Part shown: piece after piece, positions 1 through 64,000 of the stretch | Position numbering within the stretch: position 1 is the first letter of the stretch | Layout of the letters: each line of letters starts with the position of its first letter | Source of the DNA: Aliiruegeria haliotis | GTDB lineage: Bacteria > Pseudomonadota > Alphaproteobacteria > Rhodobacterales > Rhodobacteraceae | Reading direction: 5' to 3' | Length of the DNA: 64,000 bases | Assembly: GCF_003003255.1 (NCBI RefSeq) | Contig: NZ_PVTD01000001.1 | Coordinates: 1,054,001-1,118,000 of the forward strand | Program-made: the position numbers and the translations under genes | The notes under the pieces: model-generated | Told to the model about the DNA's origin: nothing | Database searches by the model: none | Seen by the model: only the letters and a program-made list of their open reading frames with translations

Positions 1-2
1 AA

Positions 3-287
3 CGCCTGCCCTTCGCCAGATGGTTCACCGAGCGGGTGTCGCAATCGCAGATCGCCGTGTCCTCGGCCCACCCGCAGGCGGTGACCGAAGCGGTCAAGGC
101 CGGCCTCGGGCTGGGCTTTCTGGGCGAGATCGACGCGGAGAGACGGCCGGATCTCCACCCGGTGTTGCCCCCCGAGGAAGCCTGGGCATCGCAGCTCTGG
201 CTGGTAACGCATGTGGACCTGCACCGGACAGAGAAGGTTCAGGCGATGCTGAAGTGCCTGCGGGAGGTCCGATGCCCCGATCCATGA
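3..287 (+). CDS. LysR-type regulator, C-terminal fragment (5' end outside window)
   Basis: The frame is open from the first bases of the window to a TGA at 285-287 and codes about 94 residues. The fragment matches the end of a LysR substrate-binding domain: a stretch around VSSAHPQAVTEAVKAGLGLG, then a GFLGE turn, a run of acidic/proline residues and a closing LWLVTH strand followed by the last helix. In this family that pattern (a 'V..G.G....P' core after an AxxxAVxAGLG helix) belongs to the effector-binding half. The DNA-binding N-terminus lies upstream of the window, so neither target nor effector can be inferred. The assignment rests on short sequence and is moderately sure. Confidence 0.72.
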   Translation, partial: RLPFARWFTERVSQSQIAVSSAHPQAVTEAVKAGLGLGFLGEIDAERRPDLHPVLPPEEAWASQLWLVTHVDLHRTEKVQAMLKCLREVRCPDP

Positions 288-398
288 CCTGTGTCATGGC
301 GCCGTCGCCGCATTCGCGGTAGACTCGGAGCATGGAGGCCCGCCCCGGATGCTCCGACACCAAGGGCGCCCCGCCTCCGCAAAGAAAGGAGGCCAACC

Positions 399-809
399 AT
401 GCGTAGAACAATCAGACTCCTGTGTATCATCGGAGCTGCCGTGCTTGCGCTCGGCGCTGGCGGCGCGGTCTCCGAGGAAGATCTCGGACGCCAGGAATTC
501 ATGAGCGCCTGTGCCTCTTGTCACGGTGCCGACGGGAAAGGCGCCGGCGACGTGGCGAAGTTCCTCACGGTCGATGTGCCGGACCTGACCGGTCTTGCGC
601 AACGCCATGACGGCAAGTTCCCGATGCTCGACGTGATCCACATCATCGACGGGCGCACCGGTATGCGCGGCCACGGCAGCGAAATGCCGGTCTGGGGAGC
701 TTTTTTCTCCAAACGCGTAGGCGAGAGCGCGGGCGTCTTTGGCGGAGAAGCCATCGTCCGAGGCCGTCTGCTGTCGCTGGCCTACTACCTGGAGACCATC
801 CAGCAATAG
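399..809 (+). CDS. small exported c-type cytochrome
   Basis: A 136-residue protein begins at ATG 399, preceded by a strong AAAGGAGG-like ribosome site at 385-393; longer upstream starts in the same frame lack such a site and would disrupt the signal peptide. Residues 1-25 form a Sec signal (basic MRRTIR, then a hydrophobic LLCIIGAAVLALGAGGA). The haem-attachment motif CASCH follows at about residues 41-45, inside the typical 'G...F...CA.CHG.DG.G' context. A methionine in the MPVWG segment, residues about 96-100, is the likely distal haem ligand. The PVWG...F motif is common in monohaem cytochromes of respiratory modules. It stands alone between a regulator and holC, so its redox partner is unknown. 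Confidence 0.85.
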   Translation: MRRTIRLLCIIGAAVLALGAGGAVSEEDLGRQEFMSACASCHGADGKGAGDVAKFLTVDVPDLTGLAQRHDGKFPMLDVIHIIDGRTGMRGHGSEMPVWGAFFSKRVGESAGVFGGEAIVRGRLLSLAYYLETIQQ

Positions 810-852
810 GCCAGCCGCTTCGGGCCTTTCGGGGGGGGGAAGGGTCGGAGTC

Positions 853-882
853 ACGCCGCGCGGCCCCCGGGTCGCGCGGCGT
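853..882. terminator. hairpin between convergent cytochrome c and holC genes
   Basis: A perfect 10-base inverted repeat (ACGCCGCGCG / CGCGCGGCGT) encloses a 10-base loop and lies in the gap between two convergent genes. It can fold on both strands, which suits a bidirectional terminator. There is no clear T-tract, so intrinsic termination is an inference. Confidence 0.45.
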
Positions 883-914
883 CATCGTGCCATGTGATCG
901 GCCGGCGAGTGGTT

Positions 915-1373
915 TCAGCTCTCCGCCTTCATTTCCCACTTGCCGCTTTCTTCCGACCAGTATTGCGCGGACGCCCCGTCGCCGGTGAGCGCCTTCCACT
1001 GGCCACGGGCGTGCTGCACCGCCGCCTGATCGTGACCATCGAACAGGATGCAGACGCGGTCCATGCCGGCGATTTCCTCGACACTGACGGCGGCGCCGTC
1101 AATGGACATCAGGCAGGCCGCCCCGTTCGGGACCTCCTCTGAGCCGGTCAGGAGCACCGGCTGGTCGGCATCATGCGGCCCGCCCGAAAGCCCATGCGGC
1201 AGAAAACCCTCCTCCGGTCCGAGCCAGAGGCGTTGGTCGAGCCATTGTAGACGCCGTTCGTCGTTGCCGCGCACCACCACCCGCCAGCCACGCTGCATGG
1301 ATTTCTCCAGCAGCATCGGCAGCGTCACCTCCAGCGGGTGACGGGTGAGATGGTAGAAGAACGCCTGCCCCAT
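915..1373 (-). CDS. holC: DNA polymerase III subunit chi
   Basis: A 152-residue protein starts at ATG 1373, five bases after the pepA stop; a longer frame would begin inside pepA. The N-terminus (FYHLTRHPLEVTLPMLLEKS) is the classic chi opening, followed by WRVVVRG, LWLGPEEGFLPHG and a central P.LLT segment. The tail VCILFDGHDQAAVQHARGQW is also family-typical. Chi links the clamp-loader complex to single-stranded DNA-binding protein at the replication fork. In Rhodobacterales holC regularly follows pepA, as here, and the tight spacing suggests co-transcription. Confidence 0.95.
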   Translation of the reverse strand: MGQAFFYHLTRHPLEVTLPMLLEKSMQRGWRVVVRGNDERRLQWLDQRLWLGPEEGFLPHGLSGGPHDADQPVLLTGSEEVPNGAACLMSIDGAAVSVEEIAGMDRVCILFDGHDQAAVQHARGQWKALTGDGASAQYWSEESGKWEMKAES

Positions 1374-1378
1374 CGCAG

Positions 1379-2854
1379 CTATGCGCCCTCGTATCCATCC
1401 CGGATCATCCGGTCGAGCGCCATCACGCCCCAGCCGGAGGCGCCTTTCGGCGCCCATGCCGGGGGCTTTGCAGGCTGCGCGACACCGGCGATATCGAGGT
1501 GAATCCAGGGCGTGTTGTCCTTGACGAAATTGTGCAGGAACTCCGCCGCGGTGATCGAACCGCCGGCCCGGGTGCCCACATTGCGCATGTCGGCCTTGGG
1601 CGATTTCAGAAGGCTTGCGTAGCCCGGACCGATCGGCATTCGCCAGGCGCCCTCCCCCTCGGTCTTCGCGGCGGCGAGAAAGGCATCGGCAAAGGCATCG
1701 TCGTTGGAGAAGACGCCCGCGTTGTCATGGCCGAGCGCCACGATGATGGCGCCGGTGAGCGTGGCCAGGTCGATCATCCCGCAGGGATTGAAACGATCCT
1801 GCGCGTACCACATCACGTCGCCCAGCACGAGGCGCCCTTCGGCATCTGTATTGATCACCTCGACGGTGTCACCCTTCATCGAGGTGACGATATCGCCCGG
1901 TCGCTGGGCCTTGCCATCGGGCATGTTCTCCACCAGCCCAACGATACCAACCACGTTCGCCTTCGCCTTGCGCAGCGCCAGCGTCTTCATCACACCCGAG
2001 ACCACGCCGGCCCCGCCCATGTCCATCGTCATGTCTTCCATGCCGGCGCCGGGTTTGAGGCTGATGCCGCCGGTGTCGAAGACCACGCCCTTGCCGATCA
2101 GCGCAAGCGGGGCCTCTTCACCGCCCCCGTTCCATTGCATGACGACCACTTTGGACGGGCTCTCCGAGCCTTGCCCCACCCCCAGCAGCATCGTCATGCC
2201 GAGCTTGCGGAGGTCCTTTTCGCCGAGCACCTCGACGGTGATGCCCAGCTCTTCCAGCTCCACAAGCTTCAGCGCGAAACTCTTTGTGGTGAGGTAGTTG
2301 GCGGGCAGGTTCACCAGATCGCGGGTCAGGTAGACACCGTCGACGACCGCGTTGACCGCAACCATCTCCGCGCCGAGCGCCTTGTGCCCCGTGGCCATCA
2401 CGGTGACACTTCCGCCGGCCGGCTCGGCGGCTTCGCCGGTACGGCATTCCTTGAAGGCGTAGCTACGCAGCAGAAGCCCCTGCAGGACGTCCGAGAGCCG
2501 CTTGCGCGTTCCGCCCAACACCAAGAGGTCGTGTTTGCCACGCGCAGCACCTATGGACGCGCCAGCATTCCGCGCCGTCTCCGGCTCCGGGTCGGTTCCC
2601 AGCCGGACCACCTGGACCGCTACCGCGTCCAGCCCCGCCGGCCAGCCCAGGTCCGAGGCGTCGCCATCGTCCATCTTGCCAAAGGCCTCGCTCTGCACGA
2701 AGCGATCCAGCGCCCCGTTGCAGAGCTTGTTGACCCGTCGCGCGGCCTTGTCGAGTTTTCCGTCCTCGGGAACGAAGACGATGATACGGCCTGCGAATGC
2801 GGGGATCGCATCGAGGTCGGTGGCGCAGATATCAACGGCTGGCGCGTTGGTCAT
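1379..2854 (-). CDS. pepA: leucyl aminopeptidase (M17 family)
   Basis: A 491-residue cytosolic aminopeptidase of normal family length. The M17 metal-binding and catalytic signatures are visible: GKGVVFDTGGISLKPG around residues 256-271 with the MEDMTMDMGGAG segment after it, and the family signature NTDAEGRLVLGD around residues 337-348. The enzyme uses two divalent metals to remove N-terminal residues from peptides, contributing to peptide turnover; in some bacteria PepA also binds DNA, which cannot be judged here. It heads a minus-strand pair with holC and is divergent from the DUF2270 gene, so its promoter should lie in 2855-3010. Confidence 0.96.
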   Translation of the reverse strand: MTNAPAVDICATDLDAIPAFAGRIIVFVPEDGKLDKAARRVNKLCNGALDRFVQSEAFGKMDDGDASDLGWPAGLDAVAVQVVRLGTDPEPETARNAGASIGAARGKHDLLVLGGTRKRLSDVLQGLLLRSYAFKECRTGEAAEPAGGSVTVMATGHKALGAEMVAVNAVVDGVYLTRDLVNLPANYLTTKSFALKLVELEELGITVEVLGEKDLRKLGMTMLLGVGQGSESPSKVVVMQWNGGGEEAPLALIGKGVVFDTGGISLKPGAGMEDMTMDMGGAGVVSGVMKTLALRKAKANVVGIVGLVENMPDGKAQRPGDIVTSMKGDTVEVINTDAEGRLVLGDVMWYAQDRFNPCGMIDLATLTGAIIVALGHDNAGVFSNDDAFADAFLAAAKTEGEGAWRMPIGPGYASLLKSPKADMRNVGTRAGGSITAAEFLHNFVKDNTPWIHLDIAGVAQPAKPPAWAPKGASGWGVMALDRMIRDGYEGA

Positions 2855-3010
2855 TGGGGGATCTCCGTTCAGCTTTCACAATTCCTAGCCGCCACGCGGG
2901 CGATGTACCAGAGCCACGCGACAGCGATTGCGCCGACGCCCGGTTCCCATGGCCCCCCGGCGCGTCTACGGTGGCCACAGGACTGTGTTCAGGCGTCGTG
3001 GGGAGGACAG

Positions 3011-3682
3011 ATGCAGGACAAACCCGGCAAGCGCGAGTTCACCGCCGCCGAGATCGGCGCGCTGGCGCATCTCTATCGCGGCGAAGTCTACCGCAGCACG
3101 ATCTGGCGGACGCGGCTGGACACGACAACGAACTGGTCGATCGTCTCACTCGGCGCCGCGTTCTCGATCTGCTTTTCCTCTCCCGAGGCATCGTCGCTGC
3201 CACTGCTGCTGGTTGGTGTCCTGATCTGGACCCTGATGTTGCTGGAGGCGCGGCGGTATCGCTATTTCAACGTCTGGCGCGCCCGGGCCCGCTACCTGGA
3301 GACGCATTTCTACGCGCCGCTGCTTCTCGATGGCGATCTGCATACGGAGGAGGACTGGCAGAAGGTCCTGGCCGAGGATTACTGGCGGCCCGACTACCAT
3401 GTCAGCCTGCTGACGGCGATGGGTCGGCGGATCCGGCGCAATTACCTGTGGATCCTGACCGTACAGATGGCCGCTTATGTCGGGAAACTGGTAATCCACC
3501 CCGTACATGCCACATCGTTGCAGGACGTTGTCGACCGGGCCGACACTGGCCCCCTGCCCGGCGAATTGGTGATCGGGTTTGGCCTGGCCTACCTTCTGGC
3601 CTTCCTGTTCATCGCCCACCTGACAGGCCGCCGCGACGCCGCCAGCACGGCGCAGCGGGGTCGCGGCAGATCGCTGGGCTAG
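3011..3682 (+). CDS. DUF2270 family membrane protein
   Basis: A 223-residue protein begins at ATG 3011 behind a GGGGAGGA ribosome site. It shows the DUF2270 pattern: an N-terminal cytoplasmic helix (AEIGALAHLYRGEVYRSTIW), two hydrophobic segments at about residues 42-80, a conserved soluble middle (YRYFNVWRARARYLETHFYAP, then a DW...L..DY..P block) and a further hydrophobic segment near residues 150-160 and 180-200. The function of the family is not established. It is divergent from pepA and separated from lptF by about 480 bases, so there is no operon context to suggest a role. Confidence 0.85.
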   Translation: MQDKPGKREFTAAEIGALAHLYRGEVYRSTIWRTRLDTTTNWSIVSLGAAFSICFSSPEASSLPLLLVGVLIWTLMLLEARRYRYFNVWRARARYLETHFYAPLLLDGDLHTEEDWQKVLAEDYWRPDYHVSLLTAMGRRIRRNYLWILTVQMAAYVGKLVIHPVHATSLQDVVDRADTGPLPGELVIGFGLAYLLAFLFIAHLTGRRDAASTAQRGRGRSLG

Positions 3683-4163
3683 GAACGCCCGCGCAGCTAC
3701 CCCCTCGGGCCTTCGTGGACCGGATCGGGTCCTGCGAACGATCAGGCGCGCCGGTGGCCGGGCGGTTGGATAGCCCGGCACCCTGATTGCAGGTGTGCGC
3801 CCGGTCCACGCGCGCTCGTCCCACCGCCCCGCCCCGGGACACTTCTCCCCATCCCGGAACGGGGCGACGCTCGCGCTTCGATCAGGAGGCCACATGCGGT
3901 CACGATTTGGTGAGACCGGAAACGCCGCGCGACCGCCCGTCTCACCACGTTCCATTGCTGCCGAGCCGCGCCGAACGCCTTGCCACGGGCGCCTACGCCG
4001 GAACCGCATCCGACAAAGCCGCCACGCCGGATCGGCGAGGACACGCCAAGAGCGCCAGGGGGGTGCGCAACTCCACCGATCCCGCACAATATCGCGCGAC
4101 GGGTTTTACCCGTGACCCGATATCGTCTAATCCGGAACAAACAATAAGCCGGAGCAGAGCCGC
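3683..4163. other. intergenic region upstream of lptF
   Basis: No convincing gene. Short open frames exist on both strands but lack ribosome sites, have arginine/proline-rich translations typical of GC-rich non-coding frames, and overlap each other. The stem-loop at 4089-4123 is the only ordered element seen. The lptF promoter should lie here. Confidence 0.5.
4089..4123. promoter_or_regulatory. two-tier stem-loop upstream of lptF
   Basis: An outer arm pair ATATCG / CGATAT flanks an inner pair ACGGGT / ACCCGT with a 3-base loop, giving an interrupted hairpin ending 41 bases before the lptF start. It could be a leader structure, a protein-binding palindrome or a terminator for upstream transcription; the sequence alone does not decide. 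Confidence 0.4.
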
Positions 4164-5324
4164 GTGGCGCGATTCGACCGATACTTCCTCTACCAGTTGA
4201 CCGTGCTTTTCGGTTTCTTTTCGCTGGTGCTGGTCTCGGTCTACTGGATCAACCGGGCCGTGATCCTCTTCGATCAACTGCTGGCGGACGGCCAGTCCGC
4301 CGGTGTCTTCCTCACGCTGACCCTCTATACCCTGCCGAACGTGATCCGCATGGTGCTGCCGATCTCCGCCTTCGTCGCGGCTGTCTATGTCACCAACAGG
4401 CTGACGACCGAGAGCGAGCTGGTGGTGGCGCAGGCGACGGGCATGTCGCCCTGGCGCATGGCCCGCCCGGTGTTCCTGTTCGGCCTGCTGGTCTGCGTCC
4501 TGATGATGGTTCTGGTGCATTTCCTGGTCCCGATGAGCCGCACCCAACTGGCCGAGCGGTCCGAGGAAATCGAGGCCAATGTCGCCGCGCGCATGCTGAC
4601 GGAGGGGCAGTTCCTGCACCCTGCGAAGGGTATCACCTTCTACATTCGCGAGATCACCCGGGAGGGCGAACTGAACGATGTCTTTCTCGCCGATGCCCGC
4701 GCCGATACCACCCGAACGGACTACATGGCCACGCGCGCCTATCTGGTACAGGAGGGCGGCGCGCCGAAACTGGTCATGGTGGATGGCTCCGCCCAGACAT
4801 ACCAGCGCGAGGATGGACGGCTTCTTGTCACCACCTTCGACAGTTTCACCTACGATGTCGGCGCATTGATGGAGAACTCTGGCCGGACCCGGACGGACGT
4901 ACGGGAATACGACACGCTCACGCTCTTCTCCCCGGATCAGGCCGCGCTCGACGCCACGCGGCGGGACCCGTCCAACTTCTACTACGAGGGGCACCTGCGC
5001 ATTGCCCAGCCGCTCAACCCGCTGATTGCCGCCCTCATCGGTTTCTCCGCGCTCATGGTGGGCTCTTTCAGTCGCTTCGGCGTCTGGAAACAGATCGGTG
5101 TTGCCGTGGTGCTGATCATCGTGTTGCAGGCGATCGAGAACGGTACCGCCGATGTCGCCCGCAGCGACGCGTCCCTCTGGCCGCTGATCTACCTGCCGAC
5201 CATTCTGGGGCTCGTGATCGTTGCCACCTTGCTGTGGCTGGCCGGCCGGCCCGCGTTGTTCAAGCGGGTGCCCCGCGCGAACGCGTCTGACGTTGCCCCG
5301 GGCACGGCGGGAGTGGCGACATGA
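4164..5324 (+). CDS. lptF: LPS export ABC transporter permease LptF
   Basis: A 386-residue inner-membrane protein starting at GTG 4164 after a GGAG site. It shows the LptF/LptG (YjgP/YjgQ) layout: an N-terminal MARFDRYFLYQL cytoplasmic start, three membrane segments in residues 12-120, a large periplasmic beta-jellyroll of roughly 170 residues, then three more membrane helices from about residue 280 with the conserved HLRIAQPLNPLIAALIGF entry. With LptG and the cytosolic ATPase LptB (not in this window) it extracts LPS from the inner membrane and feeds the Lpt bridge. It overlaps lptG by four bases (ATGA), implying translational coupling. Confidence 0.95.
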   Translation: MARFDRYFLYQLTVLFGFFSLVLVSVYWINRAVILFDQLLADGQSAGVFLTLTLYTLPNVIRMVLPISAFVAAVYVTNRLTTESELVVAQATGMSPWRMARPVFLFGLLVCVLMMVLVHFLVPMSRTQLAERSEEIEANVAARMLTEGQFLHPAKGITFYIREITREGELNDVFLADARADTTRTDYMATRAYLVQEGGAPKLVMVDGSAQTYQREDGRLLVTTFDSFTYDVGALMENSGRTRTDVREYDTLTLFSPDQAALDATRRDPSNFYYEGHLRIAQPLNPLIAALIGFSALMVGSFSRFGVWKQIGVAVVLIIVLQAIENGTADVARSDASLWPLIYLPTILGLVIVATLLWLAGRPALFKRVPRANASDVAPGTAGVAT

Positions 5325-6427
5325 AGCTCCAGTTCTATTTCGCCCGCAAGTTCCTGATGACCCTGCTGGGGATTTTCGTCGTTTTCGCCGCTTTCATCAC
5401 CCTGCTGGACATGGTGGAGCAGATGCGGCGATTCGATTCCTCGGAGTTGTCCTTTGCCGGTGCGCTTGAACTTGCGCTGCTGTCCTCCCCGGAGACGCTC
5501 TACTCGATCCTGCCGCTCGTGGTCATGCTCGCCACGCTGGCGCTGTTCCTGAACCTCGCGCGGACGTCGGAACTTGTGGTCACCCGGGCCACCGGCCGCT
5601 CTGCGATCCGGGCCATGATCTCTCCGGCGCTGGCCGCGGCGCTCGTCGGCGTTCTCGGCGTCACGGTGATGAACCCGCTCGTGTCGGCCACGAAGCATGT
5701 CTATGAAAAACGAGCCGCCGAATACTCCGGCAACGGACGCTCGGTGCTGTCTGTCAGCGGCGAGGGCCTGTGGCTCCGGCAGGGCGGGCCAGAAGGTCAG
5801 ACCGTGATCCGCGCGGTGCGGACGAACATAGACGGAACAGTGCTTTACGACGTGACATTCACGGGATTCGCGCCGGAAGGATCCGGCGTATCCGGCCCCG
5901 TGCGCCGTGCCCAGGCCGGCAGCGCGACCCTCATCGATGGCGCCTGGAAGCTCAATGACGTGAAGCTATGGCCGCTCGGTGTTGCCAACCCCGAGCAAGA
6001 GGCCTCCTATCACCACGAACTACTGCTGCCCTCGACCCTGACGCAGGAGCAGATCCTTGACAGCTTCGGCTCGCCCGCAGCTGTATCGATTTGGGATCTG
6101 CCCGCCTTCATCCGCAACCTCGACGAGGCTGGTTTTTCCGCCCGGCTGCATCGTGTCTGGTTCCAGATGGAACTGGCGCTGCCGTTGTTTCTCGCCTCCA
6201 TGGTGATGATCGGCGCCGGGTTCACCATGCGGCATACACGGTTCGGGCGGACCGGGCTCATGGTCCTCTTCTCGTTGCTCATGGGCTTCTCGGCGTTCTT
6301 CATCCGCAGTTTCGCGCAGATCCTCGGCCAGAATGGGGATATCCCGGTCTCTCTCGCGGCATGGGCGCCACCGGTCATCGCCATACTGATGTCGCTGGGC
6401 ATCCTCCTGCACCTGGAGGATGGTTGA
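5321..6427 (+). CDS. lptG: LPS export ABC transporter permease LptG
   Basis: A 368-residue partner of LptF that starts within the lptF stop (ATGA, 5321-5324). It has the same six-helix plus periplasmic jellyroll architecture: MKLQFYFARKFLMTLLGIF at the start, LVVMLATLALFLNLARTSELVVTRATG as the coupling-helix region, a periplasmic domain at about residues 130-260, and the closing ELALPLFLASMVMIGAGF / FFIRSFAQILGQNG helices that are typical of LptG. Its stop overlaps the lptD start (TGATG), so lptF-lptG-lptD form one translational chain. LptB and LptC must be encoded elsewhere. Confidence 0.95.
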   Translation: MKLQFYFARKFLMTLLGIFVVFAAFITLLDMVEQMRRFDSSELSFAGALELALLSSPETLYSILPLVVMLATLALFLNLARTSELVVTRATGRSAIRAMISPALAAALVGVLGVTVMNPLVSATKHVYEKRAAEYSGNGRSVLSVSGEGLWLRQGGPEGQTVIRAVRTNIDGTVLYDVTFTGFAPEGSGVSGPVRRAQAGSATLIDGAWKLNDVKLWPLGVANPEQEASYHHELLLPSTLTQEQILDSFGSPAAVSIWDLPAFIRNLDEAGFSARLHRVWFQMELALPLFLASMVMIGAGFTMRHTRFGRTGLMVLFSLLMGFSAFFIRSFAQILGQNGDIPVSLAAWAPPVIAILMSLGILLHLEDG

Positions 6428-8619
6428 TGCCCCTGCCCTTCGCACCCCCCGGTAAGCTCGGTCGGCGGGGCACGCGATGCATCCGGGGCCAGACCACAAT
6501 CGCCATCGGGATCGCCGCGGCGCTGCTGGCCGCGCCAGCGACCGCGCAGGTGCAGGCGCCGGAGAGCACGTTCTCCACCCTGATCGCCGACCGCGTCGAC
6601 ATCACCGAGGACGGAAAGCTTGTCGCCACGGGCAATGTCGAAGCGCTCTATGGCGACACGAGGATCAAGGCAGGCCGCATCATCTACGACGACGATACGG
6701 GTAACTTGCAGATCGAGGGGCCGATCGTGATCACCCAGGGCGAAAACGCGCTTGTCCTGGCCGACAGTGCCGAGCTTTCGACCGACCTGACGGAAGGGTT
6801 GATCCGCTCTGCGCGCGTGGTTCTGGACCAGCAACTGCAACTGGCCGCAACCGAGATCAACCGCGTGAGCGGCCGCTACACGCAACTCTACAAGACGACC
6901 GCCTCCTCCTGTGAGGTCTGCGCCGCTCACCCGGTGCCGCTGTGGCAGATCCGTGCCCGCCGCGTGGTCCACGACGAGGTGGAGCGGCAACTCTATTTCG
7001 ACGACGCGATCTTCGATGTCGTGGGGGTACCTGTGGCCTACCTGCCGCGCCTGCGCCTGCCTGATCCGACGCTCGACCGGGCGACCGGGTTTCTCACCCC
7101 GAGCCTCCGTTCCACCGACGAACTCGGCTTCGGCGCGAAGATCCCGTATTTCATCAAGCTCGGCGATTCCCGTGACCTGACGGTGACGCCTTACCTGTCG
7201 ACCAACCGGACCCGCACGCTGGAATACCGCTACCGGGAGGCGTACCGCGGCGGCGATATCGAAGTGAACGGCGCCTTCAGCAAGGATGACATTGTCGATG
7301 ACCCGCGCGCCTACCTGTTCGCGGAAGGGGAGTTCAGGCTGCCGCGCAACCTGAAGCTCGAATTCGACGTGGAGCTGACCTCTGACGACACCTATCTGCT
7401 CGACTACGATTATTCCGACAAGGACCGGCTCGACAGCGCACTGACGATCTCCCGCGCGGACCGTCGCCAGCTCGTGGTCGCGGAGCTCATCGCCTACGAG
7501 TCGTTGCGGTCCTCAGAGGACAACGAGACACAACCCTTTCTCGTCGGCGACCTGACATGGATCGAAAAGTTCCAGCCGCGGTTCCTCGGCGGCATCGCCC
7601 GGTTCGAACTTGACGGGCATGGCCACCAGCGCAACAGCAACAAGGATGTGGTGGGACGGGACGTGACGCGGATCTCCGGCGCGCTGGACTGGCGGCGCGA
7701 CTGGAAGGGACCGTGGGGGGTGCTTTTTTCCACCGCTGCGCAGGCCCAGATGGACCACACCAGCGTCTACAACGACAGCACCTATCCCGACGACATCTCC
7801 GAGTTCACCCCATACGGTCTTGCCGAAGTGCGCTGGCCCTGGATCAAGCAGGGCGCTCGCGCAGGGCATGTGATCGAGCCGGTGATGCAGATGGTCTGGA
7901 GCCCCGATGACGGAAAGGACACGCCGCGGGACGAAAGCACCCAGCTTGAGTTCGACGAGGGCAACCTCTTCTCGCTGTCGCGCTTCCCTGCGGGGGACGC
8001 GCTGGAACGTGGGCTCAGGGCGAATATCGGGGTGAGCTGGACCCGCTACGACCCGACCGGCTGGTCGCTGGGGACAACTGTCGGGCGGATCCTGCGCGAG
8101 CGCGATCTGCACCAGTTTGCCGGGTACGAGAGCCTTGACGGGTTGCGCTCGGACTGGCTCGCCGGGGTGCAGCTGCGCCTGCCCAACGCGATGTCCTTCA
8201 CCAACCGGACGCTCTTCGACGACGCCTTCGACGTGACCAAGAACGAGCTGCGCTTCGACTGGGAGAACGAATGGATCGATATCGGGTCTTCCTACATCTG
8301 GATGGAACCCAGCGTGGCGGAGGATCGCGACGCCGTCACCCATGAGCTGACGGTGGATGGCGACTGGCAGGTGAATGACCGTTGGCTGACAACGGTCGAT
8401 GTGCGCTACGACATCGAACTGAACCGCTCCGCCTCGGCGCGGTTCGGGCTGGAATACAGCACCGAATGCGCCACCTTCGACTTCTCGATCCGGCGTCGGT
8501 TCACCTCTTCGGCGCAGATCCGCCCGACGACGGACTACAATTTCGAGATCAAGCTGGCCGGGTTCGGGGACACCGGCTCCGGGCGGCAGCGCCCCAGCCG
8601 GCCGGGCTGCCGCCTCTAG
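6427..8619 (+). CDS. lptD: LPS-assembly outer-membrane protein LptD
   Basis: The start at ATG 6427 overlaps the lptG stop; the frame remains open upstream but that part lies inside lptG. The 730-residue protein has a hydrophobic signal segment ending near residue 39 (AALLAAPATAQ), an N-terminal OstA-like jellyroll (residues about 45-200: DRVDITEDGKLVATGNVEALYGD) and a C-terminal beta-barrel with alternating aromatic strands and a GLEYSTECATFDFSIRRRF ending. LptD inserts LPS into the outer leaflet together with the lipoprotein LptE. A Cys-x-x-Cys pair (SCEVCAAHP, near residue 160) and a late cysteine fit the disulfides known in the family. surA, a chaperone for LptD folding, is the next gene. 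Confidence 0.96.
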   Translation: MPLPFAPPGKLGRRGTRCIRGQTTIAIGIAAALLAAPATAQVQAPESTFSTLIADRVDITEDGKLVATGNVEALYGDTRIKAGRIIYDDDTGNLQIEGPIVITQGENALVLADSAELSTDLTEGLIRSARVVLDQQLQLAATEINRVSGRYTQLYKTTASSCEVCAAHPVPLWQIRARRVVHDEVERQLYFDDAIFDVVGVPVAYLPRLRLPDPTLDRATGFLTPSLRSTDELGFGAKIPYFIKLGDSRDLTVTPYLSTNRTRTLEYRYREAYRGGDIEVNGAFSKDDIVDDPRAYLFAEGEFRLPRNLKLEFDVELTSDDTYLLDYDYSDKDRLDSALTISRADRRQLVVAELIAYESLRSSEDNETQPFLVGDLTWIEKFQPRFLGGIARFELDGHGHQRNSNKDVVGRDVTRISGALDWRRDWKGPWGVLFSTAAQAQMDHTSVYNDSTYPDDISEFTPYGLAEVRWPWIKQGARAGHVIEPVMQMVWSPDDGKDTPRDESTQLEFDEGNLFSLSRFPAGDALERGLRANIGVSWTRYDPTGWSLGTTVGRILRERDLHQFAGYESLDGLRSDWLAGVQLRLPNAMSFTNRTLFDDAFDVTKNELRFDWENEWIDIGSSYIWMEPSVAEDRDAVTHELTVDGDWQVNDRWLTTVDVRYDIELNRSASARFGLEYSTECATFDFSIRRRFTSSAQIRPTTDYNFEIKLAGFGDTGSGRQRPSRPGCRL

Positions 8620-8708
8620 TGCGGCTTGTGGGACCGGCGGTGCTGGCTTAGAACGCGACAAGGGCTTCGGACAGGATCCGGGGCGAACGGCAGGAAGTGC
8701 AGGAACGA

Positions 8709-9938
8709 ATGGCGATGGTGGTCAGACTTCTGGTGGCGGTTGCGGTGTTTGCGGGCTGGGTTGGCCTCGGCACCGAAAGCCGGGCGCAATCGAACCTCTT
8801 TGCCCCCGTGGCCAAGGTCAACGACAGCACGATCACCCGTTTCGAGCTGGAACAGCGGATCACGATGATGCGTCTTTTCCGGGCCCCCGGTGACATCGAG
8901 GAAGAGGCGCTCAAGGCCCTGATAGAAGACAGGCTGCGCCAGCAGGCCGCGGCGGAAATGGGCATCGTACTCGATCCCGACGAAATCCTCAGCGGCATGG
9001 AGGAGTTCGCAGGGCGCGCAGACATGGACGCGGAGACCTTCACCAGCATGCTGGCTGCTGACGGTGTCACCTCCGAAACCTTCCGGGATTTTGTCGAGGC
9101 GGGCCTGCTGTGGCGCCGCGTGGTGCAGACGCGGTTCGGGCCGCGCACCCAGGTCACCGACGCGGAGGTCGACCGGGCGCTGGCGCTGACCTCCCGTCGT
9201 GGTGGCGCCGAGGCGTTGCTGGCGGAAATCATCCTGCCGGCCCGCAACCAGGAAGAGCTTGAGCGATCCCAGGCGCTCGCAGAGCAACTGACCGAGACCA
9301 TCAGCACGCCTGGCGCCTTCGCCGCCGCCGCACGCCAGTATTCCGCCGCCACGAGCGCGGCAAGCGGTGGGCGCATGCCACGCGCCCTGCCCCTCACCGA
9401 ACTGCCACCGCCACTGCGGGCGCAGATCCTGACGCTTGCGCCCGGGCAGATTGCCGAACCGCTGACAGGCGGCAATGCGATCGCCTTGTTCCAGTTGATC
9501 GAGTTGCGGGAGACGGGCTTCGCCGAGGCCACGAACGTGACGCTGGAATATGCGCGCTACCTGATCCCCGGCGCCGGGACAGAGGCTGCCGCGCGCGAGG
9601 CGCGGGAGGTGAGAAACCGCGTCGACACCTGCGAGGACCTCTACGCGGTGAACCAGGGGCAGCAGCCCGAACGGCTGGAGTTCCACACACTGCCCGTGTC
9701 GCAGGTTCCGCAGAGCATCGCCCTCCAGTTGGCAAAGCTGGATCCAGGAGAGATCTCGACCAGCACCAGCCAGGCCGGATCGCTGGTCATGCTGATGTTG
9801 TGCAGCCGGACGGAGAACTTCGAGGAAGCGCCCGACCGGGAGGACGTCCGGCGCAGCCTCGTCGGGCAGCGCGTTGCCTCCTACGGCGAAGGTTACCTTG
9901 AGCAGCTGAAAGCCGACGCGATCATCCGGTACCCGTGA
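8709..9938 (+). CDS. surA: periplasmic peptidyl-prolyl isomerase / chaperone SurA
   Basis: ATG 8709 is preferred to GTG 8697 because AGGA lies seven bases before it and the signal peptide then starts cleanly (MAMVVRLLVAVAVFAGWVGLGTESRAQS, cleavage near residue 26). The 409-residue protein has the SurA N-domain (VAKVNDSTITRFELEQRITMM ... LIEDRLRQQAAAEMGI) and one PPIC-type region at about residues 170-275, containing the SGGRMPRALPLTELPPPL and LAPGQIAEPL motifs. SurA escorts outer-membrane proteins across the periplasm; its position directly after its best-known client, lptD, is the standard arrangement. The stop overlaps the pdxA start. Confidence 0.93.
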   Translation: MAMVVRLLVAVAVFAGWVGLGTESRAQSNLFAPVAKVNDSTITRFELEQRITMMRLFRAPGDIEEEALKALIEDRLRQQAAAEMGIVLDPDEILSGMEEFAGRADMDAETFTSMLAADGVTSETFRDFVEAGLLWRRVVQTRFGPRTQVTDAEVDRALALTSRRGGAEALLAEIILPARNQEELERSQALAEQLTETISTPGAFAAAARQYSAATSAASGGRMPRALPLTELPPPLRAQILTLAPGQIAEPLTGGNAIALFQLIELRETGFAEATNVTLEYARYLIPGAGTEAAAREAREVRNRVDTCEDLYAVNQGQQPERLEFHTLPVSQVPQSIALQLAKLDPGEISTSTSQAGSLVMLMLCSRTENFEEAPDREDVRRSLVGQRVASYGEGYLEQLKADAIIRYP

Positions 9939-10939
9939 TGGCAGAGCCTTCCCCGACGCTTTCGGCGGTGTTGCCACCGGTGATGACCTGCGGCGAACCC
10001 TCCGGCGTCGGCCCGGAGATCGCGGCCCGCATTCATGCCGAACACGGCGCAAGCCTGCCATTTGCCTGGATCGGCGATCCGGCGCATTTGCCACCCGGCA
10101 CCGGGATCGTGGAGATCGCGCGCCCGGCGGAGGCGCCAGAGGCGGCCCGTGACGGCCTGCCCGTGCTGCCGACACCATTCCCGAAGCCTGCGGTTCCGGG
10201 AACCCCGGACCCCGCCAACGCCGCCGGTGTGATCGAGGTCATCGCACGGGCGGTGGACCTGGCCAGAACCGGCGCCGCCGGCGCGATCGTCACCGCCCCC
10301 ATCAACAAGAAGGCGCTCAAGGACGGCGCGGGGTTCGCCTATCCCGGTCACACCGAATACCTCGCCGCGCTGGCGGGGGTGGAGCGCGTGGTGATGATGC
10401 TCGCCTGCGATGCCTTGCGGGTCGTGCCCGTTACGATCCATATTGCGCTGGAAGACGTCCCCGCAGCCCTGACGGAGGACCTGCTGTCCGAGACGATCCG
10501 CATCACGGCGCGGGCGATGGCGCGGGATTTCGGTATCGCACATCCGCGCCTTGCCGTGGCGGGACTGAACCCCCATGCCGGCGAGGGCGGAACCATGGGC
10601 CGGCAGGAAGGCGAGATGATCGCGCCCCTGCTGGAGCGGCTCTGCGCCGAGGGGTTCGCCCTGTCCGGCCCCCTGCCCGCCGACACGATGTTCCACCCCG
10701 AAGCCCGGGCCCGCTACGATGCGGCGCTCTGCATGTACCACGATCAGGCGCTGATCCCGATCAAGACGCTGGACTTCGCGCGCGGCGTGAACGTGACGCT
10801 GGGGTTGCCATTCATTCGCACCTCGCCCGATCACGGCACCGCCTTCGACATAGCCGGAAAGGGAATCGCGGATATCCGCTCGACGGTGGAGGCGCTGCGA
10901 ATGGCCGTCCGGATGGCGCAGGCGCGGGCCGAAGCGTGA
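9938..10939 (+). CDS. pdxA: 4-hydroxythreonine-4-phosphate dehydrogenase
   Basis: A 333-residue enzyme starting at ATG 9938, whose first base is the last base of the surA stop; GTG 9935 is a possible alternative. PdxA signatures are clear: CGEPSGVGPEIA near the N-terminus, VTAPINKKAL, the metal-site histidines in PGHTEYLA, NPHAGEGG and YHDQALIPIKTL, and RTSPDHGTAFDIAGKG near the end. It oxidises and decarboxylates 4-phosphohydroxy-L-threonine with NAD in vitamin B6 biosynthesis, and is cytosolic. The surA-pdxA-rsmA order is conserved in many proteobacteria. Confidence 0.96.
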   Translation: MAEPSPTLSAVLPPVMTCGEPSGVGPEIAARIHAEHGASLPFAWIGDPAHLPPGTGIVEIARPAEAPEAARDGLPVLPTPFPKPAVPGTPDPANAAGVIEVIARAVDLARTGAAGAIVTAPINKKALKDGAGFAYPGHTEYLAALAGVERVVMMLACDALRVVPVTIHIALEDVPAALTEDLLSETIRITARAMARDFGIAHPRLAVAGLNPHAGEGGTMGRQEGEMIAPLLERLCAEGFALSGPLPADTMFHPEARARYDAALCMYHDQALIPIKTLDFARGVNVTLGLPFIRTSPDHGTAFDIAGKGIADIRSTVEALRMAVRMAQARAEA

Positions 10940-11041
10940 GCGGACGTGTGGGCACATCACGGGCCGTGGGCCAGTCCGACCCCGAATGCGCAGCGCCCCC
11001 CGGCGCGGGCGGCAATGCCCAAATGACAAAGGACCCTGGCC

Positions 11042-11881
11042 GTGGCTATTGACGGGCTTCCCCCCCTGCGAGAGGTCATCGCAACCCATGAACTGGCGGC
11101 GAAGAAATCGCTGGGTCAGAATTTCCTGCTCGACCTGAACCTGACGTCGCGGATCGCACGGATCCCGGGCGACCTTTCGTCAGCGTCTGTGCTCGAGGTC
11201 GGACCGGGTCCCGGCGGCTTGACCCGCGGGCTGCTGGCCGAAGGCGCGGGCCGGGTCCTAGCGATCGAGAAAGACGCGCGCTGCCTGCCCGCGCTGGCCG
11301 AAATCGCCGCGGCCTACCCGGAGCGGCTGGACGTCGTCGAAGGGGATGCGCTCGACATTAATCCGCTCTCGCATCTGCAGGCGCCGATCCACGTCGTGGC
11401 CAACCTGCCCTACAACGTGGGCACGGAATTGCTGGTCCGCTGGCTGACGCCCGCAAACTGGCCGCCCTACTGGGCCTCGCTGACGCTGATGTTTCAGAAA
11501 GAGGTCGCGGAGCGGATCGTCGCCACGCCGGGCTCGAAGGCCTACGGCAGGCTGGCCGTGCTCGCCCAATGGCGATGCGAGGCGCGGATTGCCCTGCGGC
11601 TGCCCCCGGAGGCCTTCACACCGCCGCCCAAGGTCAGTTCCGCGGTGGTCCATCTGCGACCGCGCCCCGAACCGCTCCATCCGGCCGATCCGGAGGTGTT
11701 GAGCCGGGTCGTCGCCATGGCCTTCAACCAGCGACGCAAGATGCTGCGCTCCGCATTGAAGGGGCTGGGCGGCGATGTCGAGGGATTGCTGTCCGACGCA
11801 GGCCTTGCCCCGACAGAGAGGGCCGAACGCGTCGATATCGCCGGGTTCGCGGCACTCGCCCGGGCGCTGGCGGCACGATAG
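11042..11881 (+). CDS. rsmA: 16S rRNA dimethyladenosine transferase RsmA (KsgA)
   Basis: A 279-residue methyltransferase starting at GTG 11042 behind AAAGGA. It carries the entry [16 protein letters not shown], the S-adenosylmethionine loop [16 protein letters not shown] (about residues 55-70), the catalytic NLPYNVGT motif (about residues 121-128) and the C-terminal [14 protein letters not shown] / [15 protein letters not shown] helices. It dimethylates two adjacent adenosines near the 3' end of 16S rRNA during small-subunit assembly. The last 141 bases of the gene recur immediately downstream in a damaged form (see 11899-12038). Confidence 0.96.
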
Positions 11882-11898
11882 CCCCATTGTGCGGGCCG

Positions 11899-12038
11899 AT
11901 GCTGCGCTCCGCATTGAAGAGGTTGGGGGGATTATCGAGGCGTTGCTGTCCGACGCTGGCCTTGCCCCGACAGAGAAGGCCGAACGCGTCGATATCGCCG
12001 GGTTCGCGGCACTCGCCCGGGCGCTGGCGGCACGATAG
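11899..12038 (+). pseudogene. partial duplicate of the rsmA 3' end
   Basis: This segment begins with the same 20 bases as the rsmA segment starting at 11741 and ends in the same stop context as 11881. The two are 140 and 141 bases long. Differences cluster in the first third, including a net one-base loss; the final ~65 bases appear identical apart from nothing I could see. The frame that matches the RsmA C-terminus ([20 protein letters not shown]) is open through to TAG at 12036-12038 but has no methyltransferase domain and no ribosome site, so it is treated as a non-functional remnant. Confidence 0.8.
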
Positions 12039-12103
12039 CCCGACAGCGCAGACGATGCCGCCAATGACGTCCCCGGCGCCTGCCGGGGCGTAATCGTTTC
12101 AGG

Positions 12104-12856
12104 TTACTCGGCGGCTTCCGAAGGCCCCTCGCCGCCCTCTACCGGGGCGTCTTCCGCTTTTTTGGCAGGCGCCTTGCGGGTGCGTTTCTTCGGAGCGGGA
12201 GCGGCCGGGGCATCGGCGGATTCGCCGTCCGTGGAAGCGGCTGCCGGTGCGTCGGGCTTCGGCGCACGCGGTTTGCGCACACGGGGCGACCTGGCTTTCG
12301 GTTTCGGCGCGGTCTCAGGGGTTTCCACCAGACCGGCATCGGCAGCGGGCGCACTCTCAAGACCGACAAGGTCCGGCTGGGGCGCGCTTGTCATCGTGTC
12401 TTCGATCAGGTCAGGCTGCTCGCTCTGCGCCGGATCGACCGCCTGCAATGCTTCCGCCGGCGGCTGATGCTGGGGCTGCTGCTGCGGCCGCGGCTGTTGA
12501 TCCTGACCGCCACCTCCGCCGCCACGGTTCGCATTCTGCTGATTGTCGGAGTGACGTTCCCGCTGACGCTCGCGGTTCTGCTGTTCCTGCTGCTCGCGAC
12601 GGGCTTCCTGTTCCCGCTGCGCCTCGCCCAGCATTCGCGTGTAGTGCTCGGCATGCTGCTGGAAGTTCTCGGCGGCTACACGGTCGTTGCCAAGCGTCGC
12701 ATCGCGGGCAAGCTGGGTGTACTTGTCGATAATCTGCTGCGGGGTGCCACGCACCTTGCCTTCCGGACCGGAAGAATCGAAGACCCGGTTGACAATGTTC
12801 CCTACCGACCTCTGACGGTTCGACTTGGAACGCGAACGTGACTTTGATGATCTCAT
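12104..12856 (-). CDS. DUF4167 domain protein
   Basis: A 250-residue protein starts at ATG 12856; the frame is open much further upstream but that extension is not protein-like. Residues 1-85 are the DUF4167 domain, very characteristic of Alphaproteobacteria: MRSSKSRSRSKSNR, then RSVGNIVNRVFDSSGPEGKV and a helical part with GTPQQIIDKYTQLARDA and AENFQQHAEHYTRML. The rest is low-complexity: a Gln/Arg/Glu stretch, a Gly run, and an Ala/Pro/Lys tail with AKKA-type basic repeats. The basic, disordered make-up suggests nucleic-acid or ribosome association, but this is inference. It regularly sits beside prmC and prfA, as here. Confidence 0.9.
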   Translation of the reverse strand: MRSSKSRSRSKSNRQRSVGNIVNRVFDSSGPEGKVRGTPQQIIDKYTQLARDATLGNDRVAAENFQQHAEHYTRMLGEAQREQEARREQQEQQNRERQRERHSDNQQNANRGGGGGGQDQQPRPQQQPQHQPPAEALQAVDPAQSEQPDLIEDTMTSAPQPDLVGLESAPAADAGLVETPETAPKPKARSPRVRKPRAPKPDAPAAASTDGESADAPAAPAPKKRTRKAPAKKAEDAPVEGGEGPSEAAE

Positions 12857-13082
12857 TGGTTTCTTTGATCCGCCTTGTTGCGGTGAGCCGGACCTTGTGT
12901 CCCTGACAGCGGGAAGAAAAATCCCGTCGCATGGTCCGCGTTGTTGTGGTTGCTCGTACGGGGGGCTGCTGCCCGTCGCTCCGTACACTGTCTGATAATC
13001 ATGGGATACCGCCGGTGACAAGTCAAAAACCGGTAACTCACGCCATTTTGGGGCGTTCGGGCGCGGAATCGTGCCTAAAAGG

Positions 13083-13916
13083 CTACGATTTGGCCGTTGG
13101 ACGGCGTGCAGCGACCACTCTGTCGCGCCCGTCGAAATCTGGGTGGACGGTGATGTTCTCAAGCCCGGCCTCCCCGAACAGGCCGGCAACAGCCTCGCCC
13201 TGGGTGGGGCCGATCTCGACCAGAACCCGGCCGCCGGGGACAAGATGCGCGGTGATCCCGGCCGCAATGGAGCGATAGGCCGTGAGCCCGCAGGCCTCGT
13301 CGGTCAGCGCCATGCGCGGCTCCCAGTCACGCGTCTCCGGCGCGAGGTCCGTCATTTCCGCGGCGGCGATGTAGGGCGGGTTGGAGACCATCAGGTCGAA
13401 GCCCCCTTCCACGGCGCCGTACCAGTCCGACTTCTGAAACGTTGCGGCAATGCCGAGCCGCTCGGCATTGCGCCGCGCCACCGCGAGCGCAGCCCCTGAA
13501 AGATCCGTACCGACGCCTTGGGCCGACGGACGTTCCACCAGCAATGTCAGAAGGATACAGCCCGAACCTGTTCCAAGATCCAGGACCCTTTCGAACGGTT
13601 CCTGCAAGGCATGCGCAATCAGGTCCTCGGTCTCGGGCCGCGGGTCCAGAACGTCTGGCGTGACCTCGAACCGGCGCCCCCAGAACAGCCGTTCGCCGAC
13701 AATCTGCGACACGGGCTGTCGTCGCTCCCGCGCCTTCAACGCCCGCTCCAGCGCCGCCTCCGCCTCGAACGGATCCCGCATGGCAAGGGACAGGCGATCG
13801 GGTGCGATCCCGGCGGCGAAGGCCACCAACCGGCGGGCATCCCGCTCCGGGGTGTCGATCCCGGCCGCGCGCAGCCGCAACTGCGCCTCCGCGACCGCCG
13901 CCGCGATTGTGCTCAC
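13083..13916 (-). CDS. prmC: peptide chain release factor N5-glutamine methyltransferase
   Basis: A 277-residue protein starting at GTG 13916, four bases inside the prfA stop (GTGA overlap). It shows the PrmC/HemK arrangement: an N-terminal helical domain to about residue 75, [20 protein letters not shown] leading into the Rossmann fold, the SAM loop [15 protein letters not shown] (about residues 112-126) and the catalytic NPPY motif (about residue 180). It methylates the glutamine of the GGQ motif in release factors, and the gene directly upstream encodes its substrate RF1. Confidence 0.96.
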
Positions 13917-14968
13917 GTGCCCAGCTCGGCCAGCTTCCGGGCCTGGTCGTCCGCAACCAACGCGTCGATCACCTCCGACAAGTCCCCCTGCATCACCTGA
14001 TCAAGCTTGTAGAGGGTCAGGTTGATCCGGTGGTCCGTCATGCGGCCCTGCGGGAAGTTGTAGGTTCGGATGCGCTCTGACCGGTCCCCGGAGCCGACCT
14101 GGCTCCGGCGATCGGCGGCCCGCTCCGCGTCGGCCTTCTGCCGCTCGATATCGTAGAGCCGCGCGCGCAACACCTGCATGGCGATCTCGCGGTTGCGATG
14201 CTGGGATTTCTCGGAACTGGTGACGACGATCCCGCTCGGAAGGTGGGTGATCCGGACGGCCGAGTCGGTGGTATTGACGTGCTGGCCGCCGGCACCGCTG
14301 GCGCGCATCGTATCGATCCGCAGATCCGTGGACGGGATGGCGATGTCCACCTCCTCCGCCTCCGGAAGCACCGCGACGGTCGCGGCGGAGGTATGGATAC
14401 GCCCACCCGATTCCGTTTCAGGCACGCGCTGCACGCGGTGAACGCCGGATTCGTACTTCAGCCGGGCAAAGACACCCTCGCCCTGCACGTGAATCACCGC
14501 TTCCTTGATCCCACCCAGCTCGGTTTCCTGCGCCTCGATGACGTCGAACTTCCAGCCCTGCGCCTCCGCATGGCGCTGGTACATGCGCAAAAGATCACCG
14601 GCAAAAAGCGCCGCCTCCTCGCCGCCCGTTCCCGGCCGGATCTCGATCATCGCCGGGCGGGCATCGGCGGCATCCTTGGGAAGCAGCGCCATCCGCAGGG
14701 CCTGCTCATGCCCGGGCAGGCGTTCACGGAGGACCGGTAGCTCCTCCTCCGCCAGTGCCTTCATCTCCGGATCGTCCAGCATTGCCTCCGCCTCCGCGAT
14801 ATCGGCAAGGCATTGCTTCCACGCGGCGATTTCGGCCACAACGGGCTTCAGATCGGCATATTCCTTGGCGAGGCGTGCGATCTCGCTTGCCTCGGCACCA
14901 CCTGCCATCTTCGCTTCCAGAAACTCGAAGCGTGCGGCGATCTCGTCCAGTCTGTCCTCGGGAACCAT
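13913..14968 (-). CDS. prfA: peptide chain release factor 1
   Basis: ATG 14968 gives a 351-residue protein of standard RF1 length; the frame is open a further 31 codons upstream but without family similarity. Visible features are the N-terminal coiled helices ([18 protein letters not shown]), the [22 protein letters not shown] segment, the catalytic [20 protein letters not shown] motif (GGQ, about residues 226-228) and the C-terminal [20 protein letters not shown] block. The factor releases completed proteins at UAA and UAG codons. It is co-transcribed with prmC. Confidence 0.97.
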
Positions 14969-15030
14969 GCCGGCTGCCTGCCGCAAAGAGCAGGTTTGGT
15001 CAAGAGCACAGACCATGCTAGGATTCAGGA

Positions 15031-15312
15031 ATGCGCTGGATAACGGTTTTTTTCGCGGCACTGCTCACGCCACCTGCTGTCGCAGACGTAAAGACACCCG
15101 CAGGCAAGGTTATCGACTGTTACTGCACCGACTCCACCGGCAGTCGCGTGGAACTGGGCGAGATGATCTGCCTGCATGTCGACGGACGCATGTTCATGGC
15201 GCGCTGCGAAATGTCCCTCAACAACCCGATGTGGCGTGAGGTCAGCGAAGGATGCATGAGTTCCAGGCTACAGAGCGTGGCGCAGGAAGACGAGCGGCCC
15301 CGGACGTTTTGA
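15031..15312 (+). CDS. small exported protein of unknown function
   Basis: A 93-residue frame begins at ATG 15031 with AGGA seven bases before. Residues 1-19 look like a Sec signal peptide ending in AVA before DVKTPAG. The mature part has four cysteines in a CYC ... C ... C ... C pattern and a tryptophan, which suggests a disulfide-stabilised periplasmic protein. It is divergent from prfA with only 62 bases between the starts. I do not recognise a named family; signal peptide, ribosome site and sensible composition support it as real. Confidence 0.6.
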
Positions 15313-16169
15313 CCCGTCGCATTTGGTTCAGCCGGGCACGCGTCGGAAGCGCGCGACACCTGAGTCCATCGCCAGAGGCGTCGGCCGGGCCGGAATGGGA
15401 GTGACCACCTCTGGCCGGCCAATTTCCAACCAACGTGGTGCACGTATCCATCATTGACGTCGGCATTCAGACGCCGCGAACGATGTCAGGACCGCAGAAA
15501 ACGCTCAGAGTAACTTTTTTGGCCGGTATTGGACGGTTGCTCCAATGCTGACCGCAAAGCCCGCCAGCGACCCCGATTTGCCTGGCTCATGTGTTCCCCT
15601 ACGGTGGCGATCAAACAGCATGTCGCCTGCGTGCCGCCCGGCACCAACGTCTGATCCGAGGCGGTCCATAGCCCCGGATCCTATACTGGCTACGTGACGG
15701 AGACCCCGGCATCACGGCAGGAATCGGTGACCCCGGCGGCGCTGACCGTCTTTGCCGGGAAATCCCCGTTGCCAGAGACACAACCGCGGAGAGGACCTGC
15801 AAATCGACCGCCAGCAGAAGCTGCAGGGTTGCGACGCCTGCGCCCCGTGGCCCCACACACGACAGCGGCAATCGCCACCCATAAGCGCCTTTGGCGTGGG
15901 ATCTGGTCAGATTGGTCAAACCTACCGCGGCGATGAAAGCTCGCAGGCAAGAAGCAAATACAATTTATTTGAATAGCTTACCGGACGTTCCTCAGTTGCC
16001 AGACACGGGCCGCGTGACGCCGGGATCGGGATTGCTCGCTCCTCGAATGAGTCGCGTCTCCGCTCTCCCGGCGCTGACGGCAATGGGTGCCTTCGGACAG
16101 CCGGCTACGGCCAATGCCCTGCCCAGACACTCTCTGTGGTCGTATGCGCGTTGGGATACCCTGCCTCAG
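15313..16169. other. gene-poor stretch between a small exported gene and agmatinase
   Basis: No convincing coding region in about 860 bases. Overlapping short frames on both strands have no ribosome sites. The composition shifts around 15940-15975, where an AT-rich patch contains the palindrome described separately. The rest may be decayed sequence. Confidence 0.45.
15955..15971. repeat. AT-rich palindrome in GC-rich surroundings
   Basis: CAAATA and TATTTG arms (perfect, 6 bases) surround a 5-base spacer. The AT-rich composition is unusual for this window. No gene starts nearby on either strand: the nearest is the 3' end of agmatinase at 16170. The role is unknown. Confidence 0.35.
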
Positions 16170-17141
16170 TTACCGGCCTGCCTGCCGCCGCGTCCAGCAC
16201 CACAGGCACAGGAGTTCCGTCGCGACATGGGCCCCGGCAATCGCAGTCGCCCCACTGGTATCGAACGGCGGGGAGACCTCGACCACGTCACCGCCGATCA
16301 TGTTGATCCCGGCCAGGTCCCGCAGGATCGCCGCCGCCTGCCAGGAGGCCAACCCGCCCCAGACCGGAGTCCCGGTGCCGGGCGCGAATGCCGGATCAAG
16401 CGCATCGATGTCGAAGGTCAGGTAAACCGGGCTGTCACCGACGATCTCCTTCACCCGCGCCGCGACCTCGCCGGGGGCGGCCTCATGCACGCTGCGCGCA
16501 TCGATCGTATGCACACCCAGCGTGTCCTCATTGGTGGTGCGTATCCCGATCTGGACGGAACGTGCGGGATCCACGATCCCCATCTTCACCGCCTTGTAGA
16601 ACATCGTGCCGTGATCGATCCGGTCCATGTCATCGTCAGGCCAGGTGTCGGAATGAGCGTCGAACTGCACCAGCGACATCGGTCCGAACCGCTCGGCATA
16701 GGCCTGCAGGATCGGAAAGGTGATGTAGTGGTCACCGCCCAGCACAAGGCTCGCGGCGCCCGCATCCAGGATGCCGCCGATGTGGTCCTTCAGCGCCGCC
16801 GGGAACGCCGGGACCATGGCATAGTCGAAGGCAAGGTCGCCGTAATCCACCACCGCGAACTCAGAGAGCGGATCGAACCCCCAGCCATAGGGCGGATCAA
16901 TGGGCTGCAAGGTACTCGCCTCCCGAATGGCCCTTGGCCCCAGCCGGGTCCCCGGGCGGTTCGTGACCGCCTGGTCGAAGGGGACACCGGTGACGGCCAG
17001 GTCAACCCCGGCTAGGTCCTTGGTATAGCGCCGCCGCAGGAAGGAGGTCGCGCCTCCGAAGGTGTTTTCGCTCGCCAACCCACGCAGATCCTTGCGCGTG
17101 AACGCGAGATCCACCTCGTTCTTTGCATCTTCCAACGCCAT
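16170..17141 (-). CDS. speB: agmatinase
   Basis: A 323-residue ureohydrolase starts at ATG 17141 behind GGGGAGAA. The arginase-family manganese motifs are all present: LVLGGDHYITFP (GGDH, about residue 127), QFDAHSDTWPD (DAHxD, about residue 150) and TFDIDALDPAFAPGTGTP (DxDxxDP, about residue 231). The lack of an N-terminal extension and the SARE-type entry of arginases, together with the HGTMFYKAVK segment after DAHSD, point to agmatinase rather than arginase. It hydrolyses agmatine to putrescine and urea. An M20 amidohydrolase gene lies upstream on the same strand with a 268-base gap. Confidence 0.92.
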   Translation of the reverse strand: MALEDAKNEVDLAFTRKDLRGLASENTFGGATSFLRRRYTKDLAGVDLAVTGVPFDQAVTNRPGTRLGPRAIREASTLQPIDPPYGWGFDPLSEFAVVDYGDLAFDYAMVPAFPAALKDHIGGILDAGAASLVLGGDHYITFPILQAYAERFGPMSLVQFDAHSDTWPDDDMDRIDHGTMFYKAVKMGIVDPARSVQIGIRTTNEDTLGVHTIDARSVHEAAPGEVAARVKEIVGDSPVYLTFDIDALDPAFAPGTGTPVWGGLASWQAAAILRDLAGINMIGGDVVEVSPPFDTSGATAIAGAHVATELLCLWCWTRRQAGR

Positions 17142-17409
17142 TGGTCTTCTCCCCTTTTTGCCCGGGATTGCCGTCGCATCACGCCCCGACAGGTGGCCCA
17201 AGGACCCGGCGTGTGCTTGCAAACTCACCCGAGGCCCCATTCGCTCCCCTTGATCCATAAACCCGCGGGACTCGCAACGGCAATCGCTCCGCCCGACCCT
17301 TTTCGCGGCACCGATCCCGCGCGCCGCCGCGCCGCAAGGCGCGGCCCGGCCCGGCCCAACGGTTTTTTGTAGTCCGCCAGGACGGCCCAAACCGGCGGGA
17401 GCCCCCGGT

Positions 17410-18573
17410 TCACGCGAGCGGTAGGGCACGCTCCACGAGGCGGGCAAAGAAACTTGCCCCGATCGGCGCCGCCTCGTCGTTGAAATCGAACTCCGGATGG
17501 TGGCACATCGGCCCGATTCCCTGCCCCAGGAACAGGAACGCCCCGGGCCGCGCTTCCAGCATGTAGGAGAAATCCTCCGCCCCCATCTCTGGCGGGCGGG
17601 CCGCATCGACCTTTTCGGGACCGACAACTTCCCGCGCCACTTCCGCCGCAAATGCGGTCTGCGCCTCGTGATTCACCGTCGCCGGGTAGCCCACCTCGTA
17701 GGTGACCTCGATCTCCACGTTCATCGCCTGCGCGATCCCGTTGCAGATCTCCCCGATCCGGCGCCTGACAAGCTCCTGCGCCTCCTTCCGGAAGCTGCGA
17801 ACCGTGCCACCGACGAAGCAACTCGCGGGGATCACGTTGTGTGCGGTCCCGCCTAGGATCTGGGTCACGGAGACGACCACCCGATCCAGTGGCGGCACAT
17901 TCCGTGCCAGGATGGTATTGAGTGCCGAGGCGACCTGCACCGCGGCGGCCAGCGGATCCACCGCCTCATGCGGCCATGCCGCATGGCCGCCCACCCCCTT
18001 GATGTCGATGGCGAACTCGTCCACCGCTGCCAACAGCGGCCCGCTTCGGGTCCCGAAAACCCCAACCTCCGCATCGGGCGTGTTGTGAAGCCCGTAGACC
18101 TCGCCAATACCGAAGCGGTCCATGATGCCCTCCTCGCACATGACCTGACCGCCGCCGCCAAGCTCCTCGGCTGGCTGGAAAATCAGGGCAACCGTGCCAG
18201 CGAACCGTCGCGTCTCCGCCAGGTATTTCGCCGCGCCAAGGAGCATGGTCGTGTGGCCGTCATGGCCACAGGCGTGCATACGGCCCTCGGTTTCGCTGGC
18301 GTGGTCCGCCCCGGTCTCCTCCTGGATCGGCAGGGCGTCCATGTCGGCGCGCAGACCGATGCACGGCCCGTCCCCCTGGCCACGAATGATCGCCACAATG
18401 CCGGTCTGCGCGATCCCTTCGTGCACCTCGTCGACGCCGATCTCGCGCAGCCGCTCTGCCACGAAGGCCGAGGTCTTCGGAAGGTCGAATCCCAGCTCGG
18501 GATTGCGATGCAGCCAGCGGCGCCACTCGGTCATTTCCGCGGCATAGCCTGCGATACGATTGAGAACTGGCAT
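17410..18573 (-). CDS. M20 family amidohydrolase (N-acyl amino acid hydrolase type)
   Basis: A 387-residue metallopeptidase-like enzyme starting at ATG 18573; the frame is open upstream but antisense to mazG. Family landmarks: the opening WRRWLHRNPELGFDLPKT, LRADMDALPIQEETG, the metal-binding MHACGHDGHTTMLLG, the catalytic FQPAEELGGGG and the dimerisation-domain start VGGHAAWPHEAVDPLAAA. This is the IAA-amino-acid hydrolase / hippurate hydrolase subfamily, which splits N-acyl groups from amino acids. The actual substrate cannot be read from sequence. It may be co-transcribed with agmatinase, but the gap is long enough for a separate promoter. Confidence 0.9.
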   Translation of the reverse strand: MPVLNRIAGYAAEMTEWRRWLHRNPELGFDLPKTSAFVAERLREIGVDEVHEGIAQTGIVAIIRGQGDGPCIGLRADMDALPIQEETGADHASETEGRMHACGHDGHTTMLLGAAKYLAETRRFAGTVALIFQPAEELGGGGQVMCEEGIMDRFGIGEVYGLHNTPDAEVGVFGTRSGPLLAAVDEFAIDIKGVGGHAAWPHEAVDPLAAAVQVASALNTILARNVPPLDRVVVSVTQILGGTAHNVIPASCFVGGTVRSFRKEAQELVRRRIGEICNGIAQAMNVEIEVTYEVGYPATVNHEAQTAFAAEVAREVVGPEKVDAARPPEMGAEDFSYMLEARPGAFLFLGQGIGPMCHHPEFDFNDEAAPIGASFFARLVERALPLA

Positions 18574-18636
18574 GGACTTGTCTCCCGGGATGGTCCTAAT
18601 CGGAGACAAGCCTAGACCTGCGCCGGAGCCATGACC

Positions 18637-20094
18637 ATGTCCGATTCCCTGATCCACGATCCGAATGGCGGCATGCCGCGGCTGCTCGAAATCATGGCCC
18701 GGCTGCGCGATCCCGAGACCGGCTGCCCATGGGATATCGAACAGACCTGGGACACCATCGCCCCCTACACGATCGAGGAAGCCTACGAGGTCGCCGATGC
18801 CATCGAGCGGGAAGCCTGGGGCGAGTTGAAGGGCGAGCTGGGCGACCTGCTGCTCCAGGTTGTCTACTTCTCGCAGATGGGCGCCGAGGAGGGCCGCTTT
18901 ACCTTCGCGGAGATCGCCGACGGGATCTCCGACAAGATGGTCGACCGCCATCCCCATGTCTTCGGCAACGAGTACCGGGACAAGAGCGCGGAGCAGCAAA
19001 CGCGCGACTGGGAGGTTCAGAAGGCGAAGGAACGCGCCGCCAAGGGAGAGGCGCGCGTGCTCGACGGCGTGGCCCTCGGCCTGCCGGCCCTTCTGCGCGC
19101 CTACAAGCTTCAAAAACGCGCCGCAAGGGTTGGATTTGACTGGGACAATGCGGATCTCGTTCTCGACAAGATCCGAGAAGAGGCAGAGGAACTCGCGGAG
19201 GCTGCGGCCACAGGCGATCATGACGCCATCGAGGACGAGATGGGGGACATGTTGTTCGTGCTGGCCAACCTTGCGCGTCACCTTGGTGTCGATCCCGAAC
19301 AGGCCTTGCGGCGAACCAACGCGAAATTTGTCCGCCGATTCAGAGCGGTCGAAGATGCCCTTCACGCGAACGGCTCCAGTCCGCAGCAGGCCAGCCTCGA
19401 CGATATGGACAGCCTCTGGAACCGCATCAAGGCGGGCGAAAAGACCGACCTGCCGGGTGATACCACCCCGGAGGGCTCCCTTGCTGACCGCCTGCCGCGC
19501 GTCACCGCGACAGAGGATCTCGAAGCGATCTATGGCGACGCCATACCGACATCGCTGACCAAGGTCGTCGACCGGATCACTCCGCTCTATCGCAAGTGGA
19601 TCGAAAGCTCCCGGTTCGTCGTCCTGTCCACCGTCGGCCCCGAGGGCACCGATGCCAGCCCGCGCGGCGACATCGGGCCGGTTCTGCGAGTCGCGGACCA
19701 GCGGACCCTGCTGCTGCCCGACTGGCGCGGCAACAACCGGATCGACTCGCTGCGCAATATCGTCCGCGACCCGAGGGTGAGCCTGATGTTCCTCGTGCCG
19801 GGCAGCAACAACGTCGTGCGGGTCAACGGCTCCGCCTTCGTCACGACTGACCCGGGGCTGCTGGAGAGATTCGAACACAACGGAAAGCAACCGCGATCCA
19901 TCGTCGTCGTGAAGGTCCGGGAGGCCTATTTCCAATGTGCCAAGGCGCTCATGCGGTCGGCGCTCTGGACGTCAGGAGACACGGGCAGCAGGGTCCCGAC
20001 CGCCGGGGAGTTCCTGAAGGCCGTGGACGAAGGCTTTGACGCCGAATCCTACGACACCGGGTACGAGGACCACGCCCGCGACAAGATGTGGTGA
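18637..20094 (+). CDS. mazG: MazG nucleoside-triphosphate pyrophosphohydrolase fused to a PNPOx-like flavin domain
   Basis: ATG 18637 has GGAG at a good distance; ATG 18631 in the same frame is too close to that site. Residues 1-270 are a complete two-domain MazG: GCPWDIEQTWDTIAPYTIEE and ELKGELGDLLLQVVYFSQM in the first half, then REEAEELAEA and EDEMGDMLFVLANLARHLG in the second. Without any stop, residues about 290-485 continue as a PPOX/split-barrel protein of the FMN-dependent pyridoxamine-oxidase-like type (LTKVVDRITPLYRKWIESS, then VVLSTVGPEGTDASPRGD and LLPDWRGNNRIDSLRNI). MazG cleaves NTPs, including damaged ones. The fusion joins two normally separate proteins; no in-frame ATG, GTG or TTG lies at the junction. 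Confidence 0.9.
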   Translation: MSDSLIHDPNGGMPRLLEIMARLRDPETGCPWDIEQTWDTIAPYTIEEAYEVADAIEREAWGELKGELGDLLLQVVYFSQMGAEEGRFTFAEIADGISDKMVDRHPHVFGNEYRDKSAEQQTRDWEVQKAKERAAKGEARVLDGVALGLPALLRAYKLQKRAARVGFDWDNADLVLDKIREEAEELAEAAATGDHDAIEDEMGDMLFVLANLARHLGVDPEQALRRTNAKFVRRFRAVEDALHANGSSPQQASLDDMDSLWNRIKAGEKTDLPGDTTPEGSLADRLPRVTATEDLEAIYGDAIPTSLTKVVDRITPLYRKWIESSRFVVLSTVGPEGTDASPRGDIGPVLRVADQRTLLLPDWRGNNRIDSLRNIVRDPRVSLMFLVPGSNNVVRVNGSAFVTTDPGLLERFEHNGKQPRSIVVVKVREAYFQCAKALMRSALWTSGDTGSRVPTAGEFLKAVDEGFDAESYDTGYEDHARDKMW

Positions 20095-20125
20095 CGGACG
20101 AGGCGCACCGGCCAGCGGCGCCGGT

Positions 20126-21742
20126 TCAGGCCCCGAGCGAGGAAAGCACACCGGGCAGCGCCTCTGGGAGGTCCTCGGCGATCAACCCGGGTCCAAAGCT
20201 TCGCGCGGCCTCGACATGCATCCATGTGGCGGATTCCACGGCCCGGACTGGCCAGAACCCACGGGCCAGAAGGCCGGTGATCATCCCTGCAAGAACGTCC
20301 CCGGATCCAGCGGTCGCGAGCCACGGCGCGGCACGATCGTAGCTGGCGGCATGGACCAGCGCCCGTCCTCCCGGTTCCGCAATCACGCTGTCCGGCCCCT
20401 TGAGCAACACCGTGCACCCTGCCCGCGCCGCCGCCTCCTGCGCCGCCTCGATCCTGGAGTACGCCGGTCCGCGCTCCGGTTGCCGCGACAGGCGCTCCCA
20501 GATGTCGGGAAACAGGCGCGCGAACTCGCCCGTATGCGGCGTCAGCACGACCTTGGAATGCAGATGCGCGAAAAGCGTCGGCGGCTGGTCGGCGAAAGAC
20601 GTCAGCGCATCGGCATCCAGCACGCAGCGCCGCCGGCTCCCCAGCGCCGTTACCACCATGTCCCGCGTCGCCGCTCCGAGGCCGAGCCCCGGGCCAAGGC
20701 AGAGCGCGTTCAGCCGGTCATCCTCCAACAGAACCCCGAGGTCGGATGCGCCGTTGCAGCGCCTGAGCATAACCGAGGTCAGGTGCGCCGCACATTCGGC
20801 CATCGCCGTGCCCGGTGCCGCGACGCTGACCAGCCCGGCCCCGACCCGCAGGGCCGCCCGCGCGGCCAGCCGCGCGGCGCCGCTGCGCCCCGGCCCGCCA
20901 GACAGAACGAGCGCGTGGCCATAATCGTACTTGTGCGCGATCGGGTATTCCTCCCCGCCCTTGCGCAGAAAGTAGATATCCGGTTTCGCGAGCGCCGCCA
21001 TGTCCGACAGGTCTTCGCGCAGCCGCTCCCGCGCCAGCCGCAGCGCGCCCTGATCGAGACCGATATCGGCCACCCGAACCTGACCACACCACTCCGGTCC
21101 GTTGGCGAGCACATGGCCGCGTTTCAGACGGTGAAAGGAGATTGTCAGATCCTGCCGTGACGGGAGCTCGCCATCGTGGTCGGGATCGATGGGGCGCCCC
21201 GAATCCATGCACAGACCGGAGGGCGCGTCGACGGCGACCCGCCGCACGGTCCCTTCCGGAAACCGGGTGTCCAGTTCTCGCAGCGCCTTGTCTAGGTCGT
21301 CGGCGAGCGGCCGCGTCAATCCGGTTCCGAACAGCGCGTCGACGATCAGGCTGGGCGTTTCTTCCGCGTCCCCGTACCCCCAGCGCAGCGAAAACCGCCA
21401 GTCCCCGAACGGCACCACCGTGCCCATGCCCGCCCAGCGGTCGTGGTTGGCCTTCGCGTCGGGCGGCAACCGTGCCGGATCGCCGTAAAGGTAGCATTCC
21501 GTGCGCCAGCCGCGTTCTGACAGGAGGCGCGCGATGACGAAACCGTCACCCCCGTTGTTGCCCGGCCCGCACAGCACAAGCGCCACCGGGCGGCTGTCCT
21601 GCAACTTGGGAAAGACCTCGAACACGGCGTCGACGACACCCTGCCCGGCCCGTTCCATGAGTTCGGCGCCGGTCACCTCGCCGCTATCGAAAGCAGCCTG
21701 TTCGATGGCGCGCATTTGGGCAGATGTCAGCAGGTCGGTCAT
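20126..21742 (-). CDS. nnr: bifunctional NAD(P)HX epimerase / ADP-dependent NAD(P)HX dehydratase
   Basis: A 538-residue repair enzyme. The N-terminal YjeF_N epimerase domain (residues about 1-220) shows AQMRAIEQAAFDSG, LMERAGQG and the nucleotide loop CGPGNNGGDGFVIARLL. The C-terminal ribokinase-like dehydratase (about 240-530) shows KYDYGHALVLSGGPGRSGAARLA, LTPHTGEFARLFP and the ATP/ADP-site TAGSGDVLAGMITGLLARG. Together they return hydrated NADH and NADPH to working cofactors. It is convergent with mazG, with about 30 bases between the stops, so these two house-cleaning enzymes are neighbours but not one operon. It is divergent from glnB. Confidence 0.95.
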   Translation of the reverse strand: MTDLLTSAQMRAIEQAAFDSGEVTGAELMERAGQGVVDAVFEVFPKLQDSRPVALVLCGPGNNGGDGFVIARLLSERGWRTECYLYGDPARLPPDAKANHDRWAGMGTVVPFGDWRFSLRWGYGDAEETPSLIVDALFGTGLTRPLADDLDKALRELDTRFPEGTVRRVAVDAPSGLCMDSGRPIDPDHDGELPSRQDLTISFHRLKRGHVLANGPEWCGQVRVADIGLDQGALRLARERLREDLSDMAALAKPDIYFLRKGGEEYPIAHKYDYGHALVLSGGPGRSGAARLAARAALRVGAGLVSVAAPGTAMAECAAHLTSVMLRRCNGASDLGVLLEDDRLNALCLGPGLGLGAATRDMVVTALGSRRRCVLDADALTSFADQPPTLFAHLHSKVVLTPHTGEFARLFPDIWERLSRQPERGPAYSRIEAAQEAAARAGCTVLLKGPDSVIAEPGGRALVHAASYDRAAPWLATAGSGDVLAGMITGLLARGFWPVRAVESATWMHVEAARSFGPGLIAEDLPEALPGVLSSLGA

Positions 21743-21809
21743 GAATTCCAGCTCTTCCTGTTCTCATAGCGCCCAATTTGCAGGCAACTTGCACGGATTT
21801 TCACCTCAT

Positions 21810-21866
21810 GCACCGGAAACGACTCACGGCTATCACCGCTCGTCCGCTCTTGAATTGTTCCGGTGC
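21810..21866. promoter_or_regulatory. long-spaced inverted repeat upstream of glnB
   Basis: GCACCGGAA (21810-21818) and TTCCGGTGC (21858-21866) are perfect inverted arms separated by 39 bases, ending 55 bases before the glnB start. The GCACC / GGTGC cores resemble NtrC half-sites, but the normal NtrC spacing is about five bases, so this would be two half-sites or another factor's site. Confidence 0.4.
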
Positions 21867-21873
21867 CGTGTAG

Positions 21874-22260
<387 letters not shown>

Positions 22261-22315
22261 GCCCGTCTTCCACAGGACACCACCACTAGTACACTGACAG
22301 AGGAACCAAGGTCAC

Positions 22316-23722
22316 ATGAGCAAAGAAACTGTTCTTCAGACCATCAAGGACGATGAAGTCGAATACGTCGACGTCCGTTTCACCGACCCGCGTGGCAAGC
22401 TTCAGCACGTCACCGTGATGGCCGACCAGGTCGACGAGGATTTCCTGGAAGAGGGCTTCATGTTCGACGGCTCCTCCATCGCCGGTTGGAAATCCATCGA
22501 CGAATCCGACATGAAGCTGATGCCCGACACCGGCTCCGCCTACCTGGATCCGTTTTATGCCGAAAAGACGCTGGCCGTGCATTGCTCGGTCGTCGAGCCG
22601 GACACCGGCGAGCATTATGACCGCGACCCGCGCGGCACCGCCGAGAAGGCCGAGGCCTACCTGAAGTCCTCCGGTATCGGCGACGTGTCCTACTTCGGTC
22701 CGGAAGCCGAGTTTTTCCTGTTCGACGACGTCCGCTTCAAGGTCGACATGAACAAGGTGTCCTACGAGATCGACGCGGTCGACGCGTCCTGGAACACCGA
22801 CACCGAGTACGAGATGGGCAACATGGGCCACCGTCCGGGCGTCAAAGGCGGCTATTTCCCCGTGAACCCGATCGACGATGCCCAGGACCTGCGCTCCGAG
22901 ATGCTCTCCACCATGAAGCGCATGGGCATGAAGGTCGACAAGCACCACCACGAGGTGGCGTCGTGCCAGCACGAACTTGGCCTGATCTTCGGATCGCTCA
23001 CCCACCAGGCGGACGAACTGCAGAAGTACAAGTACGTCATCCACAACGTGGCGCACGCCTATGGCAAGTCGGCGACCTTCATGCCGAAGCCGATCGCTGG
23101 CGACAACGGCACGGGCATGCACGTCAACATGTCGATCTTCAAGGACGGCAAGCCGCTCTTTGCCGGTGACAAGTATGCCGACCTGTCCGATGAGGCCCTG
23201 TGGTACATCGGCGGCATCCTGAAGCACGCCAAGACGCTCAATGCCTTCACCAACCCGTCGACCAACTCCTACAAGCGCCTGATCCCCGGCTTCGAAGCCC
23301 CGGTCCTGCGCGCCTATTCTGCTCGCAACCGCTCTGGCTGCGTGCGGATCCCGTGGGCGGAGAACCCGAAGGCCAAGCGTGTCGAGGCCCGTTTCCCCGA
23401 CCCGGCGGCAAACCCCTACCTCTGCTTCTCGGCCCTGCTGATGGCCGGCCTCGACGGGATCAAGAACAAGATCGATCCGGGCGAAGCCATGGACAAGGAC
23501 CTCTACGACCTGCCCGCCGAAGAGCTGGCCGGTATCCCGACGGTCTGCGCCAGCCTGCGCGAAGCGATGGAGAGCCTCGAAGCCGATCACGAGTTCCTGC
23601 TCGCCGGCGACGTGTTCACCACGAACCAGATCGAGGGCTACATGGACCTCAAGTGGGAAGAGATCTACGCCTACGAGCACACCCCGCACCCGATGGAATT
23701 CAAGCTGTACTACAGCTGCTGA
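22316..23722 (+). CDS. glnA: type I glutamine synthetase
   Basis: A 468-residue enzyme of standard GSI length, starting at ATG 22316 with a GAGGAACC site. Visible signatures: [19 protein letters not shown] near the N-terminus, [12 protein letters not shown] (metal-binding glutamates), the ATP-binding [16 protein letters not shown] loop, [17 protein letters not shown], and the adenylylation segment with Tyr in [11 protein letters not shown]. It condenses glutamate and ammonia using ATP. The intact tyrosine implies control by adenylylation through GlnE, with PII from glnB upstream as the signal. Confidence 0.98.
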
Positions 23723-23745
23723 TTTCACGGGACAGTGCAGAAAAC

Positions 23746-23770
23746 GAAGGGCGCCCTTGTGGCGCCCTTC
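23746..23770. terminator. strong hairpin after glnA
   Basis: A perfect 10-base stem (GAAGGGCGCC / GGCGCCCTTC) with a 5-base loop, 23 bases after the glnA stop. Upstream AAAACG and downstream CCGTTT give short A/T tracts on either side, so it can serve glnA and the convergent lipoprotein gene. Confidence 0.8.
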
Positions 23771-23821
23771 TCCGTTTCCGGTCGAAGTCGCGGTCCGCAG
23801 GTCATGCGGCCACGGCGAGGC

Positions 23822-24283
23822 CTATTCCATCGGTGCGACGTTGACGATCACCCCGCGGGCATCGGTCGTGCATTGCCACGGCAGGGTGGAGCCCGGAACC
23901 TTGACCATTACGGTCGTTCCCGTGGATCCCGCAGCCGTGCTGACCTTGGTCAGTTCCGATTCCGAAGCGCCACTCTGGGCCGCTGTCGCCATCAGGCAGT
24001 TCTGTCCCGGATCATGCAACGGCGCCGGCGGGGGCACCTCCTCGCCCGGACCGGTGAGGGTGATCATCTCGCCTTCCTCGCCGGTTTCGATCTCCTCGGC
24101 TGTAAGCCGGCCGGCCTGACCGGCGTCAGGCAGGGTTGCCGTATCCACCGTTTCCACCGTCGTGGTCGCCGTCGGTGCCACTGGCGCGCCGCTCGGGAAA
24201 ACAGGATCCGTCGGATATTCGCATCCCATCAGAGCAAGCGATCCGATGGCCATGGCCGCCAGAGGCAGTGGTTTCCGTTGCAT
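23822..24283 (-). CDS. small lipoprotein of unknown function
   Basis: A 153-residue protein starting at ATG 24283 with AGGAGACC just before it. The N-terminus MQRKPLPLAAMAIGSLALMGC is a type II signal with the lipid-attachment cysteine at residue 21. The mature part is Thr/Glu/Pro-rich to about residue 85, then carries two more cysteines (GQNCLMA and PWQCTTD) flanking a compact region. Similar proteins occur across Roseobacters without known function. Position +2 after the cysteine is Glu, so outer-membrane sorting is likely if standard rules apply. It is convergent with glnA. Confidence 0.8.
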   Translation of the reverse strand: MQRKPLPLAAMAIGSLALMGCEYPTDPVFPSGAPVAPTATTTVETVDTATLPDAGQAGRLTAEEIETGEEGEMITLTGPGEEVPPPAPLHDPGQNCLMATAAQSGASESELTKVSTAAGSTGTTVMVKVPGSTLPWQCTTDARGVIVNVAPME

Positions 24284-24360
24284 CGGCAGGTCTCCTTCGT
24301 CCGGTTCATTCGGAGTGCATACTGGCAAATTCCGACGGCGAGGATAGCCCCTAAAATCGC

Positions 24361-24534
24361 CTATTCGGTGGTGATCCTGGCTTTGACTTGCTCGGCAAGC
24401 TCCGGCGTCACGTCGAGCCCATGGACTTCCTTCGCGTGCGCGGCGGCCTCCCGAAGGATTTCATCCGTGGTCTCGGCCCGAGCCTCGAAATCGCATCCGG
24501 GCATCAGGTCACCGCATTTCAGAACCTTGGTCAT
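24361..24534 (-). CDS. DUF1059 family small protein
   Basis: A 57-residue protein runs from ATG 24534 (with GGAAAGGGA before it) to TAG 24361-24363. It begins MTKVLKCGDLMPGCDFEARA and continues with a helical EILREAAAHAKEVHGLDVTPE, which is the DUF1059 pattern: a K.L.C.DLMPGC.F.A start carrying two cysteines, then an AHA..VHG helix. The role of the family is unknown; the two cysteines could bind metal. It has the same orientation as the lipoprotein gene downstream. Confidence 0.88.
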   Translation of the reverse strand: MTKVLKCGDLMPGCDFEARAETTDEILREAAAHAKEVHGLDVTPELAEQVKARITTE

Positions 24535-24595
24535 CGCGATCCCTTTCCTTGATGTGAAGGGGCCAGTGTACCACGTACCAGTGTCTTCCCCAACG

Positions 24596-25536
24596 TCACC
24601 TGCGAGAAAGATGCACCCCGGCCAACATGCATCGCACCGACCCGCCTGCGAGCTCTATCGTGGGCACATCAAGCGGCAGAAGCCGGACACTGCGTTCAAT
24701 CACGGCGCGTTGTTCCGGTCGCAGGGCCGCCATGGCCCGGCGGGAGAGCGCAAGCACCCTGCCCTCACGCCCCTGCAACTCCAGCGCATTGGCCCCGAAC
24801 TCGGCGATCTGTTCGTTGGTGAGTTCGACAACATGCCGACCGGACTCCTCGATCCGCGCCAGGACTTGCGCGCGCCGCGCTGTGTCCACGATCATGTCCG
24901 AGCCGATGATCACGAAATCCGTCGCAATGCACATCAGGACATTGGTGTGATAGACCGGCGTGCCCGCGGTGTCGCGGGCCTCGAACGCCATCGGCTCGTA
25001 GTGGAAATGTGAACAGAACCGCTCCAACGGGATCGGATCGGCGCGGTTGGATCGGGCGACATAGGCCACCCGCTCGATATGGTCGAGCACCATCGCCCCG
25101 GTGCCTTCGAGGAACAGCCCGTCCCGCTCAAGCCCGGAATAATCCACCACATCTTGCACACGGTATTCGGCCTTCAGCATCTCGATGACATCGGCGCGCC
25201 GTTCCTTGCGCCGGCTTTCCGCATACATCGGGTAGAGCGCGACATGCCCCCCGGATGGGTCGAGAACCAGTTGTTCGGAAAGACGGAATCCGGTGTGTCC
25301 TCCCGCGTGTCGTCAAAGACATGCACCCGGATTCCTGCCTGCTCCAGCGTCTGTGCCGCGCGGGTCACTTCCCCATGCGCCGCTGCGGCCAGACCCGCCA
25401 GTGATCGCCCACCGGTGTCCTGCTGGAAAGCGTTGTCCCGTGCCGTTTCGCTGTTGAGCGAGAAATGGTTCGGGCGGATCAGGATCACCGCCGCCGGCAC
25501 CTGGACCGAACGGCGCACCGGCGGCGTGGCGTTCAC
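24596..25536 (-). pseudogene. ctlX: citrulline-utilisation hydrolase CtlX (amidinotransferase fold), frameshifted
   Basis: Two adjacent minus-strand frames together give one full-length member of about 310 residues. The upstream part (GTG 25536) holds the conserved TPDSVFPNNWFSTHPGG. The downstream part continues in another frame with LYPMYAESRRKERR, LEGTGAMVLD, CSHFHYEP, TPVYHTNVLMCI and the catalytic cysteine segment GGSVRCMLAGVHL. The break is at a run of six C on the plus strand (25247-25252); one extra base would restore HPGGHVALYPMY. Either a base was lost in the genome or the homopolymer was misread. The family hydrolyses citrulline-like guanidino compounds. It overlaps ornithine cyclodeaminase by four bases, giving a citrulline-to-ornithine-to-proline route. 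Confidence 0.82.
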
Positions 25537-26591
25537 CGCTTGGCCCCGGCCCGCAGGATCATGCCGAACAGATCGCGCGGCTCGTCCGGGTCCGCGATCA
25601 TGTCGAGGTTTTCATACCGGCCGGTCCGTTCCAACTGGTCGCGCAGCCAGCGCAGCGCCGAGAAGTCTTCGATCGCGAAACCCACGCTGTCGAAGAGCGT
25701 GACCTGACGCGCGGAGGTCCGACCCTCCGCCCGGCCGGTCAGCACCTCCCAGAGCTCGGTCACCGGGTGGTCCTCGTCAAGCTGCTGGATCTCGCCCTCG
25801 ATGCGCGTCTGCGGTGGGTATTCGACAAAGATGTCGGAACGCAGCAGGATATCCCGGTGCAGTTCGGTCTTGCCGGGGCAATCGCCGCCGATGGCGTTGA
25901 TGTGCACGCCGGCACCAACCATGTTGTCGGTCAGGATCGTCGCGTATTGCTTGTCCGCGGTGACGGTCGTGATGATCTGGGCGCCTTCCACGGCGTCTTC
26001 CGGTGTTGCGCATTCAACGATCTCGAAGCCACGACCCGCGAGGTTATCCGCACATTTGCGCGTGGCCGTGCGGTCGACGTCGTATAGGCGCAGCTTTCGG
26101 ATCCCAAGAAGCGCCTGAAAGGCCAGCGCCTGGAACTCGGATTGTGCCCCGTTGCCGATGATTGCCATGCAATCGGCATCCTTCGGCGCAAGGGCGCGGG
26201 CCGCGACCGCCGACATGGCCGCAGTGCGCAGCGCGGTCAGGATCGTCATTTCGGAAATCAGGACCGGATATCCCGAATCCACATCCGACAACACGCCGAA
26301 AGCGGTCACCGTCTGCAACCCCTCCCGCGTGTTCTTCGGGTGCCCGTTCACGTATTTGAACGCGTATTTCACTCCGTCAGAGGTCGGCATCAGCTCGATC
26401 ACCCCGACACTGGAATGCGCGGCGACGCGCGGCGTCTTGTCGAACAACTCCCAACGGGCGAAGTCCTGCGCGATGTAGTCGGCAATGCCCGACAGGCAGC
26501 TCTCGATCCCGATATCGAGCACGACATTCATCATGTCATCGACCGAGACAAAGGGAACCAGGTTCAGGGACTGACGATCGTCAAAGGACAT
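25533..26591 (-). CDS. ornithine cyclodeaminase family protein
   Basis: A 352-residue protein of the OCD/mu-crystallin family, of normal length. It shows FKYVNGHPKNTREGLQTVTAFGVLSDVDSGYP in the substrate region (split here by family-typical KYVNGHP and G..L.D...GYP parts), the Rossmann entry ADCMAIIGNGAQSEFQALAF and the second-half INAIGGDCPGKTEL with its catalytic aspartate. Ornithine cyclodeaminase uses NAD to turn L-ornithine into proline and ammonia. The coupled ctlX gene downstream and the divergent Lrp/AsnC regulator support an amino-acid catabolic role. Confidence 0.92.
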   Translation of the reverse strand: MSFDDRQSLNLVPFVSVDDMMNVVLDIGIESCLSGIADYIAQDFARWELFDKTPRVAAHSSVGVIELMPTSDGVKYAFKYVNGHPKNTREGLQTVTAFGVLSDVDSGYPVLISEMTILTALRTAAMSAVAARALAPKDADCMAIIGNGAQSEFQALAFQALLGIRKLRLYDVDRTATRKCADNLAGRGFEIVECATPEDAVEGAQIITTVTADKQYATILTDNMVGAGVHINAIGGDCPGKTELHRDILLRSDIFVEYPPQTRIEGEIQQLDEDHPVTELWEVLTGRAEGRTSARQVTLFDSVGFAIEDFSALRWLRDQLERTGRYENLDMIADPDEPRDLFGMILRAGAKR

Positions 26592-26708
26592 GTTCGGGGC
26601 CTCTTGGCGGTTGCGCGCGTGCGGGGTCTGGAAGTGAGAGAACAGGATAGCCGCGCGACAAGCCTGCCGAAATGTCAGTTCTTTACAATTTCAATAAACC
26701 AATAGAGC

Positions 26709-26724
26709 ATATTGTCAGCAATAT
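26709..26724. promoter_or_regulatory. palindromic operator candidate for the adjacent Lrp/AsnC regulator
   Basis: ATATTG-TCAG-CAATAT is a perfect palindrome with a 4-base centre, and it overlaps a second one, TCAG-CAATAT-CTGA. It lies 21 bases before the regulator start in an AT-rich stretch between the divergent ocd and regulator genes. AT-rich dyads in this position are typical Lrp-family sites. Confidence 0.6.
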
Positions 26725-26745
26725 CTGACGATATGGGAGAAAAAC

Positions 26746-27189
26746 ATGCCGCAATCCCAGGATGGAAAGCACATCCTTGACCAACTGGATCGGGATCTCG
26801 TGGCAATCCTGCGCCGTGACGGGCGGGCTCCGCTGTCGAAACTGGCAGAGATCCTCGGGGTGTCCCGTGGGACGGTGCAGAACCGGATTGATCGTATGAT
26901 CGCCTCTGGCACGCTCCTGGGATTCACGGTCCGGGTCCGCGAGGACGCGACCGATGTCATCCGCGCGGTGATGATGATCGAGGTGGTCGGCCGTTCCACC
27001 ACGGAGGTCATACGCCGGTTGCGGGGCATTCCGGAGCTGTCACAGCTGCACACCACCAATGGCAACTGGGATCTGGTGGCCGAGATCCAAGCCGAGAGCC
27101 TGAGCGATTTTGACCGCATCCTGCGGGAGGTCCGTGCCATCGACAACGTGCTCAACAGCGAAACCAGCCTGTTGCTGAGCAGTGTCTAG
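26746..27189 (+). CDS. Lrp/AsnC family transcriptional regulator
   Basis: A 147-residue regulator. Residues about 11-60 are the AsnC-type helix-turn-helix (LDQLDRDLVAILRRDGRAPL, then LAEILGVSRGTVQNRIDRM). Residues about 70-140 form the RAM effector domain (AVMMIEVVGRS, then a GNWDLVAEIQAESLSDFDRIL strand-helix). It is divergently transcribed from ornithine cyclodeaminase and ctlX, with a palindromic site between them, so the simplest model is a local regulator responding to ornithine, citrulline or arginine. That effector assignment is inference from context. Confidence 0.93.
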   Translation: MPQSQDGKHILDQLDRDLVAILRRDGRAPLSKLAEILGVSRGTVQNRIDRMIASGTLLGFTVRVREDATDVIRAVMMIEVVGRSTTEVIRRLRGIPELSQLHTTNGNWDLVAEIQAESLSDFDRILREVRAIDNVLNSETSLLLSSV

Positions 27190-27282
27190 GGACAAGCCGG
27201 CCAACCAACCCGATTGCCCCCTTGCACTCTGCGCGGCGCGCGCGTTCCATGCCGCCGAACGGGCAAGAACAGGAGAACAGGG

Positions 27283-27993
27283 ATGAGCATCGCAAGGACC
27301 GCCGTGGCCGTGGCGCTTGCCGCGGCGATGGCCCATGGCGCCGCCGCGCAGGGCCTCAAGGATCGGCTCAAGCAAGGGGCCGACATACTGAAGGACGGTG
27401 CCGGACTTGCACAGGACGGCGCGGAAGTGCTCAAGGACGGCGCCGTCGTCGTCGGCGACCGGGTGGAGGAGAGCATGAAGTCCACTGTCGACCTGATGAC
27501 AAACGAGGCAACGCCTGAGGAAACCCGCGCGGAACTCGATACCATGTCCGGGGAGACCCTTGCGCGCCTGTTCGCCGAATACCCCGAAGCCCGCACACTC
27601 TTTGCCGAGAGCGTCGGTTATGCCGTCTTCGACACCCGAAAAGTCGTGCTGGCCGGCGTCGCCGCCGGTGGCGGCCGGGGTGTGGCGGTCTCCCACGCCG
27701 GCCCTCGGACCTACATGAACATGGGAACGGCGGGCGTTGGCGTGTCGCTCGGCATCGGCGGATTCGAGACCCAGGTGGTGATCTTCTTCAAGGATGCGGT
27801 GCAGTTCCAGACCTTCATCCACAACGGTTACGACGCGACCGCGGAGGCAGGCACGTTGTTCGGCGAAGACAAGTCGAGCCTCGGGCTCCAGTGGGTCGAC
27901 GGAAGGGCGATCTTCTACCTCACCGCGCAGGGCTGGAAGGCATCGGCCACGGCCGCTGGCACACGCTACTGGGTGGATCGCTCTCTCAACTGA
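27283..27993 (+). CDS. exported SYLF (YSC84-type) domain protein
   Basis: A 236-residue protein starting at ATG 27283 behind AGGAGAACAGGG. Residues 1-22 are a signal peptide (MSIARTAVAVALAAAMAHGAAAQ). A short amphipathic region repeats LKDG/LKQG motifs at about residues 24-55. The SYLF domain follows: AVFDTRKVVLAGVAAGGGRGVAV, TYMNMGTAGVGVSLGIGGFETQVVIFF and a closing GWKASATAAGTRYW. SYLF proteins bind phosphoinositides in eukaryotes; the bacterial function is not known. The LKDG repeats resemble lipid-surface helices, which is speculation. Confidence 0.85.
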   Translation: MSIARTAVAVALAAAMAHGAAAQGLKDRLKQGADILKDGAGLAQDGAEVLKDGAVVVGDRVEESMKSTVDLMTNEATPEETRAELDTMSGETLARLFAEYPEARTLFAESVGYAVFDTRKVVLAGVAAGGGRGVAVSHAGPRTYMNMGTAGVGVSLGIGGFETQVVIFFKDAVQFQTFIHNGYDATAEAGTLFGEDKSSLGLQWVDGRAIFYLTAQGWKASATAAGTRYWVDRSLN

Positions 27994-28120
27994 CCGGGCG
28001 CCGGGACGACGTCCCGGCGGGATCGGTGCGGACCGCGCCCGGCATTTCCTTTGTCGTGCCACGTTCCGACCCAATTGCAGCGGCAGCATGGAGCAAACAT
28101 GAACAGTCGAGGCGAGTTCC

Positions 28121-28975
28121 ATGCCATTGTCCAACCAGGTTTCTGCAACACTGCTGCTGCCACGGCCAGCCACATTCACAGCCGAGCGGCTGCTGGAGCG
28201 GGTGAATGACGGGCTGTCCGGCGCCGGTGTGCACTTTCGCCTGCGGGAAACGCCGCGAGGCATCCTGCTGACCAGTGACACGATCCATGTGCAGGTCATG
28301 GCGCGCGACCTTCCGGTACAGGACCGCCGCTTCGAGGCCGCGTTGACATCCGATCTGCCGCGACTTCTGGGCGAGGACTGGGCGGAATTGGTGGCAGAGC
28401 ATCGCGCCTCGGTGAAGATCTGCGCCGGGCCGGGTCCACGGCCGGGTGAAACACCAGGCACGGGCCCGGAACTGGGCAAGCAGGACAGGCAGGATCTCGC
28501 GGACCTGATGATGCTGGCCTGCCACGAGGTCGCCGTTCGCATGGCCGAGACATGCCCGCCCCTGGCGGTCCATTGGAACCAGTCGCAACAGATCCTGACA
28601 CCAGAACGGTTTGCCGCCGTCGCCAACATGCGATTCCCCCTGCCCCTGTTCCTGCACGGGCGACCGACGGAGACCGGCCCGGGCGGGCTGGGCCTTCGGA
28701 TTGTCGGCGCAGAGGCGCTGGTCGGTCACGCGCTCGAAATTTCGCCAGTCGCGAGGCCACATGACTGGCTCATGTCCCGAGTCCTTGCCTTCGTCTCCTT
28801 CCTGCGCGCCAGAGGCCATGTACCGGCCGACGGGTCTGCGTTCGGGGTGGAGGACGGTGAGCGGATCGTCGTGCGGCGCACCGATGGCGGCGGGATCCGG
28901 CTCGTGGTCGAAGCGCATGGAGGCAAGTCGGTGAAATCCCCGACGCACCGGGTGGCGACCGATCAGGCCGCGTGA
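28121..28975 (+). CDS. DUF4261-like protein of unknown function
   Basis: A 284-residue soluble protein. The C-terminal third resembles DUF4261: a GLGLRIVGAEALVGHALEI strand-helix, then MSRVLAFVSFLRARGHVPADGS and a beta end with FGVEDGERIVVRR. The middle contains an AVHWNQSQQILTPERFAAVA stretch in the place where the family has a tryptophan-containing substrate-like segment. No signal peptide or membrane segment. Its last 13 bases overlap the convergent N-demethylase gene. The family function is unknown, and the family match itself is by eye and moderate. Confidence 0.65.
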   Translation: MPLSNQVSATLLLPRPATFTAERLLERVNDGLSGAGVHFRLRETPRGILLTSDTIHVQVMARDLPVQDRRFEAALTSDLPRLLGEDWAELVAEHRASVKICAGPGPRPGETPGTGPELGKQDRQDLADLMMLACHEVAVRMAETCPPLAVHWNQSQQILTPERFAAVANMRFPLPLFLHGRPTETGPGGLGLRIVGAEALVGHALEISPVARPHDWLMSRVLAFVSFLRARGHVPADGSAFGVEDGERIVVRRTDGGGIRLVVEAHGGKSVKSPTHRVATDQAA

Positions 28976-29775
28976 CGACGCTCCAGCACGGCGAGCTGTT
29001 CTGCCGACATTGAAGCGCGCTCCAGCAGCATCGTATGGATCGAGAAGGCCACCGCGCCACTTTCCGGCAGGCGCACCAGGCATTGCCGTTCGGAGCGGAA
29101 CCAGGGCGCAACGGGTCCGCCCACCGGCCTCGGATCATCCTCCGTGCGCGGCTGGAACAGCGCCGGATCATCGTAGAACAGCGCGTTCGACCGTGTGAGC
29201 GGGCGCCCCGGCTGGACACCGTCCAGCAGCCGCTGCACCCGTGCCGCCAACCTGTCATCATAGATATCGACCGGCACGTGAATGGCCAGCATCGGGCGCC
29301 CGATCTTTTGCGCCAGCGTCCAACTCGCCGGAAAGCAAAGCACAGCGGCGGTCAGCAGGTGTTCGGCGCCTCCCTCCGGCTTCTGGAGGATGCAGAAATC
29401 CTCCTGCACCAACCGTCCCAGCGTGGGGAGGGGGCGGTCGCGATCCAGATCGACCAACCGTCCGTCCGGACAGCGCATCCTTTTGCCCATGGGTTCGAAA
29501 CCGGGGTGGGAATCGAGATGGGACAGAACGAGATCGAAGAGTTCCCGCGCAGCAGGCTCTGCGCCTGGCGCGCATTGCAGAACGGCCTCGGGCTGTTCCG
29601 CCAGCAGCCGCTCCCGCTCCGCCATCTGCCCGGCGTAGCTGTCGAGCACCCAGAGCCAGTCGGTCGGATCGAACGGAACGGTCCCCGGCAAGGTCTCCGC
29701 CCGCGGCAGCATCCAGGGCGGGTTCGGGACGTGGCGGTTCAGGTAGGGCGGATGGTGCGGCCGTGTCTGTGTCAT
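28963..29775 (-). CDS. haem-dependent oxidative N-demethylase family protein (DUF3445)
   Basis: A 270-residue protein starting at ATG 29775. It has the DUF3445 features: the opening PPYLNRHVPNPPWMLPRA, DWLWVLDSYAGQMAERERLL, LVQEDFCILQKPEG, the LCFPASWTLAQKIGRPMLAIHVPVD core and the RPLTRSNALFYDDPALFQP block, with FSIHTMLLERASMS near the end. Characterised relatives bind haem and remove N-methyl groups from methylated amines with oxygen. The natural substrate here is unknown; no flavin or ferredoxin partner gene is adjacent. Confidence 0.9.
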   Translation of the reverse strand: MTQTRPHHPPYLNRHVPNPPWMLPRAETLPGTVPFDPTDWLWVLDSYAGQMAERERLLAEQPEAVLQCAPGAEPAARELFDLVLSHLDSHPGFEPMGKRMRCPDGRLVDLDRDRPLPTLGRLVQEDFCILQKPEGGAEHLLTAAVLCFPASWTLAQKIGRPMLAIHVPVDIYDDRLAARVQRLLDGVQPGRPLTRSNALFYDDPALFQPRTEDDPRPVGGPVAPWFRSERQCLVRLPESGAVAFSIHTMLLERASMSAEQLAVLERRHAA

Positions 29776-30146
29776 GGGCCGACCCTGCGCCTCCGCGCCG
29801 AGAGAAGGAAGCGCGTCATGGCGACGCGACCTCGCACCGCGCGGAGCCCGGGCGCGTTTGTGCAGGGTGAGAACTCCGGCGACCGGGGGAACGGTGGTGG
29901 GCATCTCCGAGCCATGGCTTCCGCACCGCCCGGAACACCAAGCCGGCGCGGTCGTATTCCGGGGGCTGTGCCACGAGCCGACCTTTGAGGTTACCTCCCC
30001 GGAGCCAACGCCAGCGCAACCACACCGCGCGCGGTTTCGCGCGCTTCGCCCACCGGAGGCAGCTGGCACATGTGGCTATCTCGACACCGGCTGCGGCCTC
30101 CAGACCAAGACGGCACCGGACACGCAAAGCGTACACCGCCCCTTGC
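29776..30146. other. intergenic region with a GC hairpin (30027-30044)
   Basis: No convincing gene. It must hold the end of ppsA transcription and the promoter of the N-demethylase gene. A hairpin with arms GCGCGCG (30027-30033) and CGCGCGC (30038-30044) and a 4-base loop is the only terminator candidate; no T-tract follows. Confidence 0.45.
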
Positions 30147-32564
30147 TCATAGAACGGCACCCTGAGCCCCGTCGGCCATATCACCGGACTCGGCGTCCAG
30201 AACATTGGCTTTCACCGCGACGAAGCTATCGGGCGTCACCGAAATCGAATCGATCCCGGCCGCCACCAGCAAGCGTGCGAAGTCCGGATCGTTGCTAGGC
30301 GCCTGACCGCAAAGCCCGATCTTCGCGCCCGCGGCGTGGGCCCGGGCAATCACGCTCTCGATCATCCACAGCACCGCCGGATCACGCTCCCGGAAGAGAG
30401 CGGCCAGCCCTTCGTTGTCGCGGTCGATGCCGAGCGTCAGCTGCGTCAGGTCGTTGGACCCGATGGAGAAGCCGTCGAACCGCCGGGCAAACGCCTCCGC
30501 AACGATCACGTTGGAGGGGATCTCGCACATGACATAGACCTCGAGGCCGTTTTCACCGCGCACAAGCCCGTGCCTCGCCATCTCCTCCAGCACCTTGTCG
30601 GCCTCCTCCGGCGAGCGGCAGAATGGGATCATTACCAGGACATTGTCGAAGCCCATCTCCTCCCGCAGGCGCCGAATGGCCCGGCACTCCAGCGCGAAGC
30701 CGTCGCGGTAGGCATCGGAGTAGTAGCGCGATGCGCCACGGAACCCGATCATCGGGTTTTCCTCGCCCGGCTCGAACTGCCGACCGCCCAGCAGGGCCGC
30801 GTATTCGTTTGTCTTGAAGTCGCTCATCCGGACGATGCAGGGGTTGGGATACCACGGCGCGGCAATGCAGGAGAGGCCCATGGCGAGGCTTTGGACAAAG
30901 TAGTCACAGCGATCCGCGTAGCCCTGTGTCAGCACGTCGATCGCGGCCTTGTCCTCCTCCAACTGCAACTGGTCGTAGCGGGTCAGCGCCAGCGGATGCA
31001 CCCTGATCTCGTTGTTGATCACGAACTCCATACGCGCCAGTCCAACGCCATCCGCAGGCAACCGCCACCAGCGCATGGCAGCTCCCGGATTGGCAAGGTT
31101 CAGCATTACCCTGGTGCGGGTTTCGGCCACCGCGTCGAGCACGGTTTCCTCCACCTCGACCTCCGCCGCACCGGCATATACCGCGCCACGGTCTCCCTCC
31201 GCGCAGTTGACCGTCACCATCTGGCCGTCATGCAGGATGTGGGTCGCGTCCCCGGTGCCGACGATGGCGGGCAGGCCCAGTTCGCGGCTGACGATGGCTG
31301 CGTGGGACGTGCGGCCGCCGTGATCAGTGATTATTGCGGAGGCGCGCTTCATGATAGGCACCCAGTCCGGGTCGGTTATCGAGGTCACGAGGATCGCGCC
31401 ATCGACAAATCGCTCTATATCGGAGGCGGTCTCGATCAGGCAGACCTCGCCGGTCGCCACGGACAGGCCGACGCTCAACCCGTCGAGCAGCTTCTCCCCG
31501 GCATTCGTCACCTTGTAGGACTTCAGCACCTCGCCGCCGGCGCGCGACTGCACGGTCTCCGGACGCGCCTGAACGATGTAGAGCTTGCCGGTGTCGCCGT
31601 CGCGGGCCCATTCCATGTCCATCGGCTGGCCATAATGCGCCTCGATGGTGCAGGACATCCGCGCAAGGTCGAGGATCTCGCTGTCGGACAGGACAAATTG
31701 CCCGCGCTCCCTGCGGGAGCAGGCCACGTTGCGGGTCCGGGCCCCGGCACCTGCCGCATAGATCATCTTGATCTCCTTGGCCCCAAGCGCCTTCTTCAGG
31801 ATCGGCGTCAGGTCGGGACGGTCGAGGAAGGGTTTGTAGACCTGGTATTCATCTGGATCGACCGCGCCCTGCACGACATTTTCGCCAAGCCCCCAGGCCG
31901 CATTGATCAACACCACCTTGTCGAAGCCGGTTTCCGTGTCGAGGCTGAACATCACGCCCGATCCCCCGATGTCGGAGCGGATCATCAGCTGGACCCCGAT
32001 CGACAGTGCCACAGCGAGATGGTCGAACCCCTGGATCTCCCGGTAGGAGATCGCCCGGTCGGTGAAGAGCGAGGCATAGCAGTGCCGGCAGGCCCGAAGC
32101 AGATCCTCCTCGCCACGGACATTGAGGAAGGTCTCCTGCTGGCCCGCAAAGGAGGCATCCGGCAGGTCCTCCGCCGTCGCACTGGACCGCACGGCCACCG
32201 ATGGCTCCGCCGTGCCGACCCGCGCCCCGAGCGCGGCATAGGCGTCGCGGATCTCGGCCTCAATCTCGGTGGGCCAGTCGCCGGCCCGGATCTCCGCCCG
32301 GATCAGCTTGCCTGCCTCCTGCAAGGTGATCCGCTCCCGCGCGAGGTCATCGAGGCAGGATGTCAGGAAGGTCTGAAGGTTGTTTTTCCGAATGAACCGC
32401 CGGTAGGCCTCGGAGGTCGTCGCAAAGCCCGGCGGGACGGAAATGCCCTCTTCGCCAAGGCTGCGCACCATCTCTCCCAGCGATGCATTCTTACCGCCCA
32501 CGGTCGCGACATCGTCACGCCCGAGGTCCTCGAACCAGATCAGGTTGTCGTGTGTATCGAACAT
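30147..32564 (-). CDS. ppsA: phosphoenolpyruvate synthase
   Basis: An 805-residue enzyme with the usual three parts. The N-terminal ATP-grasp half has VGGKNASLGEM, VRSSATAEDLPDASFAGQQETFLN and GGSGVMFSLDTETGFDKVV. The swivelling domain carries the phosphohistidine in ITDHGGRTSHAAIVSRELG (about residues 414-432). The C-terminal TIM barrel has GVGLARMEFVI, MIGFRGASRYYSD, EVYVMCEIPSNVI and the closing KIGLCGQAPSNDPDFARLL with the active cysteine. It converts pyruvate and ATP to PEP, AMP and phosphate. It lies 135 bases downstream of the hydrogenase maturation protease on the same strand, so it may share that transcript. Confidence 0.96.
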   Translation of the reverse strand: MFDTHDNLIWFEDLGRDDVATVGGKNASLGEMVRSLGEEGISVPPGFATTSEAYRRFIRKNNLQTFLTSCLDDLARERITLQEAGKLIRAEIRAGDWPTEIEAEIRDAYAALGARVGTAEPSVAVRSSATAEDLPDASFAGQQETFLNVRGEEDLLRACRHCYASLFTDRAISYREIQGFDHLAVALSIGVQLMIRSDIGGSGVMFSLDTETGFDKVVLINAAWGLGENVVQGAVDPDEYQVYKPFLDRPDLTPILKKALGAKEIKMIYAAGAGARTRNVACSRRERGQFVLSDSEILDLARMSCTIEAHYGQPMDMEWARDGDTGKLYIVQARPETVQSRAGGEVLKSYKVTNAGEKLLDGLSVGLSVATGEVCLIETASDIERFVDGAILVTSITDPDWVPIMKRASAIITDHGGRTSHAAIVSRELGLPAIVGTGDATHILHDGQMVTVNCAEGDRGAVYAGAAEVEVEETVLDAVAETRTRVMLNLANPGAAMRWWRLPADGVGLARMEFVINNEIRVHPLALTRYDQLQLEEDKAAIDVLTQGYADRCDYFVQSLAMGLSCIAAPWYPNPCIVRMSDFKTNEYAALLGGRQFEPGEENPMIGFRGASRYYSDAYRDGFALECRAIRRLREEMGFDNVLVMIPFCRSPEEADKVLEEMARHGLVRGENGLEVYVMCEIPSNVIVAEAFARRFDGFSIGSNDLTQLTLGIDRDNEGLAALFRERDPAVLWMIESVIARAHAAGAKIGLCGQAPSNDPDFARLLVAAGIDSISVTPDSFVAVKANVLDAESGDMADGAQGAVL

Positions 32565-32699
32565 GGTCGCTCCTCCGCAAGATCGACGCGACTGTCCCGG
32601 CTCAAGTATAGCGCCGATGCGACGCGCGCGCGTTGATCGGCGTCATGGAAGCGGGGTTTGCGGCCCGGCATCGCAACCGGCGCCGACTGGAAATCCGGG

Positions 32700-33143
32700 T
32701 CAGCGGACGGCCTGAGTCAACTCGGCCACGACGGCACTTGCGGCACGGGCCACCTCCGCCGACAAGCCCGCCCTGGCGGTGAAATCCGCCCCCTCGATCC
32801 CGATCACCTCCAGCCGGTCGGGCAAGCGGCCCAGCCGCCGGGCCGTTTCAACCGCTTCGGCGAGGCCGAATTCATGTGTCGAATTGTGAAACAGCGGCCG
32901 GGGGAGTGACGTCTTGATGGCATCGAAACGGACGATGCTGCCCGGGGCGGACCCGCTTCGGGTGGCGTCGATCAGCGTCAGGTTCGTTTCTGTCCCGAAA
33001 ATCCAGATCAGGCCCATACCATCCGCCGACCAGACCCGTGCACGCAGGCCGCCGTCGGCGAGCCGGGTTGCAATCCAGGGACCGACGCCATCGTCGCGCC
33101 GCATGGCATTGCCGAAACCGATGACGAGCCGCCGATCAGCCAC
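32700..33143 (-). CDS. NiFe hydrogenase maturation protease
   Basis: GTG 33143 is taken as the start; it overlaps the hydA stop by 8 bases and gives 147 residues. The HycI/HyaD motifs are present: VIGFGNAMRRDDGVGPWIA at the N-terminus, with the nickel-binding acid in RRDDGVG, and a central TLIDATRSGSAPG. A histidine in the FHNSTHEFGLAEAV segment matches the conserved metal ligand. Such proteases remove the short C-terminal tail of the large subunit once nickel is inserted. The tail to be removed is visible in the preceding gene. Confidence 0.9.
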   Translation of the reverse strand: MADRRLVIGFGNAMRRDDGVGPWIATRLADGGLRARVWSADGMGLIWIFGTETNLTLIDATRSGSAPGSIVRFDAIKTSLPRPLFHNSTHEFGLAEAVETARRLGRLPDRLEVIGIEGADFTARAGLSAEVARAASAVVAELTQAVR

Positions 33144-34425
33144 GATCCACCGACAGGTCGAGGAAATGCGTCGCACAAGAGATGCAGGGGTCATGGTTGC
33201 GGATCACCTGCTCACAGCGCAATCGCAAGGCGGTGTCGTCGAGCCCCCGCGAGGCCCGGATCACCCGTTTCAGATCGGCTTCGATCTGTGGCTGGTTCTG
33301 CGACGTCGGCGGCACGATGGTGGCGGAGACGATCCTGCCCTTCGCATCGATCCGGTAGCGATGATGGCAGATCCCGCGCGGTGCCTCGGTGCATCCCTGC
33401 CCGATCCCGGCGCGGGGATGCACCTCCGCTGCGGGCGGGTCGGGCGGCACGTACGCACCTGCCAGCCGCAGTGCTTCTTCGCAGGCATATTGGACTTCCA
33501 GCATGCGGACGAGGATCGACCTGAAGGGATTGCATTCGACCTCTGCCACCCCGCAATCCTGCGCCGTCTTCAACACGGTTGGGCCAAGATGGTCCCGGTT
33601 CAGGGCGTAGCGTGCCAGCGGCCCGACAAGGTAGGCCGCGCCATCCCGCATCCGTCCGTGAAGTGCGGTCGAGCGGACCACCTGCTCCTCTGTGAAATGG
33701 TCGTGGAAGTCGCTGACGGGTATGTCCAGCCCCCGGCTGGAGCCAATCCGACCGGCTTCGATCGGGTAGACCTGCGGATGGACCATGGCCACAAAGGTAT
33801 AATCGCCCCGGTCGTCGGGAAAGTCGAACTCCGCGAACCGAAGCGCCAGCGTGCGGGCGGCACCGATCCCCCATTCCAGCTCCGGAAGGAGGGCGGAGAT
33901 GGCGGCCCTGTCCGGCGCCCGGAAGAAGCCGCCAACCCGGGTATTGACCGGGTGGACGGCACGGCCACCGATCACTTCCATTATGTCATTGCCAAGTTTC
34001 TTGAGCCGCAGGGCCGTGGTCACCAGCTCTGGTTCGACCTCCGAGATCTCGATGATGTCCCGCAGCCCGAGGTAGTCCGGCGCATGCAGCATGGCAGCGT
34101 GCAGGACATGGCTCTGGATCCATTCGCCACAATAGATCAGCCGTCGCAGGGCGGCGATCTCGGGCGGGATGTCGGTGCCCCACGCCTGCTCCACCGCCTG
34201 GCAGGCGGAGGTGATGTAGGCAACCGGACAGATGCCGCAGATCCGGCTGGTGATATCGGGCGCCTCGGTGGCCTCCCTGCCCTGCAACAGCCCTTCGAAA
34301 AAGCGTGGCGGCTCGAAGATCCGGAACTCGACGATCTCCACGTCGTCGCCGCGCAATCGCACGTGCAACGCCCCCTCGCCCTCGACGCGGGCCAGTGCAT
34401 TGACGGTGATGGTCCGCTCACTCAT
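33136..34425 (-). CDS. hydA: NiFe hydrogenase large (alpha) subunit, group 3b-like
   Basis: A 429-residue protein starting at ATG 34425, overlapping hydD by 8 bases. Both nickel-site motifs are complete: RICGIC (about residues 61-66) and DPCISCATH near the C-terminus. After that histidine comes the tail FLDLSVDRG, the piece expected to be cut by the maturation protease encoded next. The internal HPVNTRVGGFF and NRDHLGPTVL segments and the lack of a twin-arginine partner put it with cytoplasmic NAD(P)-linked 3b 'sulfhydrogenases'. It would oxidise or evolve H2, coupled to NAD(P) through HydG and HydB. The hyp genes for nickel-site assembly are not in the window. Confidence 0.94.
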   Translation of the reverse strand: MSERTITVNALARVEGEGALHVRLRGDDVEIVEFRIFEPPRFFEGLLQGREATEAPDITSRICGICPVAYITSACQAVEQAWGTDIPPEIAALRRLIYCGEWIQSHVLHAAMLHAPDYLGLRDIIEISEVEPELVTTALRLKKLGNDIMEVIGGRAVHPVNTRVGGFFRAPDRAAISALLPELEWGIGAARTLALRFAEFDFPDDRGDYTFVAMVHPQVYPIEAGRIGSSRGLDIPVSDFHDHFTEEQVVRSTALHGRMRDGAAYLVGPLARYALNRDHLGPTVLKTAQDCGVAEVECNPFRSILVRMLEVQYACEEALRLAGAYVPPDPPAAEVHPRAGIGQGCTEAPRGICHHRYRIDAKGRIVSATIVPPTSQNQPQIEADLKRVIRASRGLDDTALRLRCEQVIRNHDPCISCATHFLDLSVDRG

Positions 34426-35185
34426 GGCGTGCCGCCTCCTCCGCAAATGGCTGGGCGCCAGCGTTGAAGCCCCGGTAGAGTGCCATGATCTCTCCCGCCG
34501 TCATCCCAAGGTCCCGCAATTGCGCGGACATGGCCGCGCAATTCGCGCCCTCCACGGGCCCGAAGCAACCGTAGCAGCCCCGCCCGATCCGTGGGCAGAG
34601 GTTGCCGCACCCGGCCCGTGTGACCGGTCCGAGGCAGGGGGTGCCCGTTGCGACCATGACGCAAACGGTCCCCGCACGTTTGCACTCGGCACATTGCGCG
34701 ACATCGGGAAGATCGGGCCGCCGCCCGGCGAGGCTCGCCGCGACAAGCTCCAGCAGATCCCGACGGGACACCGGGCACCCCCGCAGTTCGGCATCGACCG
34801 CCACGTGATCCGACACGGGCGTCGAGCGTTCCAGAACCTCGATGAGCGCGGGATCCGGGTAGACGCTGCGTTTCAAGGCGTCGAGGTCGCGCGTATCGCG
34901 GAGCGCCTGGATCCCGCCCGCCGTGGCGCAGGCCCCGATCGTGACGAGCCGGGCCGAGGCTGCCCGGATTTCCCGAATGCGCACCGCGTCCTGCGCAGTG
35001 GTGATCGATCCCTCGACAAGGGAGAGGTCATAGGGCCCCGCCTCCACGCGGCTGCTTGCCTCCAGGAAGTGAGAGATCCGGACCGCCCCGGCCAGCTCCA
35101 GCAACGCCTCTTCGCAGTCGAGAAGGCTCAACTGGCACCCGTCGCAGGACGCGAATTTCCAGATGGCAATGCGGGGCGCACCCAT
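34418..35185 (-). CDS. hydD: NiFe hydrogenase small (delta) subunit, group 3b-like
   Basis: A 255-residue protein from ATG 35185. The iron-sulfur ligands are in place: KFASCDGCQLSLLDCEEALL at the N-terminus, TIGACATAGGIQALRD, the ELRGCPVSR segment and the C-terminal cysteine-rich CLGPVTRAGCGNLCPRIGRG, then CYGCFGPVEGANC. There is no twin-arginine signal and no membrane anchor, so the enzyme is cytoplasmic. The subunit passes electrons from the NiFe site towards the flavin subunit HydG, encoded one base upstream. Confidence 0.94.
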   Translation of the reverse strand: MGAPRIAIWKFASCDGCQLSLLDCEEALLELAGAVRISHFLEASSRVEAGPYDLSLVEGSITTAQDAVRIREIRAASARLVTIGACATAGGIQALRDTRDLDALKRSVYPDPALIEVLERSTPVSDHVAVDAELRGCPVSRRDLLELVAASLAGRRPDLPDVAQCAECKRAGTVCVMVATGTPCLGPVTRAGCGNLCPRIGRGCYGCFGPVEGANCAAMSAQLRDLGMTAGEIMALYRGFNAGAQPFAEEAARHE

Positions 35186-35186
35186 A

Positions 35187-36047
35187 TCAGATCCCCCGTA
35201 TCCTGAGCCGCGCGGCGACCCGGTCCCACCGGAACACCGGCCCGTCGCGGCAGACGAAATCGGCACCGAACTGGCAATGTCCGCAGCTTCCGGTGGCGCA
35301 TTTCATGTTGCGCTCCATGCTGATCCACTGCGCATCCGGCGGCACGCCCATATCCTCCAGTGCAAGGCAGCAGTGCCGCATCATCACTTCCGGCCCACAG
35401 ACTAGCGCGCTGACATTGGCCGGATCACACCTGTCCAGGGCCCGCGCCAGACGCGTGGTGACGACCCCAACCATGCCGGACCAGCCCGGCGTGGCACGGT
35501 CCACTGTCACCGAAAGCGCGAGCGCGGGCTCGCCCGCCCAATCCCGAAGCTGCTCCGGATAGAGCAGGTCCGTTGGGCTTCGTGCGCCAACCACCAGAAT
35601 TATGGACCGGAACCTCTCTGGCATGGCCAGCGCCTGCAGGATGGCTGGTCGCAGCGGGGCAAGGCCAAGCCCGCCCGCGACGATCAGCAGGTCCCTGCCC
35701 GCCTGCGCATCCACGGGCCATGGTTTCCCAAAGGGACCGCGAAGGCCCAGCATATCTCCCGGTTGCAACTGGCACAGCGCATGAGACACAGCCCCGACAT
35801 CCCGTATCGTGTGCAGCAGGCTGTCCGCGTTGCCCGGATCACCGGAGATCGAGATCGCGATTTCACCGACCCCGAATGCGTAGAGCATGTTGAACTGCCC
35901 CGGCCGGAAGGGCGCCAACCGGCCATCGACCGGGCAGAGCGACAGGGTCGCAACGTCGTCCGGCCCCTGCCGACGGTGCGCCACACGGGCCCGCATGGGC
36001 AACAGGGCCGAGGGTATCCGGGCCGTTTCAGGCACCCTCGCCACCAT
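35187..36047 (-). CDS. hydG: hydrogenase FAD/NAD(P)-binding (gamma) subunit
   Basis: A 286-residue ferredoxin-reductase-like protein, starting at ATG 36047 inside the end of the upstream gene (20-base overlap). The FAD motif FRPGQFNMLYAFGVGE and ISISG follow the N-terminal barrel; the pyridine-nucleotide half has LLIVAGGLGLAPLRPAI and VCGPEVMMRHCCLALEDMG; the C-terminus has a cysteine set MKCATGSCGHCQFG ... VCRDGPVF for a 2Fe-2S cluster. It transfers electrons between the hydrogenase clusters and NAD(P). The preference for NAD or NADP cannot be called. Confidence 0.93.
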   Translation of the reverse strand: MVARVPETARIPSALLPMRARVAHRRQGPDDVATLSLCPVDGRLAPFRPGQFNMLYAFGVGEIAISISGDPGNADSLLHTIRDVGAVSHALCQLQPGDMLGLRGPFGKPWPVDAQAGRDLLIVAGGLGLAPLRPAILQALAMPERFRSIILVVGARSPTDLLYPEQLRDWAGEPALALSVTVDRATPGWSGMVGVVTTRLARALDRCDPANVSALVCGPEVMMRHCCLALEDMGVPPDAQWISMERNMKCATGSCGHCQFGADFVCRDGPVFRWDRVAARLRIRGI

Positions 36048-36498
36048 AGAGATCCGCCACCTGAAGCCTTTGCGCCCGGAACCGTGCCGCCAGATGCGGC
36101 AGCCAGTACTTGAAAAGCTGGTAGCCCAGCATCGGGTCGTCGTCGCATTTCCCGCGCAGGCAGGCCGCATCGAGGCCGACGCAGCTGACCTCCGTCAGGG
36201 CGCGGGCGTCGAACAGGGTTCTGTAGGGCGGGATCAACCACCCCCAGCCAAGGATATCGCCGCCGTGAACCGTCTCGACCACCGTCGGGCTGATATGGGC
36301 GGCCGAGATCTCGATCGCCACATCGCCCTTGCGCAGTACATAGACCAGCTCCGCCGGCGCTCCTTCCTTCTGGATCAGCTCGCCCGCTCCGAAATGGAAG
36401 TTGCGGGCGCAACCGGCCAGCGTTTCGATCGATCCCGCATCGAAGCGCCCAAGGATCAGGTGATCCGCCAGCAGTTCCGGTATGCTCTGAACGTCCAT
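36028..36498 (-). CDS. stand-alone cyclic-nucleotide-binding (CRP-like sensor) domain protein
   Basis: A 156-residue protein made of one cNMP-binding fold: F.AG..IQKEGAPAELVYVLRKGDVAIEI, then HGGDILGWGWLIPPYRTLFDARALTEVSCVGLDAACL and a C-terminal helix (LGYQLFKYWLPHLAARFRAQRL). The helix-turn-helix that follows in CRP/FNR proteins is missing: the protein stops after the dimerisation-like helix. The phosphate-binding cassette is not the CRP consensus, so the ligand may differ. Because the gene lies between hydB and hydG and overlaps hydG by 20 bases, it probably regulates or docks onto the hydrogenase at the protein level. Confidence 0.85.
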   Translation of the reverse strand: MDVQSIPELLADHLILGRFDAGSIETLAGCARNFHFGAGELIQKEGAPAELVYVLRKGDVAIEISAAHISPTVVETVHGGDILGWGWLIPPYRTLFDARALTEVSCVGLDAACLRGKCDDDPMLGYQLFKYWLPHLAARFRAQRLQVADLYGGEGA

Positions 36499-36501
36499 CG
36501 T

Positions 36502-37584
36502 CTAGTCCCCCTCAGTCAATGCCCGGGCCTCGGCAACGAGGTCGATCCCCGCCGGACACCATGTGATGCAGCGCCCGCACCCGGTGCAGCCCGAGGTCCC
36601 GAACTGCTGGTGCCAGCCGGACAGCTTGTGCGTCATCCACTGCCGATAGCGCGCGGCACCGCTCGACCGGACTGGCCCGCCGTGCACTTCGGAGAAACCT
36701 GGCGTGAAACAGCTGTCCCACCGTTCCCAACGCTCCGCCCTCTGGTCGGAGAGGTCGGTGCGGTCGACGATATCCGTGCAGAAACAGGTCGGGCAGACAG
36801 CGGTGCAATTGGTGCAATGCAGGCACCGTTTCGCGATGGCCTCCCAGCGCGGCGATTCCGCCGCCTCTGGCAACCGCTTTGCAACGTCCTTCGGCAGGGC
36901 GCGTGTCTGGCTGGCGGCGGCTTCCGCGATGCGCGCCCTTGCGCGCGCGCGCATGTGATCGGACGCGCGGCGAAGTCCAAGTCCCTCCAGCAGTGACGCG
37001 CCCGCGTCGGTCCCCACCTCGACAAGCATTCCTTCGTCCGTCTCCGTCAGGGCAAGGTCGAAACCGTCCTCCGCGCGCGGGCCGGTCGCGGTGGATACGC
37101 AGAAACAGGTCCGGGCGCTGCGCCCACAATTGACCGCAACGATCCGCGTGGCCGATACCCGGGTTGCATGGGCGGGATCAGCTGCGCGGCGGAATACCTC
37201 TGCCTGACGCGCGATCGCGGCAAGGTCACAGGCACGCACGCCGAAAAAGATCGTGGGCGGCCAGTCCTCCACCTCCGGGCGGATCTCGAACCCGTCTTCA
37301 TTGCGCAACGCCCTCCAGAGCCGGCGCTCGGGAGGGTGCAGCCAGTGTTTCCAGCCGCGCGGACCGACAACCGCATCGAACCAGCGCCGCGTGGCCCCCT
37401 CCTCCAGCCGGTAGTGACCGGGCGCCTGGCTGTCCAGGATGCCGCGTGGCAGGTCATCTGCGTCCTGCACCACATCGGGCACCAGCGCACCCTCGCTGAG
37501 AACCGGCGCAATAACCCGCCAGCCCGCCGCCAGGAAGTTCTCCAGCAGCAGGCGCGGGTCATCCAGGGCATAGCACTCACGCAT
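36502..37584 (-). CDS. hydB: hydrogenase 4Fe-4S (beta) subunit
   Basis: A 360-residue protein, first gene of the hydrogenase operon. The N-terminal two thirds resemble the HydB / anaerobic-sulfite-reductase A domain: IFFGVRACDLAAIARQAEVF, IVAVNCGRSARTCFCVSTATG. The C-terminus has two cluster motifs, CLHCTNCTAVCPTCFC (about residues 254-269) and CTGCGRCITWCPAGID (about 333-348). It relays electrons between the hydrogenase core and external carriers or sulfur/NAD(P) sites. Three bases separate it from the next gene. Confidence 0.93.
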   Translation of the reverse strand: MRECYALDDPRLLLENFLAAGWRVIAPVLSEGALVPDVVQDADDLPRGILDSQAPGHYRLEEGATRRWFDAVVGPRGWKHWLHPPERRLWRALRNEDGFEIRPEVEDWPPTIFFGVRACDLAAIARQAEVFRRAADPAHATRVSATRIVAVNCGRSARTCFCVSTATGPRAEDGFDLALTETDEGMLVEVGTDAGASLLEGLGLRRASDHMRARARARIAEAAASQTRALPKDVAKRLPEAAESPRWEAIAKRCLHCTNCTAVCPTCFCTDIVDRTDLSDQRAERWERWDSCFTPGFSEVHGGPVRSSGAARYRQWMTHKLSGWHQQFGTSGCTGCGRCITWCPAGIDLVAEARALTEGD

Positions 37585-37677
37585 CCCGGCCTCCGGCAGA
37601 ACCTTCGGTCTCGCCGCGGGGTGCAGCCACCTTCCGCGGCCGATGCGTCATGATTGCCCACTTTCGGACGTCTGGCG

Positions 37678-37691
37678 TTGACGTGGGTCAT
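37678..37691. promoter_or_regulatory. FNR/CRP-type binding site candidate in the hydrogenase–acs divergent promoter
   Basis: TTGAC-GTGG-GTCAT matches the FnrL-type dyad TTGAY-N4-RTCAA with one mismatch at the last position. It is 94 bases before the hydB start and 49 bases before the acs start, so one site could serve both directions. No footprint data; sequence match only. Confidence 0.5.
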
Positions 37692-37739
37692 GGCGCGCAG
37701 GGGCAACAGATGCGAAAATAAGAATGGGAGGAATCCGCC

Positions 37740-39478
<1,739 letters not shown>

Positions 39479-39482
<4 letters not shown>

Positions 39483-41482
39483 CGGTTATGGACAAACCGC
39501 GCCTGACGCGAGACCACGTCCTGTCGCTTCTGACGGGAATGATCAGAATTCGGAAGTTCGAGGACAAATGTGCCGAACTCTACCAGCAGCAGAAAATCCG
39601 CGGCTTCCTGCATCTCTATGACGGTGAGGAGGCGATTGCCGCCGGGGTGATTCCGGTCCTTGGCCGCGATGACAAGATCGTCGCCACCTATCGTGAACAT
39701 GGGCAGGCCCTTGCGCGCGGTGTGCCGATGACCACCGTCATGGCAGAGATGTACGGCAAGGCGGAGGGGTGCTCCGGCGGCCGCGGCGGGTCGATGCATA
39801 TCTTCGACAAGGACACCAACTTCTATGGGGGCAACGCCATTGTCGGCGGCGGGCTGCCGCTGGCCACCGGCATCGCGCTGGCCGACAGGATGCGCGAACA
39901 ATCTCACGTCACCGCCTGTTTCTTTGGCGATGGCGCGGCAGCCGAGGGCGAGTTCCACGAGGCACTGAACCTCGCCGCGCTGTGGGACCTGCCCGTGCTC
40001 TTTGTCTGCGAGAACAATGGCTATGCCATGGGCACCGCCATCGACCGCTATGATTCAGAAACCGACATCCACCAGAAGGCCAGTGCCTACGGGATCGAGA
40101 GTCGCCGGGTGGACGGGATGGATGTGGTCGCGGTGGAGGTCGCTGCACGCTCCGCCATCCGGCACATCCGGGAGACCGGCAAACCGGTGTTCCTCGAATG
40201 CCAGACCTACCGCTTCCGCCCGCATTCGATGTTCGACGCACAGCTCTATCGCAGCAAGGCGGAGGTCGCCGAATGGCGAAACCGCGGCCCTATCGTCCGC
40301 TTCCAGGACTGGTTGCTGGAAAACGGGTTGCTGCATGCGGAGGATATCGTCCGCATCGAGGCGGCCGCCGATGCCGAGATCGCCGAGGCGGTCGACTTTG
40401 CGGAGGCGGGCACCTGGGAGCCTGTGGAAGATCTGCTGAAGCACACCGTGGCAACCGCGCAGCCCGATCCATTGCCGACCGCTCCGGCTGGCCGGACGGA
40501 AGAGGTCACCTACCGGGAGGCCGTGAAACAGGGCATTCGCGATGCGCTCCAGCGCGACGATCGTGTTTTCCTGATGGGCGAGGATGTCGGCGCCTATGGC
40601 GGCTGCTACGCCGTCTCCAAAGGGTTGATCGACGAGTTTGGCGAGGATCGCATACGCGACACGCCGCTGTCGGAATCCGGTTTCACCGGCGCCGGAATCG
40701 GCGCAGCGGCCGCCGGCATGCGGCCGATTGTCGAGGTGATGACAGTGAACTTCTCGCTGCTGGCCCTCGACCAGATCCTCAACACCGCCGCCACGCTCCG
40801 CCACATGTCGGGTGGCCAGTTCGGTGTTCCCGTGGTGATCCGGATGGCGACGGGCGCGGGCAAGCAACTCGCCGCGCAGCATTCGCACAGCCTGGAGGGC
40901 TGGTTCGCCCATATCCCGGGTCTCAGGGTCCTTGCCCCCGCGACGCTGGAAGATGCCCGGGGGATGCTCTGGACCGCGCTGGAAGATCCCGATCCGGTGC
41001 TGATCTTCGAGAATGTCATGCTCTACAACCGCACCGGCCATCTCGATGTGAATGCCGGACCCGTCGACATCACCCGGGCGGCCGTGCGGCGCAAGGGAGA
41101 TGACGTCACGCTCATCACCTATGGCGGTTCGCTGCACAAGGTGATGGACGCAGCCGGGACGCTGGCCCGCGATGGCATAGAGGCCGAGGTCATCGACCTT
41201 CGCGTGCTCCGCCCGCTGGACGATGCAACGATCATCGCCTCGCTCGCCCGCACCCGTCGCGCGGTCATCGTGGACGAAGGCTGGAAAAGCGGCTCGCTCT
41301 CGGCAGAGATCGCGGCGCGGATCCATGAACAGGTCTTCTGGCACATGGATGCGCCGGTTGGACGGGTCTGCGCGGCTGAAGTGCCGATCCCCTACCCGGC
41401 CCATCTCGAACAGGCGGCGATCCCGCAGGTTCCACAGATCGTTGCGGCGGCCAGGGCCACGCTTGGGCGGGGGGCGTCATGA
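39479..41482 (+). CDS. pyruvate/2-oxoacid dehydrogenase E1, fused alpha and beta subunits
   Basis: A 667-residue protein in which residues about 1-325 are E1 alpha and 340-665 E1 beta. Alpha: [45 protein letters not shown], and the thiamine-diphosphate motif from [15 protein letters not shown] to ENNGYAMGT. Beta: [50 protein letters not shown] and [17 protein letters not shown] short Pro/Ala linker (PTAPAGRTE) joins them. The closest activity is pyruvate dehydrogenase, decarboxylating pyruvate and acetylating the lipoyl group of E2; other 2-oxoacids or acetoin cannot be excluded. The start overlaps acs and the stop overlaps E2. Confidence 0.93.
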
Positions 41483-42672
41483 GCATTTTCCAGATGCCGT
41501 CGTTGGGCGCCGACATGGAGGCCGGTACGCTGGTCGAATGGCTGGTTCGCCCGGGAGATCGTGTGACGCGGGGCGACATCGTGGCCGTTGTGGAAACCCA
41601 GAAAGGCGCCATCGAGATCGAGATCTTCGAGGACGGGATCGTGCATTCCCTGGACGTGGAGTTGGGCGCCAGATTGCCCGTCGGCGCGCAACTCGCAACG
41701 ATCCTGTCCGACGGAGAGGCGCCGCCGTCTGCCCCGGCGGCGCCAATACCGGACACACCCTCGTGCGCGGCGGTTGCGCCTGAAATGTCCGCACCGCCAC
41801 CGCGCCCGGACACGACGGCGCCAGTACCCACCGGCTTCGGGATCGCCGCCTCGCCTGCGGCGCGGCACCGGGCGGCAGAATGCGGCCTGGATCTCGCCGG
41901 AGTGACCGGACGCGGCCCCGACGGCGCGATCCTGTTGGCCGACGTGGAGGCGGCGGCCACGGGTGGGACCACCAAAGGCACGCCACGGCCCGCCGCCACC
42001 AGCGATGCGATGGCGCAGATGCGCAAGGCGATTGCAGCGGCCATGCAGCGCTCCAAGCGCGAGATCCCGCATTTCCAGCTCGCCCAGACCATCGACATTC
42101 ATACCGCCTCGGACTGGCTTGCGGCCCGCAACGCCGATGTCCCCCCCGGTGAGCGCATCCTGCTGGGCACGCTGTTCATGAAGGCCGCCGCCGTGGCAGC
42201 CGCAAATGTGAAGGAGATGAACGGACACTACGAGGCGGACGGGTTCCGCCCGGCACCGGGCGTCAACCTGGGCGTCGCCGTGGCCCTTCGTGGCGGCGGC
42301 CTTGTCGCACCTGCGATCCCGGATGCGGACCGGCTGCCGCTGCCTGCGCTGATGGCAGCCATGAAAGATCTCGTCTCGCGCGCCCGCGCCATGCGCCTGC
42401 GTTCCTCGGAACTGACTACCGGCACGCTGACCGTGTCCAGCCTCGGCGAGACAGGCGCCGACGCCATGAGCGGCATCATCTTCCCACCACAGGTGGCCCT
42501 GCTAGGCATCGGCGCACCGAAGCTTCGGCCGTGGGTGTTGGACGGGACGGTGGTTCCGAGACGGCTGGCCACGTTTACCCTTTCGGCCGATCACCGGGTC
42601 AGCGATGGCCGCCAAGCCAACCGTTTTCTCGCAGAGATCGAAACAGCACTGCAACACCCGGAGGCCCTATGA
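41479..42672 (+). CDS. dihydrolipoamide acyltransferase (E2) of the 2-oxoacid dehydrogenase complex
   Basis: A 397-residue protein with one N-terminal lipoyl domain ([20 protein letters not shown], lipoyl lysine in [10 protein letters not shown] near residue 42), a Pro/Ala linker, a peripheral-subunit-binding domain ([20 protein letters not shown], about residues 120-155) and the catalytic domain from about 170. The catalytic histidine/aspartate motif reads [16 protein letters not shown] (about residues 370-385). It accepts the acyl group from E1 and passes it to CoA. No E3 (lipoamide dehydrogenase) gene is adjacent, so E3 must be shared from elsewhere. Confidence 0.93.
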
Positions 42673-42917
42673 CACGTGAAGACGCCAGAATTGCTTTCCT
42701 TGAAGAACTGGTGAAGGTGGCGCCGGACCTGGATCCCGGCTCGATCGCGGATGGCGATCACATACAGGCTGACCTCGAACTGGATTCGATGGATGTTCTC
42801 AACCTCGTGGCGGCGCTGCATGAGCGCCTTGGCGTCAACATCCCCGAACCCGACTATGTGAAAATCGCCACGCCCGCGCTTGCCTCGGTCTATTTGAGCC
42901 AACGATTGGCGGGATAA
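42669..42917 (+). CDS. acyl carrier protein, last gene of the acs–E1–E2 operon
   Basis: An 82-residue acidic protein, start overlapping the E2 stop (ATGA). It has the phosphopantetheine site in LELDSMDVLNLVAAL (Ser at about residue 40) and a second-half ERLGVNIPEPDYVKI, both classic for acyl carrier proteins. It is not accompanied by fatty-acid or polyketide genes. Its overlap with a pyruvate-dehydrogenase E2 suggests a special acyl-transfer or structural role in this operon, which is inference. Confidence 0.9.
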   Translation: MTREDARIAFLEELVKVAPDLDPGSIADGDHIQADLELDSMDVLNLVAALHERLGVNIPEPDYVKIATPALASVYLSQRLAG

Positions 42918-43452
42918 GGCTCGCCCTCCGGACGAGGCGCAATTGCCTGCGGCGATCCCCTGCCAATCCCGGCAAATCCTTCCCGCCACCCATGTCTGCC
43001 GCGCAATGCCCGGAATGCGTTGTCTGGGCGCTTCGCCCGAACGATCCGCAAACTGCCAGGCGGGTCGTGTCCACAGTCAACGGAAAGGTCCACGCGGGCT
43101 GCAATGGCAGACGGATCGCTTGTGGCTTGCGGACCCCCAGCCATCGCAACACGGGTCGCGGTCGCCAGGCCGGGTTGCGTCCGGCTGGAAGCGCTGGGGC
43201 GTGACCCCGGAGCGATCCACGCGCGTCAGGCCTCCCTGCCCGCCCATCCGCTTGCCACACACGCTGCCCCTTTTTTCGCTGCGGCCGAACCCGATCCCGA
43301 TCATCGCATCGCCACTTTCCGCCCGGATCAGGCCGCCCCCGCAGCCAAAGCTCGCGCAATCCCGTGCAAAAATCGGGGTTTGTCAGCAGATGCTGCATGT
43401 GGATATCGTCTATGGGGACGCCCGATGACCATCAGGACCGGAGAGCAAACCG
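42918..43452. other. intergenic region after the acyl carrier gene
   Basis: About 535 bases without a supportable gene. Frames on both strands are short, overlapping and lack ribosome sites. The promoter of the DUF4239 gene should lie near the 3' end. Confidence 0.45.
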
Positions 43453-44307
43453 ATGGACGCCACGACCACAGCATCGCTGTATACCGAGATCACCATGCCG
43501 ATCCTGTCGATTCACTGGGTCGCCTTTCTACTTCTGCTCGCCCTGCCCACGGCAGCGATCGTGGGCTATTTCACCGGAGCGGCGCGTCGAAAGTCGCTCC
43601 TTGCACAAGGGCAGAAAGTCGATGCCGTGGTGGGCGAGGCAACGCTGGGGGCGATCCTTGCTCTCCTCGGTCTGTTGCTCGCCTTCAGCTTCGGAAATGC
43701 CCTTGGGCTTACGAACGAACGCAAGTCCGCGATGGTCGAGGAAGCTGCGTCGCTGGGAACCGTCTTTCTCCGGGCCGACTACCTTCCCGATCCCGGGCGC
43801 ACCGAACTTCAGAAATCGATCCTTGAGTATGCCAAGACCAGGATTTTTCCCGGCAATGGGCAGATCAACAACGAGGAGAATGCGCGCGCCTTCATTGTCC
43901 GGACCCTTGAGGCTCAGGCGAAACTTTGGCCGCTCACCCTGGAAGCAACGCGGGATCCGACACCAAACCCAATCAAGACCTTTGTTGCCAGCGCAATGAA
44001 CGATGCCATCGACGCACATCTCTTCCGGCTCAAGGCATTGTCGAACCCCGTGTCGGATATCACGCAGTCCATGTTGCTCGCCGCAGCACTGGTATCCCTG
44101 TTCCTGCTTGGAAACAGATCCGGGATGGTTGGCCGCAAGCTCACCTGGCGGACATTTGTGTTTTCCGGATTCCTGTTCGTTGTCATGGTGACCATCGTCG
44201 ACACCCAACGTGGTGGCGAGGGGTTTGTCCGGATAGATGATTTCGCGTTGAGAGCGACGATCCATGAATTGGAACAGACTCTCGCAAGCCGTGGGATCAG
44301 TGGATAG
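43453..44307 (+). CDS. DUF4239 (bestrophin-like) membrane protein
   Basis: A 284-residue protein with hydrophobic segments at about residues 19-40, 62-85, 205-222 and 232-250. The second contains the family stretch TLGAILALLGLLLAFSFGNAL, followed by R.A.V.EAASLGTVFLRADYLPDPGR, and a cytoplasmic helical middle. That order (two helices, a soluble region of about 110 residues, two helices) is the DUF4239 layout. The function is unknown; the family has been described as bestrophin-like, suggesting a possible anion channel. Confidence 0.82.
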   Translation: MDATTTASLYTEITMPILSIHWVAFLLLLALPTAAIVGYFTGAARRKSLLAQGQKVDAVVGEATLGAILALLGLLLAFSFGNALGLTNERKSAMVEEAASLGTVFLRADYLPDPGRTELQKSILEYAKTRIFPGNGQINNEENARAFIVRTLEAQAKLWPLTLEATRDPTPNPIKTFVASAMNDAIDAHLFRLKALSNPVSDITQSMLLAAALVSLFLLGNRSGMVGRKLTWRTFVFSGFLFVVMVTIVDTQRGGEGFVRIDDFALRATIHELEQTLASRGISG

Positions 44308-44569
44308 CGGCCGTTCCGACCCACCACGTCAATCGCACGCGGATCGCAGGGCGCACGCGACGGTATGCGCCCGGTCACAGTATTACCGGTCACGGCCAAT
44401 TGCGCACGCGCTTCAGTGACGACCCTGACAGATCGCCGACCTCCCGTTCGACCAACATTGCATCGCCCGCACATCCGCTGTTCGCTGGTCGACAAACCCG
44501 AAAGGCCATTTCGGCTTGCCCTCGTGGGGACCGAATGTGCAAGTCACCTTCTGGAAGGAAGGGTTTGGA

Positions 44570-44755
44570 ATGATTCGAGGATTGCTGATCCCGTTCGGGT
44601 TACTGTCGCTCCTGGCCGGTTGCAGCGCGGACGGCGAGCGGATTCCGCCGAACGAGACCATACGCGCGTCCGGCATCACGATCTCGGGTCAGGCCGTAAT
44701 GGGCGTGGTGGGCGGTTCGGGCTCGTCGGCGCAATTCGTTTCAGGGCTCAAGTAA
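44570..44755 (+). CDS. very small lipoprotein
   Basis: A 61-residue protein starting at ATG 44570 with AAGGAAGG before it. The N-terminus MIRGLLIPFGLLSLLAGC is a type II signal with the lipid cysteine at residue 18. The mature part is only about 44 residues and ends with a Gly/Ser-rich, low-complexity VVGGSGSSAQFVSGLK. No family recognised. Ribosome site and lipobox support it. Confidence 0.65.
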   Translation: MIRGLLIPFGLLSLLAGCSADGERIPPNETIRASGITISGQAVMGVVGGSGSSAQFVSGLK

Positions 44756-45129
44756 ACGCGGACCTACCCCGCCGCGCCCCAATGTGAAGGCGGCAGCTGG
44801 CACGTGATCTGCAGAGGATCGACCACTGTCCAAAACAGCCTGCACTCGGCGACTATTGAATGGCAAAGGGCCTGCGACACGGCTTTTCCATGTTCAGGCG
44901 GACCAATAGCACGGGGCCATGTGGGACCGAAATTTGGCTGGTCTTCGCGCGCATCGGAACAGTGCTTGTTGGCACGCACCGAGAGCACATACGGGCCGGG
45001 ATACGATACGAAGACTCCCTTATACGGGATCGAAGTGCGCAATCTCGTCGCTTCCACCGCGAAAGCTTGCCGGAATCACACTTCAAAAACGCAACGTATC
45101 GCATTGATATTTTTGCATTATGTAGATCG
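44756..45129. other. intergenic region before tRNA-Thr
   Basis: No gene seen. An AT-rich stretch at about 45090-45125 lies just beyond the 3' end of the tRNA, which is on the minus strand. Confidence 0.4.
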
Positions 45130-45205
45130 TGGTGCCGGCAGAGGGACTTGAACCCCCGACCCCCTGATTACAAATCAGATGCTCTACCAGCTGAGCTATA
45201 CCGGC
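45130..45205 (-). tRNA. tRNA-Thr (anticodon UGU)
   Basis: The minus strand folds into a full cloverleaf of 76 nt with an encoded CCA. The acceptor stem pairs GCCGGTA with TGCCGGC, the D arm reads GCTCAGCTGGTAGAGC, the anticodon stem CTGAT / ATCAG holds the loop with TGT, and the T arm has GGGTTCAAGTCCC. The TGT anticodon gives threonine (codons ACA and, by wobble, others). Confidence 0.97.
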
Positions 45206-45647
45206 ACTGGCGGTGGGTTTACTTCCTGCCCCGGCAACAGGCAAGGGTCCAATGTTGTTTCCCTGCGGCCAGCAGAGAGGTGTCTGTCACCGGCAGAGGA
45301 ACCACTACTGGCATCGCCAAGGTTTACAGGCAGCAGTGCCCCTTTTGGCCGAGCCCGGGAACGCAAGCGTTGCCGCATGCCCGTACGTCGGAGACAGCGT
45401 CTCGCCATGTGCTCCGCTTCGGGCACGAACTTGTTTCTCTGCCCCTGTGGAACAGCGCCAACCCAAGCGCCGATCTACCGCGAAACCACGCGCCTCGGTT
45501 TGACTGGCACTCGCCCTGCCAGCCGCCAGATCCACACTGCCGACAAAACAGATGAGAAACGAGCCGAGTCGCGGTAGGCTGAGGCAATTACACCAGGGGG
45601 ATGACCAATCCGGGGCATCCGTTTCACACAGATTTTGGGAGTCCGAC
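45206..45647. other. intergenic region between tRNA-Thr and the DUF3604 gene
   Basis: About 440 bases with no supportable gene. It should contain the promoter of the tRNA (minus) and that of the DUF3604 gene (plus). No integrase or repeat of the tRNA 3' end was seen. Confidence 0.4.
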
Positions 45648-47573
45648 ATGTTTACGCGCGCCTCAACTGCTGCCTGTTTGGTCCTTGTTGCCGGTTCCGC
45701 CGCAGCCCAGATCCACCCGAGCCCGGAATCGCTGAGCGGGCTTTATCCAGGGAAGGCCTATTCGCCCTACGCCGAACGCGGCTTTCCCTCGAAAGTCTAC
45801 TGGGGGGACACCCACCTTCACACGGGCTACTCGATGGATGCCGGCCTCTTTGGCAACACCACCGGTCACGACACAGCCTACAAGTTTGCCCGTGGCGAAG
45901 AGGTCATGGCGGCCTCCGGTCAGCCGGCGCGCCTTGCACGGCCGCTGGACTGGATGGTGTTGACGGACCATTCCGACGGCATGGGGCTGATCTTCGACCT
46001 CAAGGATCAGAAACCCAACGTCATGGAGTTCGAGCAATCGCGCCGTTGGGCCGAAGGGCTCTCGGAGGGAGGCGAGGCCAGCGCCGCCGCCGCGCTCGAC
46101 CTGATCACCACGTTTTCGCAAGGGGCCATCGACCCCGACCTGATGGCGCAATACTCGCCGGGATCAGCGATCTATGCCACGGTCTGGGAGACCGTGGTTC
46201 AGAAGGCGGAAGAATACAACGAGCCGGGCGTCTTCACCGCCTTCATCGGCTACGAATGGACGTCTCTGGTGAAGGGCAACAACCTGCACCGCAATGTCGT
46301 CTTGCGCGACAACGCCGACCGGGCGCTGATGGTCGAACCCATGGTCACGCAGCCGCCGGTGGGCTCGACGGACCCGTTGGACCTCTATCAATGGCTGGAG
46401 GAGTACGAGTCCAAGACCGGCGGCAAGGTGCTGTCGCTTTCCCACAACGGCAACCTCTCCAACGGATTGATGTTCCCGACCGAGCAGCAATACACCGGCG
46501 CTCCGATCGACGAGAATTACTCCCGTTTGCGGCACAAGTGGGAGCCGCTCTACGAGTTCACCCAGATCAAGGGCGACGGAGAAACCCACCCGGTCCTGAG
46601 CCCGGAGGACGAGTTCGCGGACTACGAGACCTGGGATGTTGGCAACCTCGACCTTACGGAAGCCAAGACCGAGGACATGCTGAAACGCGAATACGCCCGG
46701 GAAGCGCTCAAGCAAGGCCTCGCGCTGGAGAAGAAGCTCGGCGTGAACCCCTACAAGTTCGGCGCTGTCGGATCGACAGACAGCCACACATCGCTGACCA
46801 CGGCAGACAGTGACAACTATTTCGGCAAGGCGACCAATGCCGAGCCCAGCCCGACCCGGATGCAACATCCGTTCACCAAGACCGACAAGGGAACCTTCGA
46901 GGGCTACGAGCTTGTGGCCTCGGGCTACACCGGCGTCTGGGCGGAGGAGAACAGCCGCAAGGCGCTCTGGGACGCCATGGCCCGCAAGGAGACCTACGCC
47001 ACCACCGGCCCACGCATGATGGTGCGGTTCTTCGGGGGATGGGACTATTCCGAAACCGATCTGCGGTCGCGCCAACCGGCCTTCGCGGGCTATGAGCGCG
47101 GCGTCCCGATGGGCGGCGACCTGCGTGCAGCCCCTGATGGCGCAGAGGCACCGACCTTCATGGTCTACGCGCTCCGCGATCCCGTCGGGGCCAATCTCGA
47201 CCGGATCCAGATCGTGAAGGGCTGGATGGATGCGGCCGGGGATCTGCATGAAGCTGTCTATGATGTCGCGTGGTCCCAGGGCCGCGAGCCCGATGCCGAT
47301 GGCAAACTGCCGGCGGTGGGCAACACGGTGGACCTCGACGCCGCGAGCTTCACCAACACCATCGGAGCGCCGGAGCTGATGACGGTCTGGACCGACCCGG
47401 ATTTCGACGCCGGAGAAGCCGCATTTTACTACGCACGCGTTCTGGAGATCCCGACCCCGCGTTGGGTGGTCTACGACAAGGTGCGTTTCGGCGTGGAGAT
47501 CCCCGCCGAAGCCCAGACCAGCCATCAGGAGCGGGCCTACACATCAGCGATCTGGTACGGCCCGGAGGGCTGA
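45648..47573 (+). CDS. exported DUF3604 (PHP-like metal hydrolase) protein
   Basis: A 641-residue protein starting at ATG 45648 with GGGAG before it; residues 1-20 are a signal peptide ([21 protein letters not shown]). The start of the mature protein has [22 protein letters not shown], in which the GDxHxHT resembles the first metal site of the PHP fold. Further metal-type residues occur in [27 protein letters not shown] and [11 protein letters not shown]. This layout is DUF3604, a family of unknown reaction with PHP-like phosphoesterase features. It is expected in the periplasm. It stands alone after tRNA-Thr. Confidence 0.9.
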
Positions 47574-47940
47574 GACCATCTCAGACCGGCCAACCACGCC
47601 TTCCCTGATCGCGGCGCGGCCCGTGTCCGGACGGCGTGGGCAGGTCGCTGGCCCTGACCCTGTTACCGCCTGGGTGAAGGAAGTGTCGAGGGGACGCAAT
47701 GTCAGAAACTCGCGCCCGGGTTCAATGGAACAAGACCCATCGCCGGGCGAATGGTCGTGCTCCCGAGCAACTTTTCGGGGGCGTTGCAGAATGGCTAGTC
47801 CGCACCGGGGTGACCATCCCTGTGCAGGCCAGCGATATGGCGCGTGGAGCCCCGATCCCGGTCATTGGCTTTCATGATAGCCCTGTGCTATGCGACCGGC
47901 TTCGCCTTCGACGGTAGCGCAGCGCCCATTTCGATCCCAG
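47574..47940. other. intergenic region before dusA
   Basis: No convincing gene. A 72-residue frame from 47699 has a passable ribosome site but non-protein-like composition and overlaps the dusA leader; it is not called. Confidence 0.4.
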
Positions 47941-48996
47941 ATGCCACAGATGACCCAGCCCGACACCCAAGCCCCTGACGGAACACCCGACGACACGGAT
48001 GCCATCGCCCGCGCCGCCCGTCTGTCCGTGGCGCCGATGATGGACTGGACCGACCGTCACTGCCGGGTGTTTCACCGGCTGATGTCGCGGCAAACGCTGC
48101 TGTATACCGAGATGGTGACCGCCCCTGCCCTCGTCCGCGGCGGCGCCCGCCACCTGCTGGCCTTCGATGCGGCGGAACACCCGGTGGCGCTGCAACTTGG
48201 TGGTTCCGATCCGGAGGAGCTTGCTGCGGCCGCGCGCATGGCCGAGGAGGAAGGCTACGACGAGGTCAACCTCAATGTCGGATGCCCCTCGGACAGGGTG
48301 CAGTCGGGCTTCTTCGGCGCGGTGCTGATGGAGAAGCCGGACTTGGTGGCCGAATGCGTCGCGGCAATGATGGCGCGGGTGCGGATCCCGGTGACGGTGA
48401 AGTGCCGCATCGGCGTCGACGAGCAAGACCCGGAGGTCGTCCTGCCCGCATTCGTGGCCCGGATGCAGTCCGCCGGGGTTCGGCGCATGACGATCCACGC
48501 GCGCAAGGCCTGGCTTCAGGGGTTGAGCCCGAAGGAGAACCGGGACATCCCGCCGCTGGACTACCCGCTGGTGCAGGGGCTGAAGGTCGGGTTCCCGGAA
48601 ATGCACCTGTCGATCAATGGTGGGCTCGCCACGCTCGATGCCGCGGAGGAGCAACTCGCCGCGGGGATGGACGGGGTGATGATCGGTCGGGCCGCCTACC
48701 ACCAGCCGGCCGACATCCTGATGGAGGCCGACGCGCGGATCTTCGGCGCCGCACCGAGTGGCCGGACGGTTTTCGATGTCGTGGACGAAATGCGGCCCTA
48801 CATCGCGCGCCACCTCGCCGATGGCGGACGTCTGCACCAGGTCACGCGCCACATGCTGGGGCTCTTCGCCGGTCGCCCCGGGGCGCGGGGCTGGCGGCGG
48901 GCTCTCAGCGAGGGCGCCACGCGGTCGGGCGCGGGTCTGGACGTCCTCGATGCCGCGCTGGAACCGGTTACACAGGCTGCAGCTGCGGCCGAATAG
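47941..48996 (+). CDS. dusA: tRNA dihydrouridine synthase A
   Basis: A 351-residue flavoprotein; ATG 47941 and ATG 47950 are both possible starts and neither has a strong ribosome site. DusA motifs: LSVAPMMDWTDRHCR at about residue 30, LLYTEMVTAPALVRGG, the catalytic cysteine in NLNVGCPSDRVQSGFFGA, TVKCRIGVD, MTIHARKAWLQGLSPKENR and the FMN-binding SINGGLATLD and GVMIGRAAYH. It reduces uridines in the D loop of tRNA with NADPH. The RKAWLQGLSPKENR segment is typical of DusA rather than DusB. Confidence 0.95.
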   Translation: MPQMTQPDTQAPDGTPDDTDAIARAARLSVAPMMDWTDRHCRVFHRLMSRQTLLYTEMVTAPALVRGGARHLLAFDAAEHPVALQLGGSDPEELAAAARMAEEEGYDEVNLNVGCPSDRVQSGFFGAVLMEKPDLVAECVAAMMARVRIPVTVKCRIGVDEQDPEVVLPAFVARMQSAGVRRMTIHARKAWLQGLSPKENRDIPPLDYPLVQGLKVGFPEMHLSINGGLATLDAAEEQLAAGMDGVMIGRAAYHQPADILMEADARIFGAAPSGRTVFDVVDEMRPYIARHLADGGRLHQVTRHMLGLFAGRPGARGWRRALSEGATRSGAGLDVLDAALEPVTQAAAAAE

Positions 48997-49684
48997 GCCG
49001 TCGCCCGAAGGCGCGACTGCGTAGGGGATCCCTGTTGCCGGGACACGGCTCGGCAATTTCCGGCACAGCCACCGTCAGACAGAAGTGCCAACGACGTTCA
49101 CAATGACCGGACAACCGTTCCTCTGAGGCGGGCCATGCAGTGCCGCCGACCTGTAGGGGCTTTGTGCGGACATTGCGCGGTTCGCGGTCCAGCCGACCGT
49201 TCCGCCGGGGCTGCACAAGCGCCATGCCGATCACACGCCGATACGGCGAAAGGCCCTTGCCAGTTGCGCCGATGTCTCGCCCAAGCCCTCCGATCAATTT
49301 CTGTTCAAAGCGCATCCCTGCCCAAGGGACGCCCCAATGCCCAGCAAAGTATGGTAGCCGCGGCCATACCACTCGCCTTGGGCAGCATTTGAGTGGTGGC
49401 GCGCGCAAAGGCCAATTGCTGTGTACGCAGACGGCACTGCGGCTGTGTCTGTGATTGCCGGCGAGGTCGTCAGGTGCCCCCAGCTTCCCTCAGCTTTTGT
49501 CGCCGGGGACCTCCGTACCGACCGATGCCGAGGCGCCCAGCCGGGCCGATCCATTGCCAAGGCCGCAACCCCACGGAAGCCCTTCGATCCACCCAAAGAC
49601 TGCATTGGAAAAGCGACTGAGCGGCGCCGGCAAGGGCAGAAGCCCGACGCCAAAATCCCAGCCTGCGACGCGGGGAGGCGTGAT
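48997..49684. other. intergenic region between dusA and a regulator
   Basis: About 690 bases with no supportable gene between convergent genes. The overlapping frames on both strands lack ribosome sites, and the low-complexity translations look non-coding. Confidence 0.45.
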
Positions 49685-51070
49685 CTAGTTGCCGCCCAAC
49701 GGGCTGGGCTCCGCGCGGAAGCCATGCCGGGAAAGCACCTCCAGAATGTCGTCGCCGACATCGGGATTCGAGGCAAGTGTTTGCGAAATGAGGAACTGTG
49801 CGGGGAAGTCTGGCCAGGTTTCCCGCAACTCGACGACGAGGCGCCGCGCCTCTTCCGTCTCACCCAACTTGTCATGCGCCGCGGCCTGGAACACCAGCGA
49901 TGGCGGGCTGACAGGATCGCCCGCGGCAGCGGCACCGGAGAAGGCGTCGACGCTCTCCCGGTAGTTTCCCAGCACATATTGCGAAACGCCCCAGATGTTC
50001 CGCGCTCCGAACCGACCCTCTCCCGTCCGTTCCCGTTTCGGATCAGACACTTCCGCTGCCAGTTCGGGCGCTCCGCTCACGAGAGACACCATACCGACAA
50101 CATCCAGAACATGACCGTCTGCTGGCGAAAGGTCGATTGCTGTCCGTGCCAACCCCATCGCGGCGTCCCGATTGCCAGCGGCGGCTTGTACCCATGCAGA
50201 AGACGCGTTTGCCCACCCGTCCGCCCGCGCGGTTTCCATCGCCCGGGTCGCATAGGCCTCCGCTTGCGACAGGCGCTCCTCCCGCACCCCGGGGTCGGGC
50301 GTCAGAATCGCGAGCGTTGCGAGCGTCTGGGCGGCCCCCGCGTAGCCACCGGAATAGGTCGGATCCAACTCGATGGCGTGCCGAAACAACTGCAGTGCCA
50401 AGGCCTGACGTTTCAATTCGAAGGCGGGGAAAAGCATCCCGCGCGCCTGATCCGTCAGGTTGACGGCCTGAAGGCGCGGAACAGGCAGGTCACGCGCGGC
50501 GGTTTCTACGGTCGGGCCGAACCCGTCCGACGGCGTCCCTGCCGGGCGCGAGAGAAAGCTCACACCCGCGACCGCCGCAACGAGAAGCAGGACCACGGCA
50601 ACTCCCACGCCCCTCCATTTCCGCGCACCCGGCGCGTCCTCAACGGCGATTTCCGAGGGCGTGGTTTCAGGCTGCGGGGGCGGGGCGTGCCCCTCCGTCA
50701 GTTTCGGTCTGTATCCCCCGGCCGGGACCTGAATCCGGATATCCTCCTCCGCCCCCTCGCCTTCGTAGTATTCCGCCAGCAAGCGGCGCAGGCGCCGGGC
50801 TTCGACCCGGACAAGATTCAGGCCACTCGCTCCATCGTCACCATCCAACCGACGCCCGTACACCTCGACGGCAATCGCCTTGCCCCGAATTCGGTCTCCG
50901 TGCCCGGACAAGGCTTCTTCGACGATAAAAGTCAGGAACTGTTGCAAGCGGGGTGAGGCGGCAAAGGCCTCGCTTTGCACGACCTTCGCCAAAGCCAGCC
51001 TTACGCGGTCGGTGAAACCGGACGAACTTTCCGTGTTTTCAATTGCTTCCGTTGGTCCGCGCACGTCCAA
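49685..51070 (-). CDS. membrane-anchored winged-helix/TPR regulator-like protein
   Basis: A 461-residue protein. Residues about 20-115 carry the conserved domain with FAASPRLQQFLTFIVEEALSG, IRGKAIAVEVYGR and LVRVEARRLRRLLAEYY that precedes TPR arrays in many proteobacterial CadC-like proteins. A single membrane helix follows at about residues 154-173 (GVGVAVVLLLVAAVAGVSFL). The rest, predicted periplasmic, contains TPR-like helices (ALQLFRHAIELDPTYSGGYAGAA, split by a TPR-type repeat). The start is uncertain: the frame opens with TTG 51070. It is divergent from the TTG-started small gene and metallo-hydrolase, so a local regulatory role is likely. Confidence 0.78.
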   Translation of the reverse strand: MDVRGPTEAIENTESSSGFTDRVRLALAKVVQSEAFAASPRLQQFLTFIVEEALSGHGDRIRGKAIAVEVYGRRLDGDDGASGLNLVRVEARRLRRLLAEYYEGEGAEEDIRIQVPAGGYRPKLTEGHAPPPQPETTPSEIAVEDAPGARKWRGVGVAVVLLLVAAVAGVSFLSRPAGTPSDGFGPTVETAARDLPVPRLQAVNLTDQARGMLFPAFELKRQALALQLFRHAIELDPTYSGGYAGAAQTLATLAILTPDPGVREERLSQAEAYATRAMETARADGWANASSAWVQAAAGNRDAAMGLARTAIDLSPADGHVLDVVGMVSLVSGAPELAAEVSDPKRERTGEGRFGARNIWGVSQYVLGNYRESVDAFSGAAAAGDPVSPPSLVFQAAAHDKLGETEEARRLVVELRETWPDFPAQFLISQTLASNPDVGDDILEVLSRHGFRAEPSPLGGN

Positions 51071-51075
51071 CTCAC

Positions 51076-51095
51076 CCCCAGCTTACCCCAGCTTA
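51076..51095. repeat. tandem 10-bp direct repeat in a divergent promoter
   Basis: CCCCAGCTTA occurs twice head to tail with no spacer, immediately upstream of the regulator-like gene and 75 bases before the small gene at 51170. Tandem 10-bp repeats place two sites on one face of the helix, as expected for a cooperatively bound operator, but this is inference. Confidence 0.5.
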
Positions 51096-51169
51096 CGTCG
51101 TCGAACCGACCGACACGGCTTAGGATTGAACATATCCAGACGGTAGAAACCACCAGTTGAGAGTCAACG

Positions 51170-51412
51170 TTGATCCTTCGTCACGATTTGCCCGATCTCG
51201 CCGGGGTCATCCTCGCGCATGCGGAGGACCACCCGTCGCTCAGGGAAGCGCTGTGCGACTACGAGCTGGCCCGGGCAAGCGAGGACGATGAAACGCTCAA
51301 TGCCGAGATTCGCGCCGAATGGGCAGAGATACGCAAGGAACTCGTCGGCGAACTTGAACGACACGCTCGACGCCTGACAGGACACCAGAACCAGCAGAGG
51401 ACACTCGAATGA
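51170..51412 (+). CDS. small acidic helical protein coupled to a metallo-hydrolase
   Basis: An 80-residue frame starting at TTG 51170; there is no ATG or GTG start in frame, and GAGAG lies about seven bases upstream. It ends in ATGA shared with the next gene, so the two are translationally coupled. The translation is acidic and helical (AEDHPSLREALCDYELARAS, then AEIRAEWAEIRKELVGELER). No family recognised. The overlap and sensible composition argue that it is real; the rare start suggests low expression. Confidence 0.6.
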   Translation: MILRHDLPDLAGVILAHAEDHPSLREALCDYELARASEDDETLNAEIRAEWAEIRKELVGELERHARRLTGHQNQQRTLE

Positions 51413-52884
51413 CCAATGATCATCGAGACGACCCCCAACACCCTACCCCAACGAACGCCGAAGCCGACGGACCGCAGGATCCCTCCCGCCGCGATCTCCT
51501 GAAGGGCGCCGGTGCCGGCGCCGGTGCCGTTGCCGCCGGGGCAGTTGGACTTGGTGCGGGAACGGCCGAAGCCCACCCCGCCGACGGCCCGTTGGGCGAG
51601 GCCCTGAAGAACCCCTATGGTGGCCGGCCCGCCGGCGGCATCTCCCTGCCAGAGTATTTCCGCCCGACGAAATACATGACCGGGTCCAACGCCAACTACT
51701 TCCCGCTCAGCGAAGAGCTGGGGCCGGACGAGATGCGGATCTCCTTCTGCGGGTCAACGCCCTTCCCGCCACGTGAGGATCAGGCCGGCACCTGCATCAT
51801 GGTCGAGCTTGGCAACGGCAAACGGTTCTTCTTCGATTTTGGCTCCGGCAGCCTGCGCAACATCATCTCCATGCAGGTGCCCGCTCAGCTCATAAACGAC
51901 ATCTTCGTCACCCACCTGCATGTCGACCACTACGCCGACATCCCCTACCTCTATCCGTTCCGGGCCTGGGCAGGCGGCTATACCCCGCTTCGCATCCATG
52001 GCCCCTCCGGCCGCACGCCGGAGCTTGGCACGCAGGGCATGGTCGACGGCATGAAGCAGATGTTGAAATGGCATCTCGAAGCTTTTGACGTGTTCCCAAT
52101 CGGCGACGGCTACGAGATCGAGGTCAACGAGTTCGATTTCCGCAAGGAAGGTGGCATTGTCTATGACGAGGACGGTGTCGTGGTCCGCTCCTGGCCGCGC
52201 AGCCACGCCAAGGACGGCGCGGTGGGCTACCGTCTCGACTGGAACGGTCTCAGCTTCGTCTGGACCGGCGACGGTCGTCCCGACGAACTCAGCCGCGAAT
52301 ACGGCAAGGGTGCGGACGTCTTCGTGACGGAAATGTCGGGTCAGGATATCGGCCAGCTGATGACCTACAAGTACGGCATCCCGCAGCAACTCTTCAACTA
52401 CACGATCGACACCCACCACACGTCGCATTACGCCGTCGGCAAGCTCTTCGCCGATGCCAAGCCGCGGCTCGGCATGGTGACCCACTTCACCCAGGACGAC
52501 GACATCGACGCCGAAATGCTCGCCGGTATCCGCGCCCACTGGGATGGCCTGTTCCAATGGGGCATCGACGTGGCCGTGGTGAACGTGACCAAGGAGGCGA
52601 TCTGGTACCGCAAGGCCGCGCTTCCGGGCAAGTCCGGGCAGGTGCCCCCGTTCCGCGAACTCGCCGCTGCCGCCAAGGCGGGCCGGATCGAGCTGCCGGA
52701 CGAAATCGTTCTGCCCAACCCGCGCAGGACCCGCGAGGAGCAACAGGACCAAGCCTATCGCGACATGGAGATCGACCCGAAGGAATACTATCCGTCCGAC
52801 GTGTTCCGTGCCCCGGATGGCGACTGGCCCAATGATTTCACGGTCAAGGTGTCGGATATCATCCAGACCGACGACGACAAGTAA
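51409..52884 (+). CDS. Tat-exported metallo-beta-lactamase-fold hydrolase (GntH-like)
   Basis: A 491-residue protein. A twin-arginine signal (SRRDLLKGAGAGAGAVAAGA) lies at residues about 27-46 after a hydrophilic head. The metal site is the metallo-beta-lactamase motif THLHVDHYADIPYLYPF (about residues 167-183), with other ligands likely in SWPRSHAKDGAVGYRL, TGDGRPDE and DTHHTSHY. The overall sequence recalls the MBL-fold protein named GntH near guanitoxin genes, but no guanitoxin genes are here, so the substrate is unknown. Tat export means that it is folded, and possibly metal-loaded, before crossing the membrane. A metallochaperone GTPase follows after 15 bases. Confidence 0.85.
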   Translation: MTNDHRDDPQHPTPTNAEADGPQDPSRRDLLKGAGAGAGAVAAGAVGLGAGTAEAHPADGPLGEALKNPYGGRPAGGISLPEYFRPTKYMTGSNANYFPLSEELGPDEMRISFCGSTPFPPREDQAGTCIMVELGNGKRFFFDFGSGSLRNIISMQVPAQLINDIFVTHLHVDHYADIPYLYPFRAWAGGYTPLRIHGPSGRTPELGTQGMVDGMKQMLKWHLEAFDVFPIGDGYEIEVNEFDFRKEGGIVYDEDGVVVRSWPRSHAKDGAVGYRLDWNGLSFVWTGDGRPDELSREYGKGADVFVTEMSGQDIGQLMTYKYGIPQQLFNYTIDTHHTSHYAVGKLFADAKPRLGMVTHFTQDDDIDAEMLAGIRAHWDGLFQWGIDVAVVNVTKEAIWYRKAALPGKSGQVPPFRELAAAAKAGRIELPDEIVLPNPRRTREEQQDQAYRDMEIDPKEYYPSDVFRAPDGDWPNDFTVKVSDIIQTDDDK

Positions 52885-52899
52885 GGGCGGAGTGATCGC

Positions 52900-53910
52900 A
52901 TGATCGAATTTGGCTCGGCGACAGCCGTTCCCGTCACCATCCTTACCGGCTTCCTCGGGGCCGGTAAGACAACCCTTCTGAACCGGATCCTGACCGGCAA
53001 CCACGGCCTTCGCGTCGCGGTTCTGGTCAACGATTTCGGCTCCATCAACGTCGATGCCGACCTCGTGGTCGGCGTCGAGGACGACGTCATGAGCCTGGCC
53101 AATGGCTGTGTCTGTTGCTCGATCCGCGATGACCTCATCGAAACGGTCGAGGAGGTTCTGCAGCGCCCCGAGCGGCCGGAGTACATCCTGCTGGAGGCAA
53201 GCGGTGTGTCCGATCCATCCTCCATCGCCATGACGTTCACCGACCAGCGGTTCCGGGACACGATCCGGCTCGACAGTATCATGTGCCTCGTCGATGCCGA
53301 ACAGGTGTTCGCCGCGCCCGAGCAGATGGAACTCAAGCTGCGCCAGATCGCGTTCTCGGACATGGTGATCCTGAACAAGGTCGACCTGGTGGAGCGGGAA
53401 ACCGTCCAGAAGGTACACGACTGGTTGAAGTCCCGTTTCCGTCGCTACCGCCTGGTGGAGGCCGTGGATGCCGACGTTCCGCTGGACATCCTGCTGTCGG
53501 TTGGACGTTTCGCAGCCGAGCAACTCGACGCGGAGGTGCCCGATCATCACGAACACGGTCCGGGCTGCGGCTGCCTGGAGCATGATCACACGCACGGGCA
53601 TGCCGACGGGCACGACCACGCGGCACATTTCTCGACCACGATGTTGCGGTCGGATCGCCCCGTCCCGCTGGCCGGGCTGCGCGAGGCCATCAAGCGCCTG
53701 CCGGGGGAAGTCTATCGCGTGAAAGGCTTCGTCTACAGCGAAGAAGATCCCGACCATCGGATCGTCGTGCAGGTTGTCGGCAAGCGCATCGACATCGCCA
53801 GTGATGAGCCCTGGGGCGAGCGCGCTCCCGAAACCCGTCTCGTGGCGATCGGGGCGCCGGGGGCGGTTTCGGAAGACATGCTCGAAGCGGTGTTCCTCGA
53901 ACCAGCCTGA
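52900..53910 (+). CDS. COG0523 (CobW/ZNG1-type) metallochaperone GTPase
   Basis: A 336-residue GTPase starting at ATG 52900 behind GGAG. Motifs: Walker A GFLGAGKTTLLNRIL, the metal-binding GCVCCSIRDDL (CxCC, about residues 68-78), SGVSDPSSI, and the guanine-specific NKVDLVE. Between the domains, residues about 210-245, is a His-rich stretch (DHHEHGPGCGCLEHDHTHGH) typical of metal-delivery members. The C-terminal CobW_C domain follows. These proteins use GTP to hand Zn, Co, Ni or Mn to a client. The obvious client here is the metallo-hydrolase encoded just upstream; that pairing is inference. Confidence 0.93.
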   Translation: MIEFGSATAVPVTILTGFLGAGKTTLLNRILTGNHGLRVAVLVNDFGSINVDADLVVGVEDDVMSLANGCVCCSIRDDLIETVEEVLQRPERPEYILLEASGVSDPSSIAMTFTDQRFRDTIRLDSIMCLVDAEQVFAAPEQMELKLRQIAFSDMVILNKVDLVERETVQKVHDWLKSRFRRYRLVEAVDADVPLDILLSVGRFAAEQLDAEVPDHHEHGPGCGCLEHDHTHGHADGHDHAAHFSTTMLRSDRPVPLAGLREAIKRLPGEVYRVKGFVYSEEDPDHRIVVQVVGKRIDIASDEPWGERAPETRLVAIGAPGAVSEDMLEAVFLEPA

Positions 53911-53940
53911 TCGCGGGCAGGTCTCCCATCGACCTGAACT

Positions 53941-53982
53941 TCGCCCGGCAACGCCGTCCTTCCAGACGGGATTGCCGGGCGA
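53941..53982. terminator. composite hairpin after the metallochaperone gene
   Basis: Outer arms TCGCCCGGCAA / TTGCCGGGCGA (perfect, 11 bases) enclose an inner stem CCGTC / GACGG with a 6-base loop. It begins 30 bases after the stop. The position suits a terminator or a 3' stabilising structure, though no T-tract follows. Confidence 0.65.
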
Positions 53983-54456
53983 TGTGCCGTATCTTCGCCG
54001 CTGACAACCGGAGCACGCCTGCGGTGTCTTTCTCGATAGCTATATCCCCGCTCGGCGCATTCGGTCTCCCTTCGACCGCACGAACCCCAGATCGCACCCT
54101 TAGCCAACTGGCGAACCGCCCTGCCCGTCGGCACCTCCGGCATCGGTCTTGTAAAGGCAGGGATAGTCGGTCGGACTGGCCCTCTGGCGGGGGTCCTCTT
54201 GGCGGCACGTCGGGCAAATGTGCCACCAGTGGGCCGCGGTCGATGCGCCGACGCTGTTTCAGGTTTCGCTTCTAGCACCCACCAGCCAGCTAGAGAAGGA
54301 ACGTCGGAGCGTGGCCGGTGCTGTACGAACGGTCCGGTGCGAGATCGCTTTGCGATGTCGCATGTCTCCCCTAAACTCCCGGGCACACCTCGCCTCCGGT
54401 GCTACAGCATTGCGACAGCGATGCGCGCCGCCCGACCCCGCCAGAAAGGACATTTT
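53983..54456. other. intergenic region upstream of the SH3-repeat protein
   Basis: No gene seen in about 470 bases. The frame of the downstream gene is open from 54199, but the ribosome site and signal peptide place the real start at 54457. The promoter should lie within this stretch. Confidence 0.45.
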
Positions 54457-57072
54457 GTGCAGAGACTTGTTGCCTCCGGGATGATTGTCGTGCTGACAAC
54501 CACGACGGCGCTGTCGCAGCCCGCGATCACCACTGCGACCGTCAATTTCCGCTCCGGCCCCGGCACCTCCTACGGGACCATCGGAACGATCCCTGAAGGA
54601 AGCAGGGTCGAGCTGTCCGACTGCAACGATTCCGGAAGCTGGTGTGCCGTCGATTTCGACGGTGAGACCGGATTCGCCAGTGGCAAGTACCTACAGCTTG
54701 CCGAAGCGGACGGCGACATGGGCTGGCCGCGTGCCTTCGACCTGTCCGGCAACGGTATCATTGTCTTGCACGAACCCCAGTATTCCGAGTGGGACAAGGT
54801 GGAGACCCTGGAGGCGCTGGTGGCGGCGGAATACTACCAGTCGGCAGAGGCCGAACCCGTCTTCGGCGTGCTCGGCCTGACCGTGAATCTGCGCCGGACC
54901 GATGATCCGGAAGTCGTCTCGATGACAGATCCGACCATCTCGCGCATGGACTTCGGCACCCTGGGTCGCGATGCGGTGACAGCGCTGTCCGCCGATGTCG
55001 GGGACCTTCTTCCGACGGGCGAAATCCTCGTTCCGACCGAGCGCGTCGCGGCGAAACTGGCAGATATCGGCGATCAGGAAGACGTGGGTGGGCTGGCCAG
55101 TGACGCCCCCGCGATCTTCGTGTCCGACGGCCCGGCACGGCTTCTGATGACCGACGGAGAACCGGTCTTTGCCCCTGTCGGCGGCACCTCGACGGCGGAA
55201 TTTGTCGTGAACACGAACTGGGACCTTTTCCGGGACGCCGGACAACTCTACCTGCGCGACGAGACACATTGGCTGACGGCTCCCGATGTCACCGGACCGT
55301 GGAAGACCGCCGATGCGCTGCCGGAGGCTCTTTCCGCGCTGCCGGAGGACGGATCGTGGGACGACGCGAAGGCTGCAATGCCTGGCACCCCGTACGATGG
55401 GGACGCGCCACAGGTGTTCTACTCCGACGCCCCGGCCGAGTTGATCAACACCGATGGCCCGCCCGTTTTCGAAGATGTGCCCGGTGGTGACCTGGAATGG
55501 CTGTCGAACGCGGAATCGGATGTATTCCGGCTCAAATCAACCGGCGTCTTCTACTACCTCGTCTCTGGCCGGTGGTTCAGTGCGCCATCTCTGGAAGGGC
55601 CCTGGGCTTTCGCAACGGCGGATCTCCCGGCGGACTTCCGGGCCATTCCCGACGACGTTCCCTACTATTCTGTCCGCGCTTCGGTCCCGGATACATCGGA
55701 GGCCAGGGAAGCACGGCTGCGGGCGTCCATACCGGAAGTCGTCGAGGTGAGCCGCGACATGGTTGAAATGCCGACAGTCATCTATGACGGTGAACCGGTC
55801 TTCGAGCCGATCGAGGGAACCGACATGATGCTTGCCGCCAATACGGACTCCCAGGTGATTCGGGTTGGCGACGACTATTTCCTGATCCTCGATGGCGTGT
55901 GGTTCACATCGACCTCGGCGGAAGGTCCATGGGAAATTGCAGAGAACGTCCCGGAGAAGATCTACGACATTCCGCCGACGTCCCCGGCCTACAACACCAC
56001 CTATGTCCGGATCTACGAGAGCAGCCCCACGCGTATCTACTATCGTTACCGGCCCGGCTACTGGTGGTCGTTCCTGGCATGGGGCGTTCTGGTCCATGGC
56101 ACCGGCTGGCGCTACAGGCCCTATAACCGCTACTACCGCGTTCCGGTCTACTACCCGCGCCCGGTCACCTATGGGACGCGCGCCTACTACAACCCCGCGC
56201 GCGGCGCATTCGGCCGATATGGGTATGGCTACGGGCCCTATCGCGGGCTGGCGGCGGCGTCTGTCTACAACCCCTCCAACGGGAGCTATGCGCGCGGTGC
56301 GAAGGCCTGGGGCGAGAACGGTCAACGTGGTTTCGTGGCCGCGGGCGCTCCGGCGAACAGAGCGGGCGTCGTGGCCCGTGGCGGCAGCGGCGCCTACGGC
56401 AGTTGGGGGTCGGCTGTCGTCCGGAAAGGACCCGATGCCGGAAGGGTCGCGGGCGGATCGACAGGCGACGGCCGCGGCGTGAAGTGGGATAGCACGAAGG
56501 GAACCGGATTTGCTGTCTCTGGTCGGCGGGGAAATGTCCTCGCAGGCAACGACGGAAGCGTCTACCGCAAGTCCGGAGACACGTGGCAGAAGTGGGATGG
56601 CAGCGGCTGGAACGGCGTCGCGCCACCCGAACGCGGGGATATCCGGGGATCGGAAAGGGCGTCTGACTTGAAAGATCGCGCGGCCGCCGCAGGGGCCGCC
56701 GGCGCAGCAGCCGGAGCGTTGAAGAACCGGCCTGCCGGATCGCGGGCCGGACTACCCGCCGCAGGTGCAAATCGCCCTGCAACCGGGAACACGGCACCGA
56801 AGAAACCGGCATACCTGCCGCAGGTGAACAGGCCTGCGGCGACACCGGGTGAAAAGGCGCCGGCACGCACGCAGCAGGCGCGCCCGCAAACGCAGCAAAG
56901 AGCCCCGGCCAACGTCCAGCGCGACAGCCAGGCGCGGCACAAGGCCAACCAGCGGTCCATTCAGAAATCGGCGCCCAGAAACGTCACCCCGCAACGGTCC
57001 CGCCCCAGCGGCGGAAGGCCCGCTGGTGGACGGCCCGGCGGTGGCATGCGTGGCGGTGGTCCGCGCAGGTAG
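54457..57072 (+). CDS. large exported SH3-domain protein with three internal repeats and a low-complexity tail
   Basis: GTG 54457 has AGAAAGGA six bases before it and gives a signal peptide (VASGMIVVLTTTTALS, cleaved near residue 22) and 871 residues. Residues about 24-75 are a bacterial SH3 domain (TATVNFRSGPGTSYGTIGTI ... SGKYLQL). Three copies of a beta-type repeat follow, starting near residues 218, 318 and 438, each with a D.P.FEPV-like start and a hallmark WF-S-x-EGPW (WLTAPDVTGPW, WFSAPSLEGPW, WFTSTSAEGPW). A Tyr/Pro-rich region (about 530-600), a Gly-rich part and an Ala/Pro/Gln/Arg tail complete it. The repeats resemble proteins loosely annotated as carbohydrate-binding V/XII. A cell-surface role is plausible; the reaction, if any, is unknown. 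Confidence 0.8.
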   Translation: MQRLVASGMIVVLTTTTALSQPAITTATVNFRSGPGTSYGTIGTIPEGSRVELSDCNDSGSWCAVDFDGETGFASGKYLQLAEADGDMGWPRAFDLSGNGIIVLHEPQYSEWDKVETLEALVAAEYYQSAEAEPVFGVLGLTVNLRRTDDPEVVSMTDPTISRMDFGTLGRDAVTALSADVGDLLPTGEILVPTERVAAKLADIGDQEDVGGLASDAPAIFVSDGPARLLMTDGEPVFAPVGGTSTAEFVVNTNWDLFRDAGQLYLRDETHWLTAPDVTGPWKTADALPEALSALPEDGSWDDAKAAMPGTPYDGDAPQVFYSDAPAELINTDGPPVFEDVPGGDLEWLSNAESDVFRLKSTGVFYYLVSGRWFSAPSLEGPWAFATADLPADFRAIPDDVPYYSVRASVPDTSEAREARLRASIPEVVEVSRDMVEMPTVIYDGEPVFEPIEGTDMMLAANTDSQVIRVGDDYFLILDGVWFTSTSAEGPWEIAENVPEKIYDIPPTSPAYNTTYVRIYESSPTRIYYRYRPGYWWSFLAWGVLVHGTGWRYRPYNRYYRVPVYYPRPVTYGTRAYYNPARGAFGRYGYGYGPYRGLAAASVYNPSNGSYARGAKAWGENGQRGFVAAGAPANRAGVVARGGSGAYGSWGSAVVRKGPDAGRVAGGSTGDGRGVKWDSTKGTGFAVSGRRGNVLAGNDGSVYRKSGDTWQKWDGSGWNGVAPPERGDIRGSERASDLKDRAAAAGAAGAAAGALKNRPAGSRAGLPAAGANRPATGNTAPKKPAYLPQVNRPAATPGEKAPARTQQARPQTQQRAPANVQRDSQARHKANQRSIQKSAPRNVTPQRSRPSGGRPAGGRPGGGMRGGGPRR

Positions 57073-57126
57073 CCGCCCCGGCACCCCAACCTGCGACAGC
57101 CACCATTTCCGCCCGGGAAGGGTGCC

Positions 57127-57274
57127 GCGCCGGTTGCAATCCGTGCACCCGGCGCGCCAATCGAGCGTTCAGCGCCTCCGAGGACGCTCCTCCGACACGG
57201 GCGGGTGCGGCCAAGGGAAGGCAACGTTGAAGGGCTGATCTGCGTGGCAGGCAAACCGCGGCCCTGCGAGGGCC
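57127..57274. terminator. two hairpins between convergent transcripts
   Basis: GCGCCGG (57127-57133) pairs with CCGGCGC (57149-57155), and GGCCCT (57260-57265) pairs with AGGGCC (57269-57274) over a 3-base loop. The 387-base gap 57073-57459 between the convergent SH3-protein and transporter genes holds no supportable gene, so these are the terminator candidates. Confidence 0.4.
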
Positions 57275-57459
57275 TGATCGCCTACGGTACGAAGGTTGGC
57301 GGGGCGAACGTCACATGCGGAAAGCACCGGACATGATGGCTGGCCGAGGGGTGCTGGCCGAGCGTCACCTGCCCGTCAGATACCTCCGGATCCGAAGCCC
57401 CGGCGGTTCAGCAGGGCCATTTCCGGAATGACGGTCGCCACGCACCGGCGCGCGGAACT

Positions 57460-58212
57460 CTACCTGACCGAATGGATCGAGCTTTCGAGCAGGTGTCGCG
57501 TATAGGGATCGTTTGCCTCCAGCTTCCGCATTTCCCCGACCCCGAGCACTTCTACGATTTCCGCGGATTTCATGACCGCGATCCGTTCGCAGAGATGCCC
57601 GACAACACCAAGGTCGTGAGAGACCATGACATAGGTCAGGTTGTGCTCTGCCCGGAGATCGGCAAGCAGGTTCAGGATCTCGGCCTGCACCGAGACATCA
57701 AGCGCCGATGTCGGCTCGTCCAGCAACAGGATCCTGGGTTCGGGCGCGAGGGCGCGTGCGATGGCAACGCGCTGGCGCTGCCCCCCGGACAACTGGTGCG
57801 GATAGCGGAAACGGAACCCCGAGCCGAGCCCTACGTCGTCCAGAAGCCGACCGATACGGCTGTCGATATCGGTGAAGCCGTGCAGACCCATCACCTCCGA
57901 CAGCACCCGGTCGACGGTCTGACGGGGGTGGAGCGAGGCATAGGGATCCTGGAACACCATCTGGACATTGCGGTAGAACTGACGGCTGCGCCGTTTGCCC
58001 AGCACTTCGCCGGCAATCGACACATGGCCGGACCAGTTCGGCGCGATCCCCTCGATGGCGCGCAGGATCGTCGACTTTCCCGACCCGCTTTCGCCCACCA
58101 GGCCGAAGCTTTCGCCCTCGGCCACGTCAAAGCTGACATCCTTCACGGCGTCGGAGCGCTCGGCGCCGGCACCGAACCAGACATTCAGGTTCCGAATGGT
58201 AATCGCACTCAT
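57460..58212 (-). CDS. oligopeptide-type ABC transporter ATP-binding protein (OppF/DppF-like)
   Basis: A 250-residue ATPase. Walker [18 protein letters not shown] (about residues 36-52), Q-loop [17 protein letters not shown], signature [15 protein letters not shown], Walker [21 protein letters not shown] and the H-loop VSHDLGVV are all present. ASLHPRQTV in the Q-loop region is typical of the second ATPase of peptide/nickel transporters. It overlaps the other ATPase gene by four bases. It lacks the C-terminal extension of some OppF proteins. Confidence 0.94.
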
Positions 58213-59075
58213 GTTCGTGCACTCACAGATGGGGCCTCGCGCCAGGCGGGGTCACGTTGCAGCACCTCCAACCGCTCCCGCGGATGCTCAAGATCAGGCA
58301 CCGAGTTCAGCAGACCGAGCGTATAGGGATGCGAAGCGTTGCGAAGCTCCGACGCCTTGCAGACCTCCACGATCCGCCCTGCATACATGATAACGATCCG
58401 GTCACAGAATTTGGCCACCAGGTTCAGGTCGTGGCTGATGAAGATCAGGCCCATGCCACGCTCCCGCACCAGCCGGTCCATGATGTCGAGCACCTGAAGC
58501 TGCACCGACACATCGAGCGCGGATGTCGGCTCGTCCGCGATCAGAACCTCCGGATTGGGCAACAGCATCATGGCGATCATGATCCGCTGGCCCATGCCGC
58601 CCGAGACTTCGTGCGGGAAAAGATCGTAGACACGCTCGGGATCGCGGATCGAGACTTCTTCCAGCATCGCGATCGCACGTGCCCGCGCCTCCGCCTTAGA
58701 GACGGACTCATGGGTGCGCAAGGCCTCGACCATCTGCTGGCCGACGGACATCACCGGGTTCAGCGAGAACTTCGGGTCCTGCATGATCATCGAGATCTTG
58801 CCCCCCCGGAGCTGCCGCATCCGCTTCTCCGGGACCGAAAGCAAATCCTCGCCATGGAGCGCCATGCGGTCGGCCTCGATGGTGCCGGGCGACCGGATCA
58901 GACGCAGGATCGCGCGCCCTGTCATCGACTTTCCGGAGCCGGATTCTCCCACGATCCCGAGCCGTTCACGGCCAAGGGTAAAGGAGATCCCGCGCACGGC
59001 TTCGAACGTGCCGGTCCGGGTCGCGAACCGCACCTGGAGGTTCTCGATATCGAGTAGAGGTTTGTCGTCGTTCAC
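58209..59075 (-). CDS. oligopeptide-type ABC transporter ATP-binding protein (OppD/DppD-like)
   Basis: A 288-residue ATPase with Walker [20 protein letters not shown]-loop ISMIMQDPKFSLNPVMSVG, signature VSGGMGQRIMIAMMLL, Walker [21 protein letters not shown] and H-loop ISHDLNLVAKFCD. The C-terminus has the oligopeptide-transporter extension with NASHPYTLGLLNSVPDL. It pairs with the OppF/DppF-like ATPase encoded downstream to power uptake. It overlaps the permease gene upstream by four bases. Confidence 0.95.
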   Translation of the reverse strand: MNDDKPLLDIENLQVRFATRTGTFEAVRGISFTLGRERLGIVGESGSGKSMTGRAILRLIRSPGTIEADRMALHGEDLLSVPEKRMRQLRGGKISMIMQDPKFSLNPVMSVGQQMVEALRTHESVSKAEARARAIAMLEEVSIRDPERVYDLFPHEVSGGMGQRIMIAMMLLPNPEVLIADEPTSALDVSVQLQVLDIMDRLVRERGMGLIFISHDLNLVAKFCDRIVIMYAGRIVEVCKASELRNASHPYTLGLLNSVPDLEHPRERLEVLQRDPAWREAPSVSART

Positions 59076-59989
59076 GACGTTCCTTCCTTTGGATCGAGCA
59101 CATCGCGCAGGCCATCACCCAGGAGGTTGAACGCCAGCGAGATCGCGAAAATGGCAAGCCCGGGGATCGTGGCCACCCACCAGTAGTCGAGGATGTACTT
59201 CCGTCCCTCGGAAATCATCGCCCCCCATTCCGGGCTGGGCGGTTGCGCGCCAAGGCCAAGGAAACCGAGCCCGGCTGCGGTCAGGATGATACCGGCCATA
59301 TCGAGGGTGACCCGGATCACCAGCGAGGAGATGCACAGCGGCCAGATATGCCGGGTCACGATCCGGGTGTGCCCTGCCCCCTGCAGCCGGATGGCGTGAA
59401 TGAAATCGGAGTTGCGCATGGTCAGTGTCTCCGCCCGGGCGATCCGCGCATAGGGCGGCCAGGCAGTCAGAGAGATCGCCAGGACCGCATTCTCGATCCC
59501 CGCCCCGAGCGCTGCGACGAAGGCAAGCGCCAGGATCAGGCGCGGGAAGGCGAGGAAGATGTCGGTAATCCGCATCAGCAACACATCAACCCAACCCCCG
59601 GCATAGCCCGCGACGGTGCCGACGATCAGCCCCACGAGGGGCGCAACCATGGCGACAAGCAGTACGATATAGATCGAGATCCGCGCGCCGTAGAGGATGC
59701 GGGAATAGATGTCCCGGCCGAGGCTGTCGGTCCCGAAGAGGTGACCATCGACGCCGGGCGCCAGCAGCCGCGCACCCAGGTCCTGTGCAAATGGGTCGTG
59801 CGACGCCAGAAGTGGCGCGAAGATCGCCGCCAGGATCAGCACGACGAGCACTCCGAGCCCGAGCATCGCAAGCGTGTTGGACCGGAACGTCAGCCAGCCC
59901 TTGTACCAGGCCGACAGGCTTGCCTGCCGGCGGGAGGTCGGTTCGTCGGAGAGCAGCCAGTCGCGCAACCCGTGGGTATTCGTTGTCAT
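59072..59989 (-). CDS. oligopeptide-type ABC transporter permease (OppC/DppC-like)
   Basis: A 305-residue permease with an N-terminal cytoplasmic lead, a first hydrophobic helix (TLAMLGLGVLVVLILAAIFAPLLA), the DPFAQDLGARLLAPG...HLFGTDSLGRDIYSRILYGAR segment that marks this family, and five further helices. The EAA coupling loop is in the RAETLTMRNSDFIHAIRLQG region. The second of two permeases in a standard Opp/Dpp set, overlapping both neighbours by four bases. Confidence 0.95.
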   Translation of the reverse strand: MTTNTHGLRDWLLSDEPTSRRQASLSAWYKGWLTFRSNTLAMLGLGVLVVLILAAIFAPLLASHDPFAQDLGARLLAPGVDGHLFGTDSLGRDIYSRILYGARISIYIVLLVAMVAPLVGLIVGTVAGYAGGWVDVLLMRITDIFLAFPRLILALAFVAALGAGIENAVLAISLTAWPPYARIARAETLTMRNSDFIHAIRLQGAGHTRIVTRHIWPLCISSLVIRVTLDMAGIILTAAGLGFLGLGAQPPSPEWGAMISEGRKYILDYWWVATIPGLAIFAISLAFNLLGDGLRDVLDPKEGTS

Positions 59990-61044
59990 TTGGCCCTCGG
60001 ATCGAAGAAACGGTAGAGAAGGTCGGAGAAGATATTGATGCCCACGAAGATCGTTCCGATCACGATGGTTCCGCCCAGAACGGAGTTCATGTCATTGGCC
60101 AGAAGCGATGTCGTGATGTACTGCCCGATCCCGGGCCATGCGAAGATGATCTCGGTCAGGACCGATCCTTCCAGCAGGTTGGCATAGGCCAGCGCGATCA
60201 CCGTGATCAACTGGATGCGGATATTCCGAAAGGCGTGCCCCCAGATCACGTTCCATTCGCTCAACCCCTTCACCCGCGCAGTGGTGACGTATTCCGCCCC
60301 CAGTTGCTCCAGCATGAATGACCGGGTCATCCGGCTGATATAGGCAAGGCTGTAGTAGCCCAGGAGCGATGCCGGCAGGATGATGTGGGAGAAGGCGTCC
60401 CGGAACACGGCCCATTCACCGCGAAGGGCGCTGTCGACAAGGAGCATCCCGGTGATGGGTTCGACCACGCCCTGGTAGAAGATACCGACCCGTCCGGGGC
60501 CCGCGACCCAGCCCAGCATGCCGTAGAACACCAGTAGCCCCACAAGGCCCAGCCAGAAGATCGGCATCGAATACCCGATCAGGCCGACGAACCGCGCAAT
60601 CTGGTCGATCCAGCTTCCGCGCCGGACCGCCGCGACGACCCCCAGCGGCACGCCCAGAATGACACCGATCAGCGTGCCCAGCGTGGCGAGTTCCAGTGTC
60701 GCGGGGAATACGCGGGCGATATCGCTTGAAACCTGTTGCCCAGTCCGGATCGAGGTGCCGAAATCGCCGTGGATCACGTCGTTCACGTAGATGCCGAACT
60801 GTACGAGCAGCGGCTTGTCCAGCCCCAGCTCGCGGAATGTCTCGTCATACTGGGCTTGCGTCGCGCGCTCTCCGATCACCGCGAGAACGGGATCAATCGG
60901 CATCACGCGGCCGATCATGAAGGTCACAAACAAAAGGCCCAGGATGGTGGCTGCGACCGTTGCCAACGTGGCGAGGGTCTTTCGCAACCAGGGTGGGAGG
61001 GACGGCAATTGCCGTCCCTCGTCGCTTGCGTAGCTGTCGGCCAT
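59986..61044 (-). CDS. oligopeptide-type ABC transporter permease (OppB/DppB-like)
   Basis: A 352-residue permease; ATG 61044 is the base just before the preceding gene's stop. The N-terminus is longer than usual (MADSYASDEGRQLPSLPPWL). A helix with ILGLLFVTFMIGRVMPIDPV follows, then the family-typical GLDKPLLVQFGIYVNDVIHGDFG-type loop, the EAA region around TRSFMLEQLGAEYVTTARVKG and closing FAWPGIGQYITTSLLANDM. With the DppC-like permease it forms the membrane pore of the importer. Confidence 0.95.
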   Translation of the reverse strand: MADSYASDEGRQLPSLPPWLRKTLATLATVAATILGLLFVTFMIGRVMPIDPVLAVIGERATQAQYDETFRELGLDKPLLVQFGIYVNDVIHGDFGTSIRTGQQVSSDIARVFPATLELATLGTLIGVILGVPLGVVAAVRRGSWIDQIARFVGLIGYSMPIFWLGLVGLLVFYGMLGWVAGPGRVGIFYQGVVEPITGMLLVDSALRGEWAVFRDAFSHIILPASLLGYYSLAYISRMTRSFMLEQLGAEYVTTARVKGLSEWNVIWGHAFRNIRIQLITVIALAYANLLEGSVLTEIIFAWPGIGQYITTSLLANDMNSVLGGTIVIGTIFVGINIFSDLLYRFFDPRAK

Positions 61045-62646
61045 CTACTTCGTGATGACCCAGTAAGAGACCGCCGTGGTGGCACCGCCGGCCACGAAGT
61101 TCTCGACATTCGAGCGCATGCCGTTCTGCTCGATCTGCTGGAACATGACGCCGAAGGGGCTCACCTGCTGATGCTCGGCCTGCAACGCCAGGTACATCTC
61201 CTTGCGCGCCTCGGTGTCGTTCTCGACCACGGCCGCCAGGGTCTTTTCGCTCATTTCCGGGATACCCCAAGCATTGCGCCACGCCAGAAGACCGGTTGCG
61301 CCGGCTTCGTCGGAATTGTCCGGGTTGAAGGCGAAGGTACCGGCATTGGTGTTCGGGTCGGGATAGTCCGGCCCCCAGGCACCGAGGTAGATGTCATGCT
61401 CCCGCGCGCGGTAGCGGTCGAGCGTCTGTGCGCCGGTGCCGACGATCAGCTCGACCTCGCAGCCGATCTGGCCCCAGGTGTTCTGAAGCGACTGACCGAT
61501 ATCGAGACGTTCCTGCGCGTCCCGGACCGAGATCTTGATCGGCCCGCACTCCGGATAGCCAGATTCAGCCAGGGTGGCCTTGGCCTTGTCGATGTCGAAG
61601 CCGAAGGGCGTGTCTTCCAGCGCGCCGAGGAAGGTCCGCGGAAGGAAGGCCTGGTGAACCGTGTACTGGCCCTTGAGGAACGAGTCCGACATGCCGGCAT
61701 AGTCGGTGGACCATTTCAGCGCCTCGACGACCTTGGGATCGGCAAGCATCTCGTTCTTCTGGTTGGCAGCCCAGTACATCAGGCGGCCACGCAGCTCGTC
61801 GACGACCTTCACGCCATCGACGCCCTCAAGCCCCGCCACGTCCTCGGGCGACAGGTTGCGGGCCACGTCGATATCGCCGCGCTCAAGCTGAAGCCGTTGG
61901 GTCGCGCTTTCCTGGATATGCTGGACAATGACCCGCTCCATCGCCGGCGCTTCGCCACCGTAGTTCGGGTTGAGATCCATCAGGACGCTTTCGCTCGGCT
62001 TCCAGTCGACGACCTTGTAGGGGCCCGAACCGACCGTGTTGGTGCGCAGCCAGGCGTTGCCCATGTCGCCATCGACCTCGTTCTCCATCGCCGCCTGCAT
62101 GTCGACGATCCCGCCGATGGTGGCGGTGAGGCAGTTCAACACGAAGGAAATCGCGTAGGGCTTGTCCAGCGTCAGCACCAGCGTCGACTCGTCGGGCGCG
62201 ACGATGGTCTGCTCGACGTTCTCGGGGGTGAAGCCGAACTGGGTCAGGATGAACGACGGCGTCTTGTTGAGAAGAACGGCACGGCGGAGCGAGAACTCGG
62301 CGTCCTTTGCCGTCACCGGGTTGCCGGTGGAGAAGACATGTCCCTCGGCCATGGTGAAGGTGATGGTCTTGCCGTCATCGGAAATCTCCCAGCTGGCAGC
62401 AAGCTGCGGCTGGTAGCCAGCGTCGAGGTCGAGCGGGTCGAAATTGACAAGCTTTTCATAGACATTCCGGCTGACGTCGGCGCCGGCGAACTCGAAGCTC
62501 TCGGCCGGGTCAAAAGTCTTGATGTCATCGATCCGGTTGGCGATGACCAGCATGTTGGGCGGGGTTTCCGCGGACACCGGAACCAACCCCGGGCCGGCCA
62601 ACAAGGCGGCCACGGCCGCGCTTGCAAGTGCATATCTCAGTTTCAT
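61045..62646 (-). CDS. periplasmic substrate-binding protein of the oligopeptide-type ABC transporter
   Basis: A 533-residue SBP_bac_5 protein starting at ATG 62646 with GGGAG before it. Signal peptide MKLRYALASAAVAALLAGPG, cleaved near residue 27. The domain has the usual landmarks: DIKTFDPAESFEFAGADVSR, PQLAASWEISDDGKTITFTM, FSTGNPVTAKDAEFSLRRAV, GSGPYKVVDWKPSESVLMDL. The gene order SBP–permease–permease–ATPase–ATPase is the standard operon, and this first gene sets the specificity. The ligand (di-/oligopeptide or another small molecule) cannot be read from sequence. Confidence 0.95.
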   Translation of the reverse strand: MKLRYALASAAVAALLAGPGLVPVSAETPPNMLVIANRIDDIKTFDPAESFEFAGADVSRNVYEKLVNFDPLDLDAGYQPQLAASWEISDDGKTITFTMAEGHVFSTGNPVTAKDAEFSLRRAVLLNKTPSFILTQFGFTPENVEQTIVAPDESTLVLTLDKPYAISFVLNCLTATIGGIVDMQAAMENEVDGDMGNAWLRTNTVGSGPYKVVDWKPSESVLMDLNPNYGGEAPAMERVIVQHIQESATQRLQLERGDIDVARNLSPEDVAGLEGVDGVKVVDELRGRLMYWAANQKNEMLADPKVVEALKWSTDYAGMSDSFLKGQYTVHQAFLPRTFLGALEDTPFGFDIDKAKATLAESGYPECGPIKISVRDAQERLDIGQSLQNTWGQIGCEVELIVGTGAQTLDRYRAREHDIYLGAWGPDYPDPNTNAGTFAFNPDNSDEAGATGLLAWRNAWGIPEMSEKTLAAVVENDTEARKEMYLALQAEHQQVSPFGVMFQQIEQNGMRSNVENFVAGGATTAVSYWVITK

Positions 62647-63741
62647 GTTGATAACTCCCTGTTCGGTTATTCTCTTTGGGACCGCGCTACTTTCCCCACG
62701 TCCTGCGCAGCACACGCAACCGGTTTCCCTGCGTTAGCCAGATCATATCGACCGAGCCGCCTTCCTGCGGACCCAAACCCGCCAGAAGATTAGGCGCTCC
62801 GGTACAAACATGTATCGGTTTGGGAACATGTGCTCCTGTGAAAGCCCAGATCAGACCCCGCGCGGACCTGCTCCGAACTTTCGACCAGATGGTCGAAATC
62901 GCGGCGCCCGATGTCAAGTGCCTCGTCACCTTAACTGCACTTCGCGCAAAAGAAAGATCAGCCATCAGGGTGGATTCGCGACCGGATCCTGAGCGTCTGG
63001 GCTTTCCCCTGCTGGCGAGGCGGTGGCGACAGGCCGCCACTTCCGGCGGCATCGCAGCAGCCAGCGGCGCGCCCACGACGTCTGCTCGCCATGCCGCAGA
63101 GCGCCATGGCCTGGGATGCGCGCTGGGGCGCGACCGTCATGCAAGCCCCAAGCACCGACGCCGTCGCAAAGGGGCGAAGTTCCGCAGGCGCCTGCATTGG
63201 CAATTGCCGGCGCCCTGCCCCGCCCCCTGCCCGACCGGTCCAACGGCAGGTCTGACACCGGCCTTGCTCTCTTTGCGCGGGATACGCATTTCAACAGGTT
63301 GGGGAATCGGCCCCGGGCATAGGCCCATCGCTTGCCGATGCGCTCCGGGCGCCCCAGCAGGCCGAGACATTTGCGATTGTGCCGCCCCCTTTTGGACGCA
63401 CCGTCATGGCACCGCGGATCGGGCGGCGATCATCCCGGTCGCAACGATTGCGTCAGGCGTTCGGGATTTCTCACCAATGGCGCCGATACTCCTCGCCAAT
63501 GTGATGGTGAACCGTCGAAAACACTCCGATACCACGCGCCCCTACGCACACAGGGCAGTCGGAAATGCAGGCGCATTGCCAAGACTCAGGCGCCGCAGGT
63601 GCATGAGGCGCAAAAAGCGCTATGTCCGATTGTGGCTCCGGTTGACAACAAGTCCGGGGCGCATTGCAAGGCACTTGCCCATGCGGCCCCCCGGGTGCAA
63701 TCAGCGGTGCTGAAAGTGCCGGACAAGAGGAGCTCCCGCAG
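62647..63741. other. 1.1-kb region between the transporter operon and the cupin gene
   Basis: The longest gap in the window. Long open frames occur on both strands but have no ribosome sites, overlap each other, and give Pro/Arg/Ala-rich translations of the kind expected from GC-rich non-coding DNA. The promoters of the two divergent neighbours should be here. No repeat or RNA gene was recognised. Confidence 0.5.
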
Positions 63742-64000
63742 ATGACCCTGAACTCTGACTTCACCCGGAATGTCATCGTCCGCCCGGAGGACAATGACTG
63801 GGTAGCCTCGCCGGTGCCGGGTGTCGACCGCATGATGCTCGACCGGATCGGGGACGAGGTCGCAAGGGCCACGACCATCGTTCGTTTCGCACCGGAGAGC
63901 CGCTTCTCCGCCCATACCCACGACGGCGGCGAGGAGTTCATCGTCCTGGACGGCGTTTTCGAAGACGAGCACGGGGCATTCCCGGAAGGCGCCTATATCC
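63742..64000 (+). CDS. ChrR-like cupin protein (3' end outside window)
   Basis: The gene starts at ATG 63742 behind AGAGGAG and is open to the window edge (86 codons seen). After a short lead it has [20 protein letters not shown] and the cupin metal motif [21 protein letters not shown], with two histidines and a glutamate in typical cupin 1 order. This pattern is found in ChrR-type cupins, which in Rhodobacter pair with an ECF sigma factor, and in stand-alone cupin dioxygenase-like proteins. Without the rest of the gene neither can be chosen. Confidence 0.75.

Follow-up and report, generated by a model that had tools for sequence, protein, structure and literature searches.

A group 3b-type hydrogenase operon between two FNR-like boxes, ppsA and an acs-pyruvate dehydrogenase operon in a Tropicimonas-type genome of the Rhodobacteraceae

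The module studied here, positions 30147 to 42917 of a 64,000-nt stretch of DNA (hereafter the window), consists of 3 separable pieces: a six-gene hydrogenase operon, an operon for acetate-CoA ligase, pyruvate dehydrogenase (PDH) components and an acyl carrier protein (acs-E1-E2-ACP), and ppsA. In the explanation that we consider rather likely, 2 FNR-type low-oxygen units, ppsA and acs-E1-E2-ACP, stand back to back in part of the genus, with a group 3b-type hydrogenase operon in the gap between their boxes in one subgroup; all 3 would be switched by FnrL, and the hydrogenase would act as a redox valve tuned by a CRP-fold protein. Under oxygen limitation, ppsA, the acs operon and the hydrogenase operon would all be induced by an FnrL-type regulator. 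The fused E1 together with E2 (and a shared E3) would then yield acetyl-CoA and NADH, Acs would recover acetate, PpsA would feed PEP, and the cytosolic hydrogenase would pass electrons between NAD(P)H and protons or H2, from which we infer a role of the module in redox balancing.

Gene content of the module

Gene identities were assigned from open reading frames and domain matches, which agreed at every gene with the identities and order in a preliminary description of this DNA (Table 1). The 4-base overlaps that it reported throughout were seen at the 3 junctions of the acs operon but not in the hydrogenase operon, where hydB is separated from the CRP-fold gene by a 3-base gap and the other overlaps vary with the start chosen. 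The spacer of 135 bases between ppsA and the protease gene contains an FNR-like box of its own, so that transcription of ppsA from the hydB promoter is not required. Neither an E3 gene nor hyp genes were found within the module; hypE, hypF, hypD, a hypB-like gene and hypA were located about 525 kb from it.

Table 1. Genes and FNR-like boxes of the module, in window coordinates
Feature	Position	Strand	Evidence
ppsA, PEP synthase	30147..32564	-	NF005057/TIGR01418 over cut-off
FNR-like box A TTGATCGGCGTCAT	32633..32646	.	9/10 match, upstream of ppsA; mononucleotide-shuffle p 0.004
Hydrogenase maturation protease	32700..33194	-	PF01750; TIGR00072 over cut-off
hydA, hydrogenase large subunit	33136..34446	-	PF00374; RICGICP and DPCISCATH motifs
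hydD, hydrogenase small subunit	34418..35188	-	PF01058; best NCBIfam match sulfhydrogenase delta, below cut-off
hydG, flavin/NAD(P)-binding subunit	35187..36047	-	PF00175, PF10418
CRP-fold (cNMP_binding) protein	36028..36498	-	PF00027; no DNA-binding domain; no canonical phosphate-binding cassette
hydB, Fe-S subunit	36502..37584	-	PF17179 and other 4Fe-4S models
FNR-like box B TTGACGTGGGTCAT	37678..37691	.	9/10 match, hydB/acs gap; mononucleotide-shuffle p 0.006
acs, acetate-CoA ligase	37740..39482	+	NF003313 over cut-off
Fused PDH E1 alpha-beta	39479..41482	+	TIGR03182 and NF006667 over cut-off
E2 acyltransferase, lipoyl and E3-binding domains	41479..42672	+	PF00198, PF00364, PF02817
Acyl carrier protein (ACP), acs-PDH operon	42669..42917	+	PF00550

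The assignment of the hydrogenase operon (hydB, the CRP-fold gene, hydG, hydD, hydA and the protease gene) to a group 3b-type [NiFe] enzyme is supported by several sequence features. The set of hydB, hydG, hydD and hydA was complete as judged by Pfam domains and gene order, and the large subunit had both CxxC motifs, L1 (RICGICP) and L2 (DPCISC(A/S)xH), in 9 of 9 aligned sequences. The solved-structure relatives ranking first for hydA were 5yxy, 9nez, 9e15 and 9e1j, which we take to be group 3b enzymes, and its best solved relatives were an archaeal cytosolic hydrogenase and the alpha subunit of sulfhydrogenase 1. The operon shares its 4 structural subunits, with the same domains, with sulfhydrogenase 1 of Pyrococcus furiosus (group 3b), but has an additional CRP-fold gene and protease gene, and it scores below the equivalog cut-offs that NCBIfam sets for the archaeal sulfhydrogenases 1 and 2 (225 versus 700 and 219 versus 880 bits for the alpha subunit). 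The archaeal enzyme is not known to have a CRP-fold subunit.

In the acs operon, the fused E1 scored above the curated PDH cut-offs (441 versus 393.85 for TIGR03182 and 397.8 versus 321 for NF006667), and E2 scored below the curated PDH E2 equivalog cut-offs (for example, 210 versus 445 for TIGR01349). The NCBIfam ACP cut-offs were not reached by the acyl carrier protein; its attachment residue, Ser40, was found in 41 of 41 aligned sequences. This protein, previously described as "lone", turned out to be a standard operon member, belonging to acs-E1-E2-ACP in 31 of 32 loci, and it may, for example, serve in lipoyl or acyl supply to E2.

Another PDH-type E1 pair is encoded on contig 9 of the genome (73-76 kb), so that the fused E1 of the module looks condition-specific. 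This argues against an explanation that we regard as unlikely, in which the hydrogenase is mainly used for H2 uptake in mixotrophy, with NAD(P)H going to biosynthesis, and PDH, Acs and PpsA serve acetate assimilation; the FNR-type boxes, which indicate low oxygen, likewise weigh against it. The combination of Acs and PpsA suits a flow from acetate to sugar, as would be expected under acetate assimilation. Uptake also agrees with the description of group 3 hydrogenases as bidirectional in the consulted text of PMC12319191.

Distribution in the family and the genus

We sampled 295 genomes of the Rhodobacteraceae and, for the genus, 9 Tropicimonas-type genomes including the window genome. The E1 gene was identified in 37 and the hydrogenase in 7 of the 295 family genomes, and only the window genome and one congener contained both; outside the genus, the sampled family genomes gave 35 with E1, 5 with the hydrogenase and none with both. 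Among 31 hydrogenase loci inspected with 10 kb on each side, E1 was found in 1, a congener, and ppsA in 6. The absence of co-occurrence outside the genus and the single E1 at hydrogenase loci refute a widely conserved unit of ten genes. The refuting condition named in the preliminary description, no conservation of the 2 halves together in relatives, thus holds outside the genus but not inside it, where the joined 11-gene arrangement was found in 3 of the 9 genomes, namely the window genome and 2 congeners; ppsA was present in 8 of the 9. The component parts are already known; among the genomes examined, the joined arrangement was confined to one genus, and no description of it was found in the literature searched.

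The hydA copies of the genomes with the joined arrangement are 79% to 81% identical to that of the window, and the 3 joined copies formed one group (support 100/99) in a tree into which 46 sequences were entered, none of which was dropped. In congeners G003 and G008, ppsA and acs are located back to back, with 2 FNR-like boxes in one gap and no hydrogenase between them. The hydrogenase operon of the window lies between the 2 boxes, and each of its flanks aligns to its own side of the gap in G003 and G008. It was also noted that in congener G001 the CRP-fold gene (67% identical) occurs on its own upstream of ppsA. This copy could be the remnant of a lost operon, and the hydrogenase may therefore equally have been lost in G003 and G008 or gained in the other 3 genomes.

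These patterns bear on whether the pieces are chance neighbours, that is, 2 unrelated low-oxygen operons that adjoin in one subgroup and have a common regulator but no joint function. The lack of co-occurrence in the sampled genomes outside the genus and the rarity of E1 at hydrogenase loci fit such an origin, as does the finding that the halves were on different contigs in 3 of the 6 genus genomes with a hydrogenase, these being draft assemblies. We nevertheless find a chance association doubtful, since the arrangement has been kept in 3 genomes at the above hydA identities, the hydrogenase operon sits between the 2 boxes, and Burkholderia savannae and Rhodococcus sp. DK176 have separate plasmid islands that again contain both halves, with hydA and E1 about 18 and 25 kb apart and not adjoining.

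Plasmid islands with the same modules also contained Usp, Hsp20 and CBS genes in Leisingera, Usp and CBS genes in Rhodococcus, and an Hsp20 gene in B. savannae. Such islands, with Usp and/or Hsp20 genes beside ppsA or acs-PDH-ACP, resemble the lxa and DosR-type regulons; the lxa locus of Burkholderia cenocepacia includes genes for Usp, alpha-crystallin and phosphofructokinase according to the partial gene list consulted (PMC6127331). The window differs from lxa, as far as that list goes, in that no Usp, Hsp20 or hemerythrin domains were detected among the 20 flanking ORFs scanned, a subset of the ORFs, and it is therefore not a full low-oxygen island.

FNR-like boxes and predicted low-oxygen control

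Candidate boxes were scored out of 10 against the consensus TTGAY-N4-RTCAA. A box scoring at least 9/10 precedes acs in all 8 genus genomes that have the operon; elsewhere in the family this holds for 28 of 31 loci, as compared to 8.6% of random windows. Furthermore, boxes precede ppsA in 8 of 8 genus genomes, box B is conserved in congeners, and the genome encodes a regulator (L215) with N-terminal FNR-like cysteines. The predicted low-oxygen control of the acs operon is thus well supported by sequence, which makes acs-E1-E2-ACP a predicted FNR-type module of the Rhodobacteraceae, and the same data suggest that the hydrogenase, the acs operon and ppsA may be switched on together at low oxygen. 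Because the hydrogenase operon lies between the 2 boxes, box B would be common to hydB and acs, and the locus may exemplify the coupling of a hydrogenase, through its position, to a low-oxygen carbon switch that was already in place. The low-oxygen role proposed earlier retains its FNR-like, low-oxygen-type control region, although not the ten genes as one conserved unit.

A box of at least 9/10 upstream of hydB was identified in only 13 of 68 loci, and was absent from congeners G001 and G003 and from the Paraburkholderia phytofirmans plasmid (best scores 8, 6 and 8). On the B. savannae plasmid, perfect boxes precede hydB and acsA, and the box upstream of ppsA scored only 8/10. There was no 9/10 box within the 35 kb surrounding the hyp genes, and a scan for sigma-70 promoters and terminators gave no excess over shuffled sequences.

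In Dinoroseobacter shibae, which belongs to the same bacterial group, FnrL governs the adaptation to low oxygen; its palindrome is TTGAT-N4-ATCAA, and bidirectional sites are described (consulted text of PMC5398030). The main text of that paper has no word-initial occurrence of pyruvate, acetyl-CoA or acyl carrier, and the acs-PDH operon was accordingly not found named there as an FnrL target.

The CRP-fold protein of the hydrogenase operon

In a survey of the 80 nearest related hydrogenase loci, 74 showed both hydB and hydG, and in 72 of these the CRP-fold gene was located between the two. The preliminary description had it as a "lone" cNMP-binding gene; it is instead a standard member of the hydrogenase operon, and the survey highlights a nearly constant, little-described partner of group 3b-type hydrogenases, the ligand of which is directly testable. 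The AlphaFold model of the protein has a mean pLDDT of 92.7.

The Glu and Arg of the phosphate-binding cassette have roles in cyclic-nucleotide binding. Among 73 aligned CRP-fold proteins, the Glu column (position 85) contained no Glu and mostly Trp (54), and the Arg column (position 94) contained Arg in 2 and mostly Trp (51), the latter result being alignment-dependent because 40 of the 73 have an Arg in the preceding column. Since the canonical Glu is missing from all 73 sequences and the aligned Arg from 71, cAMP and cGMP are unlikely ligands. It is consequently very improbable that the protein is a true cyclic-nucleotide sensor that transmits the carbon state to hydrogenase activity, even if the PF00027 match, the presence of cAMP-bound GlxR and Mycobacterium tuberculosis CRP among the closest folds, and the shifted Arg would accord with such a function.

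By analogy, we favour a HoxI-like NAD(P)H-sensing subunit, which most probably attaches to the enzyme at its flavin/Fe-S end and would tune it via a nucleotide other than cAMP or cGMP, as HoxI does in the soluble hydrogenase of Cupriavidus necator. Tentatively, it is possible that a broad bacterial group 3b-type branch has acquired a fifth, CRP-fold subunit with a cyclic-nucleotide pocket rebuilt around the signature G-W-S-W...P-P-Y-x-W-x-F-D-A-R-A; this subunit would respond allosterically to another ligand, probably NAD(P)H, and so set the direction of the enzyme, and here the valve would share its FNR-type box with a dedicated pyruvate/acetate operon.

HoxI is likewise a small cNMP-domain protein from the operon of an NAD-linked hydrogenase, but its gene has another position in the operon, it has Glu where the family studied here has mostly Trp, and its identity to the CRP-fold protein is 17% to 19%, no closer than that of 2 ordinary Crp/Fnr proteins. 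A specific kinship to HoxI was not evident from the match (E = 1.5e-9), as 2 of 3 Crp/Fnr regulators from the same genome scored alike (2.4e-9 and 1.7e-8; third, 0.07). An NADPH activation site has been placed on the diaphorase-bound HoxI dimer in the consulted part of PMC3702609, and one sentence of the consulted text of PMC12319191 gives the name HoxI to the cNMP-domain protein encoded in a group 3b cluster.

Gene order and genome setting

All eleven genes of the module were found in the order given in the preliminary description, as judged from open reading frames and domain matches: hydB, the gene for the CRP-fold protein, hydG, hydD, hydA, the maturation protease gene and ppsA on the reverse strand, and acs, the fused E1, E2 and the acyl carrier protein (ACP) gene on the forward strand. 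The parts are of known kinds; what is new is the way they are joined and the signature seen in the CRP-fold protein. A PF00374 search of the 5.04 Mb genome identified no second [NiFe]-hydrogenase elsewhere, and the hyp genes, in which the gene for HypD is adjoined by those for HypE, HypF, HypB-like and HypA proteins, were located about 525 kb from the module, with no FNR-like box (at least 9/10 matches to TTGAY-N4-RTCAA) in the surrounding 35 kb. The fused E1 is an extra enzyme, since contig 9 encodes a further PDH-type E1 pair and contig 1 a weaker one near 576 kb. The flanking genes scanned in the window, including those for glutamine synthetase, an ornithine cyclodeaminase family protein, an AsnC-type regulator, Dus, an ABC transporter and a DUF3604 protein, provided no additional low-oxygen signal.

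Positions of the features (C1, contig NZ_PVTD01000001.1; p, mononucleotide shuffle)
Feature	Location	Position	Remark
Window	C1	1054001-1118000	
ORF, 284 residues	window	28121-28975	no Pfam match; adjoins PF11927 gene
PF11927 protein	window	28963-30069	haem-dependent oxidative N-demethylase alpha-subunit-like; beside ppsA
Box A	window	32633	69 bases before ppsA; p 0.004
CRP-fold gene	window	36028-36498 (-)	156 residues
Box B	window	37678	62 bases before acs; p 0.006
Large DUF3604 protein	window	45552-47573	unknown function; PF12228, E 2.3e-241
ORF, 511 residues	window	49421-50956	no Pfam match
HypD gene	C1	559724	
Solitary CRP-fold gene	L208 (congener G001, contig 37)	11113-11571	upstream of ppsA

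The two halves within and outside the genus

Of the 9 genomes in the genus, 6 contained the hydrogenase, 8 the E1 and 8 ppsA, and all eleven genes were present in identical divergent order in G000, G002 and G007. The hydrogenase and the E1 were on different contigs in the draft assemblies of G001, G003 and G004. ppsA and acs were back to back in G008, which had no hydrogenase match, and in G003, with gaps of about 210 and 340 bases, respectively. In a tree of 46 HydA sequences, the three joined copies formed one group (100/99) next to G004 (99/94), within a ten-member Rhodobacteraceae group (100/99); G001 and G003 were placed in a separate group with G272 (100/100).

Among 295 sampled family genomes, the fused E1 was identified in 37 (E below 1e-200) and the hydrogenase in 7 (E below 1e-100), the window's genome and G007 being the only two with both. 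Conservation of the proposed unit was seen in 3 of the 9 genus genomes and did not extend to the sampled family genomes outside the genus, where the E1 was found in 35, the hydrogenase in 5 and both in none. As only about 0.6 co-occurrences were expected by chance, avoidance is not inferred, and there is no evidence for association either.

Outside the genus, we examined 32 of the 35 E1 loci (all except G238, G129 and G071) in stretches of 6.8 to 19 kb. acs and the ACP gene were each located beside the E1 on the same strand at 31 of the 32, L177 being without both; ppsA was inside the stretch at 5, and hydA or hydB at none. The phosphopantetheine serine was conserved in all 41 aligned ACPs. 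Hydrogenase relatives were taken as the best 80 of at least 574 confirmed in species genomes; all 80 were at least 50% identical, so that counts from them speak for the near branch only. Among 31 of these loci with 10 kb on each side, ppsA was seen at 6, an acs-like gene at 2 and the E1 at 1, that of G007. At five additional loci of the family, also outside the genus (L197-L201), the 19.5 kb stretches lacked acs, the E1 and ppsA alike.

It was also noted that the Burkholderia savannae plasmid pMSMB0266, typed as conjugative, carries the hydrogenase operon, hyp genes, ppsA and an acs-PDH-ACP operon. Such operons with a split E1 were present on Rhodococcus and Burkholderia plasmids; genes near the operon were ppsA and those for Usp, Hsp20 and CBS proteins on a Leisingera plasmid, and those for phosphate acetyltransferase, acetate kinase and Usp on one from Sulfitobacter.

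FNR-like boxes and predicted control

The G008 gap contained two 9/10 boxes, one near ppsA and the other 62 bases before acs. In the window, the hydrogenase operon is located between the corresponding boxes A and B, and each flank aligned with its own side of the G008 gap, the similarity fading past the box. The whole window contained seven 9/10 matches and none at 10/10. Boxes of at least 9/10 preceded both acs and ppsA in all 8 genus genomes having these genes. Elsewhere in the family, 28 of 31 acs operons were preceded by a box, compared with 8.6% of random windows drawn from the same loci, intergenic and other DNA alike.

A box preceded hydB at 13 of 68 loci, compared with 4.4% of random windows. 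Because of this rate, and because the best box before hydB scored only 8/10 in G001, 6/10 in G003 and 8/10 on the Paraburkholderia phytofirmans plasmid, we predict that the hydrogenase is under FNR-type control in some lineages only. On pMSMB0266, perfect boxes preceded both hydB and acsA. The window's genome encodes a regulator whose N-terminal cysteines are of FNR type (L215), and bidirectional Fnr/Dnr sites are described for Dinoroseobacter shibae in PMC5398030.

We predict that ppsA and the acs-PDH-ACP operon constitute a low-oxygen carbon switch, which in one subgroup would also drive the hydrogenase sited between the two boxes. The hydrogenase may serve as a redox valve; the direction of electron flow through it and the role of the ACP in the acs operon are likewise matters of interpretation.

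The hydrogenase and its CRP-fold protein

Both CxxC motifs of the large subunit were retained in 9 of 9 aligned sequences, and its nearest relatives with solved structures were an archaeal cytosolic hydrogenase and sulfhydrogenase 1. It scored far below the cut-offs of the NCBIfam sulfhydrogenase equivalogs (225 versus 700 and 219 versus 880); judged by sequence, the enzyme is of group 3b type and distinct from the archaeal equivalog.

Both hydB and hydG were seen at 74 of the best 80 loci, and the CRP-fold gene was located between them at 72, the exceptions being L078 and L096. Five of the other six loci start shortly before hydA; L081 has hydB, hydD and hydA, with no hydG or CRP-fold gene found. 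According to record titles, the 72 loci span Alphaproteobacteria, Acidobacteria, Planctomycetota, Chloroflexi, Zixiibacteriota and Acidimicrobiia. The gene was also present at all five of L197-L201, and the identical six-gene order was found on annotated plasmids of B. savannae, P. phytofirmans and Rhodococcus.

An AlphaFold model of the CRP-fold protein (73 sequences, mean pLDDT 92.7) predicted a CRP-type beta roll followed by a long C-terminal helix, without a DNA-binding domain; its Foldseek neighbours were GlxR, Mycobacterium tuberculosis CRP and the solitary domain 3mdp. By residue alignment with cGMP-dependent kinase, positions 85 and 94 correspond to the cassette Glu and Arg, which hold ribose and phosphate. 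Among 73 sequences, position 85 was W in 54, A in 10, V in 4, L in 3, S in 1 and T in 1; position 94 was W in 51 and R in 2; and position 93 was R in 40 and K in 10. The window's protein has W85, R93 and T94.

In function, the closest parallel is HoxI, described in PMC3702609 and PMC3189943 as a diaphorase-bound dimer carrying an NADPH activation site; one sentence in PMC12319191 gives this name to such a protein in a methanotroph group 3b cluster. Direct BLAST gave 19% identity to HoxI. Profile comparison did not set HoxI (E 1.5e-9) apart from Crp/Fnr regulators, two from the window's genome giving 2.4e-9 and 1.7e-8 and one from Leisingera 0.07. By analogy, the CRP-fold protein may work like HoxI, and we do not claim that it is HoxI itself.

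The solitary CRP-fold gene in G001 encodes a protein 67% identical to the window's, with a similar signature; no other hydrogenase-operon genes were found in its 19 kb stretch, and it may be what is left of an operon since lost, or the protein may have a use of its own there. Relatives of the CRP-fold protein were also encoded on two Streptomyces plasmids (L113 and L114), where no hydrogenase gene was annotated within the 12 kb covered; one of these relatives adjoins genes for carbonic anhydrase and a universal stress protein.
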